From Pseudomonadota bacterium (GTDB taxonomy: Bacteria > Bdellovibrionota > Bacteriovoracia > Bacteriovoracales > Bacteriovoracaceae): 64,000 nucleotides of DNA. The notes under the pieces were generated by a model. The model ran no database searches. It was not told where the DNA came from and was given only the letters and a program-made list of their open reading frames with translations. The stretch is taken from assembly GCA_027487515.1 (NCBI GenBank), contig JAIYDL010000019.1:1-64000 (forward strand), read 5' to 3'. The position numbers and the translations under genes were made by a program. Below are positions 1 to 64,000 of the stretch, in pieces. Each line of letters opens with the position of its first letter. Positions within the stretch are counted from its first letter, which is position 1.

Positions 1-188
1 CCCCCCAGCTCTGCAAAGGGGCGACCTCTCTGTTAAAAGCTAAGCCTTAAGAAACTCGTCGACGCCGACACAGGTGGCTAAATATTGTGCTCAGGGGAAA
101 AGTCCTTTGGCAAAGGAGCCCTCACCAATTTAAAAGGGCAGTTACATTGGGTTTGCGAGAGGTATTGGGATTTGGTACTAAGAGAACT

Positions 189-395
189 ATGGACATGGGC
201 TCTTTCAATCTCTTTATCAAAATGGTTACCGAAGAGTACAAACTCGACGCCCCCGCCATCAGGATCCTCACAGACCGACTCCTCGCCGACGAGCAAGAGT
301 TTGAATCGGTATGGCGTCGCTATAAGATAAAGGCCTCAACCTTCTCCGCAGGTGTGGACCATTTTAAGCCCATCCTCTTCGACCTTCTCAACTAA
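189..395 (+). CDS. Small hypothetical protein (68 aa)
   Basis: Open frame of 68 codons starting at an ATG. Reading further upstream is possible, but the upstream residues look like non-coding sequence. The protein is soluble, with a charged helical middle (around residues 12-45), no signal peptide and no membrane segment. I do not recognise a family. It stands alone ahead of a convergent nuclease gene. An alternative start lies 12 codons downstream at a second Met. Coding potential is only moderate. Confidence 0.45.
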   Translation: MDMGSFNLFIKMVTEEYKLDAPAIRILTDRLLADEQEFESVWRRYKIKASTFSAGVDHFKPILFDLLN

Positions 396-450
396 TTACA
401 ACTGCAAACCATCTTTTCAAGCTCTGTGATTTTATTTTTAGCCCACGATC

Positions 451-1458
451 CTAGAGCTTAAACTCCATCCCAATGGGCAAATGGTCAGAGAGACCTTCGG
501 CCGTGTGATGATCAAATCGATAGGGTATGAGCTCTCCGGTTTTAGGATCGGGTGAGAGGAGAAAATCGTGGTGAATGATGCGATAGAATCCGTAGTAAAT
601 CGGCGATCGTGAATTCTTATGGACGAAGATTTTATCCAACGAGTTCCACGTGCCATCATAATAGGTCGTCCCGGGGAAGAGCGGGCCAAGGTCTCGCGCC
701 CGTTCTTCGGCGTCCTCGAAGCTAGGAAGGAAGCTATAGGGGTAGGGTGCGTCGTTGATGGTTGTGTTAAAATCGCCGAGAGCGATGATTAAGTCGGCAA
801 CTTTCGTTGCTGCAAGCTCTTCGAGAAGTTTTGCCGCCGCGATCCGTTCCCTCGTGGGATTACTTTGGCTGGGCCAGTGGTTTACGTAGGCCACAATTTG
901 CTTGAGGCCTGATTGAATGGTGACTTCGAGGATCCCGCGTGTGTCGAGCCGCCGGCCCTCAAGAAAAATGGGGTGGCGCTGAGACTCGATGATCGGATGT
1001 TTAGAGATGATGGCCACGTCGATCCCGCGGGTGTCGTCTCCTTCAATGAGCACTCGGTGATCATAACCCAGGCCGTAAAGACCTACGTCAACGAGCGCAT
1101 CCAAAACGTGGCGGTTCTCGACTTCCTGAAAGGCGATGACATCTGGACCACGGCCGCTGCCGTCAAAGGCGCGAATGACTCGGCCGATGGAGATGAGTTT
1201 TTTCGTGAGCTTCTCATCGGTCCAGTCGAGGTTGAGGCATTGGTCTCTTCGAAACGGGCTAGAAATTTGGGCACACACTTCGGCGTGTCCCGGCAGCACG
1301 GCCTTGACTGCTTTCGGTAAGTAGGTCGTGTCATCCGTGCCATCATCGAAGCTCGTGTCGAAGAGGTTTTCGGTATTGTAACTCATCACTGTGACCGAAG
1401 CCCCCTGCGCCAGAGTTGTGCTTGAGAGCAGGAGCATGAGAGAAAAGGGTTTAAGCAT
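451..1458 (-). CDS. Secreted endonuclease/exonuclease/phosphatase-family nuclease
   Basis: 335 aa with a signal peptide (about residues 1-19, ending near ...TLAQGA), so the enzyme is exported. The rest matches the EEP (DNase I-like) fold in order: the SYNTENLFD strand carrying the first Asn near residue 28, AFQEVEN with the metal-binding Glu near 112, YVNHWPSQ near 190, GDFNTT near 227, and SDHLPIG with the catalytic Asp-His pair near the C-terminus. All key residues are present, so it should be an active metal-dependent phosphodiesterase, probably degrading extracellular or periplasmic nucleic acid. It is divergent from the nuclease gene at 1568. The substrate (DNA, RNA or a phospho-ester) cannot be told from sequence. 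Confidence 0.85.
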   Translation of the reverse strand: MLKPFSLMLLLSSTTLAQGASVTVMSYNTENLFDTSFDDGTDDTTYLPKAVKAVLPGHAEVCAQISSPFRRDQCLNLDWTDEKLTKKLISIGRVIRAFDGSGRGPDVIAFQEVENRHVLDALVDVGLYGLGYDHRVLIEGDDTRGIDVAIISKHPIIESQRHPIFLEGRRLDTRGILEVTIQSGLKQIVAYVNHWPSQSNPTRERIAAAKLLEELAATKVADLIIALGDFNTTINDAPYPYSFLPSFEDAEERARDLGPLFPGTTYYDGTWNSLDKIFVHKNSRSPIYYGFYRIIHHDFLLSPDPKTGELIPYRFDHHTAEGLSDHLPIGMEFKL

Positions 1459-1567
1459 TAGGACCTCTCTGGGGATGAAGATTGGATACTAAAAGTGTCC
1501 TTTCCCATTGGTCAACCGAACAAATATCAAAGTTACCTTTAGTAAGGAAACTGGTAGCATTCTGACC

Positions 1568-3682
1568 ATGTCGACTCCCATCATCCTACCTCCGAAGTAC
1601 TACCTGGCCCATTTCCATGAACTCATCGCGGCACTCACCTCAACTTCCAGCGACCTCTTCACCGAAGACTTACATCGGTTTCTGCATGTTTTTAGGTCCG
1701 TCTCCGAGGACGCCCAATGCGTCTTCGTCCGGATGTTGAACCGAAAAGGCCGCTTCTTTTTGCCCGATCAACTTATCTACGAAGAGATCCTGGACTCGGA
1801 GGCCGCCCTCCGAGAGCTCCAAAGGACGGGCCTCATTTGCTCTGCGGGTGCTGAAGATTGGAGCGATCTGCTGACTTTTTTTTCTCGCGACCAGCTCTTC
1901 GAACTTTGTCGAACCCGCGGCCTGGACGGCAAGCGTTCCTGGACCCCGAAGCGCCTGCGCGAGGTTCTGAGAGACGTGCCGTTTGAGGGATGTTCACTGG
2001 TGCAAGCGGTGGTGAAGCGGCGCTTCGAGGAGGAACTCTCGTACCTCTTGTTTCTCTTCTTCGGTGTCGTTCGCGAGAACCTCTCTCTCTATACCATGCG
2101 GGACCTTGGTCTTCGCGAGGTGAGGCCAATGAAGCGGGCGTTTCAGGCCCGCTTCTCGTCTCGTGAGGAAGCGCGCACGACTTGGTTCTATGCTCGCGCC
2201 TCCATTCCCGAGGACATCGGTCTCTGGCCTTCGCCCGTAAGCGAGGAGGCCCACGAACGGCGAGAAAAGCACCTCATGGCCCTGGCGGAGACGGCGGTGG
2301 CGGCGGGGGATCAGGCCGAAGCCTCAGGGATTTTACGGCGCTGCCAGCGGCATCCGGGGCGAGAGCGCTACGCTCGCTTGCTCTTCGAGACCGGAGAGCG
2401 CGAAGCGTGCCGAGTGTTTTTGGAGGGACTCCTGGAAGATCCGGTTTCGGATGCAGAGTATCTCTTCGCCGAGGACTTCTACGCCAGGAAATTTCAGGGG
2501 CAGCGGCGGAGTGTGCTCACGGAGACACTCCGGAACGCACGTCGGGTCACAATTGATGAGTCATTTTTCCGCCGGCCTGAGAGCGGAGTGCTTCAGCTTT
2601 TCGCTGAGCAGGGAGTGGCGGGGTATTTCACCGAGAACGATCTGTGGCAAGGTCTCTTCGGGGTCTATTTTTGGGAAGAGCTTTTTGAGAGCGAAAGCTC
2701 GGGCCTATACAGTGAGTTTGACCGGACTCCGAGTGCCCTTCGGACTGGTCAGTTCTACGCACTTCACCAGGAAGCGATTGATCGAAAGCTTGACCTCCTC
2801 GAAGACCGGGCCGCGGTGCTTTCACTCTTACGAAGCACGATCGCAGTACATGGCGGAACAAAAAACGGTGTCTTCCGCTGGGGGAGTGATCTTCCATTTC
2901 TCCTGGAGACCCTGGTCTCCCAGGCCCCAGCGGAAGGGTTGAAGGCACTCCTGCTTTCACTGGCCGTAGACTTCCAACAGCGCTCCTCCGGATTCCCGGA
3001 CCTCATGACCATCGAAGCTGGGACACTCCGCTTCTATGAGGTGAAGGCCCCCGGAGATCAGCTGCGCCGCCAGCAACTCCTCCAGCTCCTGGCCCTCCAG
3101 AAAGCAGGGTTCGAGGTTTCCGTGCTTCAGGTCGACTACGCCTATAATCCGAACCAGGTGTACGTGGTGGTTGACCTTGAAACGACCGGAGGACAAAACA
3201 GTTTCCACCGAGTGACGGAAATCGGCGCCGTGAAACTCGCCGGAGGAGAAATCCTCGGAAGGTTTCAGACGCTAGTCAATCCTGGCCGCCCGATCCCTCG
3301 GGAGATCCAGCAACTCACGGGCATCACCAACGAGATGGTCCGGACGGCGCCGCCGTTTCGGGAGGTCGCCGATGCGCTCGACGAGTTCACCCGTGATGCG
3401 ATCTTCGTCGCCCACAATGTGGCGTTCGATTACGGCTTCCTTCAGCGTGAGTACGAGCGCCTTGACCGGCGCTTCGTGCGGCCCTTTGTCTGCACGAAGC
3501 AGGGGATGCGCAATTACTACCCGGGGCTCGAGTCCTATGGTCTGAAGAATCTCTCTCTGCGCTTCGGCATCAACCTCACCGAACACCACCGCGCTCTGGC
3601 CGATGCCGAGGCAGCGGCCGGTCTCCTGCGATTGATCAATGACCGCCGCTCAGAACTGGGCCCGCCGCCGCCGGAGCCTTGA
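1568..3682 (+). CDS. FAN1-like VRR-NUC nuclease fused to a DEDDh 3'-5' exonuclease
   Basis: 704 aa from the ATG at 1568; an in-frame start 20 codons upstream lacks a good ribosome site. The N-terminal part (YYLAHFHELI, AQCVFVRML, KGRFFLPDQLIYEEI, then a SAP-like segment) follows the bacterial FAN1 layout. A VRR-NUC core follows, with GFPDLM near residue 475 and EVKAPGD near 490, the Asp/Glu/Lys metal-binding set of FAN1 structure-specific nucleases that process interstrand crosslinks. From about 530 to the end lies a complete DnaQ/ExoI-type exonuclease: VVDLETTG (Asp, Glu), HNVAFDYGFL (Asp) and HHRALADAEA (His, Asp). Joining both activities in one chain is unusual. It likely acts alone in crosslink or branched-DNA repair. 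Confidence 0.88.
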   Translation: MSTPIILPPKYYLAHFHELIAALTSTSSDLFTEDLHRFLHVFRSVSEDAQCVFVRMLNRKGRFFLPDQLIYEEILDSEAALRELQRTGLICSAGAEDWSDLLTFFSRDQLFELCRTRGLDGKRSWTPKRLREVLRDVPFEGCSLVQAVVKRRFEEELSYLLFLFFGVVRENLSLYTMRDLGLREVRPMKRAFQARFSSREEARTTWFYARASIPEDIGLWPSPVSEEAHERREKHLMALAETAVAAGDQAEASGILRRCQRHPGRERYARLLFETGEREACRVFLEGLLEDPVSDAEYLFAEDFYARKFQGQRRSVLTETLRNARRVTIDESFFRRPESGVLQLFAEQGVAGYFTENDLWQGLFGVYFWEELFESESSGLYSEFDRTPSALRTGQFYALHQEAIDRKLDLLEDRAAVLSLLRSTIAVHGGTKNGVFRWGSDLPFLLETLVSQAPAEGLKALLLSLAVDFQQRSSGFPDLMTIEAGTLRFYEVKAPGDQLRRQQLLQLLALQKAGFEVSVLQVDYAYNPNQVYVVVDLETTGGQNSFHRVTEIGAVKLAGGEILGRFQTLVNPGRPIPREIQQLTGITNEMVRTAPPFREVADALDEFTRDAIFVAHNVAFDYGFLQREYERLDRRFVRPFVCTKQGMRNYYPGLESYGLKNLSLRFGINLTEHHRALADAEAAAGLLRLINDRRSELGPPPPEP

Positions 3683-3819
3683 CGGCGATCTCGGCGAGCA
3701 CCGCGGACGCCGAGACCCCCCGAAGTTTCGGGCCGTTTACTTTATAGACACCATCACCGAAGGACGATCAGTTTTTTGTCACTTCAGTTCACGCACTGCT
3801 TTTGCCGATAGGACCCTAT

Positions 3820-4389
3820 ATGGATCCGGCCAACTACTACCTCACGACCCTCACGACCGCGGTCAAGAACCTCGCACCCATCGCGGTCTTCCTCGTCGGC
3901 GGGTACCTCCTATTCATCAAAGGGCCTTTCCTTCTTTTACGGCGGAGCATGCGCGAGCAAAAAGAAAAGCTTGCTCACGGTGGGACCGAGGTCGCGCCGT
4001 CAGAGAAGTCGATCGGAGAGAAGTCTTGGGGAACCCCACAAAAGGGACCCTCAGAAAAAAGCACCGAGAAAATCGCAGCACCGAAGACCGGATCGAAACC
4101 CGGTCCGAAGCCTGATCCAAGTAGAGAAAAGCGTCAGGAATCAACCCGTGAGGAGAGGCGAGGGCCGTCACGCCCAGAGGCGCAAGCTCGAGCTCCTGAA
4201 GATGTCTTTGAACTTCCCTCCAACGCTGCCCTCTCCGCTGCTGAACTGAAGAAGCGCTACTTTGAACTTCTCAAGCAGAATCATCCCGACCGCGTCGCCT
4301 CCATGGGCCCAGAGTTTAAGAAGCTCGCCGAGAAGAATACCAAAGAGATTAACCGCGCGTACGAGGCCCTGCGGAAGAAGGCCAGTTAG
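3820..4389 (+). CDS. Membrane-anchored J-domain protein
   Basis: 189 aa. The ATG at 3820 has an AGGA six bases upstream; the in-frame TTG 18 bases earlier does not. One membrane segment (about residues 15-38) is followed by a long charged linker rich in Lys, Ser, Pro and Glu (about 45-130). The C-terminal 65 residues form a J domain with the HPD motif in QNHPDRVAS. J domains stimulate DnaK ATPase activity; the topology (short outside N-terminus, cytoplasmic J domain) resembles DjlA-type co-chaperones. The 3' end overlaps the convergent pcp gene by 4 bases. The client protein is unknown. Confidence 0.82.
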   Translation: MDPANYYLTTLTTAVKNLAPIAVFLVGGYLLFIKGPFLLLRRSMREQKEKLAHGGTEVAPSEKSIGEKSWGTPQKGPSEKSTEKIAAPKTGSKPGPKPDPSREKRQESTREERRGPSRPEAQARAPEDVFELPSNAALSAAELKKRYFELLKQNHPDRVASMGPEFKKLAEKNTKEINRAYEALRKKAS

Positions 4390-5000
4390 TAGTTGATGTA
4401 CTTTAACATGAGCTCTAGCCCCCGCTTGAGCTCGGCCAAGGGCAGAGAGGGAAGGTCACCCTGGACCTGCTCTGGAAGAAGCGGCACGTGGATGAAGCCG
4501 CAGAGCCGGAGTGTGTCCAGGTTCTCCTCAAGCATGCGGTAGAAAATGTAGTTGCAGACGAAGGTCCCGGCCGAGCGAGAAAGCGCCGCCGGGAGACCGC
4601 CGTCCTTGAGCGCGGACTCGATCCCTTGGAGCGGGAGGGTCGAGGGGAGGAATTCGGCCCCGTGCTCGGAGATCTTCATATCCGTCGGACGAGCACCGTT
4701 GTTGTCCATGACTTCTGCGTGGATGCGGTTCTCGGCGCGAAGCTCGAGCTCGATGGCCGCGCGTCCCGCCGCCTGGCCGAAGGCAAAAACAACGTCAGGA
4801 TTAAAGGCCTCGATCGTGTGCCGAAGCTTTTGGTAGGACTCTTGGAAGGTGACCGGTAAGAGGACGCTTTCCACCACGAGCTCTGGCGGGTAGGAGATTT
4901 CGCCGTGCCTGAGCGCTTCGATCAGGAATGCCGTTGGATTCAGATCCCGGCCACCAAACGGTTCGAAGCCGGAGATTAAAACTCGCATACAGTCTATCAT
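4386..5000 (-). CDS. pcp: Pyroglutamyl-peptidase I
   Basis: 204 aa cysteine peptidase (C15 family) that removes N-terminal pyroglutamate. It begins with the family signature VLISGFEPFGG. The catalytic triad is visible: Glu in ELELRAENR, Cys in GTFVCNYIFY and His in GFIHVPLLPEQ. Length matches the family (about 200-215 aa). The ATG at 5000 is chosen because a GAGG lies about 6 bases upstream; a start at 4988 would remove four residues. The gene follows rlmN within a few bases and is probably co-transcribed. The enzyme is cytoplasmic. Confidence 0.93.
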   Translation of the reverse strand: MIDCMRVLISGFEPFGGRDLNPTAFLIEALRHGEISYPPELVVESVLLPVTFQESYQKLRHTIEAFNPDVVFAFGQAAGRAAIELELRAENRIHAEVMDNNGARPTDMKISEHGAEFLPSTLPLQGIESALKDGGLPAALSRSAGTFVCNYIFYRMLEENLDTLRLCGFIHVPLLPEQVQGDLPSLPLAELKRGLELMLKYINY

Positions 5001-5008
5001 GACGGCCC

Positions 5009-6079
5009 TCAACCTGGAGTCAAGGGCCTCGTGACTCCGAACCGAGTGTTGAGCTGGCCGCAGGCGGCGAGGATTTCGTCGCCCTTGGTTTTCCTGATGA
5101 CGGTGGGGATCCGGTAGTGATCAAGGAGACGCTTAAAGTGCTCCACCCTCTCCATCTCCGGACGCTGGTAGTTCGTTCCGGGGAAGGGGTTAAATGGGAT
5201 GAGACTTATGAAGGCCTTGCGACCAGTGAGATACCGACCGATGGCGCGGGCATCCTCATCCGAATCGTTGAAGTCTTTGATCAAGAGAACTTCGTAGGTC
5301 ACGAACCTCGCCCGGCCCTCCGGGATCTCCTCCGCGAACGCCACAACTTCATCGATCGGGTAGGACCGATTGAGGGGAATCAACTGGTCACGCTTTTCTT
5401 TAAGAGGGGAGTGGAGCGAAACGGCGATGTTAACCTTTGGCATCTCGTCTTTCCAGCGTCGCAGCCCCGGGAGATGGCCCGCCGTGGAAATAGTAATCTT
5501 GTGGGGGGCCAGGCCGAGGCCTCTGCGCTCCAGGAGAATCTCCGCTGCCGTTTTTACGGCGTCGAAGTTATGCAGCGGCTCCCCCTGGCCCATGAACACG
5601 ACGTTTAAGATCTTGTCGTCACCGGGACGTGCTTGGGAGAGCCAGCGAGCAGCGCCGATGAACTGGCCGATGATTTCTTCGGTGCCGAGGTGGCGCTTAA
5701 GGCCCTGGGTCCCCGTGTGGCAGAAGCTACAGTTCATGGCGCAGCCAACTTGGGAAGAAAGGCAGAGCGTGTATTTGTTGTTGAACGGGATTAGGACGGA
5801 CTCAACCGTGAACCCGTCCCGAAGCGCGAACAGGAACTTCACCGTCCGGTCGTGGGACTCCTGAACCGTTTGGATCGAGGGCAAGGTGAAGTCGAAAGAG
5901 GTCTCGACGAATTCTCGACTGACCTTCGCGAGGTCCGCGACGCAGGGGGCAGTGTGCTTTTTTTTATAGTGCCAGTTGTAAAGAAGGGCGGGTCCAGACT
6001 CCGGGAGACCATGCCGCTGGAACAGGTCGTTAAGGTCCTTGAGCGGGAGGCGATAGAAGGAGAGTTTCGAGTCCGTCAT
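5009..6079 (-). CDS. rlmN: 23S rRNA (adenine2503-C2)-methyltransferase RlmN
   Basis: 356 aa radical-SAM enzyme that methylates C2 of A2503 in 23S rRNA (and often A37 of tRNAs). The radical-SAM cluster motif is CAMNCSFC, followed by the GTQGL segment. A Gly-rich SAM region (FMGQGEPLHN) and the ISTAGHLPGL block are also typical. The C-terminal cysteine (AACGQL) that carries the transient methyl adduct is present. Length and domain order are ordinary. It is first in a two-gene unit with pcp and divergent from dsbB. Confidence 0.95.
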   Translation of the reverse strand: MTDSKLSFYRLPLKDLNDLFQRHGLPESGPALLYNWHYKKKHTAPCVADLAKVSREFVETSFDFTLPSIQTVQESHDRTVKFLFALRDGFTVESVLIPFNNKYTLCLSSQVGCAMNCSFCHTGTQGLKRHLGTEEIIGQFIGAARWLSQARPGDDKILNVVFMGQGEPLHNFDAVKTAAEILLERRGLGLAPHKITISTAGHLPGLRRWKDEMPKVNIAVSLHSPLKEKRDQLIPLNRSYPIDEVVAFAEEIPEGRARFVTYEVLLIKDFNDSDEDARAIGRYLTGRKAFISLIPFNPFPGTNYQRPEMERVEHFKRLLDHYRIPTVIRKTKGDEILAACGQLNTRFGVTRPLTPG

Positions 6080-6140
6080 AGAGGTGGGTTTTGTATCACA
6101 TTACCTTGAATTCTCAAAGCTCGGGTCATAGAATCATCCC

Positions 6141-6566
6141 ATGAGCGATAAAAAATGGATCCTCCTCTTCTGCGCCTGGCTCGTGGCAAGTGTCTCGACT
6201 CTGGGGAGCCTCTTCTTCAGTAACGTGATGAACCTCCCTCCCTGTAGTCTCTGCTGGTACCAGCGCATTTTCATGTATCCCCTGGTGGTGATTTTTATCA
6301 TGGGGCTCGTTCCGTTCACGCCCTCCGTCCTCCGGTTCTCGTTTCCATTGGCCCTGGCCGGCTTCGTTACCGCCGTCTACCACAACCTCCTGTACTATAA
6401 GATTTTGCCGGAGAGCGCGGCCCCGTGCCAGCAGGGGATTTCCTGCACCTCGGTCCAGATCGAATGGTTTGGGTTCGTCACCATTCCCTTTCTCTCGCTC
6501 ACTGGCTTTTCTCTCATCCTGCTCTGTCTCTTCATTCTAAAAAAGGAAGTCTCTCGTGAAAGCTAA
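6141..6566 (+). CDS. DsbB-like disulfide bond formation protein
   Basis: 141 aa, four predicted membrane helices (about residues 7-26, 40-57, 63-82, 112-136). The first redox pair is C35-x-x-C38 in CSLCWYQR, the DsbB signature; the second pair is C96 and C102 in the second periplasmic loop. DsbB reoxidises DsbA and passes electrons to quinone. The short length is typical of BdbC/DsbB-like forms. The downstream DsbA-like gene starts with GTG inside this gene's 3' end, so the two are translationally coupled redox partners. Confidence 0.92.
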   Translation: MSDKKWILLFCAWLVASVSTLGSLFFSNVMNLPPCSLCWYQRIFMYPLVVIFIMGLVPFTPSVLRFSFPLALAGFVTAVYHNLLYYKILPESAAPCQQGISCTSVQIEWFGFVTIPFLSLTGFSLILLCLFILKKEVSRES

Positions 6567-7221
6567 GCTCATGATCATCGGCATCGCCCTCATGTCACTT
6601 GCTACCGTCTATCTGGTGGCGACGAAGCTCTACCGCTCGGGAGAGGCGCAGAAGCTCGAAGTGATGGCCAAGGAGGATCTGGCGCGATTCGTCCCGGATC
6701 ACGCCCCGAGGCTCGGAACTTCGACTCCGAAGATCTATCTGGTCGAGTTCCTCGATCCGGAGTGTGAGAGCTGCCGGGAATTTTATCCCTTCGTGAAGTC
6801 GCTCCTAAAGGAGTATGACGGAAAACTTCAGCTCGTCGTGCGGTTCGCACCTTTCCATCCTAACTCCCGCCTGGCCATCCGGATCCTCGAAGCCTCCCGG
6901 AAGCAGGATAAATTTTGGGAGACCCTCGAGGTTCTCTTCAAGCACCAACCAGAGTGGGGAAGCCACCATGCTCCGCGACCAGAACTCCTCTGGTCTTTTT
7001 TGCCCGAGGCCGGTGTTGACGTCGAGAGAGTCAAGGCCGATATCATGGACCCGGACATCGAGCGAAACCTCGAGCGGGATGTGGCCGACCTGAATGCCCT
7101 TGGAGTGCGCGGGACTCCTACCTTCTTCGTGAACGGTAAGCCCCTTGAAGTGTTCGGCCAAGAACCACTGCGCCAGCTCATTGAGCGGGAGCTCAAGGCC
7201 TTGGAAAGCGCCACGCCATAA
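6556..7221 (+). CDS. DsbA-family thiol:disulfide oxidoreductase
   Basis: 221 aa, GTG start overlapping dsbB by 11 bases. An N-terminal membrane anchor or uncleaved signal (about residues 5-22) places the thioredoxin-fold domain in the periplasm. Active site is C70-E-S-C73, followed by an alpha-helical insert and the cis-Pro loop GTPTFFVNG. The CESC dipeptide differs from the CPHC of E. coli DsbA and is closer to BdbD/DsbG-like variants, so its redox potential could differ. It should oxidise the many cysteine-containing exported proteins encoded nearby. The 3' end overlaps convergent rlmF by 29 bases. Confidence 0.9.
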   Translation: MKAKLMIIGIALMSLATVYLVATKLYRSGEAQKLEVMAKEDLARFVPDHAPRLGTSTPKIYLVEFLDPECESCREFYPFVKSLLKEYDGKLQLVVRFAPFHPNSRLAIRILEASRKQDKFWETLEVLFKHQPEWGSHHAPRPELLWSFLPEAGVDVERVKADIMDPDIERNLERDVADLNALGVRGTPTFFVNGKPLEVFGQEPLRQLIERELKALESATP

Positions 7222-8047
7222 TTCTTCCCGTTTTCTGACCGTGGGCGAGCGGGAGGATTCGGACCTCAGCTTTGAGGAGGGCAAGTTTCTTTTCAAAGAC
7301 GCTGAGGTTGCGCTCCTTTGAGACGAGACTGGTGAACCAGCGGACCTGTTGGCCAAAGCTCTGGGATTCAGCGATGAGCTTCAGAACGAAGGCTCTCTCC
7401 CCGCCGGGGTACCAGAGTTCATTTGACCGGCCTCCGAAGTTCCGCGTAGAAGCGAGTTCTTCTCGGCCAAGGTTCTTCCATTTTCGCAGTGTTCCCGCCT
7501 GGGCTTCTTCCTCATTCTCATGGAAGGGTGGGTTGCAAACGGTGAGATCATAGGTCTCGGAAGGATGGAGAACATGGGTCAAGGTTTTGGTTTTGTCTCG
7601 CTGGTGCCGGAGGATGATCGCTCCGACGAGTGAATTCTTTTCGATGATGATCTGCGCATTCTTGAGGGCCCGCTTACTCACGTCACTGCCGACGACGCGC
7701 CAGCCGTACTCCTTGTGCCCGAGGAGTGGGTAGATACAATTGGCGCCAACTCCCACGTCGAAGACCCGCAGGTTCCGTGGTTCCGGGAAGAGGTCGGCGA
7801 CGGTGTGAATGTAGTCAACTCGGCCCGGGACCGGGGGACAAAGAAATTCATCTGGCAGCTCCCAGAAGCGAACTCCGTAGCAGGTCAGGAGGAGAGCGCG
7901 GTTCAGTGCTCGAACTGCCTCCGGGCGGTAGTAGTCAATGGTCTGGGTCCCGTGTTCGTTGGTGACGACGAAGACTTCGAGGTCGGGGACGGCGGCGACC
8001 AGGGCCTTAAAATCGTAGGGGTCGCGGTGGCGGTTTTTCGGGTGCAT
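7193..8047 (-). CDS. rlmF: 23S rRNA (adenine1618-N6)-methyltransferase RlmF
   Basis: 284 aa. The N-terminus HPKNRHRDPYDF is the RlmF signature; ALNRALL, FLCPPVPGRVDYIH and the SAM site VFDVGVGANCIYP follow in the expected order. The catalytic motif NPPFHENEEEA marks an N6-adenine methyltransferase. Slightly shorter than the E. coli enzyme. It modifies A1618 of 23S rRNA during large-subunit assembly. It stands alone and converges on dsbA. Confidence 0.95.
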   Translation of the reverse strand: MHPKNRHRDPYDFKALVAAVPDLEVFVVTNEHGTQTIDYYRPEAVRALNRALLLTCYGVRFWELPDEFLCPPVPGRVDYIHTVADLFPEPRNLRVFDVGVGANCIYPLLGHKEYGWRVVGSDVSKRALKNAQIIIEKNSLVGAIILRHQRDKTKTLTHVLHPSETYDLTVCNPPFHENEEEAQAGTLRKWKNLGREELASTRNFGGRSNELWYPGGERAFVLKLIAESQSFGQQVRWFTSLVSKERNLSVFEKKLALLKAEVRILPLAHGQKTGRIMAWRFPRP

Positions 8048-8097
8048 AGTGCGGGGAAGAGTAGACCTTCTGGCGACCCTTTGGCTATAGTCGCCCT

Positions 8098-8457
8098 ATG
8101 AGAAACATCGACCTTGTAAAACTTCATCAGGAGATCGAGGCCTTCGTCGCCGAGCGCGACTGGGACCAGTTCCATTCAGTGAAGAACCTGAGCATGGCCT
8201 TGACAGTAGAGGCCTCTGAACTCCAGGAGATCTTCCAGTGGATGCCCGAGGCGGAGTCGAACCTCGTGGAGCGGGACGAGTCGCTCCGGGGGAGAGTTTC
8301 GGATGAGCTCGCAGACGTTTTTGTCTACCTCCTCCGGATTGCGAGTAAGACGGGCATCGACCTCGAGGCAGCGGTGCGGAGTAAGATGCAGCAGAATGCG
8401 CTAAAGTACCCCGTGGCCCTGGCCCGGGGGAACTCCCGGAAGTACGACCAGCTCTAG
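8098..8457 (+). CDS. MazG-like nucleotide pyrophosphohydrolase (RS21-C6/dCTPase type)
   Basis: 119 aa, all-alpha NTP-PPase domain. The metal-binding helices show EASELQEIFQW and, further on, SDELADVFVYLLR, the ExxE...ExxD pattern of the MazG superfamily. The short single-domain form resembles dCTP pyrophosphatase (DCTPP1/iMazG), which removes non-canonical dNTPs. It starts 50 bases from the divergent rlmF gene. Confidence 0.88.
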   Translation: MRNIDLVKLHQEIEAFVAERDWDQFHSVKNLSMALTVEASELQEIFQWMPEAESNLVERDESLRGRVSDELADVFVYLLRIASKTGIDLEAAVRSKMQQNALKYPVALARGNSRKYDQL

Positions 8458-8599
8458 GCCGGGAAACGAGGCATTTTTGATTTTTATCAGAAACTTGCCC
8501 TCTTCTTTAAAGGCCCGGTGCTTCGTTCTATCAGGGGTTTATACGATTCCTCATCCTCCCACTAGAATAGGATCTTCTTCATTCCCAACAGGATCGGTC

Positions 8600-9559
8600 A
8601 TGGTCATAGAAACAGAGGTCGGGCGGCTCGTTAAAATGGAGATCTTGCATCTCCTCAAGTTTAGCGACAACTTCATCGGGGTCGAGGTCCATGTCCTTGT
8701 GAACGGCAAGTACGTAAAGCTCAACTACGCCAACGACGTTTTCGTGCAGATCCTTCGGAAGCTCCAGCAAAAAGAAGTCAGTGAGGTCTACATCAACGAG
8801 GACGACTGCAAGCGCATCGTGGAGGAGATCAAGCAGTCTCTGTCGGAACAGTCGCTCAATGATTCGAAGCTCGATCAGGCGAAGCGGGTTGAGATCGTGA
8901 GCGCCGCCCTGGATACGGTGAAAGGAGTGATCAATCAGCTCGGCGTTGAGCCAGAGACGGTGAAGCTCCTGAAGACCATTAACACCCGGGCGATGGCCCT
9001 CCTTCAGGACTCCCCGTCGCTCCTTGCCTTCATTCGCGAATTCAAGAAAAACTGCTCAGAGGAATTTCTCCTGTCGATCCTCACCAATTACATCATGTCC
9101 CTCATGATCGATAAGTTTCCCTGGAGATCCGCCCAGGTTAAGGAGAAAGGCGCCCTGGCCTCGCTCATGTGCGACATGACACTCAAGCCGGAGGACTTCG
9201 CCGAGCTCAGGGCCTGGAAGACGAGCGGTGGGAAACTGAGTTCTCGGTTGAAGATGCATCCGGCCGACATCGCCAACAAGCTCAAAAAAGACAAGCTCCT
9301 GATTCCGATCGAAACCATTACCATCATCGAGCAGCATCACGAATTCCCGGACGGATCTGGATTCCCGTATGGGATCAATGCCAATCGCTTCAACCAACTC
9401 TCAGCAATCTTCATCGTCGCTCAGCAGTTTGCCGAGCGACTGCATGAGGCCCGATACGATTACGACAAACGCAGTGCCATCATCAAAGACATCCGCGAGC
9501 GCTACTCATCCAAGGTCTTCGACAAAGCGGTGGATGCTCTTACGATCGTCGTGGGCTAG
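8600..9559 (+). CDS. Degenerate HD-GYP-like protein
   Basis: 319 aa, ATG at 8600 with AGGAT six bases upstream; longer frames upstream lack a site. The N-terminal 80 residues form an alpha/beta region I do not recognise. The C-terminal half follows an HD-GYP domain: an ALASLMCDMTLKP segment sits where the HD metal site should be, HP occurs in MHPADIANKL, and QHHEFPDGSGFPYG matches the HHE..DGSGYP loop. The His-Asp pair has become Cys-Asp, so c-di-GMP hydrolysis is doubtful. It may bind a ligand or partner instead. No neighbour suggests a role. Confidence 0.7.
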   Translation: MVIETEVGRLVKMEILHLLKFSDNFIGVEVHVLVNGKYVKLNYANDVFVQILRKLQQKEVSEVYINEDDCKRIVEEIKQSLSEQSLNDSKLDQAKRVEIVSAALDTVKGVINQLGVEPETVKLLKTINTRAMALLQDSPSLLAFIREFKKNCSEEFLLSILTNYIMSLMIDKFPWRSAQVKEKGALASLMCDMTLKPEDFAELRAWKTSGGKLSSRLKMHPADIANKLKKDKLLIPIETITIIEQHHEFPDGSGFPYGINANRFNQLSAIFIVAQQFAERLHEARYDYDKRSAIIKDIRERYSSKVFDKAVDALTIVVG

Positions 9560-9803
9560 ATCCCACTCTCCCATTTTAGCCAGGGTAGTCCTCTCGGTTT
9601 GAGCTCAAAGTCTTTATAATTATTGTGAAAAATTCTGAAAACTTGATCGGAGGACTGAGCCTTTTTAGTAAGCCAAAGAGGAGGAGAATAAAATAATTTT
9701 TTGTAACGGCTCGCTGCGAAATCCGGCACATGTAATCAAAACTTCCAAGGTTATGAAAATTTCGTGTAGGCTTTTACTTAAGATTTTTTCCAATGGAGGA
9801 TTT

Positions 9804-10193
9804 ATGGGACTACAAGAAAAACAGACTTTCGCAGAAGTTAATGAAAAGTATCTTCCTGTGAAACTTGAGGAGTTGAAAACAGTGACTGGTGCGCAGATTG
9901 AGGTCAGCTTCGACGTCGCTAGTTTCACAACCGTCAATGGGATCAAGGCCATTCCTGACTCAATTTTCACTCGGCTTAATTCTGACATGGCGGACATTTG
10001 TAAGGATAAGTTAGGGAAGGAAGCCGTCGGCGAGGCGATCAAGAAGATCAACATCGTTAATCATGCGACGGGTGGATTCGTTCTGGATCTGAACGCAGGA
10101 ACTTTTACCGTAACTGCGAAGCTCGATGGCTCACTTGGTAAGGACATTCCGAGCTACGGAGATTACAAGAAGTTTTTGATGGCGAAACTCTAG
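9804..10193 (+). CDS. Hypothetical protein (129 aa)
   Basis: Starts at an ATG with GGAGG five bases upstream. The product is a small mixed alpha/beta soluble protein with no signal peptide. It has a beta-rich pattern at both ends (VSFDVASFTT and GTFTVTAKLDG) and a helical middle. I do not recognise a family. Base composition is clearly more AT-rich than the flanking housekeeping genes, as in the next genes. A perfect hairpin lies about 90 bases after the stop. Confidence 0.72.
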   Translation: MGLQEKQTFAEVNEKYLPVKLEELKTVTGAQIEVSFDVASFTTVNGIKAIPDSIFTRLNSDMADICKDKLGKEAVGEAIKKINIVNHATGGFVLDLNAGTFTVTAKLDGSLGKDIPSYGDYKKFLMAKL

Positions 10194-10282
10194 TCGGTAG
10201 AGACTTCTCTAGCGACCGTTCGTCTCTTCAGCGCTGGGTTCAGAATTCAGTGAAGACCTCACTTCAGTTAGTTCTATCTATG

Positions 10283-10304
10283 GTTCCCATCTTCGGATGG
10301 GAAC
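10283..10304 (+). terminator. Perfect hairpin with TTCG loop
   Basis: A 9-bp perfect stem (GTTCCCATC / GATGGGAAC) closed by a TTCG tetraloop, 90 bases downstream of the gene ending at 10193. There is no T-tract after it. It may end or stabilise the 3' end of that transcript. The rest of the 10194-10477 gap shows only a short AGAGA/TCTCT hairpin near 10200. Confidence 0.4.
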
Positions 10305-10477
10305 TTCCAAGTTCGAGAGAATCATCTGCTTCATGAATCTCTGCTTCTCACGGCGCTCTCCGGTGACCTACATCTTGCAAACTTTCTACCCGTAGACCAA
10401 ATTTTTTGTCGACTTCGCAGCTCCCACGTACGATTTTTTTTCAGCAATCTGTTGGGAGTGATGATAAAATCGAGCTC

Positions 10478-11251
10478 ATGAGAAATGTATTAATTTTAAG
10501 TTGTATTTCGTATGTGTCTCTTGCCGCGACGGTATGTGCCGAGAGCTCCCACTTAACGATGGAAGATCTGAACGCATTGACGAATCATGGTCGGTGGACT
10601 GAACTTTTGGATCGCGGGGATCAGGTGAGGCCCTCCGACCGCACGAAAGTCTGGCAAGAGCGAGTAACCCAGGCGGGGACAAATCAGATCGAGGCCTACG
10701 GAAACCTTTCGAGTGAAGTTATCAATGGAGATGCGCCGGTCTACAAGAGTGTTTCCGCCTACGAGAAGAAGTATCCATTCTTGACTCAAGACAAGAAGTA
10801 CCTTCAGGCAAAAGCAAAAGCAGCTCAGGGCCTGACTCGAACGTGCGTTGCCAGACCTGGTGCGAACTGCTGGTTAACGATAGAGGCCCTCACGGAAGGT
10901 GTGTCTGAGTACCCCGCGGGTGCGGCGAAAGAAATAGCGCAGTACATGAAAAACAACTTCAGACCTTCAGAAAGTTTAAAGTACTGGATCGCTGCTGTGA
11001 AAGAAAACAAAGAGGTGTGCAAGGAATCCGCGTTCATCCAAGCCCTCGCGAATACTCTCTCCCAAGATCCCAAGAGTCCCGCGGTGGGCGATGCTAAAAC
11101 CACGCTCAAGGCGTGTTTACCGGCCATTGAACCGGAGATGGTAGATCAGTTGCGTAGCGCTAAGCCTGGGGATAACTTCACCGTCAATTCCTGCGCCCTT
11201 TTGCTGGACCATGGAAAGGTGACCCTTTTAAAAAAATCTAAATGCCAGTAA
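10478..11251 (+). CDS. Secreted hypothetical protein
   Basis: 257 aa from the ATG at 10478; this choice exposes a clean signal peptide (residues 1-20, ending ...TVCAES). The mature part is mainly helical with a Lys/Ala-rich stretch (QAKAKAAQGL) and several Cys (for example LTRTCVARPGANCW, NKEVCKES, LKACLP and the last-but-one residue), consistent with disulfides formed in the periplasm. Family unknown. It lies 53 bases before the next small secreted gene, in the AT-richer block. Confidence 0.72.
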   Translation: MRNVLILSCISYVSLAATVCAESSHLTMEDLNALTNHGRWTELLDRGDQVRPSDRTKVWQERVTQAGTNQIEAYGNLSSEVINGDAPVYKSVSAYEKKYPFLTQDKKYLQAKAKAAQGLTRTCVARPGANCWLTIEALTEGVSEYPAGAAKEIAQYMKNNFRPSESLKYWIAAVKENKEVCKESAFIQALANTLSQDPKSPAVGDAKTTLKACLPAIEPEMVDQLRSAKPGDNFTVNSCALLLDHGKVTLLKKSKCQ

Positions 11252-11304
11252 CCACAGATAACAATCACGCTTCGAAAAGCACATCGAAGTTCAACGGAGG
11301 AACT

Positions 11305-11745
11305 ATGAAAAGAATTATTCTTACGAGCCTTTTAACCGTCGGCGTAGCTCAGGTTGCTTTCGCGGGCCCAGCCGCGGATCAAAAGATGCTTAATAAATCC
11401 ATGGAGAAAATTAAAGTTTCGGAGGACTACACAGAAAAAACTTGCGGAGCAAAGATCGCTGCGAAGTTAGACGATTCGTTCAAGGGTGAGGAAGCCGTGG
11501 CGACGGCCAACTGGTGTAGCTCCGCCGTCGATGCGCTCGGTCTTCTTTGTAAAGATGCTGTCTTCAAGGCCGCCGTCGCGAAGCAGATCAAGTCGATTAA
11601 CTGTAAGTACGATGCGTCGTTGAAAGCGTCTGACAACTCCGGGGTCAAGGTTCAAAAAAGTGGATCTTCAGTGGACGTCGCGTGGAACAAGGGTTCTTCG
11701 AACATTTCCGATGTCGTGAAGAAGCACTTAGAAGATACTCTCTAA
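11305..11745 (+). CDS. Small secreted hypothetical protein
   Basis: 146 aa; ATG at 11305 with GGAGG six bases upstream. Signal peptide about residues 1-20 (...VAFAGP). Four Cys occur (KTCGAKI, NWCSSAV, LLCKDAV, INCKYDA), probably two disulfides. A C-terminal segment is Ser/Gly-rich. The protein is basic and highly soluble. The strong ribosome site suggests good expression. Family unknown. Confidence 0.75.
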   Translation: MKRIILTSLLTVGVAQVAFAGPAADQKMLNKSMEKIKVSEDYTEKTCGAKIAAKLDDSFKGEEAVATANWCSSAVDALGLLCKDAVFKAAVAKQIKSINCKYDASLKASDNSGVKVQKSGSSVDVAWNKGSSNISDVVKKHLEDTL

Positions 11746-11765
11746 AACTTTCAGGGTAGGTGAGT

Positions 11766-12533
11766 GTGCCGCGATCAGCTTTAGTCTTTATCCTGTGTCT
11801 GTTCACCACCTACCCGACTTTTTCCGAGGAACTTACGCTCCGTGATCTCAAGTCCCAGGCGCAAGTTCAGCTCGTGCCGTTCCCCGGGCTTCCAGGATTC
11901 TTTCTCGTGGCATGGGACAAGGTTCCAAACAAGAACCCAAACGGCGTCCTCGTCTTTCAAAAGCTCAAGGAAAGTTTTGGGTCTCGGTATGTGACAGTCG
12001 GCCCCGGAGAGCCGTTTTCTTTTTTTGAACCGACAGCACGAACTCGAGTCGAGGGAGCGCGGACCTTTAAATTTGATTTTGATCTTCGGGACTCAAGCAC
12101 TACCCTGACCTCAACGCAAGACAAACCAGACCCCTCAGCTATTCTTAAGGCCTACCGAGAATCTCAAGGAGTCTCGGAACCGGCAGAAGACAAAAAAATT
12201 ATTGATCAGTACATCGATGAGCAGGTCAAAGATTTTAATCATACCTGTAAGGCGCAGATGAAGTTCGAGATCGCACCGGAGGGGTTTTCAAAAAAAGAGA
12301 GATCCTACCTCGTCAAGCAGCTCGGAGGTGCCGTTGCTGGTCTTACTTCGGTCTGCCTCGATCCCGTCTACCAGAAAGAAATTTCGTACCTGAAGAAAAT
12401 TATTCTCCAGTATGGTGGCGACAACGGGCTGGTCATTTTTAGAAAGAATTCTCAGGTTCTCACGATCGTCGTTTCAGAGAAAACCATGAATCCCCGCAAT
12501 CAAGCCCGGGCCTGGGCACTCAAGTCATTTTAA
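11766..12533 (+). CDS. Secreted hypothetical protein
   Basis: About 255 aa from a GTG at 11766 (another GTG six bases upstream is possible; an AGGTGAG sequence sits just ahead of the second). Signal peptide of about 20 residues ending ...PTFSEE. The mature protein starts with a beta-rich region and ends with a helical domain containing two Cys. Family unknown. It closes the run of three co-directional small secreted genes, with only about 20 bases to the previous stop. Confidence 0.7.
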   Translation: MPRSALVFILCLFTTYPTFSEELTLRDLKSQAQVQLVPFPGLPGFFLVAWDKVPNKNPNGVLVFQKLKESFGSRYVTVGPGEPFSFFEPTARTRVEGARTFKFDFDLRDSSTTLTSTQDKPDPSAILKAYRESQGVSEPAEDKKIIDQYIDEQVKDFNHTCKAQMKFEIAPEGFSKKERSYLVKQLGGAVAGLTSVCLDPVYQKEISYLKKIILQYGGDNGLVIFRKNSQVLTIVVSEKTMNPRNQARAWALKSF

Positions 12534-12573
12534 CACCTACTCAACCCGAGGCCGCGAGCTGCGCGAGGGATGA

Positions 12574-13152
12574 TCAAATCCGCTGTGGCCCTCTCGGCTG
12601 GCTTTCTTGTATCCTCACGGGACCTTGCTGTGCCTGTGCCGGGAAGGCCCCCCGTCGACGGAGATAGCTTCGGAAAAGATACTCCATCGTCGTGACATTC
12701 GGTGCGACGAAGCCGATATTCATTCGCACACCCTCGAAGATGCAGCGGAGTTGGAGCTGGGTCCCGGAACTCGTTTCTAAGACCAGACCATGCAGCGAAT
12801 CGCTGTGATTGGTTCTTCCGTCGTAGGTCGTGTTTGAGTTCACGACTGTGAGTGTATTTCCTCTTCCAATGACATGGCCTGAGGGAGAGGGAGCGAGGCT
12901 CTTAGCGAGTGTTAGGATGCACGCTCTCCCCGGGTCCTGATACCCCGGGTCGAAGAAGTAAAATTGATCATTCAAAATGATGTCTCTTCTCACCCGATAC
13001 TGAGTACCGATCGGCACCATAAAGTATTTCGATTGGTCTGCCCATGTTCGGGACGCTGGCCGCCGGTTTTCCCTCGAGGCCCCCATCGTCGTGCCGGTAG
13101 ACAGAAGGGTTAAAAATAGGCCAAAGGCAACAACTGGTTTTAAACGCATCAT
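12574..13152 (-). CDS. Secreted hypothetical protein
   Basis: 192 aa, with AAGGAAC six bases before tandem ATG codons. Signal peptide about residues 1-24 (...TTMGAS). The middle is beta-rich, with two Cys (RACILTLAK, QLRCIFEGV) that could pair. The last 30 residues are Gln/Arg/Pro-rich and probably disordered. Family unknown. It converges on the secreted-protein run upstream. Confidence 0.7.
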   Translation of the reverse strand: MMRLKPVVAFGLFLTLLSTGTTMGASRENRRPASRTWADQSKYFMVPIGTQYRVRRDIILNDQFYFFDPGYQDPGRACILTLAKSLAPSPSGHVIGRGNTLTVVNSNTTYDGRTNHSDSLHGLVLETSSGTQLQLRCIFEGVRMNIGFVAPNVTTMEYLFRSYLRRRGAFPAQAQQGPVRIQESQPRGPQRI

Positions 13153-13393
13153 TTGCAGTTCCTTTTTCCAGTCTTAAGACTCGGTTTAAGCTCATGGACA
13201 TCCAATTCCAGTGCCAGGATTGCGACCCATTTACCTGGGGCAGGACCCTAGATCGTGGCGCCTGATTTTCCAGTGGTGTACATCTCTTTGCCGGCCGTCT
13301 TGAATGTCTTCAGTTGTTTTTCAGGGATCTGGTCCGGAGAAGAAATCTCCTTGGGATATTCTCATCTGAGACTGGGTGGGGTACCGTATCGAT

Positions 13394-14245
13394 ATGTCAC
13401 CGCTTTTGGCCATTTTAATGGTATCAACCTCAGTTGCCTGGGCCTGTAAGATCAACTGGGAAAAGCTTCCTCATAAGGTTCCTGGTTTTGCTGACAAGGC
13501 TCGCCCTCAAGGGCTGACCGTTTTCAACGGCAATCTTGTTCTATCGAATCACTTTAAAGATGCTAGGTATCGGCGTCCTTCGGAGCTGATTTTTCTTCAT
13601 CAAGAAAGCTTCAAGGTTTTGAAGAAGTTATCGTTCCCCGAGGGCTTTGCGCACGTTGGTGGCTTGGGTTCAGATCAGCAATTCATTTATGCTTCTGACT
13701 TTGGTCAGCGTGACATCTTGCAGATTGATGTGGCTTCGAGTTTTAAAAATAACACACTTGTTTTTAAGAGAGCTCTATCTCTGGAGATCGCAGGAGCTTC
13801 TGGGCTTAGTGTTCGTAACGATTTGCTTGCCGTTTCCTTCTATGCTTTGCCCCACCGGAGCCCTTACTTCCGTGATCGATTCTTGCAGTTCTATGACCTC
13901 TCCACATCGAAGAGAGTGCATTTTAAGGGAGAAATTTTCAGCAGTAATTTTTCTCAGGGATTGGCCTTCGTCGAGGTTAAGGACAAGGTCTTCTTGGTAG
14001 AATCTATAAATTCATTTTCAAGTGTCTTACGGTACTGGTTGACGGGTCTTGATTCTGCGTCCGACATCATCCGGACGTATGCCGTTAATGTCTCAGCAAA
14101 AACAATCCGTCACATGAGAGATGATGTTCTTCCGTCAACGATGGTTGAAGACTTGGCGTTCGATGGGGAGAGAACTCTTTACACAACTGATGAGCAGGAT
14201 TTTCATTTCTATCGGGGGGCTGTCCAGGAAAGGTGCTCAAACTAG
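13394..14245 (+). CDS. Secreted beta-propeller-like hypothetical protein
   Basis: 283 aa; the ATG at 13394 gives a signal peptide (MSPLLAIL...SVAWAC). A few repeated beta-strand units (for example GLTVFNGNLVLSN, LGSDQQFIYASDFGQ, VEDLAFDGERTLYTTDE) resemble the blades of an NHL/SGL-type beta-propeller, but no exact family is recognised. Composition is visibly AT-richer than the genes to its right, similar to the block at 9.6-12.5 kb, a hint of separate origin. Confidence 0.68.
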   Translation: MSPLLAILMVSTSVAWACKINWEKLPHKVPGFADKARPQGLTVFNGNLVLSNHFKDARYRRPSELIFLHQESFKVLKKLSFPEGFAHVGGLGSDQQFIYASDFGQRDILQIDVASSFKNNTLVFKRALSLEIAGASGLSVRNDLLAVSFYALPHRSPYFRDRFLQFYDLSTSKRVHFKGEIFSSNFSQGLAFVEVKDKVFLVESINSFSSVLRYWLTGLDSASDIIRTYAVNVSAKTIRHMRDDVLPSTMVEDLAFDGERTLYTTDEQDFHFYRGAVQERCSN

Positions 14246-14319
14246 CTCGGTTTTGAGGGGAGAGAGTGGAGGGATCTGGTGACTCTACGCTCAGAGACAC
14301 CAGACTCCTCAGTGATTGC

Positions 14320-14874
14320 TTAGGGTTTAAAGAGCTTTAAATAATCCCGGATTGCCTTCAGCTCCGTCGCCGTAAGCCTCGGTCCCGTCGGGGGCATGTT
14401 TCCACTTTCCGCCTCGAGGTACAGATCGGTCTCCTCCGGCTCCTGGTCTTTCACCATGCGCTTGAGCCGTTCCTCGTCACCGAAGCTTCGGTGGCAAGAG
14501 ACACAGCGGTCGGCGATGATGGTCTTGCCCGACACGGCCGGGGCCGCGCGCTTAAGATCCGTCAGGTAGGTCCGGAGTGCTTCGAGCTCTTCGGTCGTGA
14601 GCGCCGGCCCGGCCGGCGGCATGGTGCCTTCCTTCGAGACGATGAACAGGGTCGTCTCTTCCGGGGCCTTGTCTTTCACCAGGCGCTTGAGTCTTTCCTC
14701 GTCGGAGAAACTCTTGTGACAGCTCACGCACTTCGCTGCCAGGACATCTTTGCCCGCGAGAGCAAACTGCCCGGTTTGCGCGGGTTCAGAGAACCGCAGT
14801 TTCGAGCGGTCGCCGCAGCCACCAAGAAAAAGCAGAGTAACGAAGAGAAAACCTACCGTGCTACGTTCCACCAT
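14320..14874 (-). CDS. Di-haem c-type cytochrome lipoprotein (tandem duplicated domain)
   Basis: 184 aa with a lipobox (LFLGGC, Cys near residue 20), so it is lipid-anchored in the envelope. Two near-identical halves each carry a haem c site CVSCH followed by SFxDEERLKR and, about 35 residues later, a MPPxGP methionine ligand segment. This is an internal gene duplication of a small cytochrome c. It probably shuttles electrons in the periplasm. The start overlaps the end of the upstream PLP-enzyme gene by 22 bases, so they form one transcript. Confidence 0.87.
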   Translation of the reverse strand: MVERSTVGFLFVTLLFLGGCGDRSKLRFSEPAQTGQFALAGKDVLAAKCVSCHKSFSDEERLKRLVKDKAPEETTLFIVSKEGTMPPAGPALTTEELEALRTYLTDLKRAAPAVSGKTIIADRCVSCHRSFGDEERLKRMVKDQEPEETDLYLEAESGNMPPTGPRLTATELKAIRDYLKLFKP

Positions 14875-15656
14875 ACATCCCCCGTTTGACCGTGTTGTTT
14901 AATGAAGCTCCAGAGTTTGGCATCGTAGAAGAGATTTGAAGGAATCGCGGGCGGCTCTGGGGCCGCGTCCCGGAAGGGAACCGGGGCTTCGAAGAGCTCC
15001 ACCCGTGGGTCGGCCAGGACCGCTTTCAGGCGCGGGTCCTCTTGAGTGAGAATCCGAACGTTGACACACTTGAGCCGGGCCTCTTTGGGGAGAACCGTCA
15101 GGAGCGTTCTCACGAGCGTGCCACTTCCCACCGGCATCCACATCGTGCGGATCGGACCGCAGCGGTGTTCGATGTGCTTCAGGGCCTTGCGGAACTCGAG
15201 CGCTAAGTAGTTTCGAAAGATGGGGCAGTCAAAGCCCAGAGGAATTTTCAGGGTCTTCTCATCCTGGAGGAGCAGCGTTTGGGCTTCCGCCTCAGCGAGG
15301 TCTTCCGTCATGATGAGTTTGGCGCCGTACTCCCGGGCGGTGAGCGAGAAGGGGTGGAAGGCGTAGTCTGAGCGGCGTTGGTCCCGCTCGCAGACGATGA
15401 TGCATTCGACTTTGAGGGACTGACAGACCGAGGCCAGGGCGACCTGAGCAAACCCGGAGAAGGGGCTCGCGTAGACGAAGCGCTTGTAGCCCTTGCGGAT
15501 CATATCCCGGACGTAGGGCCCCGCCGCGCGCTGCTTGGTACCGCCGGGAAGGAGGTCGTCTCGAACGACGAAGGTTTCGTTCTGTTCATGTTTTAGGACG
15601 CTTAGGACGGGACGGGGAGACAGGTCTACGGGCTCTTGAAGTAAAAGCATGGGCAC
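14853..15656 (-). CDS. PLP-dependent enzyme, fold type II (ACC deaminase/tryptophan synthase beta-like)
   Basis: 267 aa. The N-terminal FVVRDDLLPGGTKQRAA segment places the PLP-binding Lys at residue 41, as in the ACC deaminase/D-cysteine desulfhydrase group. A Gly-rich phosphate-binding stretch occurs at WMPVGSGTLVRTL. The chain is shorter than typical family members (about 330 aa), so it may be a compact variant. Substrate unknown. It is divergently transcribed from a LysR-type regulator, which probably controls it. Confidence 0.72.
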   Translation of the reverse strand: MPMLLLQEPVDLSPRPVLSVLKHEQNETFVVRDDLLPGGTKQRAAGPYVRDMIRKGYKRFVYASPFSGFAQVALASVCQSLKVECIIVCERDQRRSDYAFHPFSLTAREYGAKLIMTEDLAEAEAQTLLLQDEKTLKIPLGFDCPIFRNYLALEFRKALKHIEHRCGPIRTMWMPVGSGTLVRTLLTVLPKEARLKCVNVRILTQEDPRLKAVLADPRVELFEAPVPFRDAAPEPPAIPSNLFYDAKLWSFIKQHGQTGDVWWNVAR

Positions 15657-15739
15657 CTCACTAATTACTGGTATAGCGCGGTGGAAGATCTTATGCTAAT
15701 TATGATTTCGAAACAGGTGTTTACAGAAAAGGAACAGCT
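15657..15739. promoter_or_regulatory. Divergent promoter/operator between PLP enzyme and LysR gene
   Basis: An 83-base, AT-rich divergent gap with short imperfect palindromes around TAATTA and GCTAATTATG. LysR-type proteins usually bind T-N11-A sites in such gaps and control the divergent gene. The assignment rests on arrangement only. Confidence 0.4.
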
Positions 15740-16642
15740 ATGGACGTTCAGGACATTAAGCTCGCGGAAATTGACCTCTTCCTGGCGATTCTTAAGGTGA
15801 AATCCATCCGGGAGGTCGCAAGGCAAAAAAATTTACAGGCGGGGCAAGTATCGAAATGGATCGCGGGTCTTGAGCGCAAGGTGGGTGCCCCCCTCCTGAA
15901 CCGTGCGGCCTCTGGCGTCACTCCCACGGCCCGGGCGCTTGAACTGCTGCCGGTCTTTGAGCGCATGAGTGTTCTCACAGAGACCATTGCCGGTGAAGCT
16001 TCAGAGGACGAATCCCAAGTGATTTCCGTTGCGTCATCATCTTTCCTTTCGACCCACCTTGTGCCGATGGTCCTTGGGGCGCTCCCCGCCTACCGGTTTC
16101 GAGTCATTGACCTTCCACCGACGAGTCTGGTGAACGCTGGCCTGCGTGGCGCTTTTAGCTACTGCTTCCATTCCCAGATCCTGGAATGGCCCCAAACCTG
16201 GACCACGAAGGCAGCCGTTCCCTTGCGCTGGAACCTCTACGCTCGCAAAGGGCATCCGATCCTATCTAACCCAACGCTCAAGTCGATCGTAAAGTATCCT
16301 TTCATTCTCCCGATCTACTGGACGAACGAAGGAACGCAGTTTGGAAATGACCAGTGCCCAGTTCCGCTCTCTAAACGGATCCGGGGGCATGAAACCGCCA
16401 CCGCTCAAAGTGCGGCCCAGATCGCAAAGGTCACTGATCAAGTCACCTTTCTTCCCGAGGTGGTCGGGGAAAGTGCTGGACTCGCACGTGTGGCCGCCCC
16501 CTGGAAGCAGGTGGAGACGATGTTATTCCTTACGGTCAAGAACTCAACGGTGAAGCAGAACGACTTCAAGCGCCTGCTCGAGGCCTGCTCCGGGGTGTTT
16601 CAGGGAAGTTCGACGAAGCCGGCGTCGAGGTCGAAGTCGTAG
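15740..16642 (+). CDS. LysR-type transcriptional regulator
   Basis: 300 aa. The N-terminal winged helix-turn-helix (about residues 8-65) reads EIDLFLAIL...SIREVARQKNLQAGQVSKWIAGLERKVGAPLL, the classic LysR layout. A periplasmic-binding-protein-like effector domain follows from about 90. Length is typical. The 3' end overlaps the convergent gene at 16600 by 43 bases. Effector unknown; likely target is the divergent PLP-enzyme/cytochrome unit. Confidence 0.9.
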   Translation: MDVQDIKLAEIDLFLAILKVKSIREVARQKNLQAGQVSKWIAGLERKVGAPLLNRAASGVTPTARALELLPVFERMSVLTETIAGEASEDESQVISVASSSFLSTHLVPMVLGALPAYRFRVIDLPPTSLVNAGLRGAFSYCFHSQILEWPQTWTTKAAVPLRWNLYARKGHPILSNPTLKSIVKYPFILPIYWTNEGTQFGNDQCPVPLSKRIRGHETATAQSAAQIAKVTDQVTFLPEVVGESAGLARVAAPWKQVETMLFLTVKNSTVKQNDFKRLLEACSGVFQGSSTKPASRSKS

Positions 16643-18066
16643 AGGGTGCCACCAACCCCAAGGGAGCGTCCCCGGATGAAGGCAAAGTAGAGCACGGTCT
16701 TACCATTGACCGTCGCAAGCGTTGGCTCACCGACGCCGAAGATCTTTTCAAGGCCCAGTTCCCCAGAGCGCAAGACGATGACCTGCGGACCCCAGGAGGA
16801 GTTTTTCTCGAAGGGGCCGCCGAGGTATTCGTGGTAGACGATGGACGTGCTGCGGTTGAGGTAAAGCCGTTTCCCGGTGAAGAAAGGCTGGGATTCGTCG
16901 GCCGCGGTGTTGATTCTAGTTGGGAGCAGAAGGGTCTGCCATTGCCCCTTGGGGTAGGTCCCCGAGGTCAGAACGTGAACCGAGAGATTGAACGTGTCTT
17001 GCTCGTCGTCGGTCCAGATGGATTGAACTTTTCCTGCGTCATCGGCGTAGAGGTGGGGGTTCCCCTGAACTCCTGCGTGCGTGGGAAACGAGACCGGAGT
17101 GATCTTGGGATCAATCGTGGCAAAAAAACCTTCTGGCCCGTAGGTCACGTTCCCCAGATTTTTAGTGCGCCCGGGGATGAGAGTTCCCTGGTAAACGTTC
17201 GGGGACCCGTCGCCTCCGAGGTCATCCAAGTAGTTGGACCATGCGACGGCGAAGCGAAGAGTATCGTTGGGGCCTTTTAAGAACGAAAGTCCGAAGGGCC
17301 CGTTGGTCCCTTTGGCGTCGTTGAAGGCGACCTTAAACGGCTCGCGGAACGAGCCGTCGGGTTGGCGTTTAAAACCGTAGAACACAGTGGGAAAAAGTGG
17401 AATCTTATTGGCGACCTCTGGGATCACGAGATTCAAGTGGGTGAGTTTCCCTTTTTTGATCGCTGCAGAAGGAAAGCCCGGACGCTTCGGCGTGTTGTAG
17501 GGGCCGATGGTGTCGAAGACCCAGTTGCTGTTCTCCTTCCCGGGGCAGTTGGCGATGTCAAACATCGACCACCCCGGAGCGGCGCAGATCTGTTTGTGGT
17601 AGGCCACCCCGGCAAAATACAGGGGCCCGTACTGGATGAAGAGGTACTGGCCGTCGGGCGTAATGGTGATCCCATCTTCGTAGCCCTCGGTGTTGACGTC
17701 GCCCTCGACCGCCAGAGGTTGCCCGGCCCCTTTGATCACATCATTAAAAACGATCGCCTTCCTTGAGACCGTTGCCGTCGGAGTGCTCACGGTGATGGGG
17801 TAGACACCGGTTGCATCCGGAGTAACGGTGAAGGTGTAGTTTCCATCTCTGAGATTCTTGATCGGGGACGCTTTCCCTCTCGGAATCTCTAACCGAAGCT
17901 TCGCCGCTGGGTCGGGGACTCCTGCTTTAAGGACCTTCACAGTGACCTGCACGGGATCGGGCCCTGCGGCCTGAATGCGTTTGAACGTGAGCTCGATTTC
18001 TGGGGGATTGGCCAAGGCGGTAAGAGTGGCGGTCAGGGCCCCGAATGAAGAGATGAGATTTTTCAT
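16600..18066 (-). CDS. Secreted hypothetical protein with Ig-like and propeller-like parts
   Basis: 488 aa from the ATG at 18066, which gives a short signal peptide (MKNLISSFGALTATLTALANP); longer upstream reading looks non-coding. Residues 20-115 look like an Ig/bacterial beta-sandwich (VTVKVLKAG...YPITVSTP). The rest is beta-rich with TPDGQYLFIQYG and repeated blade-like segments, suggesting a TolB/WD40-like propeller. No enzyme motif is seen. It is divergent from the uracil-degradation operon, but nothing links the two functionally. Confidence 0.7.
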   Translation of the reverse strand: MKNLISSFGALTATLTALANPPEIELTFKRIQAAGPDPVQVTVKVLKAGVPDPAAKLRLEIPRGKASPIKNLRDGNYTFTVTPDATGVYPITVSTPTATVSRKAIVFNDVIKGAGQPLAVEGDVNTEGYEDGITITPDGQYLFIQYGPLYFAGVAYHKQICAAPGWSMFDIANCPGKENSNWVFDTIGPYNTPKRPGFPSAAIKKGKLTHLNLVIPEVANKIPLFPTVFYGFKRQPDGSFREPFKVAFNDAKGTNGPFGLSFLKGPNDTLRFAVAWSNYLDDLGGDGSPNVYQGTLIPGRTKNLGNVTYGPEGFFATIDPKITPVSFPTHAGVQGNPHLYADDAGKVQSIWTDDEQDTFNLSVHVLTSGTYPKGQWQTLLLPTRINTAADESQPFFTGKRLYLNRSTSIVYHEYLGGPFEKNSSWGPQVIVLRSGELGLEKIFGVGEPTLATVNGKTVLYFAFIRGRSLGVGGTLYDFDLDAGFVELP

Positions 18067-18310
18067 GGAATCATTATCGAGCGACCGAGGGAAATTCTTG
18101 AGTGATTTGATGCGTTCTGGGTCTCTAGTTCTAAGTCCTTGATGTTGGAAAGCTTCCCAGGACGGCCGATTCCACTTATGTCTTGAACTGCCTTGAATCT
18201 CAGGCAGAACCGATCGTTTTAGTCGGGCGTAATTTACCACTCCTCCTATAGGCAACGGCCCCCATCCTGTATTACCGTTTAATTTTGATCTTTTTGCGTG
18301 AGGAAGAACC

Positions 18311-19786
18311 ATGACGGTGATGATTCCAGAAACTGTGATTTCCTGCCCTAATTTTATCAACGGCGCTTGGGTCAATGGCACCGAGGGTCACCTCGCAGTG
18401 GTCTCGCCCTACTCAAATCAAAAAATCGGCGACGTCTCCCTCCCTTCGAGTCACCAGATTCAGGAGGCCCTGCGCTCGGCCCAGCTCGCCCAGGCCGACT
18501 GGGGCCGCACTCCCTTAAAAGAGCGCGCTCGGGTGCTGTTTAACTTCCGGAACATCCTCTTGCGAGACATCGATCGCATCGCCCACCTGAAGGCCTCTGA
18601 GTCCGGGAAAACGTTCGAAGAAGGGAAGGCCGGACTGATGAAGGGCATCGAGGTCCTCGAGTACGCGCTCTCGCTTCAGAACAGTGACACCGGGGGAAAG
18701 CTTGAAGTCTCTCGCGGTGTGTTTTGTGAATACCGTCGCATGCCCTTGGGTGTGGTCGCCAACATCACTCCCTTTAATTTTCCGGCGATGGTTCCGCTTT
18801 GGACGATTCCGATTGCCTTAGGTCTCGGGAATGCCTACGTGTGGAAGCCGTCGGAGAAGACTCCGCTCACCTCCATAGAAATCGTCAACGCGCTCGGGGA
18901 AGCTGGTCTCCCGAAAGGTCTTATGACCGTCCTTCACGGAGGATCGGAAACCGTGAACCAGATCATCGAGGCCCCCGAAGTCCGCGCCATCGGCTTCGTT
19001 GGCTCCACGAAGATCGCGCGGCTCGTGTACACCAAGGCAACCGCACTGGGGAAGCGTGCGCTCTGCCTCGGGGGAGCGAAAAACCATATCGTGCTTCTTC
19101 CGGATGCCACTCCAGAGCTCGCCGGCGTCGGCATCTCTGATTCCTTCACCGGCTGCGCGGGCCAGCGCTGCATGGCCGCTTCCGTTCTCCTCGCGGTGGG
19201 AACCGTCGACGCCCACATCGGAAAAATCATCGAGCGGGCCTCGTCGCTTCAGCTCGGAAAAGACATGGGAGCGCTGATCACCCGGGCCCAGCGAGACTTC
19301 CTGGTAGAAGCGATCACCCGCGCGGAGAAGAGTGGGGCCAAGGTCCTTCTCGACGGACGCCGGGCCAAGGCACCGGAGGGCTTCGAAGGCGGCAATTGGC
19401 TGGGACCCACGATCCTCGATCACGTGGAACCGGGCTCCGAGGCCCAGACGACGGAACTCTTCGGTCCGGTCCTCTCCATCGTGCGCTGTAAAGACATCAC
19501 CCATGCGCTCTCCATTCAGAACACCTCCGAGTACGGCAACGCTTGCTCGGTCTTCACGAACTCCGGGGCCCTCGCCGAGCGCGTGATCGCCGGTGCGAAG
19601 GCCGGCATGGTGGGTGTGAATGTGGGCGTCCCCGTGCCACGAGAGCCATTCTCCTTCGGCGGCGTTGCCGCATCCAAGTTTGGTCACGGGGATATCACGG
19701 GTGAGCACGCGCTGGATTTTTGGTCCGACGTGCGAAAGATCACCGTGAAATGGGAAAAGCAAAACGATTCGAACTGGATGTCCTAA
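18311..19786 (+). CDS. mmsA: CoA-acylating (methyl)malonate-semialdehyde dehydrogenase
   Basis: 491 aa aldehyde dehydrogenase. It matches the MmsA/IolA branch: FINGAWV start, NITPFNFPAMVPLW, KPSEKTPLT, FVGSTKIA and the catalytic Cys in GCAGQRCMAASV. MmsA enzymes convert malonate semialdehyde (or its methyl form) plus CoA to acetyl-CoA (propionyl-CoA) and CO2. It starts with GAGGA upstream and is first in the URC operon, 10 bases before URC1. That position suggests it disposes of the three-carbon fragment released from uracil; this is an inference. Confidence 0.9.
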   Translation: MTVMIPETVISCPNFINGAWVNGTEGHLAVVSPYSNQKIGDVSLPSSHQIQEALRSAQLAQADWGRTPLKERARVLFNFRNILLRDIDRIAHLKASESGKTFEEGKAGLMKGIEVLEYALSLQNSDTGGKLEVSRGVFCEYRRMPLGVVANITPFNFPAMVPLWTIPIALGLGNAYVWKPSEKTPLTSIEIVNALGEAGLPKGLMTVLHGGSETVNQIIEAPEVRAIGFVGSTKIARLVYTKATALGKRALCLGGAKNHIVLLPDATPELAGVGISDSFTGCAGQRCMAASVLLAVGTVDAHIGKIIERASSLQLGKDMGALITRAQRDFLVEAITRAEKSGAKVLLDGRRAKAPEGFEGGNWLGPTILDHVEPGSEAQTTELFGPVLSIVRCKDITHALSIQNTSEYGNACSVFTNSGALAERVIAGAKAGMVGVNVGVPVPREPFSFGGVAASKFGHGDITGEHALDFWSDVRKITVKWEKQNDSNWMS

Positions 19787-19796
19787 GGAGGGCAAG

Positions 19797-21050
19797 ATGC
19801 AAAACGGTGAACGGAAGGAACACGTTGTTCTTGCGACGCACGCGAACTTCAAGTACCCCGAGTCTCTGGCACTCGATTGGGGAAACTCGGATCCCTTAAA
19901 GCGCGGGGCCGTGGTGGCCTCCCAGACCAACCCGCGAGCGCGGAACGCCATCGGAACCCACTCCGGATCTTACTCGGTTTACCGGGCGCTCTCCATCGCG
20001 AGTGGGAAGTACCTCTCGTCCCATCGCCCCGACTTGCACAACACTCATTCTCCCGTTCCGATAGGCCCCTTCCCGGCGTGGTTTGACAAGACAAAAATCG
20101 TCTCCCTTGACCCCTGGGGATTGGATCCCCAGAGGCACTTCGGCCCGCTCTTTGAGCGCGGGTACGATATCCGGCCATCCATCGCCGTCACCCAGGCCCA
20201 CCTGCAGATCCCGGAGATCCACGAGGCGATCCGCGCCGGGCGGCTCAAGACCGACGGTAAAATCATAAAAGACAACATGGACATCAAGGTCACCAAAGTG
20301 GCCATCGAGCCGGTCTGGTTTTTGCCCGGCATGGCCCAGCGCCTGAAGGTCGAGGAGGGGGTGCTCCGGCGGATCCTCTTCCAGGAGTCCGGAGGCATGT
20401 TTCCGGAACTCATCACGAGGCCCGACCTCAAGGTCTGGCTTCCGCCCATCGGGTCAACCACGGTGTACATCTTCGGCGACCCGCGGGACCTGGCCAAACC
20501 CTCCGTGGAGCTCTCCTGCCGCGTGCACGATGAGTGCAACGGCTCTGACGTCTTCGGCTCCGACATCTGCACCTGCCGGCCCTACCTCATGTACGGCATC
20601 GAGCACGCCGCGGAGACCGCCCAGAAGGGTGGGGTGGGCCTCATTGCGTACTACCGAAAAGAAGGCCGGGCGCTGGGGGAAGTGACGAAGTTTTTGGTCT
20701 ACAACGCCAGAAAACGCCAGGAGGGGGGCGACTCCGCGGCGACCTATTTTAAGCGCACAGAATGCGTCGCCGGTGTCGAAGACGCGCGCTTCCAAGAGTT
20801 CATGCCCGACGTGCTCCACCTCTTCGGAATCCAAAAAATTCATAACCTTCACTCCATGTCCAACATGAAGTACGACGCCATCGTCGGAAGCGGGATCGAG
20901 GTGGTGAACCGGGTATCGATTCCGGCGGAACTCATCCCGGCCGATGCCCAGGTGGAAATGGAGGCGAAGAAGGCCGCCGGGTACTTCACCGACGGCGCCG
21001 TGAAGGTGGGCGATGACCTGAAGAAAGTCAAAGGGAGAGACATCACGTGA
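19797..21050 (+). CDS. URC1-type GTP cyclohydrolase II homologue (uracil catabolism)
   Basis: 417 aa, strong site TAAGGAGGGC before the ATG. The C-terminal half is GTP-cyclohydrolase-II-like: zinc ligands in HDECNGSD and ICTCRP, then YYRKEGRALGEVTKF and QEGGDSA. The N-terminal 180 residues are not found in riboflavin RibA but are typical of URC1. In the yeast URC route URC1 is required to open the pyrimidine ring of a uracil nucleotide. The DUF1688, upp and udk neighbours support this over riboflavin synthesis. It shares a 4-base overlap with the next gene. Confidence 0.9.
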   Translation: MQNGERKEHVVLATHANFKYPESLALDWGNSDPLKRGAVVASQTNPRARNAIGTHSGSYSVYRALSIASGKYLSSHRPDLHNTHSPVPIGPFPAWFDKTKIVSLDPWGLDPQRHFGPLFERGYDIRPSIAVTQAHLQIPEIHEAIRAGRLKTDGKIIKDNMDIKVTKVAIEPVWFLPGMAQRLKVEEGVLRRILFQESGGMFPELITRPDLKVWLPPIGSTTVYIFGDPRDLAKPSVELSCRVHDECNGSDVFGSDICTCRPYLMYGIEHAAETAQKGGVGLIAYYRKEGRALGEVTKFLVYNARKRQEGGDSAATYFKRTECVAGVEDARFQEFMPDVLHLFGIQKIHNLHSMSNMKYDAIVGSGIEVVNRVSIPAELIPADAQVEMEAKKAAGYFTDGAVKVGDDLKKVKGRDIT

Positions 21051-22228
21051 CGACCATTGATCACATCTTTTCTCCCGCCTTTGTCCGCGAGGGAGCGAAG
21101 AAGATTTTCGAAGAGACTCGGGCGGGCAACACGCACTTCCATTACCACGAGGAGAAACTCCCCGCTGCCGTCGACTTCGTGATGCAGACGATCCGTGAAA
21201 ACTACCCCGATCTCAACATCCCCTTTCACTCCCGGTGGGGCCACTTTCGGCCTGGGAACGTGGACCGATCCCTCTGGCTCAAGGCCCGCATCAAAGACCT
21301 GGACCCGCTCGAGCAGGCGCGGATCAAATGGGACCTGGTGATTCCTTCGGTGCTCCTGGACGCGGGGGCGGGCCCCGCCTGGAAGTACCGGGAGAAAGAG
21401 ACGTCGCGCGAGTACACGCGCTCAGAGGGTCTCGGCGTAGCGAGCTTTCACCTCTTCCTCTCCGGGGCTTTTTCCGGGGATGGCAAATCCCTGCGTTCGG
21501 ATGCCCAGGGCCTTAGCACTGTCACCGCGAAGCTCATCGAGGAGGCCTTCCAGGTCACTCCCTTAAATCCATTGGTCGGAGTGGAAGGCCGCACGATGCT
21601 CCTCCGAAACCTCGGAACCGCTCTCGAGAACCGGGCCTTCTTCTCTGACGGTCGCCCGGGGAACCTCATCGACTATCTCGTTGGTCGTTTCGGCCGAACC
21701 ATTCCCGCCACCGGACTTCTGCGCGCTGTCCTCGATGCCTTCGGGCCGATCTGGCCTGGCCGAGAATCCCAGGAGGGAGTGAACCTCGGGGACGCCTGGC
21801 GCCACTCTCGCTACGGCCTCATCGCCTTCCACAAACTCTCTCAGTGGATGAGTTACTCTCTGGTGGAGCCGCTCCTCGACGCAGGGCTTGTGGTCACCGG
21901 AGTGGAAGAGCTCACGGGGCTCCCGGAGTACCGCAACGGAGGCCTTCTCCTCGACGCCGAAGTCCTCACCTTCAAGAACCGACGGGACGCCGAACAGACC
22001 TGGGGGGCCGAGAGTGACCTCATCATCGAATGGCGCGCGCTGACGGTGTATCTCCTGGACACCATCGGTGCCGAGATCCAGCGCCGGCTCGGGAAGACGC
22101 CCCAGGAGTTTCCGTTAGCGAAGGTCCTCGAAGGTGGCACCTGGTGGGCGGGCCGAAAGCTCGCGGCCACGCTCCGCGCGGGCGGAGTGCCTCCGCTCAA
22201 TATAAAAAGTGATGGAACTGTCTTTTAG
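21047..22228 (+). CDS. URC4/DUF1688 family protein (uracil catabolism)
   Basis: 393 aa, GTG start overlapping the URC1 stop, so translation is coupled. The sequence fits DUF1688, the URC4 family: SRWGHFRPGNVDR, PSVLLDAGAGPAWKY, SEGLGVASFHLF and the closing GTWWAGRKLAATLR...GGVPP..IKSDGTVF. The biochemical role of URC4 was inferred from yeast mutants unable to use uracil as nitrogen source; the exact reaction is unsettled. Soluble, with no signal peptide. Confidence 0.88.
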   Translation: MTTIDHIFSPAFVREGAKKIFEETRAGNTHFHYHEEKLPAAVDFVMQTIRENYPDLNIPFHSRWGHFRPGNVDRSLWLKARIKDLDPLEQARIKWDLVIPSVLLDAGAGPAWKYREKETSREYTRSEGLGVASFHLFLSGAFSGDGKSLRSDAQGLSTVTAKLIEEAFQVTPLNPLVGVEGRTMLLRNLGTALENRAFFSDGRPGNLIDYLVGRFGRTIPATGLLRAVLDAFGPIWPGRESQEGVNLGDAWRHSRYGLIAFHKLSQWMSYSLVEPLLDAGLVVTGVEELTGLPEYRNGGLLLDAEVLTFKNRRDAEQTWGAESDLIIEWRALTVYLLDTIGAEIQRRLGKTPQEFPLAKVLEGGTWWAGRKLAATLRAGGVPPLNIKSDGTVF

Positions 22229-22238
22229 AGGAGAACCC

Positions 22239-22871
22239 ATGCATACGAATCTGGTTGAACTCAATCATCCCCTCCTGAGGCACAAGCTCGGACACCTGCG
22301 CGACAAGAACACAAACGCCGCGGATTTCCGAAACCTCATGACGGAGATCTCGAAGCTCCTTGCCTACGAAGCGCTACGAGACTGGACTCACCTCGACACC
22401 ATCTCGGTGGAGACTCCCATCGCGCCGGCGCGGGTTGACCGCATCTCCAACCCTCCCGTAGCGGTGGCCATCCTGCGGGCCGGGAACGGCATGCTCGATG
22501 GAGTTCTCTCGATGATCCCCATCGCTTCCACCGGTTTCATCGGCATCTACCGGGACAAGTTCATCCAGAACACGGTGGAGTACTACTTCAAGCTCCCGGC
22601 CGACGTGCAGGGGAGACCCATTCTCATGTGCGACCCTTTGATCGCGACGGCCGACACCATGATCGCGGCCCTCGACCGTGTAAAAAGTTACCACTGTGGC
22701 ACCGTCAAAGTTCTATCTGTACTTGCGAGTGCCCATGCGTTAGAACGGCTGGAACATTTTCATCCTGATGTGAAGGTCTATGCCCTGTGTGTAGAAAAAG
22801 AGATGAGTGAAAATGGATACCTGATTCCTGGATTAGGTGACGCTGGTGACAGACTCTATCAGACGAAATAA
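22239..22871 (+). CDS. upp: Uracil phosphoribosyltransferase
   Basis: 210 aa from the ATG at 22239 (GAGGAG upstream). The N-terminus (HPLLRHKLGHLRDKNT) and the PRPP-binding loop CDPLIATADTM are UPRT features; the loop deviates slightly from the common DPMLATGGT. It converts uracil plus PRPP to UMP, the entry substrate of the URC route. The 3' end overlaps the uridine kinase start, which is in another frame. Composition becomes a little more AT-rich near the 3' end. Confidence 0.92.
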   Translation: MHTNLVELNHPLLRHKLGHLRDKNTNAADFRNLMTEISKLLAYEALRDWTHLDTISVETPIAPARVDRISNPPVAVAILRAGNGMLDGVLSMIPIASTGFIGIYRDKFIQNTVEYYFKLPADVQGRPILMCDPLIATADTMIAALDRVKSYHCGTVKVLSVLASAHALERLEHFHPDVKVYALCVEKEMSENGYLIPGLGDAGDRLYQTK

Positions 22872-23481
22872 GACGTTCATTCTCGGTGTGGCCGGGGGCT
22901 CTGGCTCCGGCAAGACCTACTTCGCTCAGGCCCTGAAAGACGCGCTCGGTGACGCCGCGACGATCGTCTACCAGGATAACTTCTACATCGACCAGTCCCA
23001 CCGGTTTGACCACGACGGCGGGGCCGTGAACTTCGATCATCCGGAGAGTCTCGAGCTTTCTCTCTTGGCCAAGTGCCTCGGCGAACTCCGCCAGGGGCAG
23101 GGGACGAGGATTCCGCGCTATGACTTCAAGACCCACCGGCGTGAGCGCGAAGAGCTCTACGTTCCCCCCACGGCCGTCATCATCGTCGACGGCATCTTAA
23201 TCTTTCATCCCGAAGACCTCCGGTCCCAGTTCGATGAGATGGTCTTCTTCGATACCCCGGAGGAGCTCCGCTATGAGCGTCGGCTAGAGCGCGACGTGAA
23301 CGAGCGAGGACGGACCCCGGAGGGGGTGCGGGCCCAGTTCCTGAAGCAGGTGAAGCCGATGCACGATGAGTTCGTTGCACCCTCGAAGGCCCATGCCCAT
23401 GTGGTGGTCCGAGACCTAGGGGATTACCACGAGCATTTCGTAGCGTACCGGGACCGTCTCATCAGACTTGCGCGCGGCTAG
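22837..23481 (+). CDS. udk: Uridine kinase
   Basis: About 214 aa (a second GTG nine bases later at 22846 is also possible and better placed after AGGTGA). P-loop GGSGSGKT, then YQDNFYID, NFDHPES, PRYDFKTHRR and VIIVDGILIF, all typical of uridine kinases. It phosphorylates uridine to UMP and so feeds the same pool as upp. It overlaps upp by about 30 bases and is last in the URC operon. Confidence 0.92.
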   Translation: MTLVTDSIRRNKTFILGVAGGSGSGKTYFAQALKDALGDAATIVYQDNFYIDQSHRFDHDGGAVNFDHPESLELSLLAKCLGELRQGQGTRIPRYDFKTHRREREELYVPPTAVIIVDGILIFHPEDLRSQFDEMVFFDTPEELRYERRLERDVNERGRTPEGVRAQFLKQVKPMHDEFVAPSKAHAHVVVRDLGDYHEHFVAYRDRLIRLARG

Positions 23482-23502
23482 AACCTCTGCCAAACTTATC
23501 CC

Positions 23503-24711
23503 ATGAAAACATTCATTCTCCTGGCCCTTGTGGCCGTGTCTGCCCAGGCCAAGGTCTACGGTCCAGTTTCAACCTCCTACGATTTTGCGCAGGCGCCGGA
23601 GTACCTGGCGGTCCTCGGTGAGCTGAAGGCCTTCGGAGAGTTCGAACCCAAGGCGAGGCCTGAACCTGTGGTTCCTAAGACCCTCTCTCGCGGGGAGCAG
23701 ATGGTAGAGGAGGCCAAGGCGCGAAACCGCGCCCAGCTGGCGGAGCTCTACGCTAAGGACAAACGCGAAGCCGAATCGGCGCCGACGCGCTCCACCCTCG
23801 ACGAGTGGAAAAAGGAAGTCCAAGCGACACAGAAAAAGTGGAAGGATGAGACCCGCAATCTCCTCGCGACCTGGAGGGCCGAGCAAGAGGCGTTCCTGGG
23901 TCGGGTGAAAAAGTACAAAGAAAATACTTTCACGCTCCCCGTGAAGGCCCAGAAAATCGTCGAGACTCCCGTGGCGCCGGCCGCCATTCCCGAGGTTCAC
24001 ATCATCAACGGGACCTTCAGTGTTCCCATGAAGGATCAGGCGGCAAGACCCACCTGCGTCGCCTTCGCCGGGATCCGAGCGATCGAAATTCTCCTGGCGC
24101 AGAATCAAATCCAGCGCGACCTCTCCGAGCAGTACCTCTACTGGGCCGGGAAACCGAGGTGCCAGAAAACTCCCTGCAGTGAAAAGGGGTCCTGGATCAC
24201 CGAGTCCTACCGCTTCTCTCGGGAGCGTCCCGTGGTGGACATCCCCACCGAAACCGACTGCGCTTACCGCACCGAGAGTCTGGAGAAGAACGAGACCCAG
24301 GTGCCACTGCCAGCGTCGTGTCAGGAGGGGAGTGTGAAGATCACCGCCGTCCAGGAAGCACGGACCTTGGCAGAAGTGGTTGAGCTCGTGAAGCGGGATG
24401 TGCCGGTGGTGGTCGCGGCCCGGTTGACAGAAAATTTTTACCGCAACAAAGGTCTCATCACTCTGGCGGCGTCGGCATCTTCGGGAGCGAAGCTCGACCA
24501 GCACGCCCTCGGCCATGCCTTCCTGGCCGTGGGGGTGATGGAACTGCCGGCGCGGCTTAAAGCGGCGGAGGGAAGCTTTTGTCTCCTCGTGGCCAATAGC
24601 TGGGGCAAGGGCTGGGGCGCCGGTGGCTACGGGTGCCTGACTGAGAAGTGGCTCCTGAAGCACCGGCAACCGTCTCCGTTCGTGGCGGCAACCGCCTTGA
24701 TGACTCGCTAA
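23503..24711 (+). CDS. Secreted papain-like (C1) cysteine peptidase
   Basis: 402 aa. Signal peptide about residues 1-16 (...SAQAKV). A charged, helical pro-like region (about 40-155, many Lys/Glu/Ala) precedes the catalytic domain. The papain triad is visible: QAARPTCVAF (Cys), HALGHAFLAVGV (His) and VANSWGKGWGAGGYG (Asn). Extra Cys residues suggest disulfides. It is probably an exported protease with an N-terminal inhibitory stalk. It starts 21 bases after udk, but a functional link is unlikely. Confidence 0.87.
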   Translation: MKTFILLALVAVSAQAKVYGPVSTSYDFAQAPEYLAVLGELKAFGEFEPKARPEPVVPKTLSRGEQMVEEAKARNRAQLAELYAKDKREAESAPTRSTLDEWKKEVQATQKKWKDETRNLLATWRAEQEAFLGRVKKYKENTFTLPVKAQKIVETPVAPAAIPEVHIINGTFSVPMKDQAARPTCVAFAGIRAIEILLAQNQIQRDLSEQYLYWAGKPRCQKTPCSEKGSWITESYRFSRERPVVDIPTETDCAYRTESLEKNETQVPLPASCQEGSVKITAVQEARTLAEVVELVKRDVPVVVAARLTENFYRNKGLITLAASASSGAKLDQHALGHAFLAVGVMELPARLKAAEGSFCLLVANSWGKGWGAGGYGCLTEKWLLKHRQPSPFVAATALMTR

Positions 24712-24809
24712 CGGCAAGACGGACGACGAGGTCAAGGGCCCAGAAAAATACCGTCCGGTTCGCAGAGTTTCCTCGTATACTAGGAAGCGATCTTTCAGAA
24801 GGAGTTCCC

Positions 24810-25193
24810 GTGTTAGTTGTGAAGACAAAGCTCGAGTACAGTTCCATCCATGGCCTCGGCTGTTTTGCCGGAGAAGACATTGTGGCGGGGCAGCTGGTGT
24901 GGCGATTTGAGCCGGGGGTCGATCTGGTCTTCACGGAAACGGAGCTCCAGCGCCTACCGGAGTCGTTCCGGGAGTTCTTGCGAGTCTACGCCTACAGCCC
25001 CGTCGCTCACGCGGAGAAAACCTATGTCCTGTGCATCGACCACGCCCGCCACATGAACCACTCGGACTCTCCCAGCCTCCTAGAGAACTCAAATGGCGAT
25101 AACATCGCCGCCCGAGACATCCGGAAAGGCGAGGAGCTGACCTGTAACTACTTGGAGTTCGATCGCAATGCCGGCGAAAAGCTTGGGGGCTGA
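24810..25193 (+). CDS. SET-domain protein
   Basis: 127 aa, GTG start with AAGGAG five bases upstream. The chain matches a minimal SET domain: SSIHGLGCFAGEDI at the start, ARHMNHSDSPSL...N in the pseudoknot, then DIRKGEELTCNY and LEFD. SET domains transfer methyl groups from SAM to protein lysines. The Asn-His pair and the Tyr in CNY are conserved, so it may be active. Bacterial targets of such short SET proteins are mostly unknown. It stands alone with its own ribosome site. Confidence 0.85.
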   Translation: MLVVKTKLEYSSIHGLGCFAGEDIVAGQLVWRFEPGVDLVFTETELQRLPESFREFLRVYAYSPVAHAEKTYVLCIDHARHMNHSDSPSLLENSNGDNIAARDIRKGEELTCNYLEFDRNAGEKLGG

Positions 25194-25253
25194 ATAGGGG
25201 ACTAAAGGAGACGGGCTTGTTAACCGATGAGGGTAAAAACTCAGAGGTAAGCC

Positions 25254-25979
25254 ATGAAATTCTTCTTCGTCCCGCTCTTCTTCCTTGCGGCCTGCGCGTC
25301 CCAGACCAGTCTCCACCGGACACCAGCGGCCCTCGCTTATGGTTCCTGGGAAGAGTACATTCAGCGAGAGATCCTGAGCTCAAGAAACCTCGATGAATGG
25401 TACCCGGACTCTCAGTTCTTGAAACTTCCGTGGCGGAAAAGTAATGAGGTGGCCTACGACGGTAACCCGGTTCAACCTTCGGCCTTGAATGTCAAGGCCC
25501 TGCGCTGTGGGGACCGAACTCTCTGGCCTACGCATCCTCAGCAGACGACGAAGAACTACCTCTACGGGATCACTGCTAACTACGATCATACGAAGCTCCC
25601 TCCAACTTCCGAAGCCTGTAATCGTCCTGCCCCCAACGGCCGCTACTGCCTTACGGCAACCTGGGCGTACCTCTTTGTCATGTCTGACACCTACCAAGAC
25701 AGCTGTGGGAACTACTACCGCGGTTACTGGATGGTGAACTACCTGAAAAAGTACGACAACATGGGGACCCTTTTATCCAAAGGTCGAACCGTGTATCAGA
25801 CTCCAGGATCACAGTATCGAGGAGATTATCAGACGGCCCAGACCTACGGTGTAGAGTCGTCAGAGTTTCTCTTCCTCACGGAACTCGAGTCTGGGGATCT
25901 GGCAAAGATTCGCCGAGATAGTGAAGCTGCACTCCGGAATGGTTTCACGAAGCGAGGCCTCGCTTTCGAACCGAAGTAG
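25254..25979 (+). CDS. Lipoprotein of unknown function
   Basis: 241 aa with a lipobox (FFLAAC, Cys 15). The mature part is Tyr/Trp-rich with paired Cys (ALRCGDR, SEACNRP, GRYCLTA, DSCGNYY), a typical periplasmic disulfide-bonded domain. No family recognised. The next gene (DUF1232) starts 12 bases after its stop. Confidence 0.75.
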   Translation: MKFFFVPLFFLAACASQTSLHRTPAALAYGSWEEYIQREILSSRNLDEWYPDSQFLKLPWRKSNEVAYDGNPVQPSALNVKALRCGDRTLWPTHPQQTTKNYLYGITANYDHTKLPPTSEACNRPAPNGRYCLTATWAYLFVMSDTYQDSCGNYYRGYWMVNYLKKYDNMGTLLSKGRTVYQTPGSQYRGDYQTAQTYGVESSEFLFLTELESGDLAKIRRDSEAALRNGFTKRGLAFEPK

Positions 25980-25990
25980 CGCGGGCCTCC

Positions 25991-26356
25991 ATGTCTCAAA
26001 GAGACGCTGATCGTTCTTTCTTCCGAAAGGTCGTGAAGTTTTCGAAAGTGGCCGGGTTCGACGTCATCGAAAATGCTCTTGTGCTTTACTACACGATGCA
26101 GAGACCGGAGTGCCCCCTGTGGGCGAAGACTGTCATCGTCAGTGCCCTGGCCTACTACATTTCACCACTGGATGCGATTCCGGACTTCGTTCCGGCCATC
26201 GGGTATTCGGACGATCTCGCCACACTTGCGGGGGCCGTCGTTTCGGTGGCCTTGCACACCGACGGGCCTGTGAAGACGCAGGCGAAGGAGAAGATGAGTG
26301 CCGTCTTCGGTGAGAGCTACGAAGACGCTGGCGGTGCGGGAAAAGAGAGTTCGTAG
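25991..26356 (+). CDS. YkvA family (DUF1232) protein
   Basis: 121 aa. The core ALAYYISPLDAIPDFVPAIGYSDDLA is the DUF1232/YkvA signature (only part is quoted in family models), with an amphipathic membrane-associated helix. The role of the family is unknown; some members affect membrane or stress functions. A bidirectional terminator follows directly. Confidence 0.85.
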   Translation: MSQRDADRSFFRKVVKFSKVAGFDVIENALVLYYTMQRPECPLWAKTVIVSALAYYISPLDAIPDFVPAIGYSDDLATLAGAVVSVALHTDGPVKTQAKEKMSAVFGESYEDAGGAGKESS

Positions 26357-26362
26357 AAATTA

Positions 26363-26387
26363 GCGGGCCTCCGTTTCGGAGGCCCGC
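26363..26387. terminator. Bidirectional hairpin terminator
   Basis: A perfect 11-bp stem (GCGGGCCTCCG / CGGAGGCCCGC) with a TTT loop, between two convergent genes. It has no long T-tract, but its strength and position suggest transcription end for both sides. Confidence 0.7.
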
Positions 26388-26416
26388 AGATGTACCGTGA
26401 TGATTTCGTCTTGGAT

Positions 26417-27019
26417 CTAGCGGCAGCGTCTCATCTGCACTTGGTAGATGATTCCTGCGTTGAAGTCCGCCGAGTCCACTGTCGCCAGGGCGTCCTGGCG
26501 AGTTGTATTCCGAACCATCATGCTCGCGTTCACGCGAAGGTTCACGTCCGCCCCACAGGGAGACCAGACCATGGCCTGGACACCCAAGGTGTTACTGAAC
26601 GTATAGTCCTGATCAATTCGTCCTCTGAAATCCTGAGCGAAGCGCGGGCCCTGCATCCCAGCGAAGAAGTATTCTGCCTGAAGCCGTGCGGTCGCTCCCG
26701 CAGGGAGTCCCACGAAGCCACGGTAGTCGACGGCAAGGATGGAGACGCTAAACCCACCCGGGACAAACACAGGAACTGCGATGTTACAGCTCTTTCGGTC
26801 CAGGGTGCGACCGGAGGCGGGCCCTGCTTCGGTGACGAATTGATCGAAGATCACGGAGAGCGATTTCCCGTCTGGTGAGAGGGTCGCGGAAGCGGAGCCG
26901 TTCGGGCAGCCGTTTCCTCCGTAGGCGGGTTGACCGAGTTGGATGGTATCCTGGGCGAAGGCCGTGAGGCCGAAGGTGAGAAGAGCTGCAGCGGCGATGG
27001 TCTTGGCAAACGAAGTCAT
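26417..27019 (-). CDS. Secreted DUF4360 protein
   Basis: 200 aa; signal peptide ends at ...TAFAQD. Sequence follows DUF4360: GGNGCPNGSASATLSPDGKSLSVIFDQF, a Cys in LDRKSCNIAV, and a C-terminal Cys in MRRCR. The family occurs in fungi and bacteria as secreted proteins without known function. It is divergent from a paralogue at 27238, with a 218-base shared promoter gap. Confidence 0.82.
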   Translation of the reverse strand: MTSFAKTIAAAALLTFGLTAFAQDTIQLGQPAYGGNGCPNGSASATLSPDGKSLSVIFDQFVTEAGPASGRTLDRKSCNIAVPVFVPGGFSVSILAVDYRGFVGLPAGATARLQAEYFFAGMQGPRFAQDFRGRIDQDYTFSNTLGVQAMVWSPCGADVNLRVNASMMVRNTTRQDALATVDSADFNAGIIYQVQMRRCR

Positions 27020-27237
27020 GTTGGCTCCTTTGAAGCTAGCGTTGTGGGCATCCTGACCCGGGTACGATTACGACCAACGTACCTAACTCCGTCGGGTTTC
27101 GTGAACTCCCAAAGAAGTGGTGGCCGCTGAATCCTGCCCACCTGGGCGAGGAGATCAACCACGTGGTCGGGAATCTTCGGTTGCCACTAGCGCGGGAGAG
27201 TCGAACTTGGTAACTGGTTAGGAAAGGAGACCACCGC

Positions 27238-27948
27238 ATGAAAAATCTTCTGGTCGTTGCTTCACTCTGCCTCTCCGTTGCTGCTCACGCACAGGTGAGT
27301 TTTAACAGCTTGACCCACGCCGGGACGGGGTGTCCTCAGGGAACAGTCTCGTCTGTGATCTCCCCCGACGGTTCTTCCATCTCCATTCTCTTCGATGAAT
27401 TCCGTGCCGAGGTTCCGCAGTTCGATGGAAACAACGACAACGGTGAGCTCCCCCGGGGCCCCGGCGCTCCTCGAGGCCGGAACACTCCCTCCCTTCAGCA
27501 CCGGAGCTGTTCCCTGAGTTTCACGGCGTCGCTTCCACCCGGAGTCCGGGCGGAAACGCTCGAAGTGAGTCTCCAGGCGCGAGGTGCGACCATCTTCGAC
27601 CAAGGTGTGGACGGATACTTCTCGTCGATCCTCGTGGGGTTTAATGGTCTGGCCCGGTCACGGGGGAATCCGACGGTCGTTGCTCGGCGCTCCTTCCGCA
27701 CCCGCAGGGGTCCGATCGACGAGTCCTGGGTGGAGACGCCTCGGGCGGTGATTCCGCTCGGTTCAGGCTGTTCGGGAGCGCAGGGCAGAGACATCCGGTT
27801 TGATCTCAAGAATCACATCCAGGCGGAGATCGCTTCCGGCGACACGGGCCGCCGGGGGCTCATCAGCGTGGACTCCAATGACGTGAACGGTCTCCTGCGC
27901 TTTACGGTCCGGACTGTGCCGTGTGGCGGTGGCAGAGTGGCACCGTAG
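27238..27948 (+). CDS. Secreted DUF4360 protein (paralogue)
   Basis: 236 aa; signal peptide ends ...AAHAQV. The start GTGCPQGTVSSVISPDGSSISILFDEF is clearly homologous to the divergent gene at 26417. An insert around residues 60-85 is rich in Pro, Gly and Arg. Cys positions (HRSCSLSF, GSGCSG, TVPCGG) match the paralogue. GGAGACC precedes the ATG. The stop codon lies in the loop of a perfect hairpin. Confidence 0.82.
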   Translation: MKNLLVVASLCLSVAAHAQVSFNSLTHAGTGCPQGTVSSVISPDGSSISILFDEFRAEVPQFDGNNDNGELPRGPGAPRGRNTPSLQHRSCSLSFTASLPPGVRAETLEVSLQARGATIFDQGVDGYFSSILVGFNGLARSRGNPTVVARRSFRTRRGPIDESWVETPRAVIPLGSGCSGAQGRDIRFDLKNHIQAEIASGDTGRRGLISVDSNDVNGLLRFTVRTVPCGGGRVAP

Positions 27949-27959
27949 TGGTGCCACCG
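27927..27959 (+). repeat. Overlapping alternative hairpins across the stop codon
   Basis: GTGGCACC (27937-27944) pairs perfectly with GGTGCCAC (27950-27957), with the TAG stop in the loop. A second, mutually exclusive 8-bp stem pairs CGGTGGCA (27927-27934) with TGCCACCG (27952-27959). It may be a terminator or 3'-end stabiliser; no T-run follows. Confidence 0.45.
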
Positions 27960-28050
27960 CGGGCCCAGCGCTCTACTAAAGTCTTTCAGGTTCATTTACT
28001 ATTTCCGAAAAATTCCCCCCTCTGCTACAACGGCTAGAGGGGGATATCGG

Positions 28051-28833
28051 ATGCAGGAAACCGTTGAGCACGACCTCATTCAAAGTTTACAGACCATGAT
28101 CTCCGCACACCTCGAGCGGCATCCGCAGCTCACTCTGAATGCCCTCGCTGCCCGCTCGAGCGTTCCGGTGACGACGCTCCGGCGTCTAGCCGCGGGCCTT
28201 CAGAAGAGCGAGATGGCACCCCACTCTGTCCTGAACCTCGTGAGCTACCTCCTGCGGGAAAAGAACCTCGCCCGGCTCCTCGAGCGCGTGACCCCAGACA
28301 TCGCCGAGTTCCTCCGCCGCCACTTCGGGAACTTCATCTTCGACGCTCCGAAGGTCACGTACAGCACGGACTTGAACCACGAACTGCGCGATCAGACCAA
28401 GTACCTCATCTACAAGCTCGCCGCGAACCACGACGGGACAGATCTTTTTGCCGTAGTCGACAACTTCGGTGGCCTCGGTCTCCGGAAGCTTGAAGAACTC
28501 AAAGCCCAGGGCCTCATCGTAGAGCAGGCGGGGAGGCTCCACGCCCGAGATAAAAACTTTTCGCTCGATCTGACCGTCGCCGCGGCTCACCTTCCAGCGC
28601 TCGTCGGTTTCTACAAGCCGCAGTCCATGAGCGCGGGCCTCAATACCATGTTCAGCATGAGCGAGTCCTTGACCGCGGAGGCGATCGCGGAGCTCAAGGC
28701 CCTCCAGCGCGAGTGTGTGATGAAGATGAACGCTATCATGAATCGTCCCGAGAGCCTTGGCCCGATCCCGTATTTTACGCTCAATCTCGCTGAAACCCTT
28801 CTTACAGACACCACTCCGGGAGATCCTCAATGA
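28051..28833 (+). CDS. Probable helix-turn-helix regulator
   Basis: 260 aa. The N-terminus has an HTH-like stretch (LTLNALAARSSVPVTTLRRLAAGL, about residues 24-47). The rest is helical with a central winged-helix-like part (YLIYKLAAN...GLRKLEELKAQGLIVEQAGRLHA). It resembles the overall plan of DUF4423/TIGR02147-type regulators but I cannot place it with certainty. Its stop overlaps the start of a small secreted protein gene by 4 bases, suggesting the two work together. Confidence 0.65.
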   Translation: MQETVEHDLIQSLQTMISAHLERHPQLTLNALAARSSVPVTTLRRLAAGLQKSEMAPHSVLNLVSYLLREKNLARLLERVTPDIAEFLRRHFGNFIFDAPKVTYSTDLNHELRDQTKYLIYKLAANHDGTDLFAVVDNFGGLGLRKLEELKAQGLIVEQAGRLHARDKNFSLDLTVAAAHLPALVGFYKPQSMSAGLNTMFSMSESLTAEAIAELKALQRECVMKMNAIMNRPESLGPIPYFTLNLAETLLTDTTPGDPQ

Positions 28834-29165
28834 GAATCCTAGTACTGCTGAGTTTTATCTTTTGCTCCCTCTCTGCAGGGGCCCTGACGAGGCCAGAACT
28901 CGATGCGCTCTTGAAGGAGAGAAACCTCTCGGTTTCTGGACTCGAGCTTCAAGGACTCAAGATCGTGATGGGGGAGGTCACCGGGCACCTCACGGCCGTG
29001 CCGTTTAAGCGAGTGGCGATGCTCATCACACGTGATGAGGCAATCCTCCCATCAGAGTTTGAAACGATTGAGGGTGGCCGCACACTCGGAGAGCTCGTCT
29101 CCGCGCGCTTTCGGGGCCAATACATCCTCCTCAAGGATGTTCGGGCGACCGTCCTTTCTCCCTAG
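28830..29165 (+). CDS. Small secreted hypothetical protein
   Basis: 111 aa, ATGA overlap with the upstream regulator. Signal peptide about residues 1-18 (...SLSAGAL). The mature chain is a small alpha/beta domain without Cys. Family unknown. A hairpin spans its stop codon (next entry). Confidence 0.72.
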   Translation: MRILVLLSFIFCSLSAGALTRPELDALLKERNLSVSGLELQGLKIVMGEVTGHLTAVPFKRVAMLITRDEAILPSEFETIEGGRTLGELVSARFRGQYILLKDVRATVLSP

Positions 29166-29188
29166 ATTCTCGTGCTTTGAGAGTCTAG
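29162..29188 (+). terminator. Probable terminator after 28051-29165 unit
   Basis: A 10-bp stem with one G-T pair (CTAGATTCTC / GAGAGTCTAG) and a 7-base loop, followed by ATCGCTTTT. It overlaps the stop codon of the small secreted gene and separates that unit from the riboswitch leader. Confidence 0.55.
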
Positions 29189-29250
29189 ATCGCTTTTGAT
29201 GAACATCCAGTTCGGATTTATCGTCTTCCATCGAAGACGGCGTCTGGTTA

Positions 29251-29345
29251 GAATGGAGCGGGGAGTAGCTCGCTCACAACGAGGCCCGGCGTCGTCAACA
29301 CGGTAGTCACCTACCCGGTTCCAGGGTTAAAGAGCAAGACCATAA
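29251..29345 (+). promoter_or_regulatory. Candidate yybP-ykoY (manganese) riboswitch
   Basis: The conserved blocks of the yybP-ykoY aptamer appear in order and near-normal spacing: GGGGAGTAGC (29260-29269), a CTCG/CGAG hairpin, GTCGTCAA (29291-29298), a GGTAG/CTACC hairpin followed by CCGG, then AGCAAGACC (29333-29341). A GCCCGG / CCAGGGT stem with one bulge joins the two inner blocks. The outer P1 helix is weak. This RNA class senses Mn2+ (and in some cases responds to pH). It lies 21 bases before a 50-codon lipoprotein gene whose ribosome site is inside a short ACGG/CCGT hairpin. A separate 7-bp hairpin (CGTCTTC / GAAGACG, 29222-29239) precedes it. Confidence 0.75.
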
Positions 29346-29362
29346 TAACTACGGAGTTCCGT

Positions 29363-29515
29363 ATGCCGGTTTTATGGGTTCTCATGTTCTCTTTCCTCTT
29401 CCAGTCCTGCAGCTCACTGTCTGACACTCGCGGACCGACCATCGAGTCACCGGGCTACAGCGGTTCCCGGCAACTCGATGAGCGCTCGCTCCGCGAGGGG
29501 TTCTACAGACGCTAG
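29363..29515 (+). CDS. Small lipoprotein (50 aa) downstream of riboswitch
   Basis: ATG with GGAG eight bases upstream. The first 15 residues form a lipoprotein signal (MPVLWVLMFSFLFQSC), with the lipobox Cys at 16. The mature part is only about 35 residues: Ser/Arg/Glu-rich and probably unstructured. It is the only gene that the riboswitch can control in cis before a convergent gene. Family unknown. Confidence 0.68.
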   Translation: MPVLWVLMFSFLFQSCSSLSDTRGPTIESPGYSGSRQLDERSLREGFYRR

Positions 29516-29539
29516 GTTCCCCTCGCTGAAGCGCACGAC

Positions 29540-30559
29540 CTACGAGGCCACAAACGTTCGCCCGGGTGGCAGGAACGCCCGGGGAACCACACTCACCTGA
29601 ATATCGTTCCGGAGAGCGAGTTCGACGAGGTCGTCTAGCACGTCGTCGTCCTGGCAGTCACTCTGGGCCCGGTGGAGTCCCACGAGACCCGATGTGGTAT
29701 CGACGACTCCGAACTGCATGTCTTCAAGAGAGACACACAGAGATCGGAGCTCGCGTTTAAGGATCCGAGGACCCAGGTCCTCGATGGTCGCAAGGCTTTT
29801 GTCCTCATCGACGTAGGCCTCCTTCACTCGCCGTCGGTAGCGATCGTTGATGATCTTTCCCACCCGTAGACGGAGAATTGAAATGGCATTCTGCGGAACC
29901 TGCGCTCGGGTCCTTTCTTCCACATCGATGACTTCGAGACCAAGACTCCCCCAGACCCCCGGAGAGGATAGGAGCGAATCTCCTGCGTTTGAGATTCCGA
30001 TGAAGGCGACCTCTGGTGTCCGAAGACCCTGGATCTCACTCAGGAGAAACTCAAGAAACTCCCTCTTCTCGCCCCGCGAGAGTTGGCCCCAGTCCAGAGG
30101 GACCTTCGATCTCGCCGGGAGATAGGTCTCGAGCAGGACCTCATCACCGGTGCTCACGTTGTAGACCGACGCCCCCCGATCGGAAAAATGCACAAGGAGC
30201 GCGCCCACCACATACTCGCGGGCCGCCACAAGGGGCTTGATGTGAAAGGAGCGGGCCACGACGACCCTGGGTGGGAGGCGCAAGGGTAGTGGAATCACAG
30301 TGGTGACTCCTCCGCCGATGAACAGACTCAGGGTCGCAGATCCCTGCTGCTCCCACCGCTTCCAATCGAGTGTGCTGACCGTGATCGGAGGGTGCCCTTC
30401 ACTGGTGAGGAGCCGGTTGGCAACGCGCAGAAGGGCCGCCAGAATTTTTACCGACGGCAGCTCGGCCGAGATCAGGGGGACGAAGATCGAAACCACCGGC
30501 GCCTCGGAAGAGGCGAGAGCAGTGAGGTTTCGAATGTGCGAGTCAAAGTTGTTTAACAT
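29540..30559 (-). CDS. baeRF-type (bacterial aeRF1-like) protein
   Basis: 339 aa. The N-terminal part (VSIFVPL, LSLFIGGGVTTVIPLPLRLP, SFHIKPLVAAREYVVGALLVHFSDRGASVY) follows the layout of the bacterial homologues of archaeo-eukaryotic release factor 1. The GGQ loop of true release factors is not evident. Such proteins are proposed to act on stalled or idle ribosomes. It starts inside the end of the HPF gene (7-base overlap), strongly supporting a joint ribosome role. Assignment is from pattern only. Confidence 0.68.
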   Translation of the reverse strand: MLNNFDSHIRNLTALASSEAPVVSIFVPLISAELPSVKILAALLRVANRLLTSEGHPPITVSTLDWKRWEQQGSATLSLFIGGGVTTVIPLPLRLPPRVVVARSFHIKPLVAAREYVVGALLVHFSDRGASVYNVSTGDEVLLETYLPARSKVPLDWGQLSRGEKREFLEFLLSEIQGLRTPEVAFIGISNAGDSLLSSPGVWGSLGLEVIDVEERTRAQVPQNAISILRLRVGKIINDRYRRRVKEAYVDEDKSLATIEDLGPRILKRELRSLCVSLEDMQFGVVDTTSGLVGLHRAQSDCQDDDVLDDLVELALRNDIQVSVVPRAFLPPGRTFVAS

Positions 30560-30912
30560 AACTGGTCTCTCAGGTTAACGGCCTTGCTGCTCGGTCTTCG
30601 GGATTGACGCTTGATCCGCTCCGTAGACCGGCGGAGAACGAACTCCGTCGTCCCGGCGAGGAGCGCAATCGAGTGGTAGAGGTCCGCTGCGGCTTCCTTG
30701 ATTCGAAGAGTGCCGCGGGCGCCAGTGCCGATCATGAGCGTTGCCGTGTAATGATCTGGCCCGGCCTGAGTGGAAGAATTCTCCCGCTCTACGGTGACGG
30801 TCACGGGGCCTTTCCGTCGGGTGGAGATTTTCTTCAGAATGGGTGCGAGCTTTTCCTGGACAGCGTTTCGGATCAGAGCAGAGGAGGATAAGTTTTTAAA
30901 AACGATCTTCAT
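30553..30912 (-). CDS. Ribosome hibernation factor, HPF/RaiA family (short form)
   Basis: 119 aa S30AE-fold protein with CCAAGGAG before the ATG. The pattern MKIVFKNLSSSALIRNAVQEKLAPILKK, VTVTVERE, and a second half with KEAAADLYHSIALLAG fits HPF; it lacks the C-terminal dimerisation domain of long HPF. It would bind the 30S decoding centre in stationary phase. An AT-rich gap with TATATATTTAA lies upstream and probably holds the promoter. Confidence 0.8.
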   Translation of the reverse strand: MKIVFKNLSSSALIRNAVQEKLAPILKKISTRRKGPVTVTVERENSSTQAGPDHYTATLMIGTGARGTLRIKEAAADLYHSIALLAGTTEFVLRRSTERIKRQSRRPSSKAVNLRDQLC

Positions 30913-31050
30913 ACCGAACTCCTTGGTAGGTTGAGTTTATGGTATGACTTTTTTAGCAATCGATTAAATATATAAAAAGTGGGCTTGAGTTTGGATTTAA
31001 CGATCTATCTGGATTGAGCCCTCGAGGCCGGTTCCAGGCGCGGGAGAAAA

Positions 31051-31842
31051 CTACGATGCGGGGATTGTAGGGAAGGTCTTACTTACCTCTCCGTCTCTGA
31101 AAAGAAGAAGCGTCCCCGGAGCATGGATCGTCCAGGTCTCGTTCTCCGTCAGGGGGTTCGTCGCGATCACGGCGACGCGGTCATGGCCGGTGGTGACTTC
31201 GCTGAAGTCGACCATCACGTCCTGGTCTTTGAGGTGAGCAACGGTGAACGGCGCCCGGCGGATGATGCTCGCGAGTTTCGTCGAGCAGTGAGCAAGAAGA
31301 AACTCCCCGTGAGAGAGGAGGTAGTTAAACGTCCCATACCCCGCAAGACCGAGGGTCAGTGCATGGAGCTTTTCTCCGAGCGCCTCAAGCCCCGGGTAGC
31401 GGTCGCCGAACTCGCGTTCAAGTTCCTGGAGCATGAAGCAGAAAGCGTGCTCCGAATCGGTGTCCCCAACCGGCCGGAAGCGGCCATCGAGGACGGGGGA
31501 GAAGTTCTTCAGGTCTCCGTTGTGCGCGAAGGCCCAGTAGTGGCCCCAGAGCTCTCGCACGAAGGGGTGAGTGTTTTCGAGTCTGACGTCACCTTGGGTT
31601 GCTTTCCGGATGTGGGCGATGACGTTCTTGGATTTTATCGGGTAGGACTTCACGAACTCCGCTACCGGAGAGTGCGCGGAAGCATTGGGATCGAGGAACT
31701 GCCGGACCCCTTTACCTTCGAAGAAACAAATCCCCCAACCGTCCGTGTGGTGATCCGTGAGTCCACCTCTGGCGCGGAAGCCGGTGAAGGAGAAGCAGAT
31801 GTCGGTGGGGACGTTGCAGTTCATGCCGAGGAGCTGACACAT
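31051..31842 (-). CDS. Class II glutamine amidotransferase (YafJ-like)
   Basis: 263 aa. Begins MCQLLGMN, with Cys2 as the Ntn nucleophile after Met removal. Further motifs are HHTDGWGICF, NVIAHIRKATQG, HPFVRELWGHYWAFAHNGDL and VGDTDSEHAF. Members hydrolyse glutamine or gamma-glutamyl compounds; the partner acceptor is not known for YafJ-type stand-alone proteins. It is divergent from a methyltransferase gene with only 19 bases between starts. Confidence 0.9.
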   Translation of the reverse strand: MCQLLGMNCNVPTDICFSFTGFRARGGLTDHHTDGWGICFFEGKGVRQFLDPNASAHSPVAEFVKSYPIKSKNVIAHIRKATQGDVRLENTHPFVRELWGHYWAFAHNGDLKNFSPVLDGRFRPVGDTDSEHAFCFMLQELEREFGDRYPGLEALGEKLHALTLGLAGYGTFNYLLSHGEFLLAHCSTKLASIIRRAPFTVAHLKDQDVMVDFSEVTTGHDRVAVIATNPLTENETWTIHAPGTLLLFRDGEVSKTFPTIPAS

Positions 31843-31861
31843 CCTTTAAGTTTAGCATAGA

Positions 31862-32545
31862 ATGGCACCCATGACGGAAGAAATGTTGAACCGCGAAGTT
31901 TTTTGCGACGACGCCCTCGCCTGGCTCGAGCGGTATCAGGACCAAGGAGGAGTGTCGTTCTTAGGTTCTCTCCCGGATGTTTCTGAGTTCCAGACTTGGT
32001 CTCTTCCCCAGTGGAAGGAGTGGTTCCAGGCAACCGCAGCACTCATCCTCACCAAGACCTCCCCGGAAGGTGTAACCATTTTCTTTCAATCCGACATCAA
32101 GCACGAGGGGCTCTGGATCGACAAGGCCTTCCTGATTCAGAAGACCGCGGAGCTCCTTGATCAAAAACTTCTCTTCCACAAGATCTTCTGCCGGGCCGTG
32201 CCGGGTACCGTGATGTTCGGGCGTCCGTCGTATTCGCACCTCCTGGCCTTCTCTCGGACCGTCGTCCCGGACCTCGCCCGGTCCACCGCAGACGTCTTCC
32301 CGGACCTCGGTGACAAAACCTGGGTCCGGGGCATGGGACTGGAGGCTTCGCTCTTTGCCGCAAACTTCGTCCTGAAGCACACGACCACACGAACCTTAGT
32401 CAACCCTTTCTGCGGAGAGGGGAGTGTCCTCGCCGCCGCTAATCACGTCGGCCTTCGCGCGGTGGGAATCGAGCGGAGTCCGAAGCGAGCGGAGAAAGCT
32501 CGGCTTCTGCGAGTCGCACGGGATGGAAAGGCCTGGGAGCGCTGA
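31862..32545 (+). CDS. SAM-dependent methyltransferase of DNA/RNA N-methylase type
   Basis: 227 aa. The C-terminal segment NPFCGEGSVLAAANHVGLRAVGIERSPKRAEKAR is the SAM-binding region of N6/N4 methylases; the N-terminal part contains SLPDVSEFQ in place of the usual DPPY, so the catalytic tetrapeptide is altered. The permuted order (catalytic block first) fits the beta class. Target unknown. Another ATG nine bases later is possible. The last 107 bases overlap the convergent rhomboid gene. Confidence 0.7.
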   Translation: MAPMTEEMLNREVFCDDALAWLERYQDQGGVSFLGSLPDVSEFQTWSLPQWKEWFQATAALILTKTSPEGVTIFFQSDIKHEGLWIDKAFLIQKTAELLDQKLLFHKIFCRAVPGTVMFGRPSYSHLLAFSRTVVPDLARSTADVFPDLGDKTWVRGMGLEASLFAANFVLKHTTTRTLVNPFCGEGSVLAAANHVGLRAVGIERSPKRAEKARLLRVARDGKAWER

Positions 32546-33224
32546 TCGCAAGCTCGTTCGGAGAGTCGTCGTCGGCTTGACCGGAGTCAGTGTCGTCCGG
32601 ATCGGAAGTGGCGACGATCTCATAGCGCTCGAAGGATCTGATTTCTTCTCGGAAGATGAGGTAGTAGAGAAGCCCCGCCGGCGCTCCGAAGGCGAAGCCC
32701 AGACCATGGGCGAGGTAGCTCACTTGCGACTCGAAGGTCTGCGGGAAGAGGAAGATCAGCGACACCGCTCCAGCGTGCAGGAGGCGCACGATGAGTTTTT
32801 GCCGGCGCTCGATGAGAAGATAGTTGGTGAGCCAGAACGACGCCATGAAGTAGATGACCCCGGAGACGCCCACCAGGTGAACCTCCGGGGGATACCACCA
32901 GAGGGCGACGAGGTTAATCGCGGCACCGGCGAAGAGACTGAGCACGGGAAAGATCCACACTCCGAAGTAGGTGGAGAGAAGGCCCGCCAGACCGGCGAAG
33001 AAAAAGGCGTTATGAAAAAAATGAACCAGGTCGGCGTGGAGGAGAGTGGCGGTGAAAAGGCGCCAGTATTCCCGCCGCTCGAACACCAGATGACCGCTGG
33101 CCGAGAGGAGTTCGCGATCCGCGCCGAAGAAGAGCGCAAGAGTGGAGAGGCCCAGGAGGCCTGCCATGAGGTTCCAGGTATTGGGTCTTCGTGAAAGAAA
33201 GGTTCTGGTAAGTCGTGCTTCCAT
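32439..33224 (-). CDS. Rhomboid-family intramembrane serine protease
   Basis: 261 aa; the ATG at 33224 has AAGGA six bases upstream. Six membrane segments occur between residues 20 and 205. Rhomboid features are HADLVHFFHNAFFF (His/Asn), the catalytic Ser in GVSGVIYF and the catalytic His in YLAHGLGFAFG. The C-terminal 60 residues are cytoplasmic, acidic and probably disordered; they overlap the 3' end of the opposite methyltransferase gene. Substrate unknown. Confidence 0.85.
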   Translation of the reverse strand: MEARLTRTFLSRRPNTWNLMAGLLGLSTLALFFGADRELLSASGHLVFERREYWRLFTATLLHADLVHFFHNAFFFAGLAGLLSTYFGVWIFPVLSLFAGAAINLVALWWYPPEVHLVGVSGVIYFMASFWLTNYLLIERRQKLIVRLLHAGAVSLIFLFPQTFESQVSYLAHGLGFAFGAPAGLLYYLIFREEIRSFERYEIVATSDPDDTDSGQADDDSPNELAISAPRPFHPVRLAEAELSPLASDSARFPPREGRRD

Positions 33225-33303
33225 GGGGCGTCCTTTCATCAAAAGATAGGCCCGAGGTCACAGAAGTCAAGGTTCCGGGGCTTGAGGGGAGGAAGGCCTA
33301 GAA

Positions 33304-35280
33304 CTAACGCAAACTTGCAAGGCCCGCCAGATCTGAAAGCTTGATCGGCTTCGCGAGGTAATCGGTCATGCCGACCGCGAGGCAGCGCTCTCGATCTCCG
33401 GCCACGGCATGAGCGGTCATGGCGACGATGGGGATGTTCTTCCAGGGAGCAGAGGAGTTGCGGATTCTCGTCGTGGTTTCAAACCCATCCATCAGGGGCA
33501 TCTGACAATCCATCAAGACAAGCTCAAAGGCACCGCTTTCCAGCGCGGCGAGGGCCTCATGGCCAGTGCCCGCGAGTTTGGCGGAGTGGCCAAGTTTTTC
33601 GAGCATCCGCTGAGCGATGAGTTGATTGACGGCATTGTCTTCGACGACTAGCACCTGCTTGCGCTGGACCTTGGCATGGATTTCCTGAGGAAGATCCTTC
33701 TCCGGGGGAATGACTTCCGTGAGGGGGAGTTCAAACCAAAACGATGCCCCTCCGCCGGGAGCGGGCGTGAAGCCGATCTCTCCTCCCATGAGCGTCACGA
33801 GCTCGCGGCAGATCGAGAGCCCGAGCCCTGTTCCACCCACTTCGCGGGTGGCCGACGGATCGAGCTGACGGAAGGGAGTGAAGAGGAGGTGGGTGAATTC
33901 TTCGGGGATCCCCGGGCCCGTGTCCGTGATCGTAAATCGAACCGCTCCTGATCTCCCGGAGGCCTGGACTGTGATACTCCCGTGCGGAGTGAACTTGATC
34001 GCGTTGTTCAGCAGATTCAAGAAGATCTGCTTGATCCGGATCGGATCCCCATTTAGGTAGAGCGGGAGATCCTCAGCGTAGTGCTGATGGATGCTCAGAT
34101 TCTTTTTCTCCGCCGAGATCCGGAAGATCCCGCAGACTTCGCTCACGAGGCACCGGAGCTTAAAGGGCAGCGGTTGGATGGTGAGCTTCCTCTCCTCGAG
34201 CTTCGTGAAGTCGAGGATGTCGTTGACGATGGTGATGAGGTTCTCGCTCGACTGATTCAGGATGAGGGCGTACTCCCGCTGATCCTGCGTGAGCTCGGTT
34301 CCGAGGAGGAGGTTCGTCATGCCGACGACGCCGTTTAAGGGAGTCCGGAGTTCGTGAGACATGTTGGCCAAGAAGAGCGACTTCGCCTGGGCCGCTTCTC
34401 GCGCCTTTTGCTCCGAGAGCCGCAGGGCCGCTTCGGTCCGTTTCTTGGCCGAGATGTCTCTCGACGTGGTCACCCGGATCGGTTCGCCGTTGATGAAGAG
34501 AGTCTTCCCGACCGCTTCGACGTCGACCACTTCTCCCGATTTCTTCACCGCCCGGGCCTCGTAGATCCCATCGTGGGCCTGGGTGATTCTCTCGAGGGCA
34601 TCAGGCCGCGCCTCCGGGGGGAGGAGGACGAGTGCGTTCAACCCTCGGATCTCCTGAGGCCCGTAGCCGTAGAGGTCACAGAAGGCGGCGTTGGCCTCGA
34701 TCCCAATCCCATCCTTAGAGATCAGGATCGCATCGGAGGCGTTTTCAAACAGAGTTCGAAACTTCCGCTCGGAGACGGTGAGAAGATCTCGCACTTCGGT
34801 TTGCCCGATGGAGCTTTCGAGAACTCCGGCGATGAGCCGAAGGAGACCGATCTCCCGGTCATTAAAGTGCTCTGTCCGCTTGGAAATGACCTTCAAGACT
34901 CCGATGGTCGTCTCGTGGCCTGCAAGAGGTATGCAAATGACTGAACCGACGCCGGGAGTCTTCAGGACTTCAAGATCTAGTCGCGAGTCATTCTTGGCAT
35001 CTGGAGAATGGAGGACCTCCCGGCCTAGGATCGCCTGACCTGCGAAACAGCAGGCCAACTCGAGTCTGTCTCCAGGCCTATCGACGAGGCTTCCGGACTG
35101 CGCCCGAAAGACAACCTCCGTCTCTTCTCGGAGTCCAACCACAGCACCATCCGCCCCTGTGAGAAGGAGGATCCGGGAGCAGATCTCTTGCATCAGCTCG
35201 ATCTGCGGGCCTCGGAACTGCGCCACCTCTTGCTGAAGCTCAACGATCTGGGCGAGGTCATCGATCGAAAGTCTTTTCAT
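33304..35280 (-). CDS. Hybrid sensor histidine kinase (GAF-PAS-HisKA-HATPase-REC)
   Basis: About 658 aa from the Met before KRLSIDD (a start 13 codons upstream is possible). No membrane segment, so it is a soluble sensor. The order is GAF (about 30-160), PAS (about 175-275), HisKA with MSHELRTPLNG (phospho-His near 309), HATPase (GTGLGLSICREL), and a C-terminal receiver (VLVVEDNAVNQL..., phospho-Asp in MDCQMPLMDG). The ligand sensed by GAF/PAS is unknown. A divergent Hpt gene next door likely receives the phosphoryl group. Confidence 0.92.
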   Translation of the reverse strand: MKRLSIDDLAQIVELQQEVAQFRGPQIELMQEICSRILLLTGADGAVVGLREETEVVFRAQSGSLVDRPGDRLELACCFAGQAILGREVLHSPDAKNDSRLDLEVLKTPGVGSVICIPLAGHETTIGVLKVISKRTEHFNDREIGLLRLIAGVLESSIGQTEVRDLLTVSERKFRTLFENASDAILISKDGIGIEANAAFCDLYGYGPQEIRGLNALVLLPPEARPDALERITQAHDGIYEARAVKKSGEVVDVEAVGKTLFINGEPIRVTTSRDISAKKRTEAALRLSEQKAREAAQAKSLFLANMSHELRTPLNGVVGMTNLLLGTELTQDQREYALILNQSSENLITIVNDILDFTKLEERKLTIQPLPFKLRCLVSEVCGIFRISAEKKNLSIHQHYAEDLPLYLNGDPIRIKQIFLNLLNNAIKFTPHGSITVQASGRSGAVRFTITDTGPGIPEEFTHLLFTPFRQLDPSATREVGGTGLGLSICRELVTLMGGEIGFTPAPGGGASFWFELPLTEVIPPEKDLPQEIHAKVQRKQVLVVEDNAVNQLIAQRMLEKLGHSAKLAGTGHEALAALESGAFELVLMDCQMPLMDGFETTTRIRNSSAPWKNIPIVAMTAHAVAGDRERCLAVGMTDYLAKPIKLSDLAGLASLR

Positions 35281-35324
35281 GTCTTGCGTAATCCGATGAG
35301 AGGATGCTAATTTTTTCATTCTAT

Positions 35325-35675
35325 ATGAAGAACCTTTCCTTGCGCACCACTAAAGTGTCCGAACTTCGAGAACTTGATCAGGACGGTGGCGTTCTGAATG
35401 AAATCGTCCAGCTCTTCTTCACGACCACCGAAGCGAAGTGTAAGGAATTAGATGTTGCCCTCTTAGGCCAGGACTTTGAGCACGTCCGTGCCATTGCCCA
35501 TGAACTCCGCTCAAGCTGTGGCAACTTGGGAGGCGACGTCATGGCAGACCTCGCACGACAACTCGAAGACCTACCCCAGCTTCCAGGGGTAGGTCATGAG
35601 AATCTCGTGAAGCAGTTGGCGCAGGAGTTTCTGGTGGTCAAAGACTTACTGACCTTGGAACTCGCCAAGACCTAG
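35325..35675 (+). CDS. Histidine phosphotransfer (Hpt) domain protein
   Basis: 116 aa from the ATG at 35325 (an ATG at 35304 adds seven residues and would overlap the histidine kinase's longer start). A four-helix Hpt bundle: the phospho-His lies in AIAHELRSSCGNLG, followed by helices ending in LELAKT. It is the natural next relay step for the divergent hybrid kinase. No response regulator with an output domain is nearby. Confidence 0.88.
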   Translation: MKNLSLRTTKVSELRELDQDGGVLNEIVQLFFTTTEAKCKELDVALLGQDFEHVRAIAHELRSSCGNLGGDVMADLARQLEDLPQLPGVGHENLVKQLAQEFLVVKDLLTLELAKT

Positions 35676-35696
35676 TTCTCATTTTCTCCCACTCGT

Positions 35697-36626
35697 TCAT
35701 CTCCTTGGCGTTTGACCTGCGCTGCCATCGGAGACTGGACCCTGACCGTCGTCGGATTCGTTCGAACCTGTCGTGTCTGATGAATCCTCCGTCGGAGTTC
35801 CCTCGCCGCCGGTTGTGTCGTCAGGCACAGGCCGATCCTGCCCTGGTTCTACGTCCGCAATCGGGCCCGGGATTTCGTCTTCGGCATAGGGTTTTCCTGG
35901 ACCCTGGGTGACTTCCTCGAAGACGCCACAGGCGATCGGTAACGTTTGGAAGGCCTTGAAGCGTCCCACAGTAGCCACGGTTTCGGGGAACTCCAAAGTC
36001 TCAACGACTCCTTGGATCAGCACCGTCCTTCCCACGAGATCAAGGCCCGTGCCTGAGTCAAGCTTGGTGACATTATCATTCGGATCGGAGTCCTCCTGCT
36101 GTAAGTCCTCGAGGAATCGCTTGAAGTCACTGATGCGTTCATAGTGATAGTATCCAGAGAGGTCCCCCAGTGGGAAAAAGCGCTGTCCCGCGCTCTGCGA
36201 ACTGAGGTCAGCGTCCAGGGGGATGAGCACAGCTCCCAGCACGGCCTGGGCCTCGAGGATGTCGATGAAGCCGTCGCCGTTGGCGTCATCGCTAGCCGTC
36301 GGACATCTTCCACCGGTGTACACGTGCTGGGGGTGCCATGCCTGAACTCCTCCAGCGAAGAGCCGAACGTACGCGAAAATCTGATCTCCCTGCCGGGAGA
36401 ACGTGGCGGATCCTGGGATGGTGCCGTTCACCTGGGGATTGAGGGTGGTGAACAGGGCCCGGTACTGGCCTCGAATGTTCGACCCGTCGGCCGGCACGGA
36501 TCCCTCGACTTGTACCGCGGGACCAGCTCGGGAAGATTCGGACTTCGAAGAATCACCTCCGCTGCAGCTCACGGCACTGGCGAGGATGGAGAGGCTGAAT
36601 GTCAGGTGCTTGAATGTGTGTTTCAT
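35697..36626 (-). CDS. Lipoprotein with EF-hand-like loop
   Basis: 309 aa with a lipobox (SAVSC, Cys near 21). A Ser/Asp-rich linker follows, then a beta-rich part with a Ca-binding-like loop DANGDGFIDILEA, and a C-terminal low-complexity tail rich in Asp, Gly, Thr, Pro and Ser (last 70 residues). The middle resembles the general plan of CHRD-like domains, but not enough to name it. It probably coats the cell surface. Confidence 0.7.
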   Translation of the reverse strand: MKHTFKHLTFSLSILASAVSCSGGDSSKSESSRAGPAVQVEGSVPADGSNIRGQYRALFTTLNPQVNGTIPGSATFSRQGDQIFAYVRLFAGGVQAWHPQHVYTGGRCPTASDDANGDGFIDILEAQAVLGAVLIPLDADLSSQSAGQRFFPLGDLSGYYHYERISDFKRFLEDLQQEDSDPNDNVTKLDSGTGLDLVGRTVLIQGVVETLEFPETVATVGRFKAFQTLPIACGVFEEVTQGPGKPYAEDEIPGPIADVEPGQDRPVPDDTTGGEGTPTEDSSDTTGSNESDDGQGPVSDGSAGQTPRR

Positions 36627-36638
36627 ACATCGTGTCCT

Positions 36639-37481
36639 TTAAATTTGCTCATCGAACGCTTCGAGGTACGCCTGTGTTACTTCCGTCATGTTCCAGCTGG
36701 TCTTCTCGTAGCCCCAGGCCTCGTTCATCTGCAGATCGGCGGGCTGGTAGGTGTACATGTGCGTGCGCTGGAAATAGCACTCGCCGGTGTAGGGATGATC
36801 CGCGTAGTCCGAGAACTTCGTGATCACCGGGCACGGGGCATCGTTTCGCAAAAAGATATTGGCCCAGTCTTGAAACTTCTTTGGGCCCCGAGTGTATTTC
36901 ACGTCGAGGACCCGCTCGACGACCTTCCCGTTTTCCATGACGTGCACGTAGGGGGCGATGTGAAACCACCATTCGAAGTTATACCGGCGGATGTAGTTGC
37001 GAGAAAAATAGATCAGGAGTTTGTTCGAGCGAAGGCCGTGCTTGCGCCACCACTCATAGCCCCAGACCATGGCGCGGTTGAAGCACTGAGACTCTTTCGG
37101 ATTGTAGCGGGCCTCTCTCAAGTAGCGCTCGGCGAGCTCCGGAGACTCCACGGTCGTCGGGAGGTAGCTCTGAAGGGCCTCGAGCGGGTCGCCGGAGTCG
37201 GGGCGTCGCACGGGCGCCGGCGTCGGAACGAGCTTCGTGATGAGGCGCTGGGAGTTCAGACGGATCCGGTACCACCCGTTGCGGCGCTGGGATTCCATGA
37301 AGCGCGGATGCAGAATGGGGTGAGGCCCTCGGAGCTTGGCCACGTGCCCGTTCCCGAGGAACACGAGCACCTCATCCTGCGCTGAGTGCCCGGGGTCGAT
37401 GTCGTGGATCTGAGTGATGAACTCCGACCCCGCCAGAGCAGGGGTGCTCAGGATGAGAAGTAAGAGACCGAAAGCGCGCAT
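36639..37481 (-). CDS. Secreted protein-glutaminase-like protein
   Basis: 280 aa; signal peptide about residues 1-17 (...STPALAGS). The central part has SQCFNRAMVWGYEWW (Cys), EWWFHIAPYVHV (His) and ERVLDVKYTRGP (Asp), the Cys-His-Asp layout of protein-glutaminase (protein glutamine deamidase) domains. If active, it would convert protein glutamines to glutamates outside the cell. It lies 12 bases before the lipoprotein gene on the same strand, so they form a two-gene unit. Confidence 0.72.
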   Translation of the reverse strand: MRAFGLLLLILSTPALAGSEFITQIHDIDPGHSAQDEVLVFLGNGHVAKLRGPHPILHPRFMESQRRNGWYRIRLNSQRLITKLVPTPAPVRRPDSGDPLEALQSYLPTTVESPELAERYLREARYNPKESQCFNRAMVWGYEWWRKHGLRSNKLLIYFSRNYIRRYNFEWWFHIAPYVHVMENGKVVERVLDVKYTRGPKKFQDWANIFLRNDAPCPVITKFSDYADHPYTGECYFQRTHMYTYQPADLQMNEAWGYEKTSWNMTEVTQAYLEAFDEQI

Positions 37482-37708
37482 AGAACCCTCCGTTGTTTTC
37501 TACGTGACGAACCGTCGGGTCTATCATGGTGAAGATCACCTTTTCTTGTCTACTTAAGCTCTTCCTTAGGAATGCGCGCGGGAGAGCGTAAAGCGCGGGA
37601 CTGCGCGGCCTCTTGCGAGGCAGTTTCCCCAGGTTTGACGCCTCAACGACTGGACATCGCCTGCGAGTGTTCCTAAGATTAATGCTTAACACTGATAAAG
37701 AGAGACCC

Positions 37709-39055
37709 ATGTCAAAAGATCTTGTTCGCGGCTTGTCACTCGTCGACGCGGCTTCCATCGTCATCGGCAGCATCATCGGCACCGGTGTGTTCCTCAAGAC
37801 CTCAAGCATGTCGCTCTTGGTAGGAAGTCCGGGTACCGTTCTCCTGATCTGGGTGGTCGCGGGCCTTCTTTCTCTGGCCGGAGCACTGGCCTACTCTGAG
37901 CTCGGGAGTCTCATGCCCGACGCCGGCGGCGAGTACGTTTACCTCAAGCGAGGCTACGGAGACCTCTGGGCATTCCTGTACGGATGGATGCGATTCTGGA
38001 TCGGCTCTCCCGGATCCATCGCCGCCTACGCCGTGGGGGCGATGACCTTCCTGGGCGCCGCAGTTGATCTGGCGCCCGTAGGCGGGAAGGCCGGAGGAGC
38101 TGTGATTGTGATCATCGTCTTCTCATCGATAAATTGTTTAAGCATCGCCGTGGGCGGTCGGTTGAATTCGATCCTCACGGGGCTCAAGCTTCTCATGATC
38201 CTGGGCCTCTCCGCCGGAGTGTTTCTTTTCGGGAGCACGGGAAGTGCTGCCCACTTCTCTGAGACGGCTCCTGGGCAGACTGGGTTCGCGGGCTGGGCTG
38301 CCTTCGGGTCCGCGACCCTCGCCGCACTCTGGGCCTACGACGGTTGGAACAATCTCCCGATGGTTGCGGGAGAGATCAAGAACCCTCAGCGGAACATCCC
38401 TCTCGCCCTGGGCCTTGGGATGCTCGCCATCCTAGGGATCTACGGCCTGGCGAATGTGGCCTACTTCTATGCTCTTCCGTTTTCGGAGATCCTTTCCGCC
38501 AATTCCAATGTGAACCCCGATGCCCTCCCGGTCGCCACGAAAGCGGCCATGACGTTCCTGGGGGAGGCGGGGGTTTCGGTCCTCTCGGGGGCCTTCGTCT
38601 TCTCTGCTCTGGGTGCCATGAACGGCTCCATCATGACCGGGGCGAGAGTGCCCTATGCGATGGCACGAGATGGCCTCTTCTTTAAAAAGCTCGCCAACGT
38701 CAACGACGCCACTCTGGTGCCGGTCTCTTCTGTCGTGGTTCAGGGAGCGGTGGCGATGCTCCTGGCCCTTTCCGGAACCTTCGACCAGCTCACCAATTAC
38801 GTTGTTTTCTCCTCTTGGATTTTCTACGCCATGGTCACTGGAGTCGTATTTGTCCTCCGGAAGCGCATGCCTGATACGCCAAGGCCTTACAAGGCCCTGG
38901 GCTACCCCGTGATCCCCGCACTCTTTATATTTCTGGCCGTGCTCCTCCTTGTGAATACGCTCATTGAGAGCCCTCAGGAGTCAAGCATTGGGCTTCTCTT
39001 TATTCTGGCCGGGATCCCTGTGTTCTTTGTTTTTAAGAAGTTTAACCGTCGTTGA
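37709..39055 (+). CDS. APC-family amino acid permease
   Basis: 448 aa; the ATG at 37709 is preceded by GAGAGACCC. Twelve membrane segments. The start RGLSLVDAASIVIGSIIGTGVFLKT is the APC substrate and Na-binding signature; ALAYSELGSLMPDAGGEYVYLKRGYG and LWAYDGWNNLPMVAGEIKNPQRNIP are also typical of the LAT/YfnA-type branch. It should import amino acids by exchange or proton symport. Substrate cannot be told. Confidence 0.92.
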   Translation: MSKDLVRGLSLVDAASIVIGSIIGTGVFLKTSSMSLLVGSPGTVLLIWVVAGLLSLAGALAYSELGSLMPDAGGEYVYLKRGYGDLWAFLYGWMRFWIGSPGSIAAYAVGAMTFLGAAVDLAPVGGKAGGAVIVIIVFSSINCLSIAVGGRLNSILTGLKLLMILGLSAGVFLFGSTGSAAHFSETAPGQTGFAGWAAFGSATLAALWAYDGWNNLPMVAGEIKNPQRNIPLALGLGMLAILGIYGLANVAYFYALPFSEILSANSNVNPDALPVATKAAMTFLGEAGVSVLSGAFVFSALGAMNGSIMTGARVPYAMARDGLFFKKLANVNDATLVPVSSVVVQGAVAMLLALSGTFDQLTNYVVFSSWIFYAMVTGVVFVLRKRMPDTPRPYKALGYPVIPALFIFLAVLLLVNTLIESPQESSIGLLFILAGIPVFFVFKKFNRR

Positions 39056-39172
39056 CCGCGGTCCTAGGTGGCGAGAATGACGCGCCTTCGGTCCTAGGAG
39101 CAGCGCGCGTGACGCGGCTAGATTTCTGAGTCATTCTTTAGTAGAACGATCTTCGAATTTCAGGAGGTTTAC

Positions 39173-39679
39173 ATGAAAACATTGGTGACTGCTTTCTTCA
39201 TTCTTGTCTCGACCCTGGCCCAAGGCAAAGTGGTCCGCATGGCCGTCATTACCTCCGAGTTTGATAAGAACTACAGCGAATACTTTCTTGAAACTGACGA
39301 CCGGACCAATGAACTCTTGACCGTTCGTTACGTCACCACGATGCCTAACGGTGGGATCTTCGAAGATGTGAGCCTGAGCGCCCAACAGATCATCTCCCAG
39401 GGGGCCGTGTTGGTCGAGCGCAACGGCTACCAGGTCGTTCGGCTCGAGCTTGAGAACTTCGATGTCCTCAAAGGCGGCACGTTTAAACTGAATCACCTCT
39501 ACAATGGCATCACCGGCTCTCGCCAAGTGAAGCGGCTGGTACTGAATCTGGTGGGGGATGAGTTTCATCTTTTCGACAACGGCAAGCGCTGCAACCGCAT
39601 GTACCTCGAGGCCAATGACCACCGTGTTTTTGGCTTCGTCGGAGTCCGCTCGATCAAAACCTCTTACGCTCAAGAGTAA
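39173..39679 (+). CDS. Secreted hypothetical protein
   Basis: 168 aa, CAGGAGGT before the ATG. Signal peptide about residues 1-18 (...TLAQGKV). Mature part is beta-rich with one Cys (GKRCNRMY). Family unknown. Between the permease and this gene (39056-39172) two copies of CGGTCCTAGG lie about 30 bases apart in direct orientation. Confidence 0.72.
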   Translation: MKTLVTAFFILVSTLAQGKVVRMAVITSEFDKNYSEYFLETDDRTNELLTVRYVTTMPNGGIFEDVSLSAQQIISQGAVLVERNGYQVVRLELENFDVLKGGTFKLNHLYNGITGSRQVKRLVLNLVGDEFHLFDNGKRCNRMYLEANDHRVFGFVGVRSIKTSYAQE

Positions 39680-39725
39680 ACGTGGGTGCCTCTGCACTGG
39701 GTATGAACTAGAGTTGATGCTTGAC

Positions 39726-39842
39726 CTAGCGGCCCATGTAGGATGAGAGAAACTGGATGTGAACCGCAAGGATCACGATCGCCAGCATGATGACCCGGTA
39801 AAGCCAACCGGGGTTTGAGAACTTATTCAGTACCTTTTCCAT
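39726..39842 (-). CDS. Possible 38-residue membrane protein
   Basis: A 39-codon frame with one clear hydrophobic helix (about residues 13-34, WLYRVIMLAIVILAVHIQFL) and a basic start, typical of single-pass small membrane proteins. It lies 58 bases downstream of cfa on the same strand. The ribosome site is poor, so translation is uncertain. Confidence 0.45.
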   Translation of the reverse strand: MEKVLNKFSNPGWLYRVIMLAIVILAVHIQFLSSYMGR

Positions 39843-39900
39843 GAGGCGTACATACGTGATATTGCGATCAATTACAAGATCAAAAGTAATATCTACACAA

Positions 39901-41181
39901 CTAGCTTAGGTAACTCTTGGCCCGATGACCGGGTTTACTGAAAACGAGCTGAGACAGGCCGATCGCTCGCTCTCGGAATCCGCCTTCGCAGTAGGCAAAG
40001 TAGAACTGCCAAAGGCGGTGCAGGAAGTCTGGGTAGCCGAGCTTGGTGACCTCGTGTTCATTTTTCCTGAGGCGGATTGACCACTGGCGGAGGGTCTCTG
40101 CGTAGTCTTCCGAGAAGTCCTCTTGGTGAATCAGAGCGAGGTCTGTCTGAGTCGCCACAGCGTTCATCATGGCGTGCATCGACGGGATCCCGCAGCCCGG
40201 GAAAATGTGGCGCTGGATGAAGTCCACGGACTTGCGCGCAGCCTCGTAGTTCTGGTCCCGGATGGTGATCGCTTGAAGGACGACCAGGCCGTCGGGCTTC
40301 ACCAGAGACGAGCACTTCTCAAAGTAGGTTTCAAGGTGATCAAGGCCCACCGCTTCGATCATCTCCACACTCACGAGGGCATCGTAAACGCCGGTGAGCT
40401 TTCGGTAGTCTTCGAAGAGCACGGTCACGCGCTCCTCGAGGCCCAGGGCCTTAACTTGAGCGGTGGCGTAATCAAACTGCTCCTGAGAGATCGTCGTGGT
40501 CGTGACCCGACAGCCGTAGGTCTTGGCGGCAAAAATGGCGAGGGTTCCCCAGCCCGTGCCGATCTCGATCAGGTGATCCGTGGGCTTCAGTCGCAGCTTG
40601 GAGACCACCGTGGACACTTTGTTTAAGGATGCGTCGAACAGGGTAGAATCCTTGTGGGGGAAAATGCCCGAGGAATACATCATCGACTCATCGAGGAAGA
40701 GCTTGAAGAAGTCGTTTCCGATGTCGTAGTGGGAACGGATGTTCTCCCGTGCACCCTCGACCGTGTTCCGGTGGAGGCCATGAAAGTATTTTTGGATGGG
40801 CTGGAGGAGGCTTCCGATCCCGTTGTCGATTCCCTGGAGGACATCCCGGTTCAGGACGAAAAGCCGTACGAGGTCCGGGAGCTGATCTGAATCCCAGTCT
40901 CCGTCAACGTAGCTCTCAGCGTTTCCGATGCTGCCGCCGAGGAGTGTGCGAGAGTAGAAGCGGGAGTTGTAGATGATGATCCGCACTCTGATCGCTGCGG
41001 TTTCGTCGCCGAAGATCTCTGGGGTGAGAGCGGTCCCGCTCCGGTCCTCGAGCTCGAGGCGGCCGTGGCGGAGCTCGCGGAATTTCTTCAAAAGAATCGA
41101 GCGGCAGAAATTGTCGACGACCGGGAACTTAGCAACGAGCTTACTGAGCGAGCGGTCTTTCGGTAGGGGGTGGGTTCTCAT
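39901..41181 (-). CDS. cfa: Cyclopropane-fatty-acyl-phospholipid synthase
   Basis: 426 aa. SAM-binding motif LIEIGTGWGTLAIFAA, with NIRSHYDIGNDFFKLFLDESMMYSSG, SVEMIEAVGLDHLETYF and IFPGCGIPS, all hallmarks of Cfa. It methylates cis double bonds of membrane lipids in stationary or acid stress. GAGGAG precedes the ATG. Length is slightly above the E. coli enzyme. Confidence 0.93.
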   Translation of the reverse strand: MRTHPLPKDRSLSKLVAKFPVVDNFCRSILLKKFRELRHGRLELEDRSGTALTPEIFGDETAAIRVRIIIYNSRFYSRTLLGGSIGNAESYVDGDWDSDQLPDLVRLFVLNRDVLQGIDNGIGSLLQPIQKYFHGLHRNTVEGARENIRSHYDIGNDFFKLFLDESMMYSSGIFPHKDSTLFDASLNKVSTVVSKLRLKPTDHLIEIGTGWGTLAIFAAKTYGCRVTTTTISQEQFDYATAQVKALGLEERVTVLFEDYRKLTGVYDALVSVEMIEAVGLDHLETYFEKCSSLVKPDGLVVLQAITIRDQNYEAARKSVDFIQRHIFPGCGIPSMHAMMNAVATQTDLALIHQEDFSEDYAETLRQWSIRLRKNEHEVTKLGYPDFLHRLWQFYFAYCEGGFRERAIGLSQLVFSKPGHRAKSYLS

Positions 41182-41702
41182 GGCGAACTCCTCTGGAAAA
41201 TTAGCATGTTTCGATTCTGCCGCGTCGGAGGAGGAAACGCATTTGAAAAAGTTTCGACAGCGTCAGTGCCTGGCCTCTATGAGAAACGAAACAGGGTGCG
41301 GGTCCCAGCTAAGTTTTTTTCGCATCAAACCACACTGGGAGAAACTCAGCCTATATTTTTTTAAGATCAGAGGAGTAATTTCTTTCTTTTGGCAATTTGG
41401 ACACCTGAAAGAATAGACAAAATGCCGATGCAGGTTAGATAAGAGTTGAACACTGAAAAAATCTTTTGTTTTTGTGAAGAATTTGACTGCAACGCGCTTA
41501 AATAAGAGAAATCGAATTTAAACTTTCTTAAACGTTCTTCTGAGATCTTGCGGTTGCCTTGAAATTCTCGGTGCTCGTTCTTGATTTGTTATTTACACCA
41601 CTTTTACACCGATTTTACATCTGGTGATCTTTTCCCCCCTCTATAAAAAAAAATCTCATCCGTAAGATGACTTTGAGTTTCTGATTTTTACGGAGAATGT
41701 TC
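41182..41702. promoter_or_regulatory. 521-base control region upstream of the PYP/chemosensory operon
   Basis: A long AT-rich divergent gap between cfa and the light/chemosensory operon. Near the operon, three TTTACA boxes start at 41592, 41603 and 41614, exactly 11 bases apart, so on one face of the helix; a possible TATAAA -10 element lies at 41642. Such phasing suggests an activator or repeated regulator binding. A weak hairpin (CTGGG / CTCAG) plus T-run at 41335-41362 looks like a terminator of an unseen short transcript. No convincing gene was found inside. Confidence 0.5.
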
Positions 41703-42893
41703 ATGATCAAGTTTCTGACTGTGTGTTTCATTCTGTTTACCATCTCAGTGACCGCGACGACCCCGGTGGCAGATCCGCAGGGCCTCGCACCTCTCCGGAA
41801 GAATCTCCTCGAGCTTCAGAAACTTCTTCGGGAAAATCGAATCCGGTTCTCACCGCGCTTCGTGAACTGGGGAGAGCTCGTTCGCTTCCGAGAAAAAGTT
41901 TATTTCGTCACGGCCCACGATCCGACGGGAACGATCATCCCTAATACGCCGCAGGAGCTGCGCTCTGATGAACTCACGAAGGAGCTTAAGGCGGCTTGGC
42001 TCGATCTGGACCGAAGCCGGGAGCGGCTAGGTGTGGCGGAGTCCGACGAGGCCTGGCGAGCGCTCAAGACGCACGTGCATGAGATGCTCTTCCTCCGTGA
42101 GCGCTATCTGTACAATCAGTCTCGGAGGTTTCTGAAGTCCGGTGAGATCAGCGCCTCCCTCTCGGCGGCGGAAGCTCTTTTTTCCAACGCCTGGCTCGCC
42201 TCCGTACGGAATCCGGTTCTCGATGTCGCCGACCCGCTTCTGGCTCAGCTCGCAGGGGATCTGAACCTCCTTACGAAAACTGTTGAGCGCGAGCTTCACT
42301 CGTCTCGGGCCCCCGCCAGTTCGGAGGCGACGCTGAAGGAGTTCGCACCAGAAGTGGGGTTGGGTGCACTCTTACTTCTTGCCACCGGCTTCTTCACTGG
42401 GTTCCTGCTGGGCCGGCGAACCAAGCGCTCGCTCCTTCTTCCCGAGCGCGCTCCGGTGACCGCACCGCCGGAGGTCCAAGCTTCGGACTTCGCAGAACCC
42501 GTTCCATCCACCGATGGCATAAGTCCCCTGGCCTCATCGTTCGACTATGGCCCATGGGTTGAAGAGTTCGAATCTCTGTTATCAGAGAATAGAAAAGTCC
42601 GGGAGGCCCTCTCCGGCAAGTACCGACGCATGGATCTATGCCTCAATCACCTCCGTGAGTCACGGGTGGGTCTCATGATGGTCTCAGACTACGCGGGCTT
42701 TGAGCGCGAGGTGCGGAAGCTTAATCAGGCCGCTCCCGAGCTCGAGGAGTTTCTCGCCCACCTGCGGGAGCTGCACGACGCCGACCCGGCGTCGGCCATC
42801 GTCCGGCATGTGATCGCTCTCTGCGCCGCTCTCGAAGAGGGGCATCGGTTCGGTTCTCAACATAGCTTCGCTGAAGTTTCACGCGTTGCCTAA
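41703..42893 (+). CDS. Membrane protein, first gene of the PYP/chemosensory operon
   Basis: 396 aa; the ATG at 41703 lies 8 bases after ACGGAG (an ATG six bases earlier is too close). Signal peptide or first membrane segment about 1-20; a mostly helical periplasmic part to about 215; one membrane segment (GALLLLATGFFTGFLLG, about 219-236); then a cytoplasmic helical part of about 155 residues. No known domain is recognised. Topology is like a receptor, but no MCP signalling tip is present. As operon leader it may anchor or position the soluble light-sensing complex. Confidence 0.78.
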   Translation: MIKFLTVCFILFTISVTATTPVADPQGLAPLRKNLLELQKLLRENRIRFSPRFVNWGELVRFREKVYFVTAHDPTGTIIPNTPQELRSDELTKELKAAWLDLDRSRERLGVAESDEAWRALKTHVHEMLFLRERYLYNQSRRFLKSGEISASLSAAEALFSNAWLASVRNPVLDVADPLLAQLAGDLNLLTKTVERELHSSRAPASSEATLKEFAPEVGLGALLLLATGFFTGFLLGRRTKRSLLLPERAPVTAPPEVQASDFAEPVPSTDGISPLASSFDYGPWVEEFESLLSENRKVREALSGKYRRMDLCLNHLRESRVGLMMVSDYAGFEREVRKLNQAAPELEEFLAHLRELHDADPASAIVRHVIALCAALEEGHRFGSQHSFAEVSRVA

Positions 42894-42895
42894 AT

Positions 42896-42914
42896 GGTCC
42901 TCACGGTGAGGACC
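42896..42914 (+). repeat. Hairpin between operon leader gene and pyp
   Basis: Perfect inverted repeat GGTCCTC / GAGGACC around ACGGT, three bases after the stop codon and just before the very strong ribosome site TAAGGAGGT of pyp. It could be an mRNA-processing or stability element that raises pyp expression, or a partial terminator; there is no T-tract. Confidence 0.55.
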
Positions 42915-42941
42915 GATAAAAATACCTAAGGAGGTATGTAA

Positions 42942-43316
42942 ATGAGTTTCGTGACACCAGACATTCTATCCCGGCTTTCAAACCTCAACCGAAACGACGC
43001 CGACAACGCCACCTACGGCGTGGTCAAGGTCGACAACACCGGCAAGATCCTCCTCTACAATCGCTACGAGGCCGAGCTCGCTGGCATCATTCCGTCTTCT
43101 GCGGAGGGGAAGAACTTCTTCACGGAGATCGCTCCGTGCACCAACAACAAGCTCTTCTTTGGAAAGTTCAAGGCGGGGGTTGAGGCCGGCGAGCTCAACG
43201 CGGCCTTCAACTACACGTTCACGTACAAGATGAAGCCGACGAACGTTCAGATCCATCTCCTCCACGATAAGGGGAGCAAGACGAACTGGATCTTCGTACA
43301 GAAAAAAGCAGCGTAG
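42942..43316 (+). CDS. pyp: Photoactive yellow protein (PYP)
   Basis: 124 aa, the size of known PYPs. It aligns end to end with Halorhodospira PYP: the chromophore-bearing Cys69 is Cys66 in EIAPCTNN, Tyr42 is Tyr39 in LLYN, and Glu46 is Glu43; GKNFF, KFKAGVEAGELN and YTFTYKMKPT are also family features. PYP binds p-coumaric acid by a thioester on this Cys and undergoes a blue-light photocycle. Thr50 and Arg52 are replaced by Ala47 and Ile49, which should shift colour or kinetics. Its ribosome site is almost a perfect match to 16S rRNA. Neighbouring chromophore-synthesis genes strengthen the call. Confidence 0.93.
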   Translation: MSFVTPDILSRLSNLNRNDADNATYGVVKVDNTGKILLYNRYEAELAGIIPSSAEGKNFFTEIAPCTNNKLFFGKFKAGVEAGELNAAFNYTFTYKMKPTNVQIHLLHDKGSKTNWIFVQKKAA

Positions 43317-43326
43317 GGAGGGAGTT

Positions 43327-43716
43327 ATGTTTAACGGAAGAGAAACTGTGGATGGCCTTCGGGAGGCAATCACGAGCATGGAGTCCCAGCTCGTCGCCCT
43401 CTACGAAGAACGCCAGCTTCAGGTCAGCGACGGCGGTGAAGTGGCAGCACTTCAGGAGACTATTAAAAACCTCGAGGACCAGCTCGTGAGCCTTTACTCC
43501 GAGCGGGACTCCAATTCCCTCAACCGGTCTGAGGAAAACGAGATGATCGCGAGTCTCGAGGACCAGGTGAAGGCCCTGACCGATGAGAAGATGGAGCTCG
43601 AGGCACAGATCGACCGGGCGGTTCACGAGCGCCGCGAGATTCAGGCGCGGGCCCGGGATCTCGGGTCGGCCTTGTTTGAAGCTGCGGTCTTCGGAAAAAG
43701 CCGCGAAAGCGCCTAA
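43327..43716 (+). CDS. Coiled-coil protein of the light-chemosensory operon
   Basis: 129 aa, GGGAGGGAG before the ATG. Almost wholly helical and charged, with three related segments (MESQLVALYEER at 18-29, LEDQLVSLYSER at 49-60, LEDQVKALTDEK at 77-88). These look like coiled-coil repeats. No known family. The gene follows pyp by 10 bases, so it is a likely partner or adaptor that links PYP to the chemosensory proteins. This role is inferred only from position and shape. Confidence 0.75.
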   Translation: MFNGRETVDGLREAITSMESQLVALYEERQLQVSDGGEVAALQETIKNLEDQLVSLYSERDSNSLNRSEENEMIASLEDQVKALTDEKMELEAQIDRAVHERREIQARARDLGSALFEAAVFGKSRESA

Positions 43717-43722
43717 GGAGAA

Positions 43723-45168
43723 ATGGTTATGGACGGAACGAAAGCTTCATTGATCGTCGAAGAGCTCCGGAGCGAAAAAACGCTGGGACTCTTTAACCAG
43801 ATGACCAACGACCTCGAGGATCTCACGGCCGAGCAAAAAGGCGAGATCCGCGAGTTCTACGACGCTCGCGTCGCGGGTCTCGCCGAGTCACTCACTGACC
43901 TCACGATGGACGGTGATGACAGCGAGGCCCTGGCCGCGTTGCCGTCGATCTGGCTCGAGATGCGGCTGGAGTGGAACCGGTACAATAACCAAATGCAGTA
44001 CCAGACCTTTAACCGGGGGCAGGCGGACCCGTACCTCATGGCGATGGGTGCCTGCCTCTCTTACATCATCGGAGTCGTAGAAAACTTCATCAACTCCGAA
44101 GACCTCTTTTGGATCTACAAGATTGCGGCCGGACCGGTCGATGCGATCCGGAACCGGATGAAGCTCGGGCAGCGCTTCTTTGACCTGGTGGAGTCGTTTG
44201 ATGCGAGTTCACAAGGCACGCTCGAGATCCTGTTTCAAAACCGAGATGAGATCTATAACCTGGATAAAACAGTTCAGAAGAAGATGGACGATACCATCCT
44301 CAAGGTCGCCGAAGTCTACTCCGATAGTGTGTGGCTCGGGAGCACGGATCTGCATGAGAACATGCTCCTCTTGCTCACGCCGTGGCTCAAGAAATCGGCC
44401 CTCCGAGCGGTCCTGAACATCGGAGACTGCGCTCAGGACCTCCGGATCGCACCCGAGGTCGCCACGAGCTTCCGGCACATCGCTCAGTTTTGGATGGATA
44501 ATGTCTTCGCCGTCGAGGCGATGAGCGCGGAGAAAGAGCGGCTCGAGAAAGGCCGGAGTGCCCACTTGAACCTCAGCTGGGGTGTCGAGAAGCTCAAGGG
44601 CCGCCTCGTGTTCCGCTTCCAGGATGATTCGGACGCGGCCTTCCTGCCGGAGCTCGATCTCAAGCGCTACGCTCACCTTGGCGTCACCGTCACCCAGGAG
44701 CTCACCGCAGATAATCAGCGGGTCCTCACCATGAGATGCGACGAACGGAGCCTCCACGAGTTCCTCGTCGTCCGGCAGCGGCTGGGTGAGAAGGTGGGCC
44801 TCTTCGGCATCTCCACTAATCTCGTCTCCCGCGTAGAAAAGAATGTGTCTCTGGTCGAGCTCGACTCGAGTCGCCGGATGGTGCGATCGAAGTCTTTCGA
44901 AGAGCTCCCGGTGCTGAATCTCTCGAACAACGTGCTGGGGTTCGTGACCACAAAATCTCCCCGGAACTCCTACGTAGTGATCGACGACGGGCACTCCAAG
45001 CCCTTCGCGCTTGAGGTGGAGGATGTGATCGGGATCGTCCGCGGAGCGCTCAAGCCCTCCGTCGGCATGAAAGAAAGTAAGAGTAGCCTCGGCGTCGTCA
45101 TCGGCGGTGAGGATTTAATCAATATTCTGGACGTGGCAGCACTGCAGAAGGAAAAGAGATATGCTTAG
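43723..45168 (+). CDS. Pseudo-CheA: degenerate CheA-like protein with CheW-like C-terminus
   Basis: About 481 aa (an ATG two codons later at 43729 is equally possible after TAAGGAG). Residues 1-230 are helical and unrecognised, without a CheA phosphotransfer His. Residues about 245-335 align loosely with the CheA ATPase domain, but the N-box His and the DDGRG loop are lost (a DDSDA stretch remains). The last 140 residues fit a CheW-like/P5 regulatory domain (EFLVVRQRLGEKVGLFGI ... VVIGGEDLINILDVAAL). It may dock in the receptor array without kinase activity. It overlaps the lyase gene by 8 bases. Confidence 0.68.
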   Translation: MVMDGTKASLIVEELRSEKTLGLFNQMTNDLEDLTAEQKGEIREFYDARVAGLAESLTDLTMDGDDSEALAALPSIWLEMRLEWNRYNNQMQYQTFNRGQADPYLMAMGACLSYIIGVVENFINSEDLFWIYKIAAGPVDAIRNRMKLGQRFFDLVESFDASSQGTLEILFQNRDEIYNLDKTVQKKMDDTILKVAEVYSDSVWLGSTDLHENMLLLLTPWLKKSALRAVLNIGDCAQDLRIAPEVATSFRHIAQFWMDNVFAVEAMSAEKERLEKGRSAHLNLSWGVEKLKGRLVFRFQDDSDAAFLPELDLKRYAHLGVTVTQELTADNQRVLTMRCDERSLHEFLVVRQRLGEKVGLFGISTNLVSRVEKNVSLVELDSSRRMVRSKSFEELPVLNLSNNVLGFVTTKSPRNSYVVIDDGHSKPFALEVEDVIGIVRGALKPSVGMKESKSSLGVVIGGEDLINILDVAALQKEKRYA

Positions 45169-46528
45169 CACGAGTCATCCGAGGAGTGCCCCTGTTCTCC
45201 AGGAGGAGTCTCCTTCATATAGCGATTTTCGAAACTGGGGAACGCAGGAGCGGTGGGTTCCCCCGGCCCTTGGCACGCGCCGAGTTTCAGACGCCTTCGA
45301 GCGGCTCCAGTTCCATCTGGGTTCTGACACGGCACCGGTTTACGGCATCCACACCGGTTTCGGTGCCGACGTCTCTGCCAGGGCCTCGGCCGATTGGCGG
45401 CTCCATCAGCATGATCTTCTGACGTACCTAACCGTCGGAGTTGGTGACGCCCTTCCACAGACCGTTGTCCGCCGGGCCCTGCGGCTTCAGGCCCATAAGA
45501 CTCAACTCGGCTATTCGGGAGTTCACCCGGAAACTTTCCGCCGTCTTGTTGCTCTCTCGAACCAACCTGTGCTCCCGCGGGTTCCGTGCTTCGGGAGCCT
45601 CGGTGCCAGCGGTGACCTCATTCCGATGGCCCATGCGGTGGCCCCGTTGTTCCCGGATCAGTCCCAGGTGAACGGACCCCGGGACGTCCTCTCTTTGGTG
45701 AACACCAATAGTATGATGGCAAGCTTTGGGATCGAACTCCTCGAGCTCATCCGTCAGGTCGTTGATCGCGCGATTGATCAGATCGCCCGGGCGAGCATTG
45801 CTCTGGGCTACCAAGAGAAGCACTTCGCTCCCCAAGGGATCAACCTCCCGGGCCAGTGCGACTTCGTCATGGAGGCGGGCGCACGTCTCACGGGTTCCAT
45901 TCGTCGACTCCGGCAGGAGGCAACTCTGGCGCGCCTCGAAGCTCCCCGAGAGGAGCAGGCCCGCTACTCTATCCGCTGCGCTCCCTTCGTTATCGGCGGC
46001 GCGCTCTGGTCACTGGCGCAGGCCCAGGAGCGCCTGGAAACAGAGGCGCGGCGGATCGCAGACAACCCCGTGATCCTCGATCACGAGATCTGGCACGGAG
46101 GACACTTTTACGCTCTCCCGATTGCCCAGGCCGCTGACCTCATGGCCGACGCTCTCTACCGGACCTGCGAGCTCCTCGACCGGGAGGTGCTTCTTCTCAT
46201 GTCTCCAGAAACGAATAATGATCTTCCAAGGAATCTCGAGGTCCCGGGGTTCTCCCACGTGAAGGGGATGCATCAGCTCATCTCCTCTCTCCTCCAATCT
46301 CTTCGGACTCACCAGCTGCCCTCGCGGCTCCTGAGTTTTTCTTGCGAGGGGAATAACCAGGACGTCGTTCCCTGTGGGATGGCGGCCCTCGTCTCGCTCC
46401 AGGACCAGCTGCGCGTTGGCACGAAACTCGTCGGCGCGGCGGAGTTTGTCATGAAGCGCGCCCTGGCGATCTATTCCGAAGAGCCACTGACCGATGAACA
46501 TAAACTCTCTCGCTGGACGGAGCACTAG
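45161..46528 (+). CDS. tal: Aromatic amino acid (tyrosine) ammonia-lyase
   Basis: 455 aa, start overlapping the previous stop. The MIO cofactor triad is A149-S150-G151 in GSLGASGDLIPMAH; catalytic Tyr61 is in VYGIHTGFG. QARYSIRCAPFVIG, ADNPVIL and NNQDVVPCGM complete the active site. At the selectivity pair the protein has Tyr89-Leu90, where tyrosine lyase has His-Leu, phenylalanine lyase Phe-Leu and histidine lyase Ser-His. So it is not HutH and should make p-coumaric (or cinnamic) acid. The neighbouring pyp and CoA ligase point to tyrosine. It is shorter than most homologues (about 500-520). Confidence 0.88.
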   Translation: MLSTSHPRSAPVLQEESPSYSDFRNWGTQERWVPPALGTRRVSDAFERLQFHLGSDTAPVYGIHTGFGADVSARASADWRLHQHDLLTYLTVGVGDALPQTVVRRALRLQAHKTQLGYSGVHPETFRRLVALSNQPVLPRVPCFGSLGASGDLIPMAHAVAPLFPDQSQVNGPRDVLSLVNTNSMMASFGIELLELIRQVVDRAIDQIARASIALGYQEKHFAPQGINLPGQCDFVMEAGARLTGSIRRLRQEATLARLEAPREEQARYSIRCAPFVIGGALWSLAQAQERLETEARRIADNPVILDHEIWHGGHFYALPIAQAADLMADALYRTCELLDREVLLLMSPETNNDLPRNLEVPGFSHVKGMHQLISSLLQSLRTHQLPSRLLSFSCEGNNQDVVPCGMAALVSLQDQLRVGTKLVGAAEFVMKRALAIYSEEPLTDEHKLSRWTEH

Positions 46529-47845
46529 ATGACGGCCCTCGCCCGTGAACTCAAACTACGGCTTCAGTCCGCCGACCACCATCCGGTCATCGGCTGGTGC
46601 GGTGTGAGCGGCGATCTCGAAGCAGTTCTCTCTGGTCCGAATCTTTGGGTCCTGGGCCTCGAGCGCCTGAGGGAGCTTCGAGAGCAGGGCCTTCGCCCAG
46701 GAGATTTTGTCCATGCCGCCCCAGAGGGACAGGAGTTTCTCGTGCATCTGATCGCGGCGGCCATCGGAGGATTCGTTCTCATTCCTGACTCCGAGGAGTC
46801 CCACCATCGCATCGTCGCCAATCCCTTGCGGCAGAGATTTTTCCGGAAGGACATTGTCCTGGGTCTACTCACCAGCGGTACGAGTGGTCCGGCGAAGCGC
46901 GTCTTCTACAGCTCGGACGGGATCCTTTGGCAGCTTAAAAATCATGCGGCGTGGTTCGGCCACGGCAGTGGGCCCACAAGACTTTGCCTCCTCCCGTGGA
47001 CCCACTCTTTTGGTCTCGTCCTCGACCTGCTCCTGGGCCTCTTCGAAGGATCAACTCTTCTTTGTCCGGCGGAAGCTCGCTTCAAACAGTCGCGCAGCTG
47101 GCTCATGGCAGTCCTCCGCCAACATTCCATCGATCTTATTGCGGCCGTTCCTCGGCAGCTCGAATTCCTGCTCTTCGAGGAGGCCCTCTCGCTCCCTCCC
47201 AAGACCCTGTACACTGGGGGCGCCGCAGTTTCACCGGATCTGCGTCGGCGCGCGGAGGCGTGGATCGGGGAGCGGGGTCGCCTGGTGGAGGGCTATGGGC
47301 TCACGGAAGCGGGCCCGGGTGTGGCACTTAACGGATGGCCTTTGGGGTGTGAGGTGCGAGTTGGGGATCAAGAGATTCAGGTCCGTTCCCCATACTGGGG
47401 TCTCGATGAAGCCCTCGAGGCTTCGACGGATTGGGTAGCGACCGGCGACCTCGGGACCATCGACTCCAAGGGGCAGCTGCAGGTAGTGGGAAGAAAATCA
47501 CGGAGAGTGAAGGCCAGCACCGGTGAGTGGCTCTCACTGGACGAGGTCGAAGAGGCCCTGCTGGCGACCGCTCCACTCCGGGCCGCGCACATTGCGTTTG
47601 ACTCTGAGGGGCCCACACTCTGGCTTCTCCCATCCGGAGGTCCTGTGGGAGAAGCGGCGATCGCAGGAGTTGTTGAGCGGATAGGCAAGCGCCTCGGCGC
47701 TCCTGTGCGGTCCCATGTGTTAGTTCCCGACGAGGCGCTCCTGCGGCGCCTCGGACACGCGAAGGGCAAGGACTTGCGACAATTTTTTCTCTCCGAGACA
47801 GAAGGGAAGGAACGCGCTGTGGAAGCGCAAGCTTTTAGAAAATAA
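46529..47845 (+). CDS. pcl: p-Coumarate:CoA ligase-like enzyme (AMP-binding)
   Basis: 438 aa, ATG directly after the lyase stop codon. ANL-superfamily motifs: LLTSGTSGPAKRV (AMP-binding P-loop), YTGGAAVSPDLRRRAEAW, VEGYGLTEAG, ATGDLGTIDSKGQLQVVGRKSRRVKA and a final Lys in HAKGKDLR. It should activate the hydroxycinnamic acid to its CoA thioester for attachment to the PYP cysteine. The shorter length agrees with dedicated PYP ligases, which lack some of the 4CL insertions. A general fatty-acid ligase cannot be excluded by sequence alone, but context argues for PYP maturation. Confidence 0.85.
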   Translation: MTALARELKLRLQSADHHPVIGWCGVSGDLEAVLSGPNLWVLGLERLRELREQGLRPGDFVHAAPEGQEFLVHLIAAAIGGFVLIPDSEESHHRIVANPLRQRFFRKDIVLGLLTSGTSGPAKRVFYSSDGILWQLKNHAAWFGHGSGPTRLCLLPWTHSFGLVLDLLLGLFEGSTLLCPAEARFKQSRSWLMAVLRQHSIDLIAAVPRQLEFLLFEEALSLPPKTLYTGGAAVSPDLRRRAEAWIGERGRLVEGYGLTEAGPGVALNGWPLGCEVRVGDQEIQVRSPYWGLDEALEASTDWVATGDLGTIDSKGQLQVVGRKSRRVKASTGEWLSLDEVEEALLATAPLRAAHIAFDSEGPTLWLLPSGGPVGEAAIAGVVERIGKRLGAPVRSHVLVPDEALLRRLGHAKGKDLRQFFLSETEGKERAVEAQAFRK

Positions 47846-47884
47846 CGGAACATACTTACGGCATTGAATAAGGAAGGAGAAGAC

Positions 47885-49849
47885 ATGAAAAAGTTAGAAG
47901 TCCCGGAAAGAAACGAACGGCCCGCCTACGCACCGAAGCGCCAGGGCCTTGAGGTGATTCGCGGGGAACCCACTCCTCGACCGATGGCATCCCCCAATGA
48001 CTCCGATCAAGGCCTTGACGGGGGAAGTAAAATGAATGAGCGCAAGAAATGGGTTAAGCAGCAGGCCGCGGAGCGGCTGAACCTCCTCACGGAAGACCTC
48101 TCTCTTTCGGCGGCGGCGATCTCTGACTCTGCCGAAGCGCTGAAGGATTCGATGCATGAGGTGAACGATCAATCCGACATCGTCCGAGGTCTGGTGGATA
48201 AGTCTCTGCGCGTGGGTGACCTCGTCTTAGCAAACTCTCAGGAATTGACCGAACACTCCCAAACCGCCCTGGACAAGGCGAACCAACTCCAGGTTCGAAT
48301 TCAAGACGCCCTCCGGGGCATCAGCGGCTGGAGCCACTCGGTGGAAGAGTCGGGCCAGGTGTGTCTGATCACCAGTCAACTCGTGACCGAGCTGCAGCAG
48401 TCGTCCAAAGAGATCAGTTCGGTGATCACCGCGGTCGCCGACATCGCGGAGCAAACAAACCTTCTCGCACTCAACGCGGCCATCGAGGCCGCTCGCGCAG
48501 GCAACGAAGGCCTCGGGTTCGCCGTGGTCGCGGATGAGGTCCGGAACCTGGCAGAAGTGGCAGAAAAAAGTGCGCGGCTTGTGACCGAAACCATCAGCTC
48601 CATCCACCAGCAGGTGGAGTCGATCATGGCGCTCTCGAACACCGGCGCTGAGGCGGCCCGGGAGGACATCGAAAACGTCAAGGACGTGTTGAAGAATCTC
48701 TCGGACATCTCCCAGAAAATGCGCGAAATTTCCCTCGGCGCAGGGGAGATGGCCAAGAACACGCAGAACGTTTCGGCGGGGGCCGAGGCGTTTAAAGATC
48801 GCATCGACTCGGTGGCGTCCGCGACGGCGACCACGTCCTCGTCCGGCGCCGAGGCGCTGGCGAGCTGTGAAGAGCAGTTCATCGCCATGACCGACATCCT
48901 CGAGGCCTCCCGGCACCTTTCGGAGCGCTCTCGGCGCCACATCTCCAGCTCCAATTCCAGTGACCTCGATGGCCTCGTCTCTGCCTCCCAGCAGCTCACG
49001 GCCACGGTGCAGGAAACGAATGCCTCGGCCCACGAGGTTGCCAGTGCCATCGCGCAGATCGCCGAAGGCGCGAACCTTCAGGCGGAGCAGTCGAAGAGCT
49101 CTTACACCATGATCCAGGAAGCGATGACGAAGATCAACGGGATCTTGGTTGACTCCGAATCCTTCAAGCACGGGGGGGCGTCGATCGAGGAGACCTTCGG
49201 TCGAATCACGGCGGTGGTCGACAAGATCAAGACGAGCCTGGATGCCACGTCGCACTCCGCGGAGACGGCCGAGAAGAGTGCCAGTGACCTTCGCTCCCAG
49301 GTTGGAAAGATCCAGAAACTCGTCCGCTCGATCCGGGAGAATGCCCTCATGACGAACATGCTCTCCGTGAGCGGTGGCGTCGAGGCGGCCCGGGCGAACG
49401 AATCTGGAAAGGGCTTTGCAGTCGTGGCCACGGACATCCGCTCCCTCGCGTCTGACACTTCGGCGAACTCAGATCTCATCGAGGAGCTCCTCGATAAGAT
49501 CTACGAGAAGACAATCCTGGTTCAGAACTACATCGGCCGCGTCCGGACCTCGGCGCAGAAGGACGCGCGCTCAGCGCTAGATTCGATCTCGCAGATGGAG
49601 TCCCTCCGGGAGTTCGCGCACTCGTTTACCCTCCTGGCCGGCAAGATGGTGGAGCAAGGCAACGAGTCGATTGCGTCTTGCAAGGATGGCGAACTGATCC
49701 TCGAGGAAGTCAGCAAAGCGGCCGGCATCATCTCCGGGGCCGCCCGGAACGCCGCAGAGATCGCTAAGAAACAGTCGAAGGCCACCCAGGAGCTCGCACT
49801 CCACGTCGAGCAAGTGGGATCAATGGTCAAAGAATTTGGGCTCATGTGA
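47885..49849 (+). CDS. Soluble methyl-accepting chemotaxis protein with two signalling tips
   Basis: 654 aa, AAGGAG before the ATG. There is no membrane segment and no recognised sensor domain. Residues 1-60 are Pro/Lys-rich and flexible; the rest is a long coiled coil. A canonical MCP hairpin tip occurs near residue 188 ([18 protein letters not shown], then [14 protein letters not shown]). About 297 residues later a second, altered tip occurs near 485 ([18 protein letters not shown], then [15 protein letters not shown]). Two tips in one chain are unusual. A cytoplasmic array fed by PYP and the coiled-coil protein is a plausible setting. Confidence 0.85.
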
Positions 49850-49857
49850 GGTAGAAA

Positions 49858-50742
49858 ATGAAAGTCATCATCTTCAAGGCCGGAAGCGTCCGGATCGCGG
49901 TCGATCTAAAAGATGTCCGCGAAGTTTTAAAGCGAGAAACCGGACTGCCGGGCGGGGAGGCGATCGAGGCGATCCGCGGGAAATTCGTCCGCATCTGTGA
50001 TGCGGCCCGGATCCTCGACAACTCGACCAGTGAAGAGCACATCAGTAAGACCATCGTCCTCGAACTCAATAACCGAGTCATCGGACTTGCGACCCCGAGT
50101 GTCAGCCGGATCTACGATGTGAACCCGGAAACGATTCAACCCATCGGAGACTTGTCGAAGTCCCATGTCCCCCCGTTCTGCACCGGAGTCGTGACCATTC
50201 AGGATTTTTCGTCCCCCGTATATCTCCTGGGGATGGCGGCGCTCATCGAGCACTCGGGTGAAGAGGGGGAGGTCGATGCGACGGCGGGGCTGAGCTCCGG
50301 CACGGCCATCGGTAAGTCGCGGGTCGTGTGTTTCAAGCTCGGTGGCTGTGAGTACGCGTTCACGATTGATGAGACGGTGGAGATCATCCGCGGCCGTGCG
50401 GCCCAGTTCGTTCCCCACTCCCGGGAGGTCGTCGAGGGCGTGATCAATCTGCGCGGAGTGGTGCTTCCCGTGGTTGATCTTCGGCGCTTGGCGGGCGTCG
50501 AGAACGATGCCTCACCTCGGGATCGGACGAAGATTGTCGTCGTCACGATTCAAGGCCAGCAGATCGGTTTCCGCGTTGATCTCATGACGGAGGTGACACC
50601 CTTCCAGGAGAGCCAGCTTCGTTCGGTTCCAGATTCCTTCGCGGCCCTCGGGAAGTACTGGATCAAATCGATCCTTAAAGTCACGGAGTCCCGGGTTGTG
50701 TTTGTCATCAACTCTGACTGGTTCGTTCACCATGCGGCATGA
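49858..50742 (+). CDS. Tandem CheW protein
   Basis: 294 aa; GAGG lies 8 bases before the ATG. Two CheW domains are visible: residues about 1-135 (divergent) and 150-290 (typical, with KLGGCEYAFTIDETVEIIRG and GVINLRGVVLPVVDLRRL). CheW couples MCP and CheA. Two copies per chain may reflect the two-tip MCP. The 3' end overlaps the CheB start by 11 bases. Confidence 0.85.
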   Translation: MKVIIFKAGSVRIAVDLKDVREVLKRETGLPGGEAIEAIRGKFVRICDAARILDNSTSEEHISKTIVLELNNRVIGLATPSVSRIYDVNPETIQPIGDLSKSHVPPFCTGVVTIQDFSSPVYLLGMAALIEHSGEEGEVDATAGLSSGTAIGKSRVVCFKLGGCEYAFTIDETVEIIRGRAAQFVPHSREVVEGVINLRGVVLPVVDLRRLAGVENDASPRDRTKIVVVTIQGQQIGFRVDLMTEVTPFQESQLRSVPDSFAALGKYWIKSILKVTESRVVFVINSDWFVHHAA

Positions 50743-51661
50743 CCTCACCGACGTCGGGATCATCGATTCTTCTGCGATCAACCGCCAAAAGCTGGAGGAC
50801 CTTCTCTTGAAGCATGGCTTCAGGGCCGCGGTCCGGGCCCGGGGCCTTGAGGACTTTCGTCAGAAGCCTGGACACGAGGCCATCCGCCATCTTTTAGTCT
50901 CTCGGGAGTTTCTCCGCGAGGGCGGAGCTCTCCCCTCGGGGGTCAAGGTCATTTCTCCCGATCTCGGCGGCCAGTTTGATCTGTTCGAGGGTGCCCTCGA
51001 GGCGTTTGTTTTTGGGCAAATCCCCGACCTGTGGGAGAAGCTTCCGCGCTCACTCCGCTGCTCGCGGCGGCCCATGGTTTTCCTGGGGTCGAGCACGGGA
51101 GGTCCGGCAGCGCTCGAGCTCATTACGCCGAAGCTCGAGCTTTCGCGCTCGTGCTACTACGTCTGCGCACAACACATGCCCATGGGCCAGACGAAAGGCC
51201 TCGTCGAGCATCTCGTCCGACTCGGTGTTCGCGCAGAAGAGGTCTCTCACGGGAAAACCTTGGTCCCGGGCGTCTTCTACGTTCTCCCCTCCGGGTCTCA
51301 GGCGTTCGCAGGGTTGCGGTCGACCGGCGAAGTCGCGTTCTACCTGACCTCCGAACTCGTGGGGCCCCTCCATGCTCCGCTCATCGACCTCGCGCTGTTC
51401 TCCGTTGCTCAGATCTTTCAAGATAACCTTGTGGCAGGAATTCTTACGGGGATGGGGACCGACGGCGCCCTGGGCCTCTTGCACGGGCGTCGCCGTGGGG
51501 GCCTGACCTTTGCCCAGTCCCAGGCCTCGAGTTTGGTCTACGGCATGCCGAAGGCCGCACTCGAAACCGGAAAAGCACAAGAGCTCATCGATCTCACCGA
51601 TGTCGCGAGGTACCTCAACAGTTGGACCACCAACTACGGGCGAGGGTCTCATGTGGGATAG
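50732..51661 (+). CDS. cheB: CheB-type protein-glutamate methylesterase (degenerate receiver)
   Basis: 309 aa. C-terminal esterase: Ser in GSSTGGPAAL (121), His in AQHMPMG (148) and Asp in GMGTDGALGLL, all present. The N-terminal 100 residues have receiver-like strands (IIDSSAINRQKLEDLLLKHGF) but no phospho-acceptor Asp where DVVxLD should be. So esterase control by phosphorylation is probably lost. It removes methyl groups from the MCP. Overlaps tandem cheW and cheR. Confidence 0.85.
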   Translation: MRHDLTDVGIIDSSAINRQKLEDLLLKHGFRAAVRARGLEDFRQKPGHEAIRHLLVSREFLREGGALPSGVKVISPDLGGQFDLFEGALEAFVFGQIPDLWEKLPRSLRCSRRPMVFLGSSTGGPAALELITPKLELSRSCYYVCAQHMPMGQTKGLVEHLVRLGVRAEEVSHGKTLVPGVFYVLPSGSQAFAGLRSTGEVAFYLTSELVGPLHAPLIDLALFSVAQIFQDNLVAGILTGMGTDGALGLLHGRRRGGLTFAQSQASSLVYGMPKAALETGKAQELIDLTDVARYLNSWTTNYGRGSHVG

Positions 51662-52475
51662 GCAAGCGTGTCGGGACCTGAGTGCCCTGATCGAAGAAAA
51701 CTACGGCATTCACTGCGACGAGAAGAAGGTCCAGAGCAATGTCCTCTCTCTCGAGGGGCACCAGCGCGCGGCCGGATTTAGGACCGACCGTGAATTCCTC
51801 ACGTACCTGCGGGTCAAGCCGCAGTCTCGGGAACTCCAGACCATCGCGGAACTCTTCTTGATCCATGAGACCTACTTTTTCCGAGAGTTCCGGCAGCTGC
51901 AGTTTTTCGCCGAGGAGCTACTTCCGAAGATCATCGAAACCAAGATCCGAGAGAAGGACTATTTCTTTCACCTCTGGTCCGCGGCCTGCTCTACCGGAGA
52001 AGAGGCCTACACGCTTGGGATCATTTTGAATGAGATGATCGACCGACGCCAGATCCCGTCGGTCCGGATCACGGCGACGGACCTGGACCGGGAATCCATC
52101 GACTTCGCACGGAAGGGAGTCTACTCAGGACGGGCGCTGAAAGATCTCCCGCCGGTCTACCTGCGCTCCTATTTTAAAGAGACGGAAGCGGGGAAGCAGA
52201 AGGTGAACATCCAGCTCCAGGGGCTCTGTGATTTTTCCGTGGGAAATCTTCTTCTCCCACCCAAAGAGCCCAATAAGTTCGACGTCGTGTTCTGCCGGAA
52301 TGTCTTGATCTACTTCGCGCCCGACATCAAGCAGAAGATTCTAGAGAACATACACCGGGCACTGAGGCCCGGAGGTGTTCTGTTGATCGGGTCCACGGAT
52401 TCGATCGCGAAACTCACGGTACCGTTTCAAGCTGTTTCTCGGTTGGGCATGACGTACTATCAGAAAATTGGCTAA
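51651..52475 (+). CDS. cheR: CheR methyltransferase
   Basis: 274 aa, ATG overlapping the cheB stop by 11 bases. It carries a SAM site (FHLWSAACSTGEEAYTLGI), ATDLDRESIDFARKGVY and CRNVLIYF, standard CheR features. It methylates Glu residues on the MCP for adaptation. No TPR extension. Confidence 0.93.
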   Translation: MWDRQACRDLSALIEENYGIHCDEKKVQSNVLSLEGHQRAAGFRTDREFLTYLRVKPQSRELQTIAELFLIHETYFFREFRQLQFFAEELLPKIIETKIREKDYFFHLWSAACSTGEEAYTLGIILNEMIDRRQIPSVRITATDLDRESIDFARKGVYSGRALKDLPPVYLRSYFKETEAGKQKVNIQLQGLCDFSVGNLLLPPKEPNKFDVVFCRNVLIYFAPDIKQKILENIHRALRPGGVLLIGSTDSIAKLTVPFQAVSRLGMTYYQKIG

Positions 52476-52487
52476 GCGGAGGGTTCC

Positions 52488-54191
52488 TTGAGCGACGACA
52501 TGAAAGAGATCTGCGAGCTCTTTTACCAGGAAGGTCTCGATCTTCTGGAACTCTCAGAAAAAAGCTTCCTCGAAATCCACAGCGGTGCGGACTCCCTCGC
52601 GCCGATCAATCAGGTTTTCCGAGTGGCGCACAACCTCAAGGGATCAGCGAACGCGGTGGGCCTCGAGGACATCGCTCGGTTCGCGCACTCCTTTGAGAAC
52701 GTGCTAGCAAAGTTTCGGGATAGGCCTGAGCTCGTGAACGAGGAACTGATCGCGCTGATGCTCGAGGCCAATGACTGCCTCAAAAGTCGCTTAACGGATC
52801 TCGTCCGCGGGGTCGAGGGACCTTGGACTGCACAGCTTCCCATTCAGGAGCGACTGGCCCAAACTGAAGCGGCGCTCGTGCAAAGAATGGGAAGCACCGG
52901 AGCTTCCAGCGCGGATCCGACGGACATCCCAGCGGAGGAGCATCCCGAGGCAGCGTGTTCCAACACCAGCGAAGCCCATGCTGTTCCTCCCACAGAGGCC
53001 GACCGGGGGAGTGTTTCTAGTTCCGCCGGGCGTGCTCCGGCAGCGGTGACCTTCAAGGTCAGTGCCGAACGGGTGGACAAGATTCAGCAGGTCGTGGGGG
53101 AACTCGCGCTCCTCCGAGGCCAGCTCGTTTCAAGCCTTTCAGATCCGCGGCAGTTTCAGTTGGTGCTCGGGCTCTTAGATAAGAACATCCGCGAACTCCA
53201 TGGCCGGGTTGTGGAAATGAAGAAGAGCCCTGCGGACGCACTCCAGCAGCGGCTCACCCGGTTAGTCCGGGACATGACGAGGAAACTCGGCAAAGACGTC
53301 AATCTCACTTGGGATTGCACGGCGGATGCGATCGAGAAGCCCATCCTCGATGCCATCACCGATCCCTTGATCCACATGGTCCGGAATTCGCTGGACCATG
53401 GGTTAGAGACGCCGGAGGAGCGCAGTTCAAAAAACAAACCGACCACGGGCCAGCTGACGGTGCGGATTGCGGTGGACCCGACGCTGGTTGAGGTCACCGT
53501 CCGAGACGACGGCCGGGGCGTCGATACGGCGCGAGTCCTGGCCCGGGCACGGAGCAAAGGTCTGGTCGGCATCGAGGCCGAAGCCTGGCCTCCGGAGAAG
53601 CTCATTGACCTTCTGTTTGCTCCGGGCTTCTCCACGGCCGAAGCTGTCACGGAGTTCTCCGGGAGGGGCGTTGGCCTTGACGTCGTCCGGAGTAACATTG
53701 AAAAGCTCGACGGTTCGGTCCGGATCTTGTCCCGGCTTCACTTCGGAACCGAGTTTCGGCTTGAGATTCCTCTCTTGAATGGGCTCTCAGAGGCGCTCCT
53801 CGTGCGTGACCGGAACCGCACCTACCTGGCAGGGATGAACGGCATCCTCCGCGTGACGAGCTTCGATCCCAAGCGGATCTCCGCCCCAGCACGGGATCTT
53901 CATCTTTACTTCGATGGTGACCAGTCCTACCGGATCGTTCCTCTCTCTAATGACCAGGGTGGTTTCACTCTTCCCACGCGAGGGGTGGGGATTCTGGTCC
54001 AGTCGGGGGAGAACTACTACTGCGTTCCGGTGGACCATGTCGGGGCCAAGGCCCAGTTTGTAGTGAGACCTCTTGCCCGCTGGATCTCAGAGTCCCCAGG
54101 GGTCATCGGAATGTCTATGGTTGAGGAGGGGATTCCGGTGCCGTTTCTTGACCTCCGGCGCTTGGTGACCGGAGGCAGTGCGAGCAAATAA
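52488..54191 (+). CDS. cheA: Chemotaxis histidine kinase CheA
   Basis: 567 aa, TTG start with GGAGGG five bases upstream; an ATG four codons in is the alternative. The P1 phospho-His is His48 in VAHNLKGSANAVG. A low-complexity linker (about 125-185) replaces a P2 domain. The dimerisation helices follow, then the ATPase: MVRNSLDHGLETPEER (N box), VRDDGRGVD (G1) and SGRGVGLDVVRSNIE (G2). The C-terminal P5 CheW-like domain ends the chain. All catalytic boxes are intact. No CheY is encoded in the operon. Confidence 0.93.
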   Translation: MSDDMKEICELFYQEGLDLLELSEKSFLEIHSGADSLAPINQVFRVAHNLKGSANAVGLEDIARFAHSFENVLAKFRDRPELVNEELIALMLEANDCLKSRLTDLVRGVEGPWTAQLPIQERLAQTEAALVQRMGSTGASSADPTDIPAEEHPEAACSNTSEAHAVPPTEADRGSVSSSAGRAPAAVTFKVSAERVDKIQQVVGELALLRGQLVSSLSDPRQFQLVLGLLDKNIRELHGRVVEMKKSPADALQQRLTRLVRDMTRKLGKDVNLTWDCTADAIEKPILDAITDPLIHMVRNSLDHGLETPEERSSKNKPTTGQLTVRIAVDPTLVEVTVRDDGRGVDTARVLARARSKGLVGIEAEAWPPEKLIDLLFAPGFSTAEAVTEFSGRGVGLDVVRSNIEKLDGSVRILSRLHFGTEFRLEIPLLNGLSEALLVRDRNRTYLAGMNGILRVTSFDPKRISAPARDLHLYFDGDQSYRIVPLSNDQGGFTLPTRGVGILVQSGENYYCVPVDHVGAKAQFVVRPLARWISESPGVIGMSMVEEGIPVPFLDLRRLVTGGSASK

Positions 54192-54217
54192 AAAAGGCCT
54201 CCCGAAGGAGGCCTTTT
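54190..54217. terminator. Strong intrinsic terminator ending the chemosensory operon
   Basis: GGCCTCC / GGAGGCC stem with a CGAA loop, flanked by an A-run and a T-run, so it can act in both directions. It lies directly after the cheA stop and before the convergent metalloprotease gene. Confidence 0.92.
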
Positions 54218-54222
54218 GGCGA

Positions 54223-56523
54223 CTATAATCCTTCTAATTCCCCTAAGACCACCACTGGTGCCGGGGCACAGTCCAGGTCCTGAGAGGTGTAGATTCCGAG
54301 GGCCGCAGTCTTCTCGGAGACGGCCTTCTTGAGTTGATCAAGGTTCGTCTGTGCCAGCTGTGAAGCTTCTGCGGACTCCTTCCCTTTGATGATGGCGTCA
54401 AGCGCTGGGTTACAGAGCCGGCGCTTCAGGCGCTCCTGCACATACGACTTCACTTGAGACTTGTGCTCCGGGCGACCATTCTTCCCGAAGAAGTTTGTCC
54501 ACGATTCAGCGGTGGCGTCGGCAGAGAGGGCGTAGGCGCTGATCCCCTGGACGATGCTATCGATCTTCGACTTCAGTTCCTCCGTCTTGTAGACCGGAGC
54601 GGCCGCAGTCTTCGTATCGATCAGAAGGTCAATGACCCGGTTCAAGCGCGACTCAAGGAACGAGAACGGATCACTCGTGGCGTCTTCCTTCGAGCACTCC
54701 GGCGACTTGGTCTTAAGTGTTGCTGCGTCGTCGCCCTGATCCTCGTCGGTACAGAACCAGTTCAGGTTCCGCGGCACGAGGCCTCTGTAACCGTAGGTGA
54801 TGGCCATGCGGTCGTAAGAGCCGATGATGTTCAAGTGACGGAACGGACGCCCGAGGTACTCCATGACCGAGCGAGACACCGAGCCCGGCTCCTGGATGCT
54901 CTCGTAGGCCCCGAGGTTCCCTTTGAAGTTGTGGCGCAGCCCAAGGTTGTGACCCATTTCGTGGGCGAGGATCTCGAACATGTAGCCGTCCATGTACTGC
55001 TCGTACGTGATGCCAGCAGGGATGATCTCGAAGTCCGGTTTCTTCACGCTGTCTTGGAGCTCTGGACGCTGGGAGTGAACCGTCATGTCGAGGTGCTTCC
55101 CGAGCTTGAGCTGGAACTGCTTCTTCGCTGGTGCCTCGAGCTCCTGAGAGGCCCTTGCTTCGAAGGCCTTCATGAGAGTATTCGCCTCGTGGGTTTTGCC
55201 TTGGGCGATGAGGTTCCGGGCCTGCTCGGAGATACCGAACCATTCCTTGTAGAGCTTCACGATCGTCGGTCCCTGGATGAGGACGTTGGCCGACATGATT
55301 TCTCCTGTGAACTGATTGGCGATGGACGGGCCTAGGCCGCCGTAGCCGGCGCGGTTCACGAGGTCCCACTCGATGATGTTAAACCGGATGTCACCAGGAA
55401 CGAGGAGCTCGGCGCGCGGGTCGGTGGCATCGACGAATTCGTAGGATAGAAGATCCCGACCGAGGGTCGCCTGGAATTCGGTGTTCCACGAATCCATGGC
55501 ACGCGCGAAGACGGCCTTGAACTCCTGGGGAACGTTCTTGATGAAGTACTTCACCGGGGCTTGGCCCGAGCCGTTCGCCGCGGATGAGAAACGAGTGATT
55601 TTTGTTTCGCCCCCTCGCTGAGTGGTGAAGAACCCAACACCCGGAGTTGCGTTCCGTGGCTTGAAGGCCGGATTAAAGCCAGAGCCGAGCTTCATGTACC
55701 AACGGACGGTGAAATCGGTCGTGCTTACAGATGGATTCGTTGGATCAGCGGCGAGCGGAATCATTTTCGTCTGGACGTCGAAGACCAGAGTCTTGAGATC
55801 GAAGTCGACGCTCACTGTATCAGATGCGACTGTCTTGAGCTGGGTGTACTCCCCGGCCGGATCAAGCATGGAGATCAGATTGAGCTCTTTGCCGAGGGTG
55901 GAGAGATCGAGGATGATCATGCCAGACTGTTGGTCGAAGCCCACGATCGGGAGGTTCAGAAGGGGAGCGAGCTCTGCGTCCTCCGTGCAATACGCGGCAC
56001 ATCCGAGGAGTGTGACGACCGGATTCCCGTCCGGGAGCCGGGAGATGACCGTGCGGACGTGGAGGGGTGCGAGGTCGGTGAGTTTCAGAGTCCCGAGAGA
56101 CTCACTTTCTTTATCCGAAACTTTCGTGATGACGCCACCGAAGACGCTCTGTTCACCGATGAGGCTTAACGGGAAACCCACGTGAAGCGATTCTTGGGTA
56201 ACTCCGAGTTCCTGAGTGTTCTTGATCGCGCTTTCGGCCGCTCTTCCCTGCGGGAGAGTGCTGAGAATGCTCATGACCTGAGGGTTGGAGATCGAGAGGA
56301 TGGATTTTCTCAGGGCCGCTTCACGGAGGGCGCTTTCAGAAATGACTTGAATCTTCACACCGTCGTTTTCGATGATCTGGTTCGTGTTCCGGGAGTTCGT
56401 GACCCGGTTTGATTTCTTCTTTTCTTTCTTCGCCTGGAGAGCACTTCCGACATCCATGCAGGATGTTGCTAGAGCAGAAAGGGCGACCAAGGAAAGAAGG
56501 CTGTTCATTTTCTTCACACTCAC
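54223..56523 (-). CDS. Zinc metalloprotease lipoprotein (metzincin-like)
   Basis: 766 aa (or 761 from the Met at 56508). A lipobox (LATSC, Cys near 22) makes it membrane-anchored outside the inner membrane. A long N-terminal region of unknown fold is followed by a catalytic part with HEMGHNLGLRH, a full metzincin zinc site. Downstream SVMEYLGRP and GSYDRMAITYGY fit the Met-turn region. The C-terminal 170 residues are helical. It probably cleaves extracellular or prey/host proteins; the target is unknown. Confidence 0.85.
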   Translation of the reverse strand: MSVKKMNSLLSLVALSALATSCMDVGSALQAKKEKKKSNRVTNSRNTNQIIENDGVKIQVISESALREAALRKSILSISNPQVMSILSTLPQGRAAESAIKNTQELGVTQESLHVGFPLSLIGEQSVFGGVITKVSDKESESLGTLKLTDLAPLHVRTVISRLPDGNPVVTLLGCAAYCTEDAELAPLLNLPIVGFDQQSGMIILDLSTLGKELNLISMLDPAGEYTQLKTVASDTVSVDFDLKTLVFDVQTKMIPLAADPTNPSVSTTDFTVRWYMKLGSGFNPAFKPRNATPGVGFFTTQRGGETKITRFSSAANGSGQAPVKYFIKNVPQEFKAVFARAMDSWNTEFQATLGRDLLSYEFVDATDPRAELLVPGDIRFNIIEWDLVNRAGYGGLGPSIANQFTGEIMSANVLIQGPTIVKLYKEWFGISEQARNLIAQGKTHEANTLMKAFEARASQELEAPAKKQFQLKLGKHLDMTVHSQRPELQDSVKKPDFEIIPAGITYEQYMDGYMFEILAHEMGHNLGLRHNFKGNLGAYESIQEPGSVSRSVMEYLGRPFRHLNIIGSYDRMAITYGYRGLVPRNLNWFCTDEDQGDDAATLKTKSPECSKEDATSDPFSFLESRLNRVIDLLIDTKTAAAPVYKTEELKSKIDSIVQGISAYALSADATAESWTNFFGKNGRPEHKSQVKSYVQERLKRRLCNPALDAIIKGKESAEASQLAQTNLDQLKKAVSEKTAALGIYTSQDLDCAPAPVVVLGELEGL

Positions 56524-56761
56524 TCCGTTTGTTTGTTGTGCGGTGCGATATTACCCCGGTTCGAGATTTTGAGGAGTTGGGTTGAAAAAATTACATTCGT
56601 CCTCGAGTAAATTCTCCTTTTTTAGGCCAAGTCCTTGCCTTTTCAAACAGATGAAGACCAAGGATCATTCCCGGTCTCCAGTGCCGGAGGTCCGTGGCCT
56701 TCTTGGCCAAATTTCTCGTCTGGCCCTAAAGGGCTTCACCCTCTTTTCCGTTAAGTTAAAC

Positions 56762-57022
56762 ATGAAAGACAATCGCTGTTTCATCTGTAAGTTCCGTCAG
56801 AAGACGACCCGGATCGTAAATCACGACACCATCTATGACGGCCGGGGTAACGGACGACAAATCGGTTTGTGTTACCCGCATTCCGTCGAGCTCTTTAAAG
56901 TGGGCCAGAGTAATTTCATTCTCCGCCACAGAAACGTTTTTGCGAATTCTTTCGGATTCGAAGCCGACTCTGATCTCGTGAGTGCCTTCAGGCAAGGCCG
57001 CAAAGAAAGCTCCTGGTATTAA
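56762..57022 (+). CDS. Small Cys/His-rich hypothetical protein
   Basis: 86 aa; the ATG at 56762 is preferred because upstream codons look non-coding, though the ribosome site is weak. It has Cys-x-x-Cys (NRCFICKF) and LCYPHSVELF, suggesting a small zinc site. Family unknown. Soluble. Confidence 0.55.
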   Translation: MKDNRCFICKFRQKTTRIVNHDTIYDGRGNGRQIGLCYPHSVELFKVGQSNFILRHRNVFANSFGFEADSDLVSAFRQGRKESSWY

Positions 57023-57146
57023 CCCCTCGAAGAACTTGACTCGCCTGTTGCTGGTGGTCAGTAAAGCAAGGCCTAAATTTGGATTCGATCTCGCTAAGAG
57101 GTGCTAAGCTCTTTTGAATCTGTGGATTCTTTCAGGAGACTTGCAC

Positions 57147-57389
57147 ATGAGGAGCACCATCGAAGTCGGTTTCACGATCCTAGGCCTGAGTTTCTGGATC
57201 CTCTTTCCCATCGGAATGTTTCTTTCGGTGAGTCGTTTTGACAAAGACACTGGTGAGGTTCGCCGGCCGAGTCTCGAAGGGCCTGGGGGACCAGCAGTGA
57301 AACCAGTTCCTCCAAGGCCACCGCTGCGACCGATGCCTTTCAACTGGCACCATCCCATCAGTTTCCTGCGCCAATGGCTCTTGCACTAG
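57147..57389 (+). CDS. Small membrane protein (80 aa)
   Basis: AGGAG lies eight bases before the ATG. One membrane helix (about residues 7-27), then a Pro-rich cytoplasmic or periplasmic tail with VKPVPPRPPLRPMP. No family recognised. The tail could bind SH3-like or WW-like partners, but this is speculation. Confidence 0.62.
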   Translation: MRSTIEVGFTILGLSFWILFPIGMFLSVSRFDKDTGEVRRPSLEGPGGPAVKPVPPRPPLRPMPFNWHHPISFLRQWLLH

Positions 57390-57465
57390 AGGGCGCCTCG
57401 GGTGAATCAGCGCTCCTCGTGATCCTGGATGCAAGTGTCAATCTTCGGGAGCAAGGGAGTACACC

Positions 57466-58575
57466 ATGAAAGTTCTTCTCTTTGGCCTCATCATGTTCGT
57501 CGTCGGTTGCGCCGGACGAAGCGTGGCGCCGCTGGTTGTCGATAAAAAGACCGTCGGGCTTCTTCCGACGGAGAAGCAACCAGAGCTCTCGGAGGTCGCT
57601 CGCTTCCAAGGGGCCCAGGTAACGGGAGTTACGATCTCGGTCGATGGGCGACTGTTTGCGACGTTCCCGCGCTGGCGCGACGGTGTTCCTTTTTCTGTGG
57701 TCGAGATCTTGGCGGATGGAACCCATCGGCCCTATCCGGATGAGAAGTGGAACCACTGGACGGGGAAACCGGAAAAGAACAAGTTTACCTGTGCCCAATC
57801 GGTAATTGCGCAAGGGCACTACCTCTACGTGCTCGATCCTAGTTCTCCCGAAATGAACGGGGTTGTCGGGAAGGCCAAGCTCTTCCGGTTTGACCTGCGC
57901 TCGAACCGGCCCGACCGGACTTGGGAGTTCCCAGAGAGCGTCGCACCGGCGCGGTCCTACCTCAATGACTTCCGCGTGGATGACACAGCGAAGAGAGTGT
58001 ACATCACCGACTCAGGCCTGGGTGGGATCGTCGTTCTTGATACGCTCACCGGTGAGTCTCGGCGCTTCCTTGATAAGCACCCGTCGACGAAATCAGAGAA
58101 GGTGACTCTGACCGTTGATAGAAAGGTTTTTGACCAACGGATTCATTCCGACGGGATCGCGCTGTCCCCCGTGGATAAGAAACTTTACTACCACGCACTC
58201 ACGGGGTACGGCCTCTACCGCGTTCCCACTCAGGCACTAGACCCGGCGGTCGCAGATGAGACGAAGCTGGTGAAACAAGTTGAGAACCTCGGTGTGACAC
58301 CGGCCCCGGATGGAATGATCTTCGATGACGCCGGCAATCTCTACATGGCCGACCTTGAGCGGAACGCTGTCTCTTATCGGACTCCCAGTGGAGAGATGAA
58401 AATTCTGATCCAAGACGAGCGGCTCAAGTGGCCTGATTCATTTAGCATCGACGGCAGGACTCGGAGTCTTATCTTTACTGATTCTCTTCTCATGGAGGCT
58501 CGAGCTGGGCGTTCGGTGGATGACATGACGTTTCGGATTTACAAGGTCAGTCTTCCGCCCCAGAAGTCACTCTAG
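57466..58575 (+). CDS. Royal-jelly/yellow-family lipoprotein (beta-propeller)
   Basis: 369 aa with a lipobox (FVVGC, Cys 15). The sequence follows the MRJP/yellow family: VTGVTISVDGRLFATFPRW, YLNDFRVDDTAKRVYITDSGLGGIVVLD, SDGIALSPVDKKLYYHALTGYGLYRV and PDGMIFDDAGNLYMADLERNAV. Such six-bladed propellers are known in insects and scattered bacteria; bacterial members are often called dopachrome-tautomerase-related, without proof of activity. Confidence 0.87.
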   Translation: MKVLLFGLIMFVVGCAGRSVAPLVVDKKTVGLLPTEKQPELSEVARFQGAQVTGVTISVDGRLFATFPRWRDGVPFSVVEILADGTHRPYPDEKWNHWTGKPEKNKFTCAQSVIAQGHYLYVLDPSSPEMNGVVGKAKLFRFDLRSNRPDRTWEFPESVAPARSYLNDFRVDDTAKRVYITDSGLGGIVVLDTLTGESRRFLDKHPSTKSEKVTLTVDRKVFDQRIHSDGIALSPVDKKLYYHALTGYGLYRVPTQALDPAVADETKLVKQVENLGVTPAPDGMIFDDAGNLYMADLERNAVSYRTPSGEMKILIQDERLKWPDSFSIDGRTRSLIFTDSLLMEARAGRSVDDMTFRIYKVSLPPQKSL

Positions 58576-58841
58576 CGATCTGCCTCGGGAGATTCTGGAG
58601 GAGTTAGGGAGGGCCCTCGGTTAGCGGGTGCCGAAGCACTTTCTTTGTTCCCATTCGGGGAAGAGCTCAAGGAGCGGTCCACAACTCTGCTCGAGTCTTC
58701 TCTGCCTTCTTCGATGGGACGCAGGTAGGAGGTTTGGATCGCTGGGCCCCGGCCCTGGCAGTTAGCACAATCTTTCTGACCTGCGTGAGAAAGGCCCACG
58801 CAAACCAAGAAGACGCTCGCGAGCAAAGTCTTTCGCATCAT
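58572..58841 (-). CDS. Small secreted hypothetical protein
   Basis: 89 aa, overlapping the previous gene on the strand by 4 bases. Signal peptide about 1-20 (...GLSHAG). A CxxC pair (DCANCQGRG) follows directly, then a Ser/Pro-rich tail. It resembles a tiny disulfide-bonded exported protein. Family unknown. Confidence 0.6.
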   Translation of the reverse strand: MMRKTLLASVFLVCVGLSHAGQKDCANCQGRGPAIQTSYLRPIEEGREDSSRVVDRSLSSSPNGNKESASAPANRGPSLTPPESPEADR

Positions 58842-59248
58842 CTGCCCGATCTCGAGGATGGGCGCGGGCGCGGGGTCGAATTCCCCCAGTGCGACGGTCG
58901 GGAAGAAGGTCGAGGGGTTGGGATCTCCGGATGGTAGTGTCGATGGTAGGGACGAGTGCCTGAGGAACCGTCCTGATCCCCGAAGTTTTTCCTACAATAC
59001 ATCATGTCTGTTTCTAACAATTGTCCGCGGTTGGTTTGTAAAAAACAAGCTGGACCCGTGGTTGTCATGAGACCGATGTAACGACCCTCTGGTCGGCCGG
59101 TGACGTTCGCGATGGATTGGAGATTCCCGGTTAGCACCTGGAGGGCCTCCGGAGGACAATCCTCTTCGTTCCTGGCTTGAGACTGGCCTTCACTGGCGAA
59201 GGTAAGAACGATCAGGGGTAACATTCTGAGAATGGTTTTAAAAGGCAT
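58838..59248 (-). CDS. Secreted hypothetical protein with Ser/Pro/Arg-rich tail
   Basis: 136 aa. Signal peptide about residues 1-24 (...SEGQSQA). The folded part has three Cys (DCPPEAL, GPACFLQ, MYCRKN). The last 35 residues are rich in Pro, Arg, Ser and His (PTPRPSSRPSHWGNS). ATG/TGA overlap couples it to the next small gene. Family unknown. Confidence 0.65.
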   Translation of the reverse strand: MPFKTILRMLPLIVLTFASEGQSQARNEEDCPPEALQVLTGNLQSIANVTGRPEGRYIGLMTTTGPACFLQTNRGQLLETDMMYCRKNFGDQDGSSGTRPYHRHYHPEIPTPRPSSRPSHWGNSTPRPRPSSRSGR

Positions 59249-59290
59249 AGAGTCCTCCGAAATCCCTATCGGTCAGGGGAGCTATTTTAT

Positions 59291-60454
59291 TTAGCGCTTC
59301 CGAGAGCTCGAAGTCTTTTCAGGGACATTCGTAAAAGTGACTTCGTTGCAGCCTTTGGCCGTGAGGTCTTTTTCACACGCCTCAAGCGCCTCCAGCGCTC
59401 GAACGATCCCGGACCCTACCTCCCGGGCCCACTCTTCCTCGGTGTGACCGAGGTCGTGGTTCATCTCCCTCAGGATCGGGGCCGGGAGCCCGAGACTCAT
59501 CAAGACCTCATCCATCACGAGCCGAGAGGTTCGTCCGTTCCCACCATCGAAGGGGTGGATCGCCACCAGCCAGCGCTGGGCCCGGGCCGCCAGGAGAATC
59601 GGGTCCTGGGGCTTGGTGCTCGTTGCCAGGGAGCCGATCTGGGAATTCGTTTCCTGGATCCAACGGTCCAAGAGCTTAGGCAGAGCTGGGGCGTCGGGGT
59701 AAGTGATGTACCCACAGCGGTGGCGCTTTCCGTCGGCTTCGTAGGCCTGGTCCGGATTCTTTGTCACAGGCCAGAGCGCAGGATCGGAATAGTGGTAAAG
59801 ATCCTTCCGGTACTTTTTTTGAAAGCTCGCCGGTCGCTCCTCGAGGCACTGGGTGTTGCGCCAACCAATGAGCTCGGGGATCTCAAAGCCTTCGATCGCT
59901 TTGACCTGTTTATCGTCAATCGCATAGCGCTTTTCCATCGCACGCCCGATCTCCTGGGAGGCCTGCCGGAGGGCCCCCGAAGAAGGGCCCAACGAACTCC
60001 GTGCGTTGAGCTCCTGGATCTGTTCTAGGGAGTAGAGCGGAAGGACTTGAGTGGCGAGATTTTGGTTCGCTCGAATCATGACGTTGATCGCGGCGCGGGC
60101 CCAGGTGTCCCAGGTCTCCGGTGCTGGTTCATAGATCTCGGCCGGATTCACGACCGGGCCCTGGGACTTCTCCAGTACCTGCTCCCAGTCTGCGCGCTCA
60201 ATGAAGCGCGGGCCGAAGACGTTAGCGATGAGGTCCGGGTTCGAGACGCCTTTTCTGACCAACTGATAGCGGACGCGGTGGTACCGAAGGGACAGGTCGC
60301 AGAGGTTTGTCGATGACTCAGGAAGGTAGGTGCTCGTGGGGACTTTGCGCAAGAACGAGGAGCACTGGACCGTGGTTCCGCTCGGTTTTGGCGCCTGAGA
60401 GCAGGCGGCGAAGAAGAGTAAGCAAAGGCCCGACGGAACGATTGATTTTTTCAT
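59291..60454 (-). CDS. Fic-domain lipoprotein
   Basis: 387 aa with a lipobox (LLFFAAC, Cys 18), so exported and lipid-anchored. The Fic motif HPFDGGNGRTSR lies near residue 301, with the flap and helices around it, so AMP (or other nucleotide/phosphate) transfer is expected to be possible. Most Fic enzymes are cytoplasmic or injected; an envelope-anchored one is unusual because ATP is scarce outside. Target unknown. Several Cys could form disulfides. Confidence 0.85.
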   Translation of the reverse strand: MKKSIVPSGLCLLFFAACSQAPKPSGTTVQCSSFLRKVPTSTYLPESSTNLCDLSLRYHRVRYQLVRKGVSNPDLIANVFGPRFIERADWEQVLEKSQGPVVNPAEIYEPAPETWDTWARAAINVMIRANQNLATQVLPLYSLEQIQELNARSSLGPSSGALRQASQEIGRAMEKRYAIDDKQVKAIEGFEIPELIGWRNTQCLEERPASFQKKYRKDLYHYSDPALWPVTKNPDQAYEADGKRHRCGYITYPDAPALPKLLDRWIQETNSQIGSLATSTKPQDPILLAARAQRWLVAIHPFDGGNGRTSRLVMDEVLMSLGLPAPILREMNHDLGHTEEEWAREVGSGIVRALEALEACEKDLTAKGCNEVTFTNVPEKTSSSRKR

Positions 60455-60562
60455 GGGTGCAGCATCCTCGATGATGACGGTTGATGTAACTATTATGCGG
60501 GGATTCTCGAAATCCTGTTATAATTTTTGGCAGCGATGATGTGTTTTCTGCGAGGCTAAACG

Positions 60563-62575
60563 GTGAACTTCCGCAATGTGGTCTACCTATGTATTGGACT
60601 CCTCTCTCTTGCGGCAGGACCGGCCACGGCTTCGTCATCTCCGAGTGTGCCGATCGACTATTCATGGCTCGAGGGACTTCCTCTTTATACCTACGGAAGA
60701 GTCCTCATCGGTGACGTCGGATCGATGCTGAATTCATTTGACCGTGAAAGTACAGATGGACTTCCTGAGGTCCGAGGCCGAGTCGGATTTCTGGCCCGGA
60801 AGAAGACTTCGGACTGGATCCTTACCATCGAGCTCTCAGATCCAGAGGAGCTCCAAACCGTCCTGACCGTTTTATCCGACGCCGGAGCTACCCGCTTCAA
60901 TCTTCTCGCCGAGCTCCCGTCAAATGGGCCGGCGACGGGGGAAGTGGTTTTGCCGCAGCCACCCTCTCCGGAGAACTCCGCGTTTGGTTTCGTCAACCAT
61001 GGACGCAGTTTTGCCTGGGGCAAGACTCCGGTCAGTGCTCTGCCAACTGTCCGGACGGACCTAGGTCGGGCCTACGTCACTTTCTTTGAAGCGCGCTCGG
61101 GCCTCGAGACAACGCTCATCGAGGCCTCAGGAATCGCGACTCTTCGGAAGAGTCTCGTCTCCGTGATTCAAAAGAGTCCAGATCCCCTGAACCAGAAGGC
61201 CATACCTCCCTCGTTCGGAATCTGCACCGCTCAAGGGACGTGCCTCGGAGATCGTGTCATCGTGGGTGCAGGGAAGGATCTTCGTCGAGGCCGAGTCCTT
61301 GGGATCGGATTCCCTGGGGCCCATGCTGAACAGAAGGTGAGTCTCCAGATCGCCGTGGAAGGCCCGGGCCCCTCGGAGCACCGATTCTCTACGAAGCACC
61401 ATGTGGCCCAGACCAAGGCGGGGATTTGCTGGCCAGTCCTTTCAGATTTCTGCGTGGGTGGCCAGGTCCAGGCCCGCGGAAAGGTGCCCCTAAAAATTGC
61501 AGGTGTTCTTTTGCACAGCGAGGATTTGATCCTCGAGGATGAGGGCGGAAACCTTCACCGCACACCTCGCCGCGAGGTCCAACTGGTTCCGTTTCCCGCT
61601 GCTCCTGCAACTCCTCTCGACCTCTCTCAGCGGCTCATCGATCCGGTTCTGCGACTCCAGGACCTTCTCGTTGAGTGGACTCCCAAGAAGGGCCCTCCGG
61701 GCACGGAAAGCTTTAAGAACCCCTGGGCGGAGTGCACGAACCCCCGCCTCTTTGGACATCCCTTACGGGTGGGAGATGACGGAAGCATCGATCCTCGCTG
61801 TGCACCGGATACGCTCTACTCCTGGACAAGCCTGTCGTTTGTGGATCAGTTGGCAGTCACCAATGGCAGGAAGTCTTGGAAAGACTTGATCACCGGCGAC
61901 AGCGGCATCTACTTCAGTGCGACCCCCGCATCGACGTTTGCATACGGCGCGGTGGACGAGAGCGGTGGCTACGCCCTCCGAATGAAACTCAAACCCGGAG
62001 TGAAGTTTCGCTTCGTCGAGTTTGACCCGGGAAAACTTGAACCCCCGGGAGCGGCCGTGCCACCCACGAAGGGATCTGTTCTGCGCGAGTTCCCGAAGCC
62101 GGTCTGTACGCTGCGCCCCCTCGCTGAAGCTCTCGAGACCGTCTACGTCCGCTACTGGAGCTTTAAGTCTGCGCCCGGAGAAGAGTTCCCCGAAGGACTT
62201 CAAGACGCGGGCCTAGAGTACATCATCTGCTCCCGGAGCGTCCTTGAGTCTTGGAGTTTCGGGACTCGGGAGTTCTACGACGAACTCGTTCGGGACGTGC
62301 GACGGTTCACGATGCTCGCTCCACCCGCGTCGACTCCGAGCTACATCCGGCGCGTCGTCGGAGGAGAGACGACGCCCATCATCCTCGATATTCTGACGGA
62401 TGAGCATCCCTTCACGCAGCAGCACTTGATCAATGTCCTTCGCCGTCACTTCGTCATGGGCCTTCGAAAAGAAGGCAAAGTTTTTGTGAACCCCGAACTG
62501 GGAAGGCCCGCACTTCTAGAGCGTCGGCACTTCCAGACGAAACTGGACAGTTGGTTTTCAGCGGAGGCACGGTAA
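60563..62575 (+). CDS. Large secreted hypothetical protein (paralogue A)
   Basis: 670 aa, GTG start. Signal peptide about residues 1-23 (...GPATASS). Middle part has two small beta-barrel-like units, each opening with paired Cys (CTAQGTCLGDRVIVG and ICWPVLSDFCVGGQV). Then FKNPWAECTNP and LITGDSGIYFSATPASTFAYG, which recalls the active-site region of ADP-ribosyltransferase-like folds, but not clearly enough to name. The C-terminal 140 residues are helical. It is homologous to the next gene. Confidence 0.75.
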   Translation: MNFRNVVYLCIGLLSLAAGPATASSSPSVPIDYSWLEGLPLYTYGRVLIGDVGSMLNSFDRESTDGLPEVRGRVGFLARKKTSDWILTIELSDPEELQTVLTVLSDAGATRFNLLAELPSNGPATGEVVLPQPPSPENSAFGFVNHGRSFAWGKTPVSALPTVRTDLGRAYVTFFEARSGLETTLIEASGIATLRKSLVSVIQKSPDPLNQKAIPPSFGICTAQGTCLGDRVIVGAGKDLRRGRVLGIGFPGAHAEQKVSLQIAVEGPGPSEHRFSTKHHVAQTKAGICWPVLSDFCVGGQVQARGKVPLKIAGVLLHSEDLILEDEGGNLHRTPRREVQLVPFPAAPATPLDLSQRLIDPVLRLQDLLVEWTPKKGPPGTESFKNPWAECTNPRLFGHPLRVGDDGSIDPRCAPDTLYSWTSLSFVDQLAVTNGRKSWKDLITGDSGIYFSATPASTFAYGAVDESGGYALRMKLKPGVKFRFVEFDPGKLEPPGAAVPPTKGSVLREFPKPVCTLRPLAEALETVYVRYWSFKSAPGEEFPEGLQDAGLEYIICSRSVLESWSFGTREFYDELVRDVRRFTMLAPPASTPSYIRRVVGGETTPIILDILTDEHPFTQQHLINVLRRHFVMGLRKEGKVFVNPELGRPALLERRHFQTKLDSWFSAEAR

Positions 62576-62577
62576 GT

Positions 62578-64000
62578 TTGAGACAGTCACATCTGCTGTT
62601 CGGATTCCTCATGCTGGCCTTCTCCCCGTTGGGGATGGGCGAAGCTTTACCCTCAGAGCTTCCTCATTTGTCCATTTCTGGGCGCGTGTTCATCGGGGCT
62701 TCCGACACCGTAAAGCGGCTCGTGGTGGCCACTGATTCTTACCATCCCCCGGTGGAGATCGCGCCCAACACTTCTTACTTTGCCCATCGAAAATTCGACG
62801 ACTGGATCTTGCTGCACGAGACCCGAGATCCAGGAGAGCTGCATCAGTCGCTCGAGACTCTCTATGAGCGAGGGGCGAGACGCTTCGTCCTTTTGACCCA
62901 GGTCCCAGGAGCTCTCGGGACAGGGGAGTACCACCTTCCAGATCTCACTGCTCCCGGGGCCCGCTTCCTCGCGGTGAACCATGCGGGGAGTTTTTCGTGG
63001 GAGGGGACGAAGTTCAGGGCCAGCAAGGGACCCGTCTTTAACGATCACATCAGTGTGTTCAAGAGTTTTGCAGAAACCTACGCCCTCATGGAATCTTCGG
63101 CGATCGTCGTGCCTGAGTTGCGCGCCGGTGCCGATGACTTAATCCGTGTGGCCATCGCTGGAGCGGTGCTGACGGATCCAGCGAAGTTTACCCCCTCTTA
63201 CGAGTACTGCACCCATGACGGTGTGTGCATCGGCGATGAAGTCTTTGCCCTCTCTGAGCAGAGTCTCCGCCGAGGGAAGGTCGCGCTGATTGGGTTCCGT
63301 GGCGCCAAGGAAAAAAAGGACGTGGTGCTCGGAGTCGGTCTTTGGAACCATGAGACCGGTGAGCTTAAGTGGGTTCTCCCGAGTGATGTCGCGGAGTCGA
63401 CACCCGGGATTTGTCAGCCGCTTCTGTCCTCGTTCTGTGTGAACACGGAGGTGGCCCTGCTCCGCTCACCAGAGCACCTCGCTCGAATCGTCGGGGTCTT
63501 TGCAGGCACCGATCGGATCATCGTAGAACGGGCCGGGAAATATGAGCTCGTGGAGAGAGCAACGCTGAAGCCTCTGCCATCACCGTCGGTCACCCGGGGC
63601 ACAGGGAGTGATCATTTAAGAAGTCTCCTCCCGCGGCAGGATCTCAAGCTGAGTGAGCTCCTGGTGGAATGGGTCCCGCAGGAGGTGAAGCGTAACGGAA
63701 AACTCATCAATCCCTGGGCCAAGTGCTCCGAACCCAAGCTTCAGGATCACCCGCAACCACTTGCGCCCGACGGAACTCCCGTCAAGGCCTGCACGAGCGA
63801 CACTCTCTACTACTGGGGGGATCCGACCTACGTGGACTTTTTAAAAGATCTCTCGAAAGAACGAAACTGGCGCAGGTTGATCGACGGGGACACGGGTCTC
63901 TACCTCGTGACCTCTCCCGCCGCAACCTTTGGTTACGGCTCCATCGACGGAACCGGTGGTCTCGCGGTTCGGATCAAACTCCGCCCGGGGGTTAAGTACA
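62578..64000 (+). CDS. Large secreted hypothetical protein (paralogue B), cut by window end
   Basis: Open frame of at least 474 codons from a TTG at 62578, three bases after the previous stop; no stop before the window ends. Signal peptide about 1-22 (...PLGMGEA). It repeats the features of paralogue A: CTHDGVCIGDEVFAL, ICQPLLSSFCVNTEV, INPWAKCSEP, and DTGLYLVTSPAATFGYGSID. So a tandem duplication of a secreted protein family. The C-terminal part lies outside the window. Confidence 0.75.
   Translation, partial: MRQSHLLFGFLMLAFSPLGMGEALPSELPHLSISGRVFIGASDTVKRLVVATDSYHPPVEIAPNTSYFAHRKFDDWILLHETRDPGELHQSLETLYERGARRFVLLTQVPGALGTGEYHLPDLTAPGARFLAVNHAGSFSWEGTKFRASKGPVFNDHISVFKSFAETYALMESSAIVVPELRAGADDLIRVAIAGAVLTDPAKFTPSYEYCTHDGVCIGDEVFALSEQSLRRGKVALIGFRGAKEKKDVVLGVGLWNHETGELKWVLPSDVAESTPGICQPLLSSFCVNTEVALLRSPEHLARIVGVFAGTDRIIVERAGKYELVERATLKPLPSPSVTRGTGSDHLRSLLPRQDLKLSELLVEWVPQEVKRNGKLINPWAKCSEPKLQDHPQPLAPDGTPVKACTSDTLYYWGDPTYVDFLKDLSKERNWRRLIDGDTGLYLVTSPAATFGYGSIDGTGGLAVRIKLRPGVKY

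Follow-up and report, generated by a model that had tools for sequence, protein, structure and literature searches.

Organization of the gene run

The window, meaning the whole 64,000-nucleotide stretch of DNA that was analyzed, carries a run of 11 tightly spaced genes at positions 41703-54191 (Table 1). An earlier note had described them as co-directional and packed, and every gene it named was found on the plus strand and in the order it gave. The successive intergenic gaps, as listed, are +48, +10, +6, -8, 0, +18, +8, -8, -14 and +12 nt. With ATG starts at 50732 and 51651 for CheB and CheR, both overlaps are 11 nt each. A chance or artefactual origin of the run was rejected, since a congener has 8 of the 11 genes together in a single run, their proteins being 37-65% identical.

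Table 1. Genes and other features of the run, in window positions
Feature	Position	Strand	Description
Membrane protein	41703..42893	+	N-terminal hydrophobic segment and a second one at residues 220-238 (hydropathy)
PYP	42942..43316	+	124 aa; Pfam PAS 6e-5
Coiled-coil-type protein	43327..43716	+	Short; repeats of an SLExQLxxLYxE motif
Pseudo-CheA	43723..45168	+	NQM 1-145, P3-like helices, degenerate P4 ~201-342, CheW-like P5 ~342-475
NQM domain	43723..44157	+	First ~145 residues of pseudo-CheA, predicted helical
Aromatic amino acid lyase (predicted tyrosine ammonia-lyase)	45161..46528	+	Pfam Lyase_aromatic 1.7e-69
AMP-forming CoA ligase (predicted p-coumaroyl-CoA ligase)	46529..47845	+	Pfam AMP-binding 2e-25
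Double-tip chemoreceptor	47885..49849	+	MCPsignal in two stretches, 1.5e-50; alternative TTG start 47864
Tandem CheW-CheW	49858..50742	+	Pfam CheW in two stretches, 1.2e-40; 294 aa
CheB methylesterase	50732..51661	+	Pfam CheB 2.5e-37
CheR methyltransferase	51651..52475	+	Pfam CheR 1.6e-51
CheA	52488..54191	+	Hpt 5.5e-12, HATPase_c 4.3e-15
Terminator-like hairpin	54192..54217	.	GC-rich, 11 pairs

The hairpin separates CheA from a convergent gene at 54223-56523. The single terminator proposed earlier would be this one hairpin. One scan returned 17 terminator-like sites (12.8 +/- 3.0 in shuffled sequences) and 0 sigma-70-like promoters (2.4 +/- 1.7 in shuffles).

The first gene of the run encodes a membrane protein with two possible ATG starts, 41697 or 41703, and zero matches in Pfam and NCBIfam. 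A homologue lies immediately upstream of PYP at one related locus, L025 (23.6% identity, 8e-8), and none was found by BLAST in the remaining PYP loci examined.

The array core

The second half of the run encodes chemosensory proteins. Neither a transmembrane segment nor a sensory domain was detected in the receptor by Pfam and hydropathy. Its first tip is canonical and its second tip is diverged. The CheA has a P1 domain with His48, and its P4 domain keeps the N-box and ATP-lid motifs. Pfam gives this CheA neither a P2 nor a receiver match, and its P5 scores weakly, with just 0.09 for the CheW-type end. The N-terminal region of CheB likewise has no Pfam receiver match. The receptor has two signaling domains in tandem, as in the DosM/F9 class. 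The concatenated triple CheW (CheW3) of that class is absent, and the core was filed as F9-like, not F9, because its CheW domains number two and not three.

The core had been called complete. The MCP, CheW-CheW, CheB, CheR and CheA are all present, but a Pfam search found no CheY within the 11-gene run; the contig has its closest receiver domains at 33325 and 68449. The host, a member of the Bacteriovoracaceae group, encodes the flagellar motor gene FliM.

Pseudo-CheA and the NQM domain

The fourth gene encodes a protein that resembles a CheA in part. Its sole Pfam match is a C-terminal CheW, weak at 7.6e-4 and below the cut-off. Outside NQM, the protein is modeled as CheA P4-P5; the structure models were built on 12 and 10 sequences, and their P3-like stretch has a pLDDT of 57-71. 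No P1/Hpt match, N-box Asn or ATP lid (the GRGVGxD segment) was found. Judged by its sequence, this protein is CheA-derived and is not a CheA, as the P1, P3, P4 and P5 set of a CheA is incomplete.

NQM has zero Pfam or NCBIfam matches. It is newly recognized here as a putative domain accompanying PYP. Protein searches for relatives gave 8, 7 and 9 proteins. NQM is joined to CheA-derived domains in the window and in the ten relatives with an NQM-CheA-type gene, the CheA part being live in five of these 11 and dead in the other six. Two proteins, P0007 and P0008 (322 and 316 aa), combine NQM with a portion of the P4-like region and have no P5.

The photoreceptor, its coiled-coil neighbor and the predicted pigment enzymes

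Residues 2-121 of the PYP match solved PYPs (4.9e-29) and form a single PAS domain. Its Y39, E43 and C66 align with Tyr42, Glu46 and Cys69 of H. halophila PYP, and the position equivalent to Thr50 is Ala47. The NCBIfam PYP model gave 5.6e-37 and 126.6 bits, which is under the model's cut-off of 143.05. The homology to solved PYPs and the key pocket residues support the earlier assignment of this gene to a PYP.

The protein encoded next has only Pfam matches below the cut-off, all of the coiled-coil kind. It is encoded separately in the window and in four relatives, and at five other loci its motif is fused onto the N-terminus of PYP. The motif QL..[LMFI]Y, picked after seeing the proteins, occurs in 10 of 10 such proteins and is absent from the remaining ORFs of these loci (80,422 residues).

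The lyase has the MIO-forming Ala-Ser-Gly (ASG) triad at residues 149-151. Its selectivity position is Tyr89-Leu90, with Tyr89 opposite the Ser of histidine ammonia-lyase, which has Ser-His there. We take the Tyr89 column to be that of His89 in the R. sphaeroides tyrosine ammonia-lyase (TAL), presumably His89-Leu90. The selectivity residues look unusual for a TAL. Because that column equivalence is presumed, the enzyme is named an aromatic amino acid lyase and a predicted TAL. In structure-sequence searches with the lyase, entries that we take to be R. sphaeroides TAL ranked sixth to eighth. His89 is described as important in R. sphaeroides TAL (PMC9002059, PMC4542537). The solved relatives of the ligase include oxalyl-CoA, feruloyl-CoA and 4-coumarate ligases.

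These residues bear on whether the run senses light in practice. The lyase could give a different acid or none, with PYP reading another cue, and the Tyr-Leu pair fits such a case: all 9 aligned lyases from these loci have it at the selectivity position, where histidine ammonia-lyase has Ser-His. Against it, the chromophore-binding and proton-transfer residues are retained in the window PYP and 10 aligned relatives, and the lyase and ligase genes lie beside NQM in 9 of the 11 NQM-CheA-type loci (window counted). We consider a run blind to light very unlikely.

Distribution and architectures in relatives

The sample comprised 290 genomes of the phylum. NQM was found in 10 of them, and all 10 encode a PYP. 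One genome, the window's, has the light module together with the che core; in four, the module stands without any che gene in the locus stretches examined, and five have a fused version. Conservation of the exact operon across relatives was rejected on these counts. The label "self-contained" also fails, because CheY is missing from the run and, in those four relatives, no che core lies beside the light module (stretches examined). In the five fused versions, NQM forms the C-terminal end of an intact CheA with P1, P4 and P5, and the coiled-coil motif is part of the PYP protein. FliM is present in two of the hybrid genomes, in which neither MCP nor CheW was detected. The earlier suggestion that light enters through the coiled-coil protein and the pseudo-CheA is supported by the relatives, in which homologous genes adjoin PYP or, at five loci, the counterparts form single proteins with PYP and with intact CheA.

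Among 26 genomes of the window's genus, pseudo-CheA is present in two. A scan of the genome contigs with pseudo-CheA led to one locus, in the congener G022, which is the one other genome found with both the module and the che core. Gene order is conserved in part: eight genes stay together in this congener, but the order of the che core differs, with CheA upstream of the receptor and not last, and four relatives have no che neighbors. The G022 contig stops just short of the expected PYP position, and no PYP was found in this assembly, which is 89% complete.

G022 also encodes a stand-alone NQM protein of 135 residues (L011:5066-5473, E 3.3e-22). Its gene adjoins one of the N-acetyltransferase family on a 6.5-kb contig in which no relative of PYP was detected. 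The candidate rule that NQM occurs only with PYP holds in the 290 sampled genomes and not everywhere, and it was rejected. NQM need not always serve PYP, because this stand-alone copy sits on a contig without one. A six-frame scan of 57 records, many of them overlapping, found no further NQM outside the described loci. In the genus of another NQM genome, G271, 3 of 14 genomes have NQM, all three already in the set. One genome, G033, has a distant PYP (39% identity); that genome has no NQM, and the 16 kb examined contain neither a coiled-coil nor a lyase relative.

Proposed route of the light signal

We consider it moderately probable that the run is a blue-light input module coupling to the array through a dead CheA. 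The lyase and ligase would make p-coumaroyl-CoA, to be bound by PYP. The coiled-coil protein may hold PYP, because the hybrids have both in one protein. The light signal would then pass from PYP to NQM, the candidate recipient because NQM accompanies PYP in both architectures. In the hybrids, NQM would act on the CheA to which it is fused. In the window, the dead CheA may carry NQM as an adaptor, its P5/CheW-like part docking at receptor tips or CheW rings, as the fold models and the analogy with ParP suggest. The array would be DosM-like, and its live CheA, the product of the last gene, would change in activity with light. The overall route would run from PYP and the coiled coil to NQM and on to CheA.

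A shorter path has been proposed elsewhere. Leptospira PYPs adjoin chemoreceptors without sensory domains, and a direct action on the receptor was proposed for them by analogy to CetB-CetA; 12 MCP-PYP fusions are also published (PMC9664959, PMC12826048). By the same analogy, PYP in the window could act directly on the receptor, for which no sensory domain was detected, and pseudo-CheA would be mere structural filler of the array. The relatives make this unlikely. In the ten sampled NQM genomes, PYP is accompanied by NQM and the coiled-coil motif and not by an MCP. Outside the window there are 10 NQM-CheA-type loci, nine from the sample and one in G022; all nine except G022's are without an MCP in the stretches examined, and in two PYP-NQM genomes MCP matches are lacking altogether.

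The transcript might instead hold two independent systems, a PYP module with another output and a double-tip array with another input. The four relatives whose module has no che neighbors in the stretches examined, the different che-core order in the congener and the existence of a stand-alone NQM protein would all suit this arrangement. It is quite unlikely in our view, for NQM lies within a CheA-derived protein, live or dead, in the window and in the ten relatives with an NQM-CheA-type gene.

Other observations weigh against coupling through the dead CheA as well. In 4 of the 10 sampled NQM loci, the module stands without che genes in the stretches examined, so its co-location with an array is not general. 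Co-inheritance of a linked block would by itself give the co-occurrence. The lyase has Tyr-Leu where a TAL presumably has His-Leu. The pseudo-CheA is confined to 2 of 26 genus genomes, and no PYP was found in the second, whose assembly is 89% complete. The stand-alone NQM protein of G022, away from any PYP on its contig, also counts against the route, and the distant PYP of G033 has no NQM in its genome.

We advance a broader reading only tentatively, at somewhat less than even confidence. NQM would couple a photoreceptor to CheA and so supply the input that a CheA by definition lacks. PYP would drive a live CheA directly in bacteria that have flagellar genes and no detectable receptor or CheW. 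In the window, the same input would have moved to a dead CheA within a DosM-like sandwich array, and light would be the first stimulus assigned to such an array.

Significance

The downstream signaling of PYP has been stated to be a knowledge gap (PMC12826048). In DosM-type arrays, 98% of receptors are reported to be without sensory domains, and further sensory proteins are said to be needed (PMC9321776). NQM is a candidate PYP partner domain that is testable in isolation. The relatives also provide a natural contrast: in two genomes where neither receptors nor CheW were detected, NQM is attached to a live CheA, and in the window to a dead one next to an array. A small light-to-CheA coupler could be of optogenetic use.

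Comparison with known systems

Among the open-access main texts searched, none beyond those cited here was found to treat PYP together with CheA, CheW or Bdellovibrio, and no blue-light route into an array through a CheA look-alike was found. Some hybrids may be among the HATPase-type operons counted in PMC12826048.

As in Leptospira and the MCP-PYP fusions, the PYP of the window is gene-linked to a chemoreceptor without a sensory domain (PMC9664959, PMC12826048). In those systems as described, PYP pairs with or is fused to the receptor, whereas the window PYP is accompanied by a coiled coil and a CheA-derived protein; the window receptor is also double-tipped and has no detected transmembrane segment. 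Ppr of Rhodocista centenaria is a PYP-phytochrome-histidine kinase that binds CheW (PMC2993699). There, and by our proposal in the window, a PYP-side protein meets the CheW/CheA complex via a kinase-type domain. In Ppr, a bilin domain and a histidine kinase that autophosphorylates belong to a single fused protein (PMC2993699), whereas the kinase fold of the window is a CheA without P1 and an ATP lid.

The array core resembles the DosM/F9 type in its receptor with two signaling domains, its concatenated CheW and the lack of a detected sensory domain, which is mostly absent in that type (PMC7534058, PMC9321776). It differs in having two CheW domains and not three, in the run lacking CheY and in the light module within the run.

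ParP of Vibrio has a C-terminal domain closer to CheA-P5 than to CheW, and it joins arrays at MCP tips and CheA (PMC5706961). Pseudo-CheA appears to share its plan of an N-terminal partner-binding region and a C-terminal P5-like domain, a likeness of modeled fold only. Unlike pseudo-CheA, with its degenerate P4 and NQM, ParP links arrays to a pole anchor via ParC (PMC5706961). A CheA survey describes CheA as lacking an input domain and reports P1, P3, P4 and P5 in all CheAs it surveyed (PMC10782961). Pseudo-CheA shares the P4-P5 fold with these proteins, and the hybrids share P1, P4 and P5. Unlike the surveyed CheAs, pseudo-CheA is without P1, and the hybrids have an extra domain tied to a photoreceptor.

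The light module and chemosensory core of the window

The earlier note had described a single run of genes joining a photoactive yellow protein (PYP) to a chemosensory core, and this was borne out: eleven closely packed genes are present on the same strand. The PYP is 124 residues long, and residues 2-121 align to solved PYPs, with the Tyr, Glu, and Cys kept in place. At the Thr50 position, the window PYP has Ala, the family consensus according to passages of PMC12826048. The receptor of the run has two signalling tips ~300 residues apart, whose motifs lie at 204 and 503 (numbering of the frame as listed). Hydropathy gave no transmembrane segment in this receptor, and a Pfam scan gave no sensory domain. 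CheY is absent from the eleven genes by Pfam scan. The N-terminal region of CheB is receiver-sized, and Pfam gives no receiver match there.

The window's genome also encodes FliM and has two further che operons, one on contig C9 and one on C23, in both of which CheA, CheW, and MCP genes occur once; an additional MCP is encoded on contig C24. A dCache sensor is clear in the C23 receptor (locus L055), and in the C9 receptor (locus L054) the dCache match falls short of the cut-off. The core of the run is of the same kind as these operons but differs by its sensorless receptor and the adjoining light module. In the C9 operon, a receiver is recognised in CheB, unlike in the CheB of the run, and CheR bears a receiver as well; CheR and CheB of the C23 operon are one fused protein.

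Coordinates of genes in the window and in related loci
Feature	Locus	Position	Remark
Membrane protein	window	41703	likely better start
Pseudo-CheA	window	43723-45168	
Lyase	window	45161-46528	
Receptor	window	47885	likely better start
CheB	window	50732-51661	likely better start 50732
CheR	window	51651	likely better start
Convergent gene	window	54223-56523	product with Met-zincin-type peptidase domain
Stand-alone NQM protein	L011 (G022)	5066-5473	135 residues, E 3.3e-22
Sensor histidine kinase	L026 (G256)	11665-13581	PAS-rich; after the module's ligase gene
Flanking ORF pair	L030	7212-7718 and 10421-10942	hybrid locus
Divergent PYP	L034 (G033)	9938-10297	119 residues; Cys, Glu, Tyr kept

Distribution of the module and its fused form

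The congener G022 (Bacteriovoracaceae bacterium CE-Jul18-124) shares one run of eight genes with the window, at identities of 55% (pseudo-CheA), 54% (lyase), 41% (ligase), 47% (CheA), 65% (receptor), 48% (CheW-CheW), 37% (CheB), and 52% (CheR). Its contig begins 15 bases ahead of the pseudo-CheA gene, and PYP was not found in the rest of the assembly (89% complete). Within the genus, pseudo-CheA is found at E 1e-8 in 2 of 26 genomes, the window's genome counted.

The phylum survey covered 290 genomes sampled from a larger group and gave PYP matches in 12. Two matches are unlike the other ten, namely G282 (27% identity over 77 residues of a 774-residue frame) and G033 (39% identity); the remaining ten genomes are the window's and nine relatives. 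Surroundings were fetched for ten relatives with PYP, leaving out G282. The exact gene order, whose conservation the earlier note had proposed to check, is only partly kept: the congener has its eight genes in one run but with CheA upstream of the receptor, and four relatives (G139, G256, G262, and G198) carry the module with no che gene within the fetched stretches. The order in G139 is membrane protein, PYP, coiled coil, lyase, ligase, and pseudo-CheA; in G256 and G262, it is pseudo-CheA, lyase, PYP, coiled coil, and ligase. G198 has PYP and the coiled coil at one contig end and pseudo-CheA, lyase, and ligase at another. Five relatives (G293, G271, G280, G163, and G250) have a fused form, where a CheA-type kinase, listed at 684-731 residues, is followed by a PYP with an N-terminal extension of ~85-115 residues. 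The lyase and ligase lie downstream in three of these five loci (G293, G280, and G250). The PYP of G033 is the sole module part within the 16 kb fetched, with a CheR-type gene ~3 kb off; this genome has CheW matches, no MCP match, and no NQM found.

NQM and the coiled-coil motif

A stretch of similarity between the pseudo-CheA N-terminus and the fused kinases emerged by BLAST, and the sequences locate it at the C-terminus of the kinases. Profile comparison of the pseudo-CheA and fused-kinase sets gave a probability of 98.2 over 130 columns. We named the domain NQM after its NNQMQYQ motif. Nine positions are identical across ten sequences: Asp65, Glu68, Trp84, Asn88, Gln92, Tyr93, Ser113, Glu120, and Pro138. 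NQM occurs in 10 of the 290 sampled genomes, one copy each, and all are the ten PYP genomes (G033 and G282 not counted). The co-occurrence has p = 6.7e-17 across the 290 genomes, a value that overstates independence because linked genes are co-inherited and the profile was built from PYP-linked copies. Outside this sample, G022 has a stand-alone NQM protein besides its pseudo-CheA, and the 6.5-kb contig that encodes it yielded no PYP relative. The stand-alone gene adjoins genes for an N-acetyltransferase-family protein (PF00797) and an alpha/beta hydrolase. Proteins P0007 (322 residues) and P0008 (316 residues) combine NQM with a portion of the P4-like region and have no P5, possibly a further arrangement.

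A QLxxLY-type motif, picked after inspection of the coiled-coil proteins and PYP extensions, is present in two or three copies in all five separate coiled-coil proteins and in one copy in all five PYP extensions. The pattern has no match in the remaining ORFs of the loci (80,422 residues, non-gene ORFs included). The motif is therefore carried by its own protein in the loci that join NQM to a pseudo-CheA, and by PYP itself in those that join NQM to a live CheA.

Pseudo-CheAs and live CheA hybrids

An AlphaFold2 model of the pseudo-CheA (12 sequences, mean pLDDT 78, pTM 0.56) consists of a helical N-domain followed by two long helices and by P4-like and P5-like domains, and its best structural matches are CheA P4 and P5. 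Six pseudo-CheAs were aligned with the CheAs of the window and congener, two other CheAs of the window's genome, and the five hybrids. The GRGVGxD segment and N-box Asn are missing in all six pseudo-CheAs, DDG is kept in four, and no Hpt match was found in the four scanned. Judged from sequence, the pseudo-CheAs should be incapable of CheA-type kinase action. The P1 His, N-box Asn, GRGVGxD, and DDG boxes are kept in 5/5 hybrids.

Twelve genomes, all with FliM, were searched for CheW domains and MCPs. Both are present in all six pseudo-CheA genomes and in three of five hybrid genomes; G271 (92% complete) and G280 (90%) gave neither at E 0.001. Assembly gaps are a possible explanation, one that must hide every CheW and MCP gene in two genomes. 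The G271 hybrid is adjoined by genes for a receiver-domain protein and a CheX-type protein, and the G163 hybrid by those for a receiver, CheX, and an HD protein. In G280, a receiver and CheX lie ~5.6 kb from PYP, beyond a transposase piece. None of these was found among the few downstream ORFs scanned in G293 and G250. The neighbours of the hybrids and the lack of detected receptors fit a route by which light would reach a CheY-type receiver with no receptor taking part.

All five hybrid loci (L029-L033) also have an ORF of ~160-215 residues before the CheA gene and one of ~164-174 residues after PYP. Those of L029, L031, L032, and L033 were likened to the L030 pair by size and place, and no significant Pfam match was obtained for the four ORFs scanned, the pairs of L029 and L030.

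Chromophore enzymes

The lyase and ligase genes accompany NQM in 9 of 11 NQM-CheA-type loci, and their products belong to the right broad families for chromophore synthesis. The window lyase has Tyr89-Leu90 at the column of the histidine ammonia-lyase Ser-His, which we take to be the column of His89-Leu90 in R. sphaeroides TAL. Tyr-Leu is found there in 9/9 aligned lyases (window and loci L012, L025, L026, L028, L029, L031, L033, and L053), and may mean either an alternative mode of tyrosine binding or a different substrate.

Proposed mechanism and known systems

In the simplest reading, PYP and the coiled coil would signal to NQM, which in turn would act on the CheA fold. NQM of the hybrids would act on the kinase of its own chain. 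The CheA fold of the module form would be dead, and its P5/CheW-like part would be the obvious route to a live CheA in trans. In the window, the pseudo-CheA gene shares its run with those of a live CheA, CheW-CheW, and the sensorless receptor with its two tips.

The literature searched gave no PYP partner domain on a CheA or pseudo-CheA, no light module joined to a double-tip array, and no pairing of CheA with PYP where a genome lacks detected receptors. Published work describes PYP adjoining or fused to chemoreceptors (PMC9664959, PMC12826048) and a CheW-binding kinase that bears PYP (PMC2993699). ParP (PMC5706961) shows that a protein of this kind can take its place both at receptor tips and on CheA. 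Passages of PMC9321776 state that 98% of DosM homologues are without sensory domains and that DosM-type arrays are held to require additional receptors or sensory proteins. In the window array, such a role would belong to the pseudo-CheA together with PYP.
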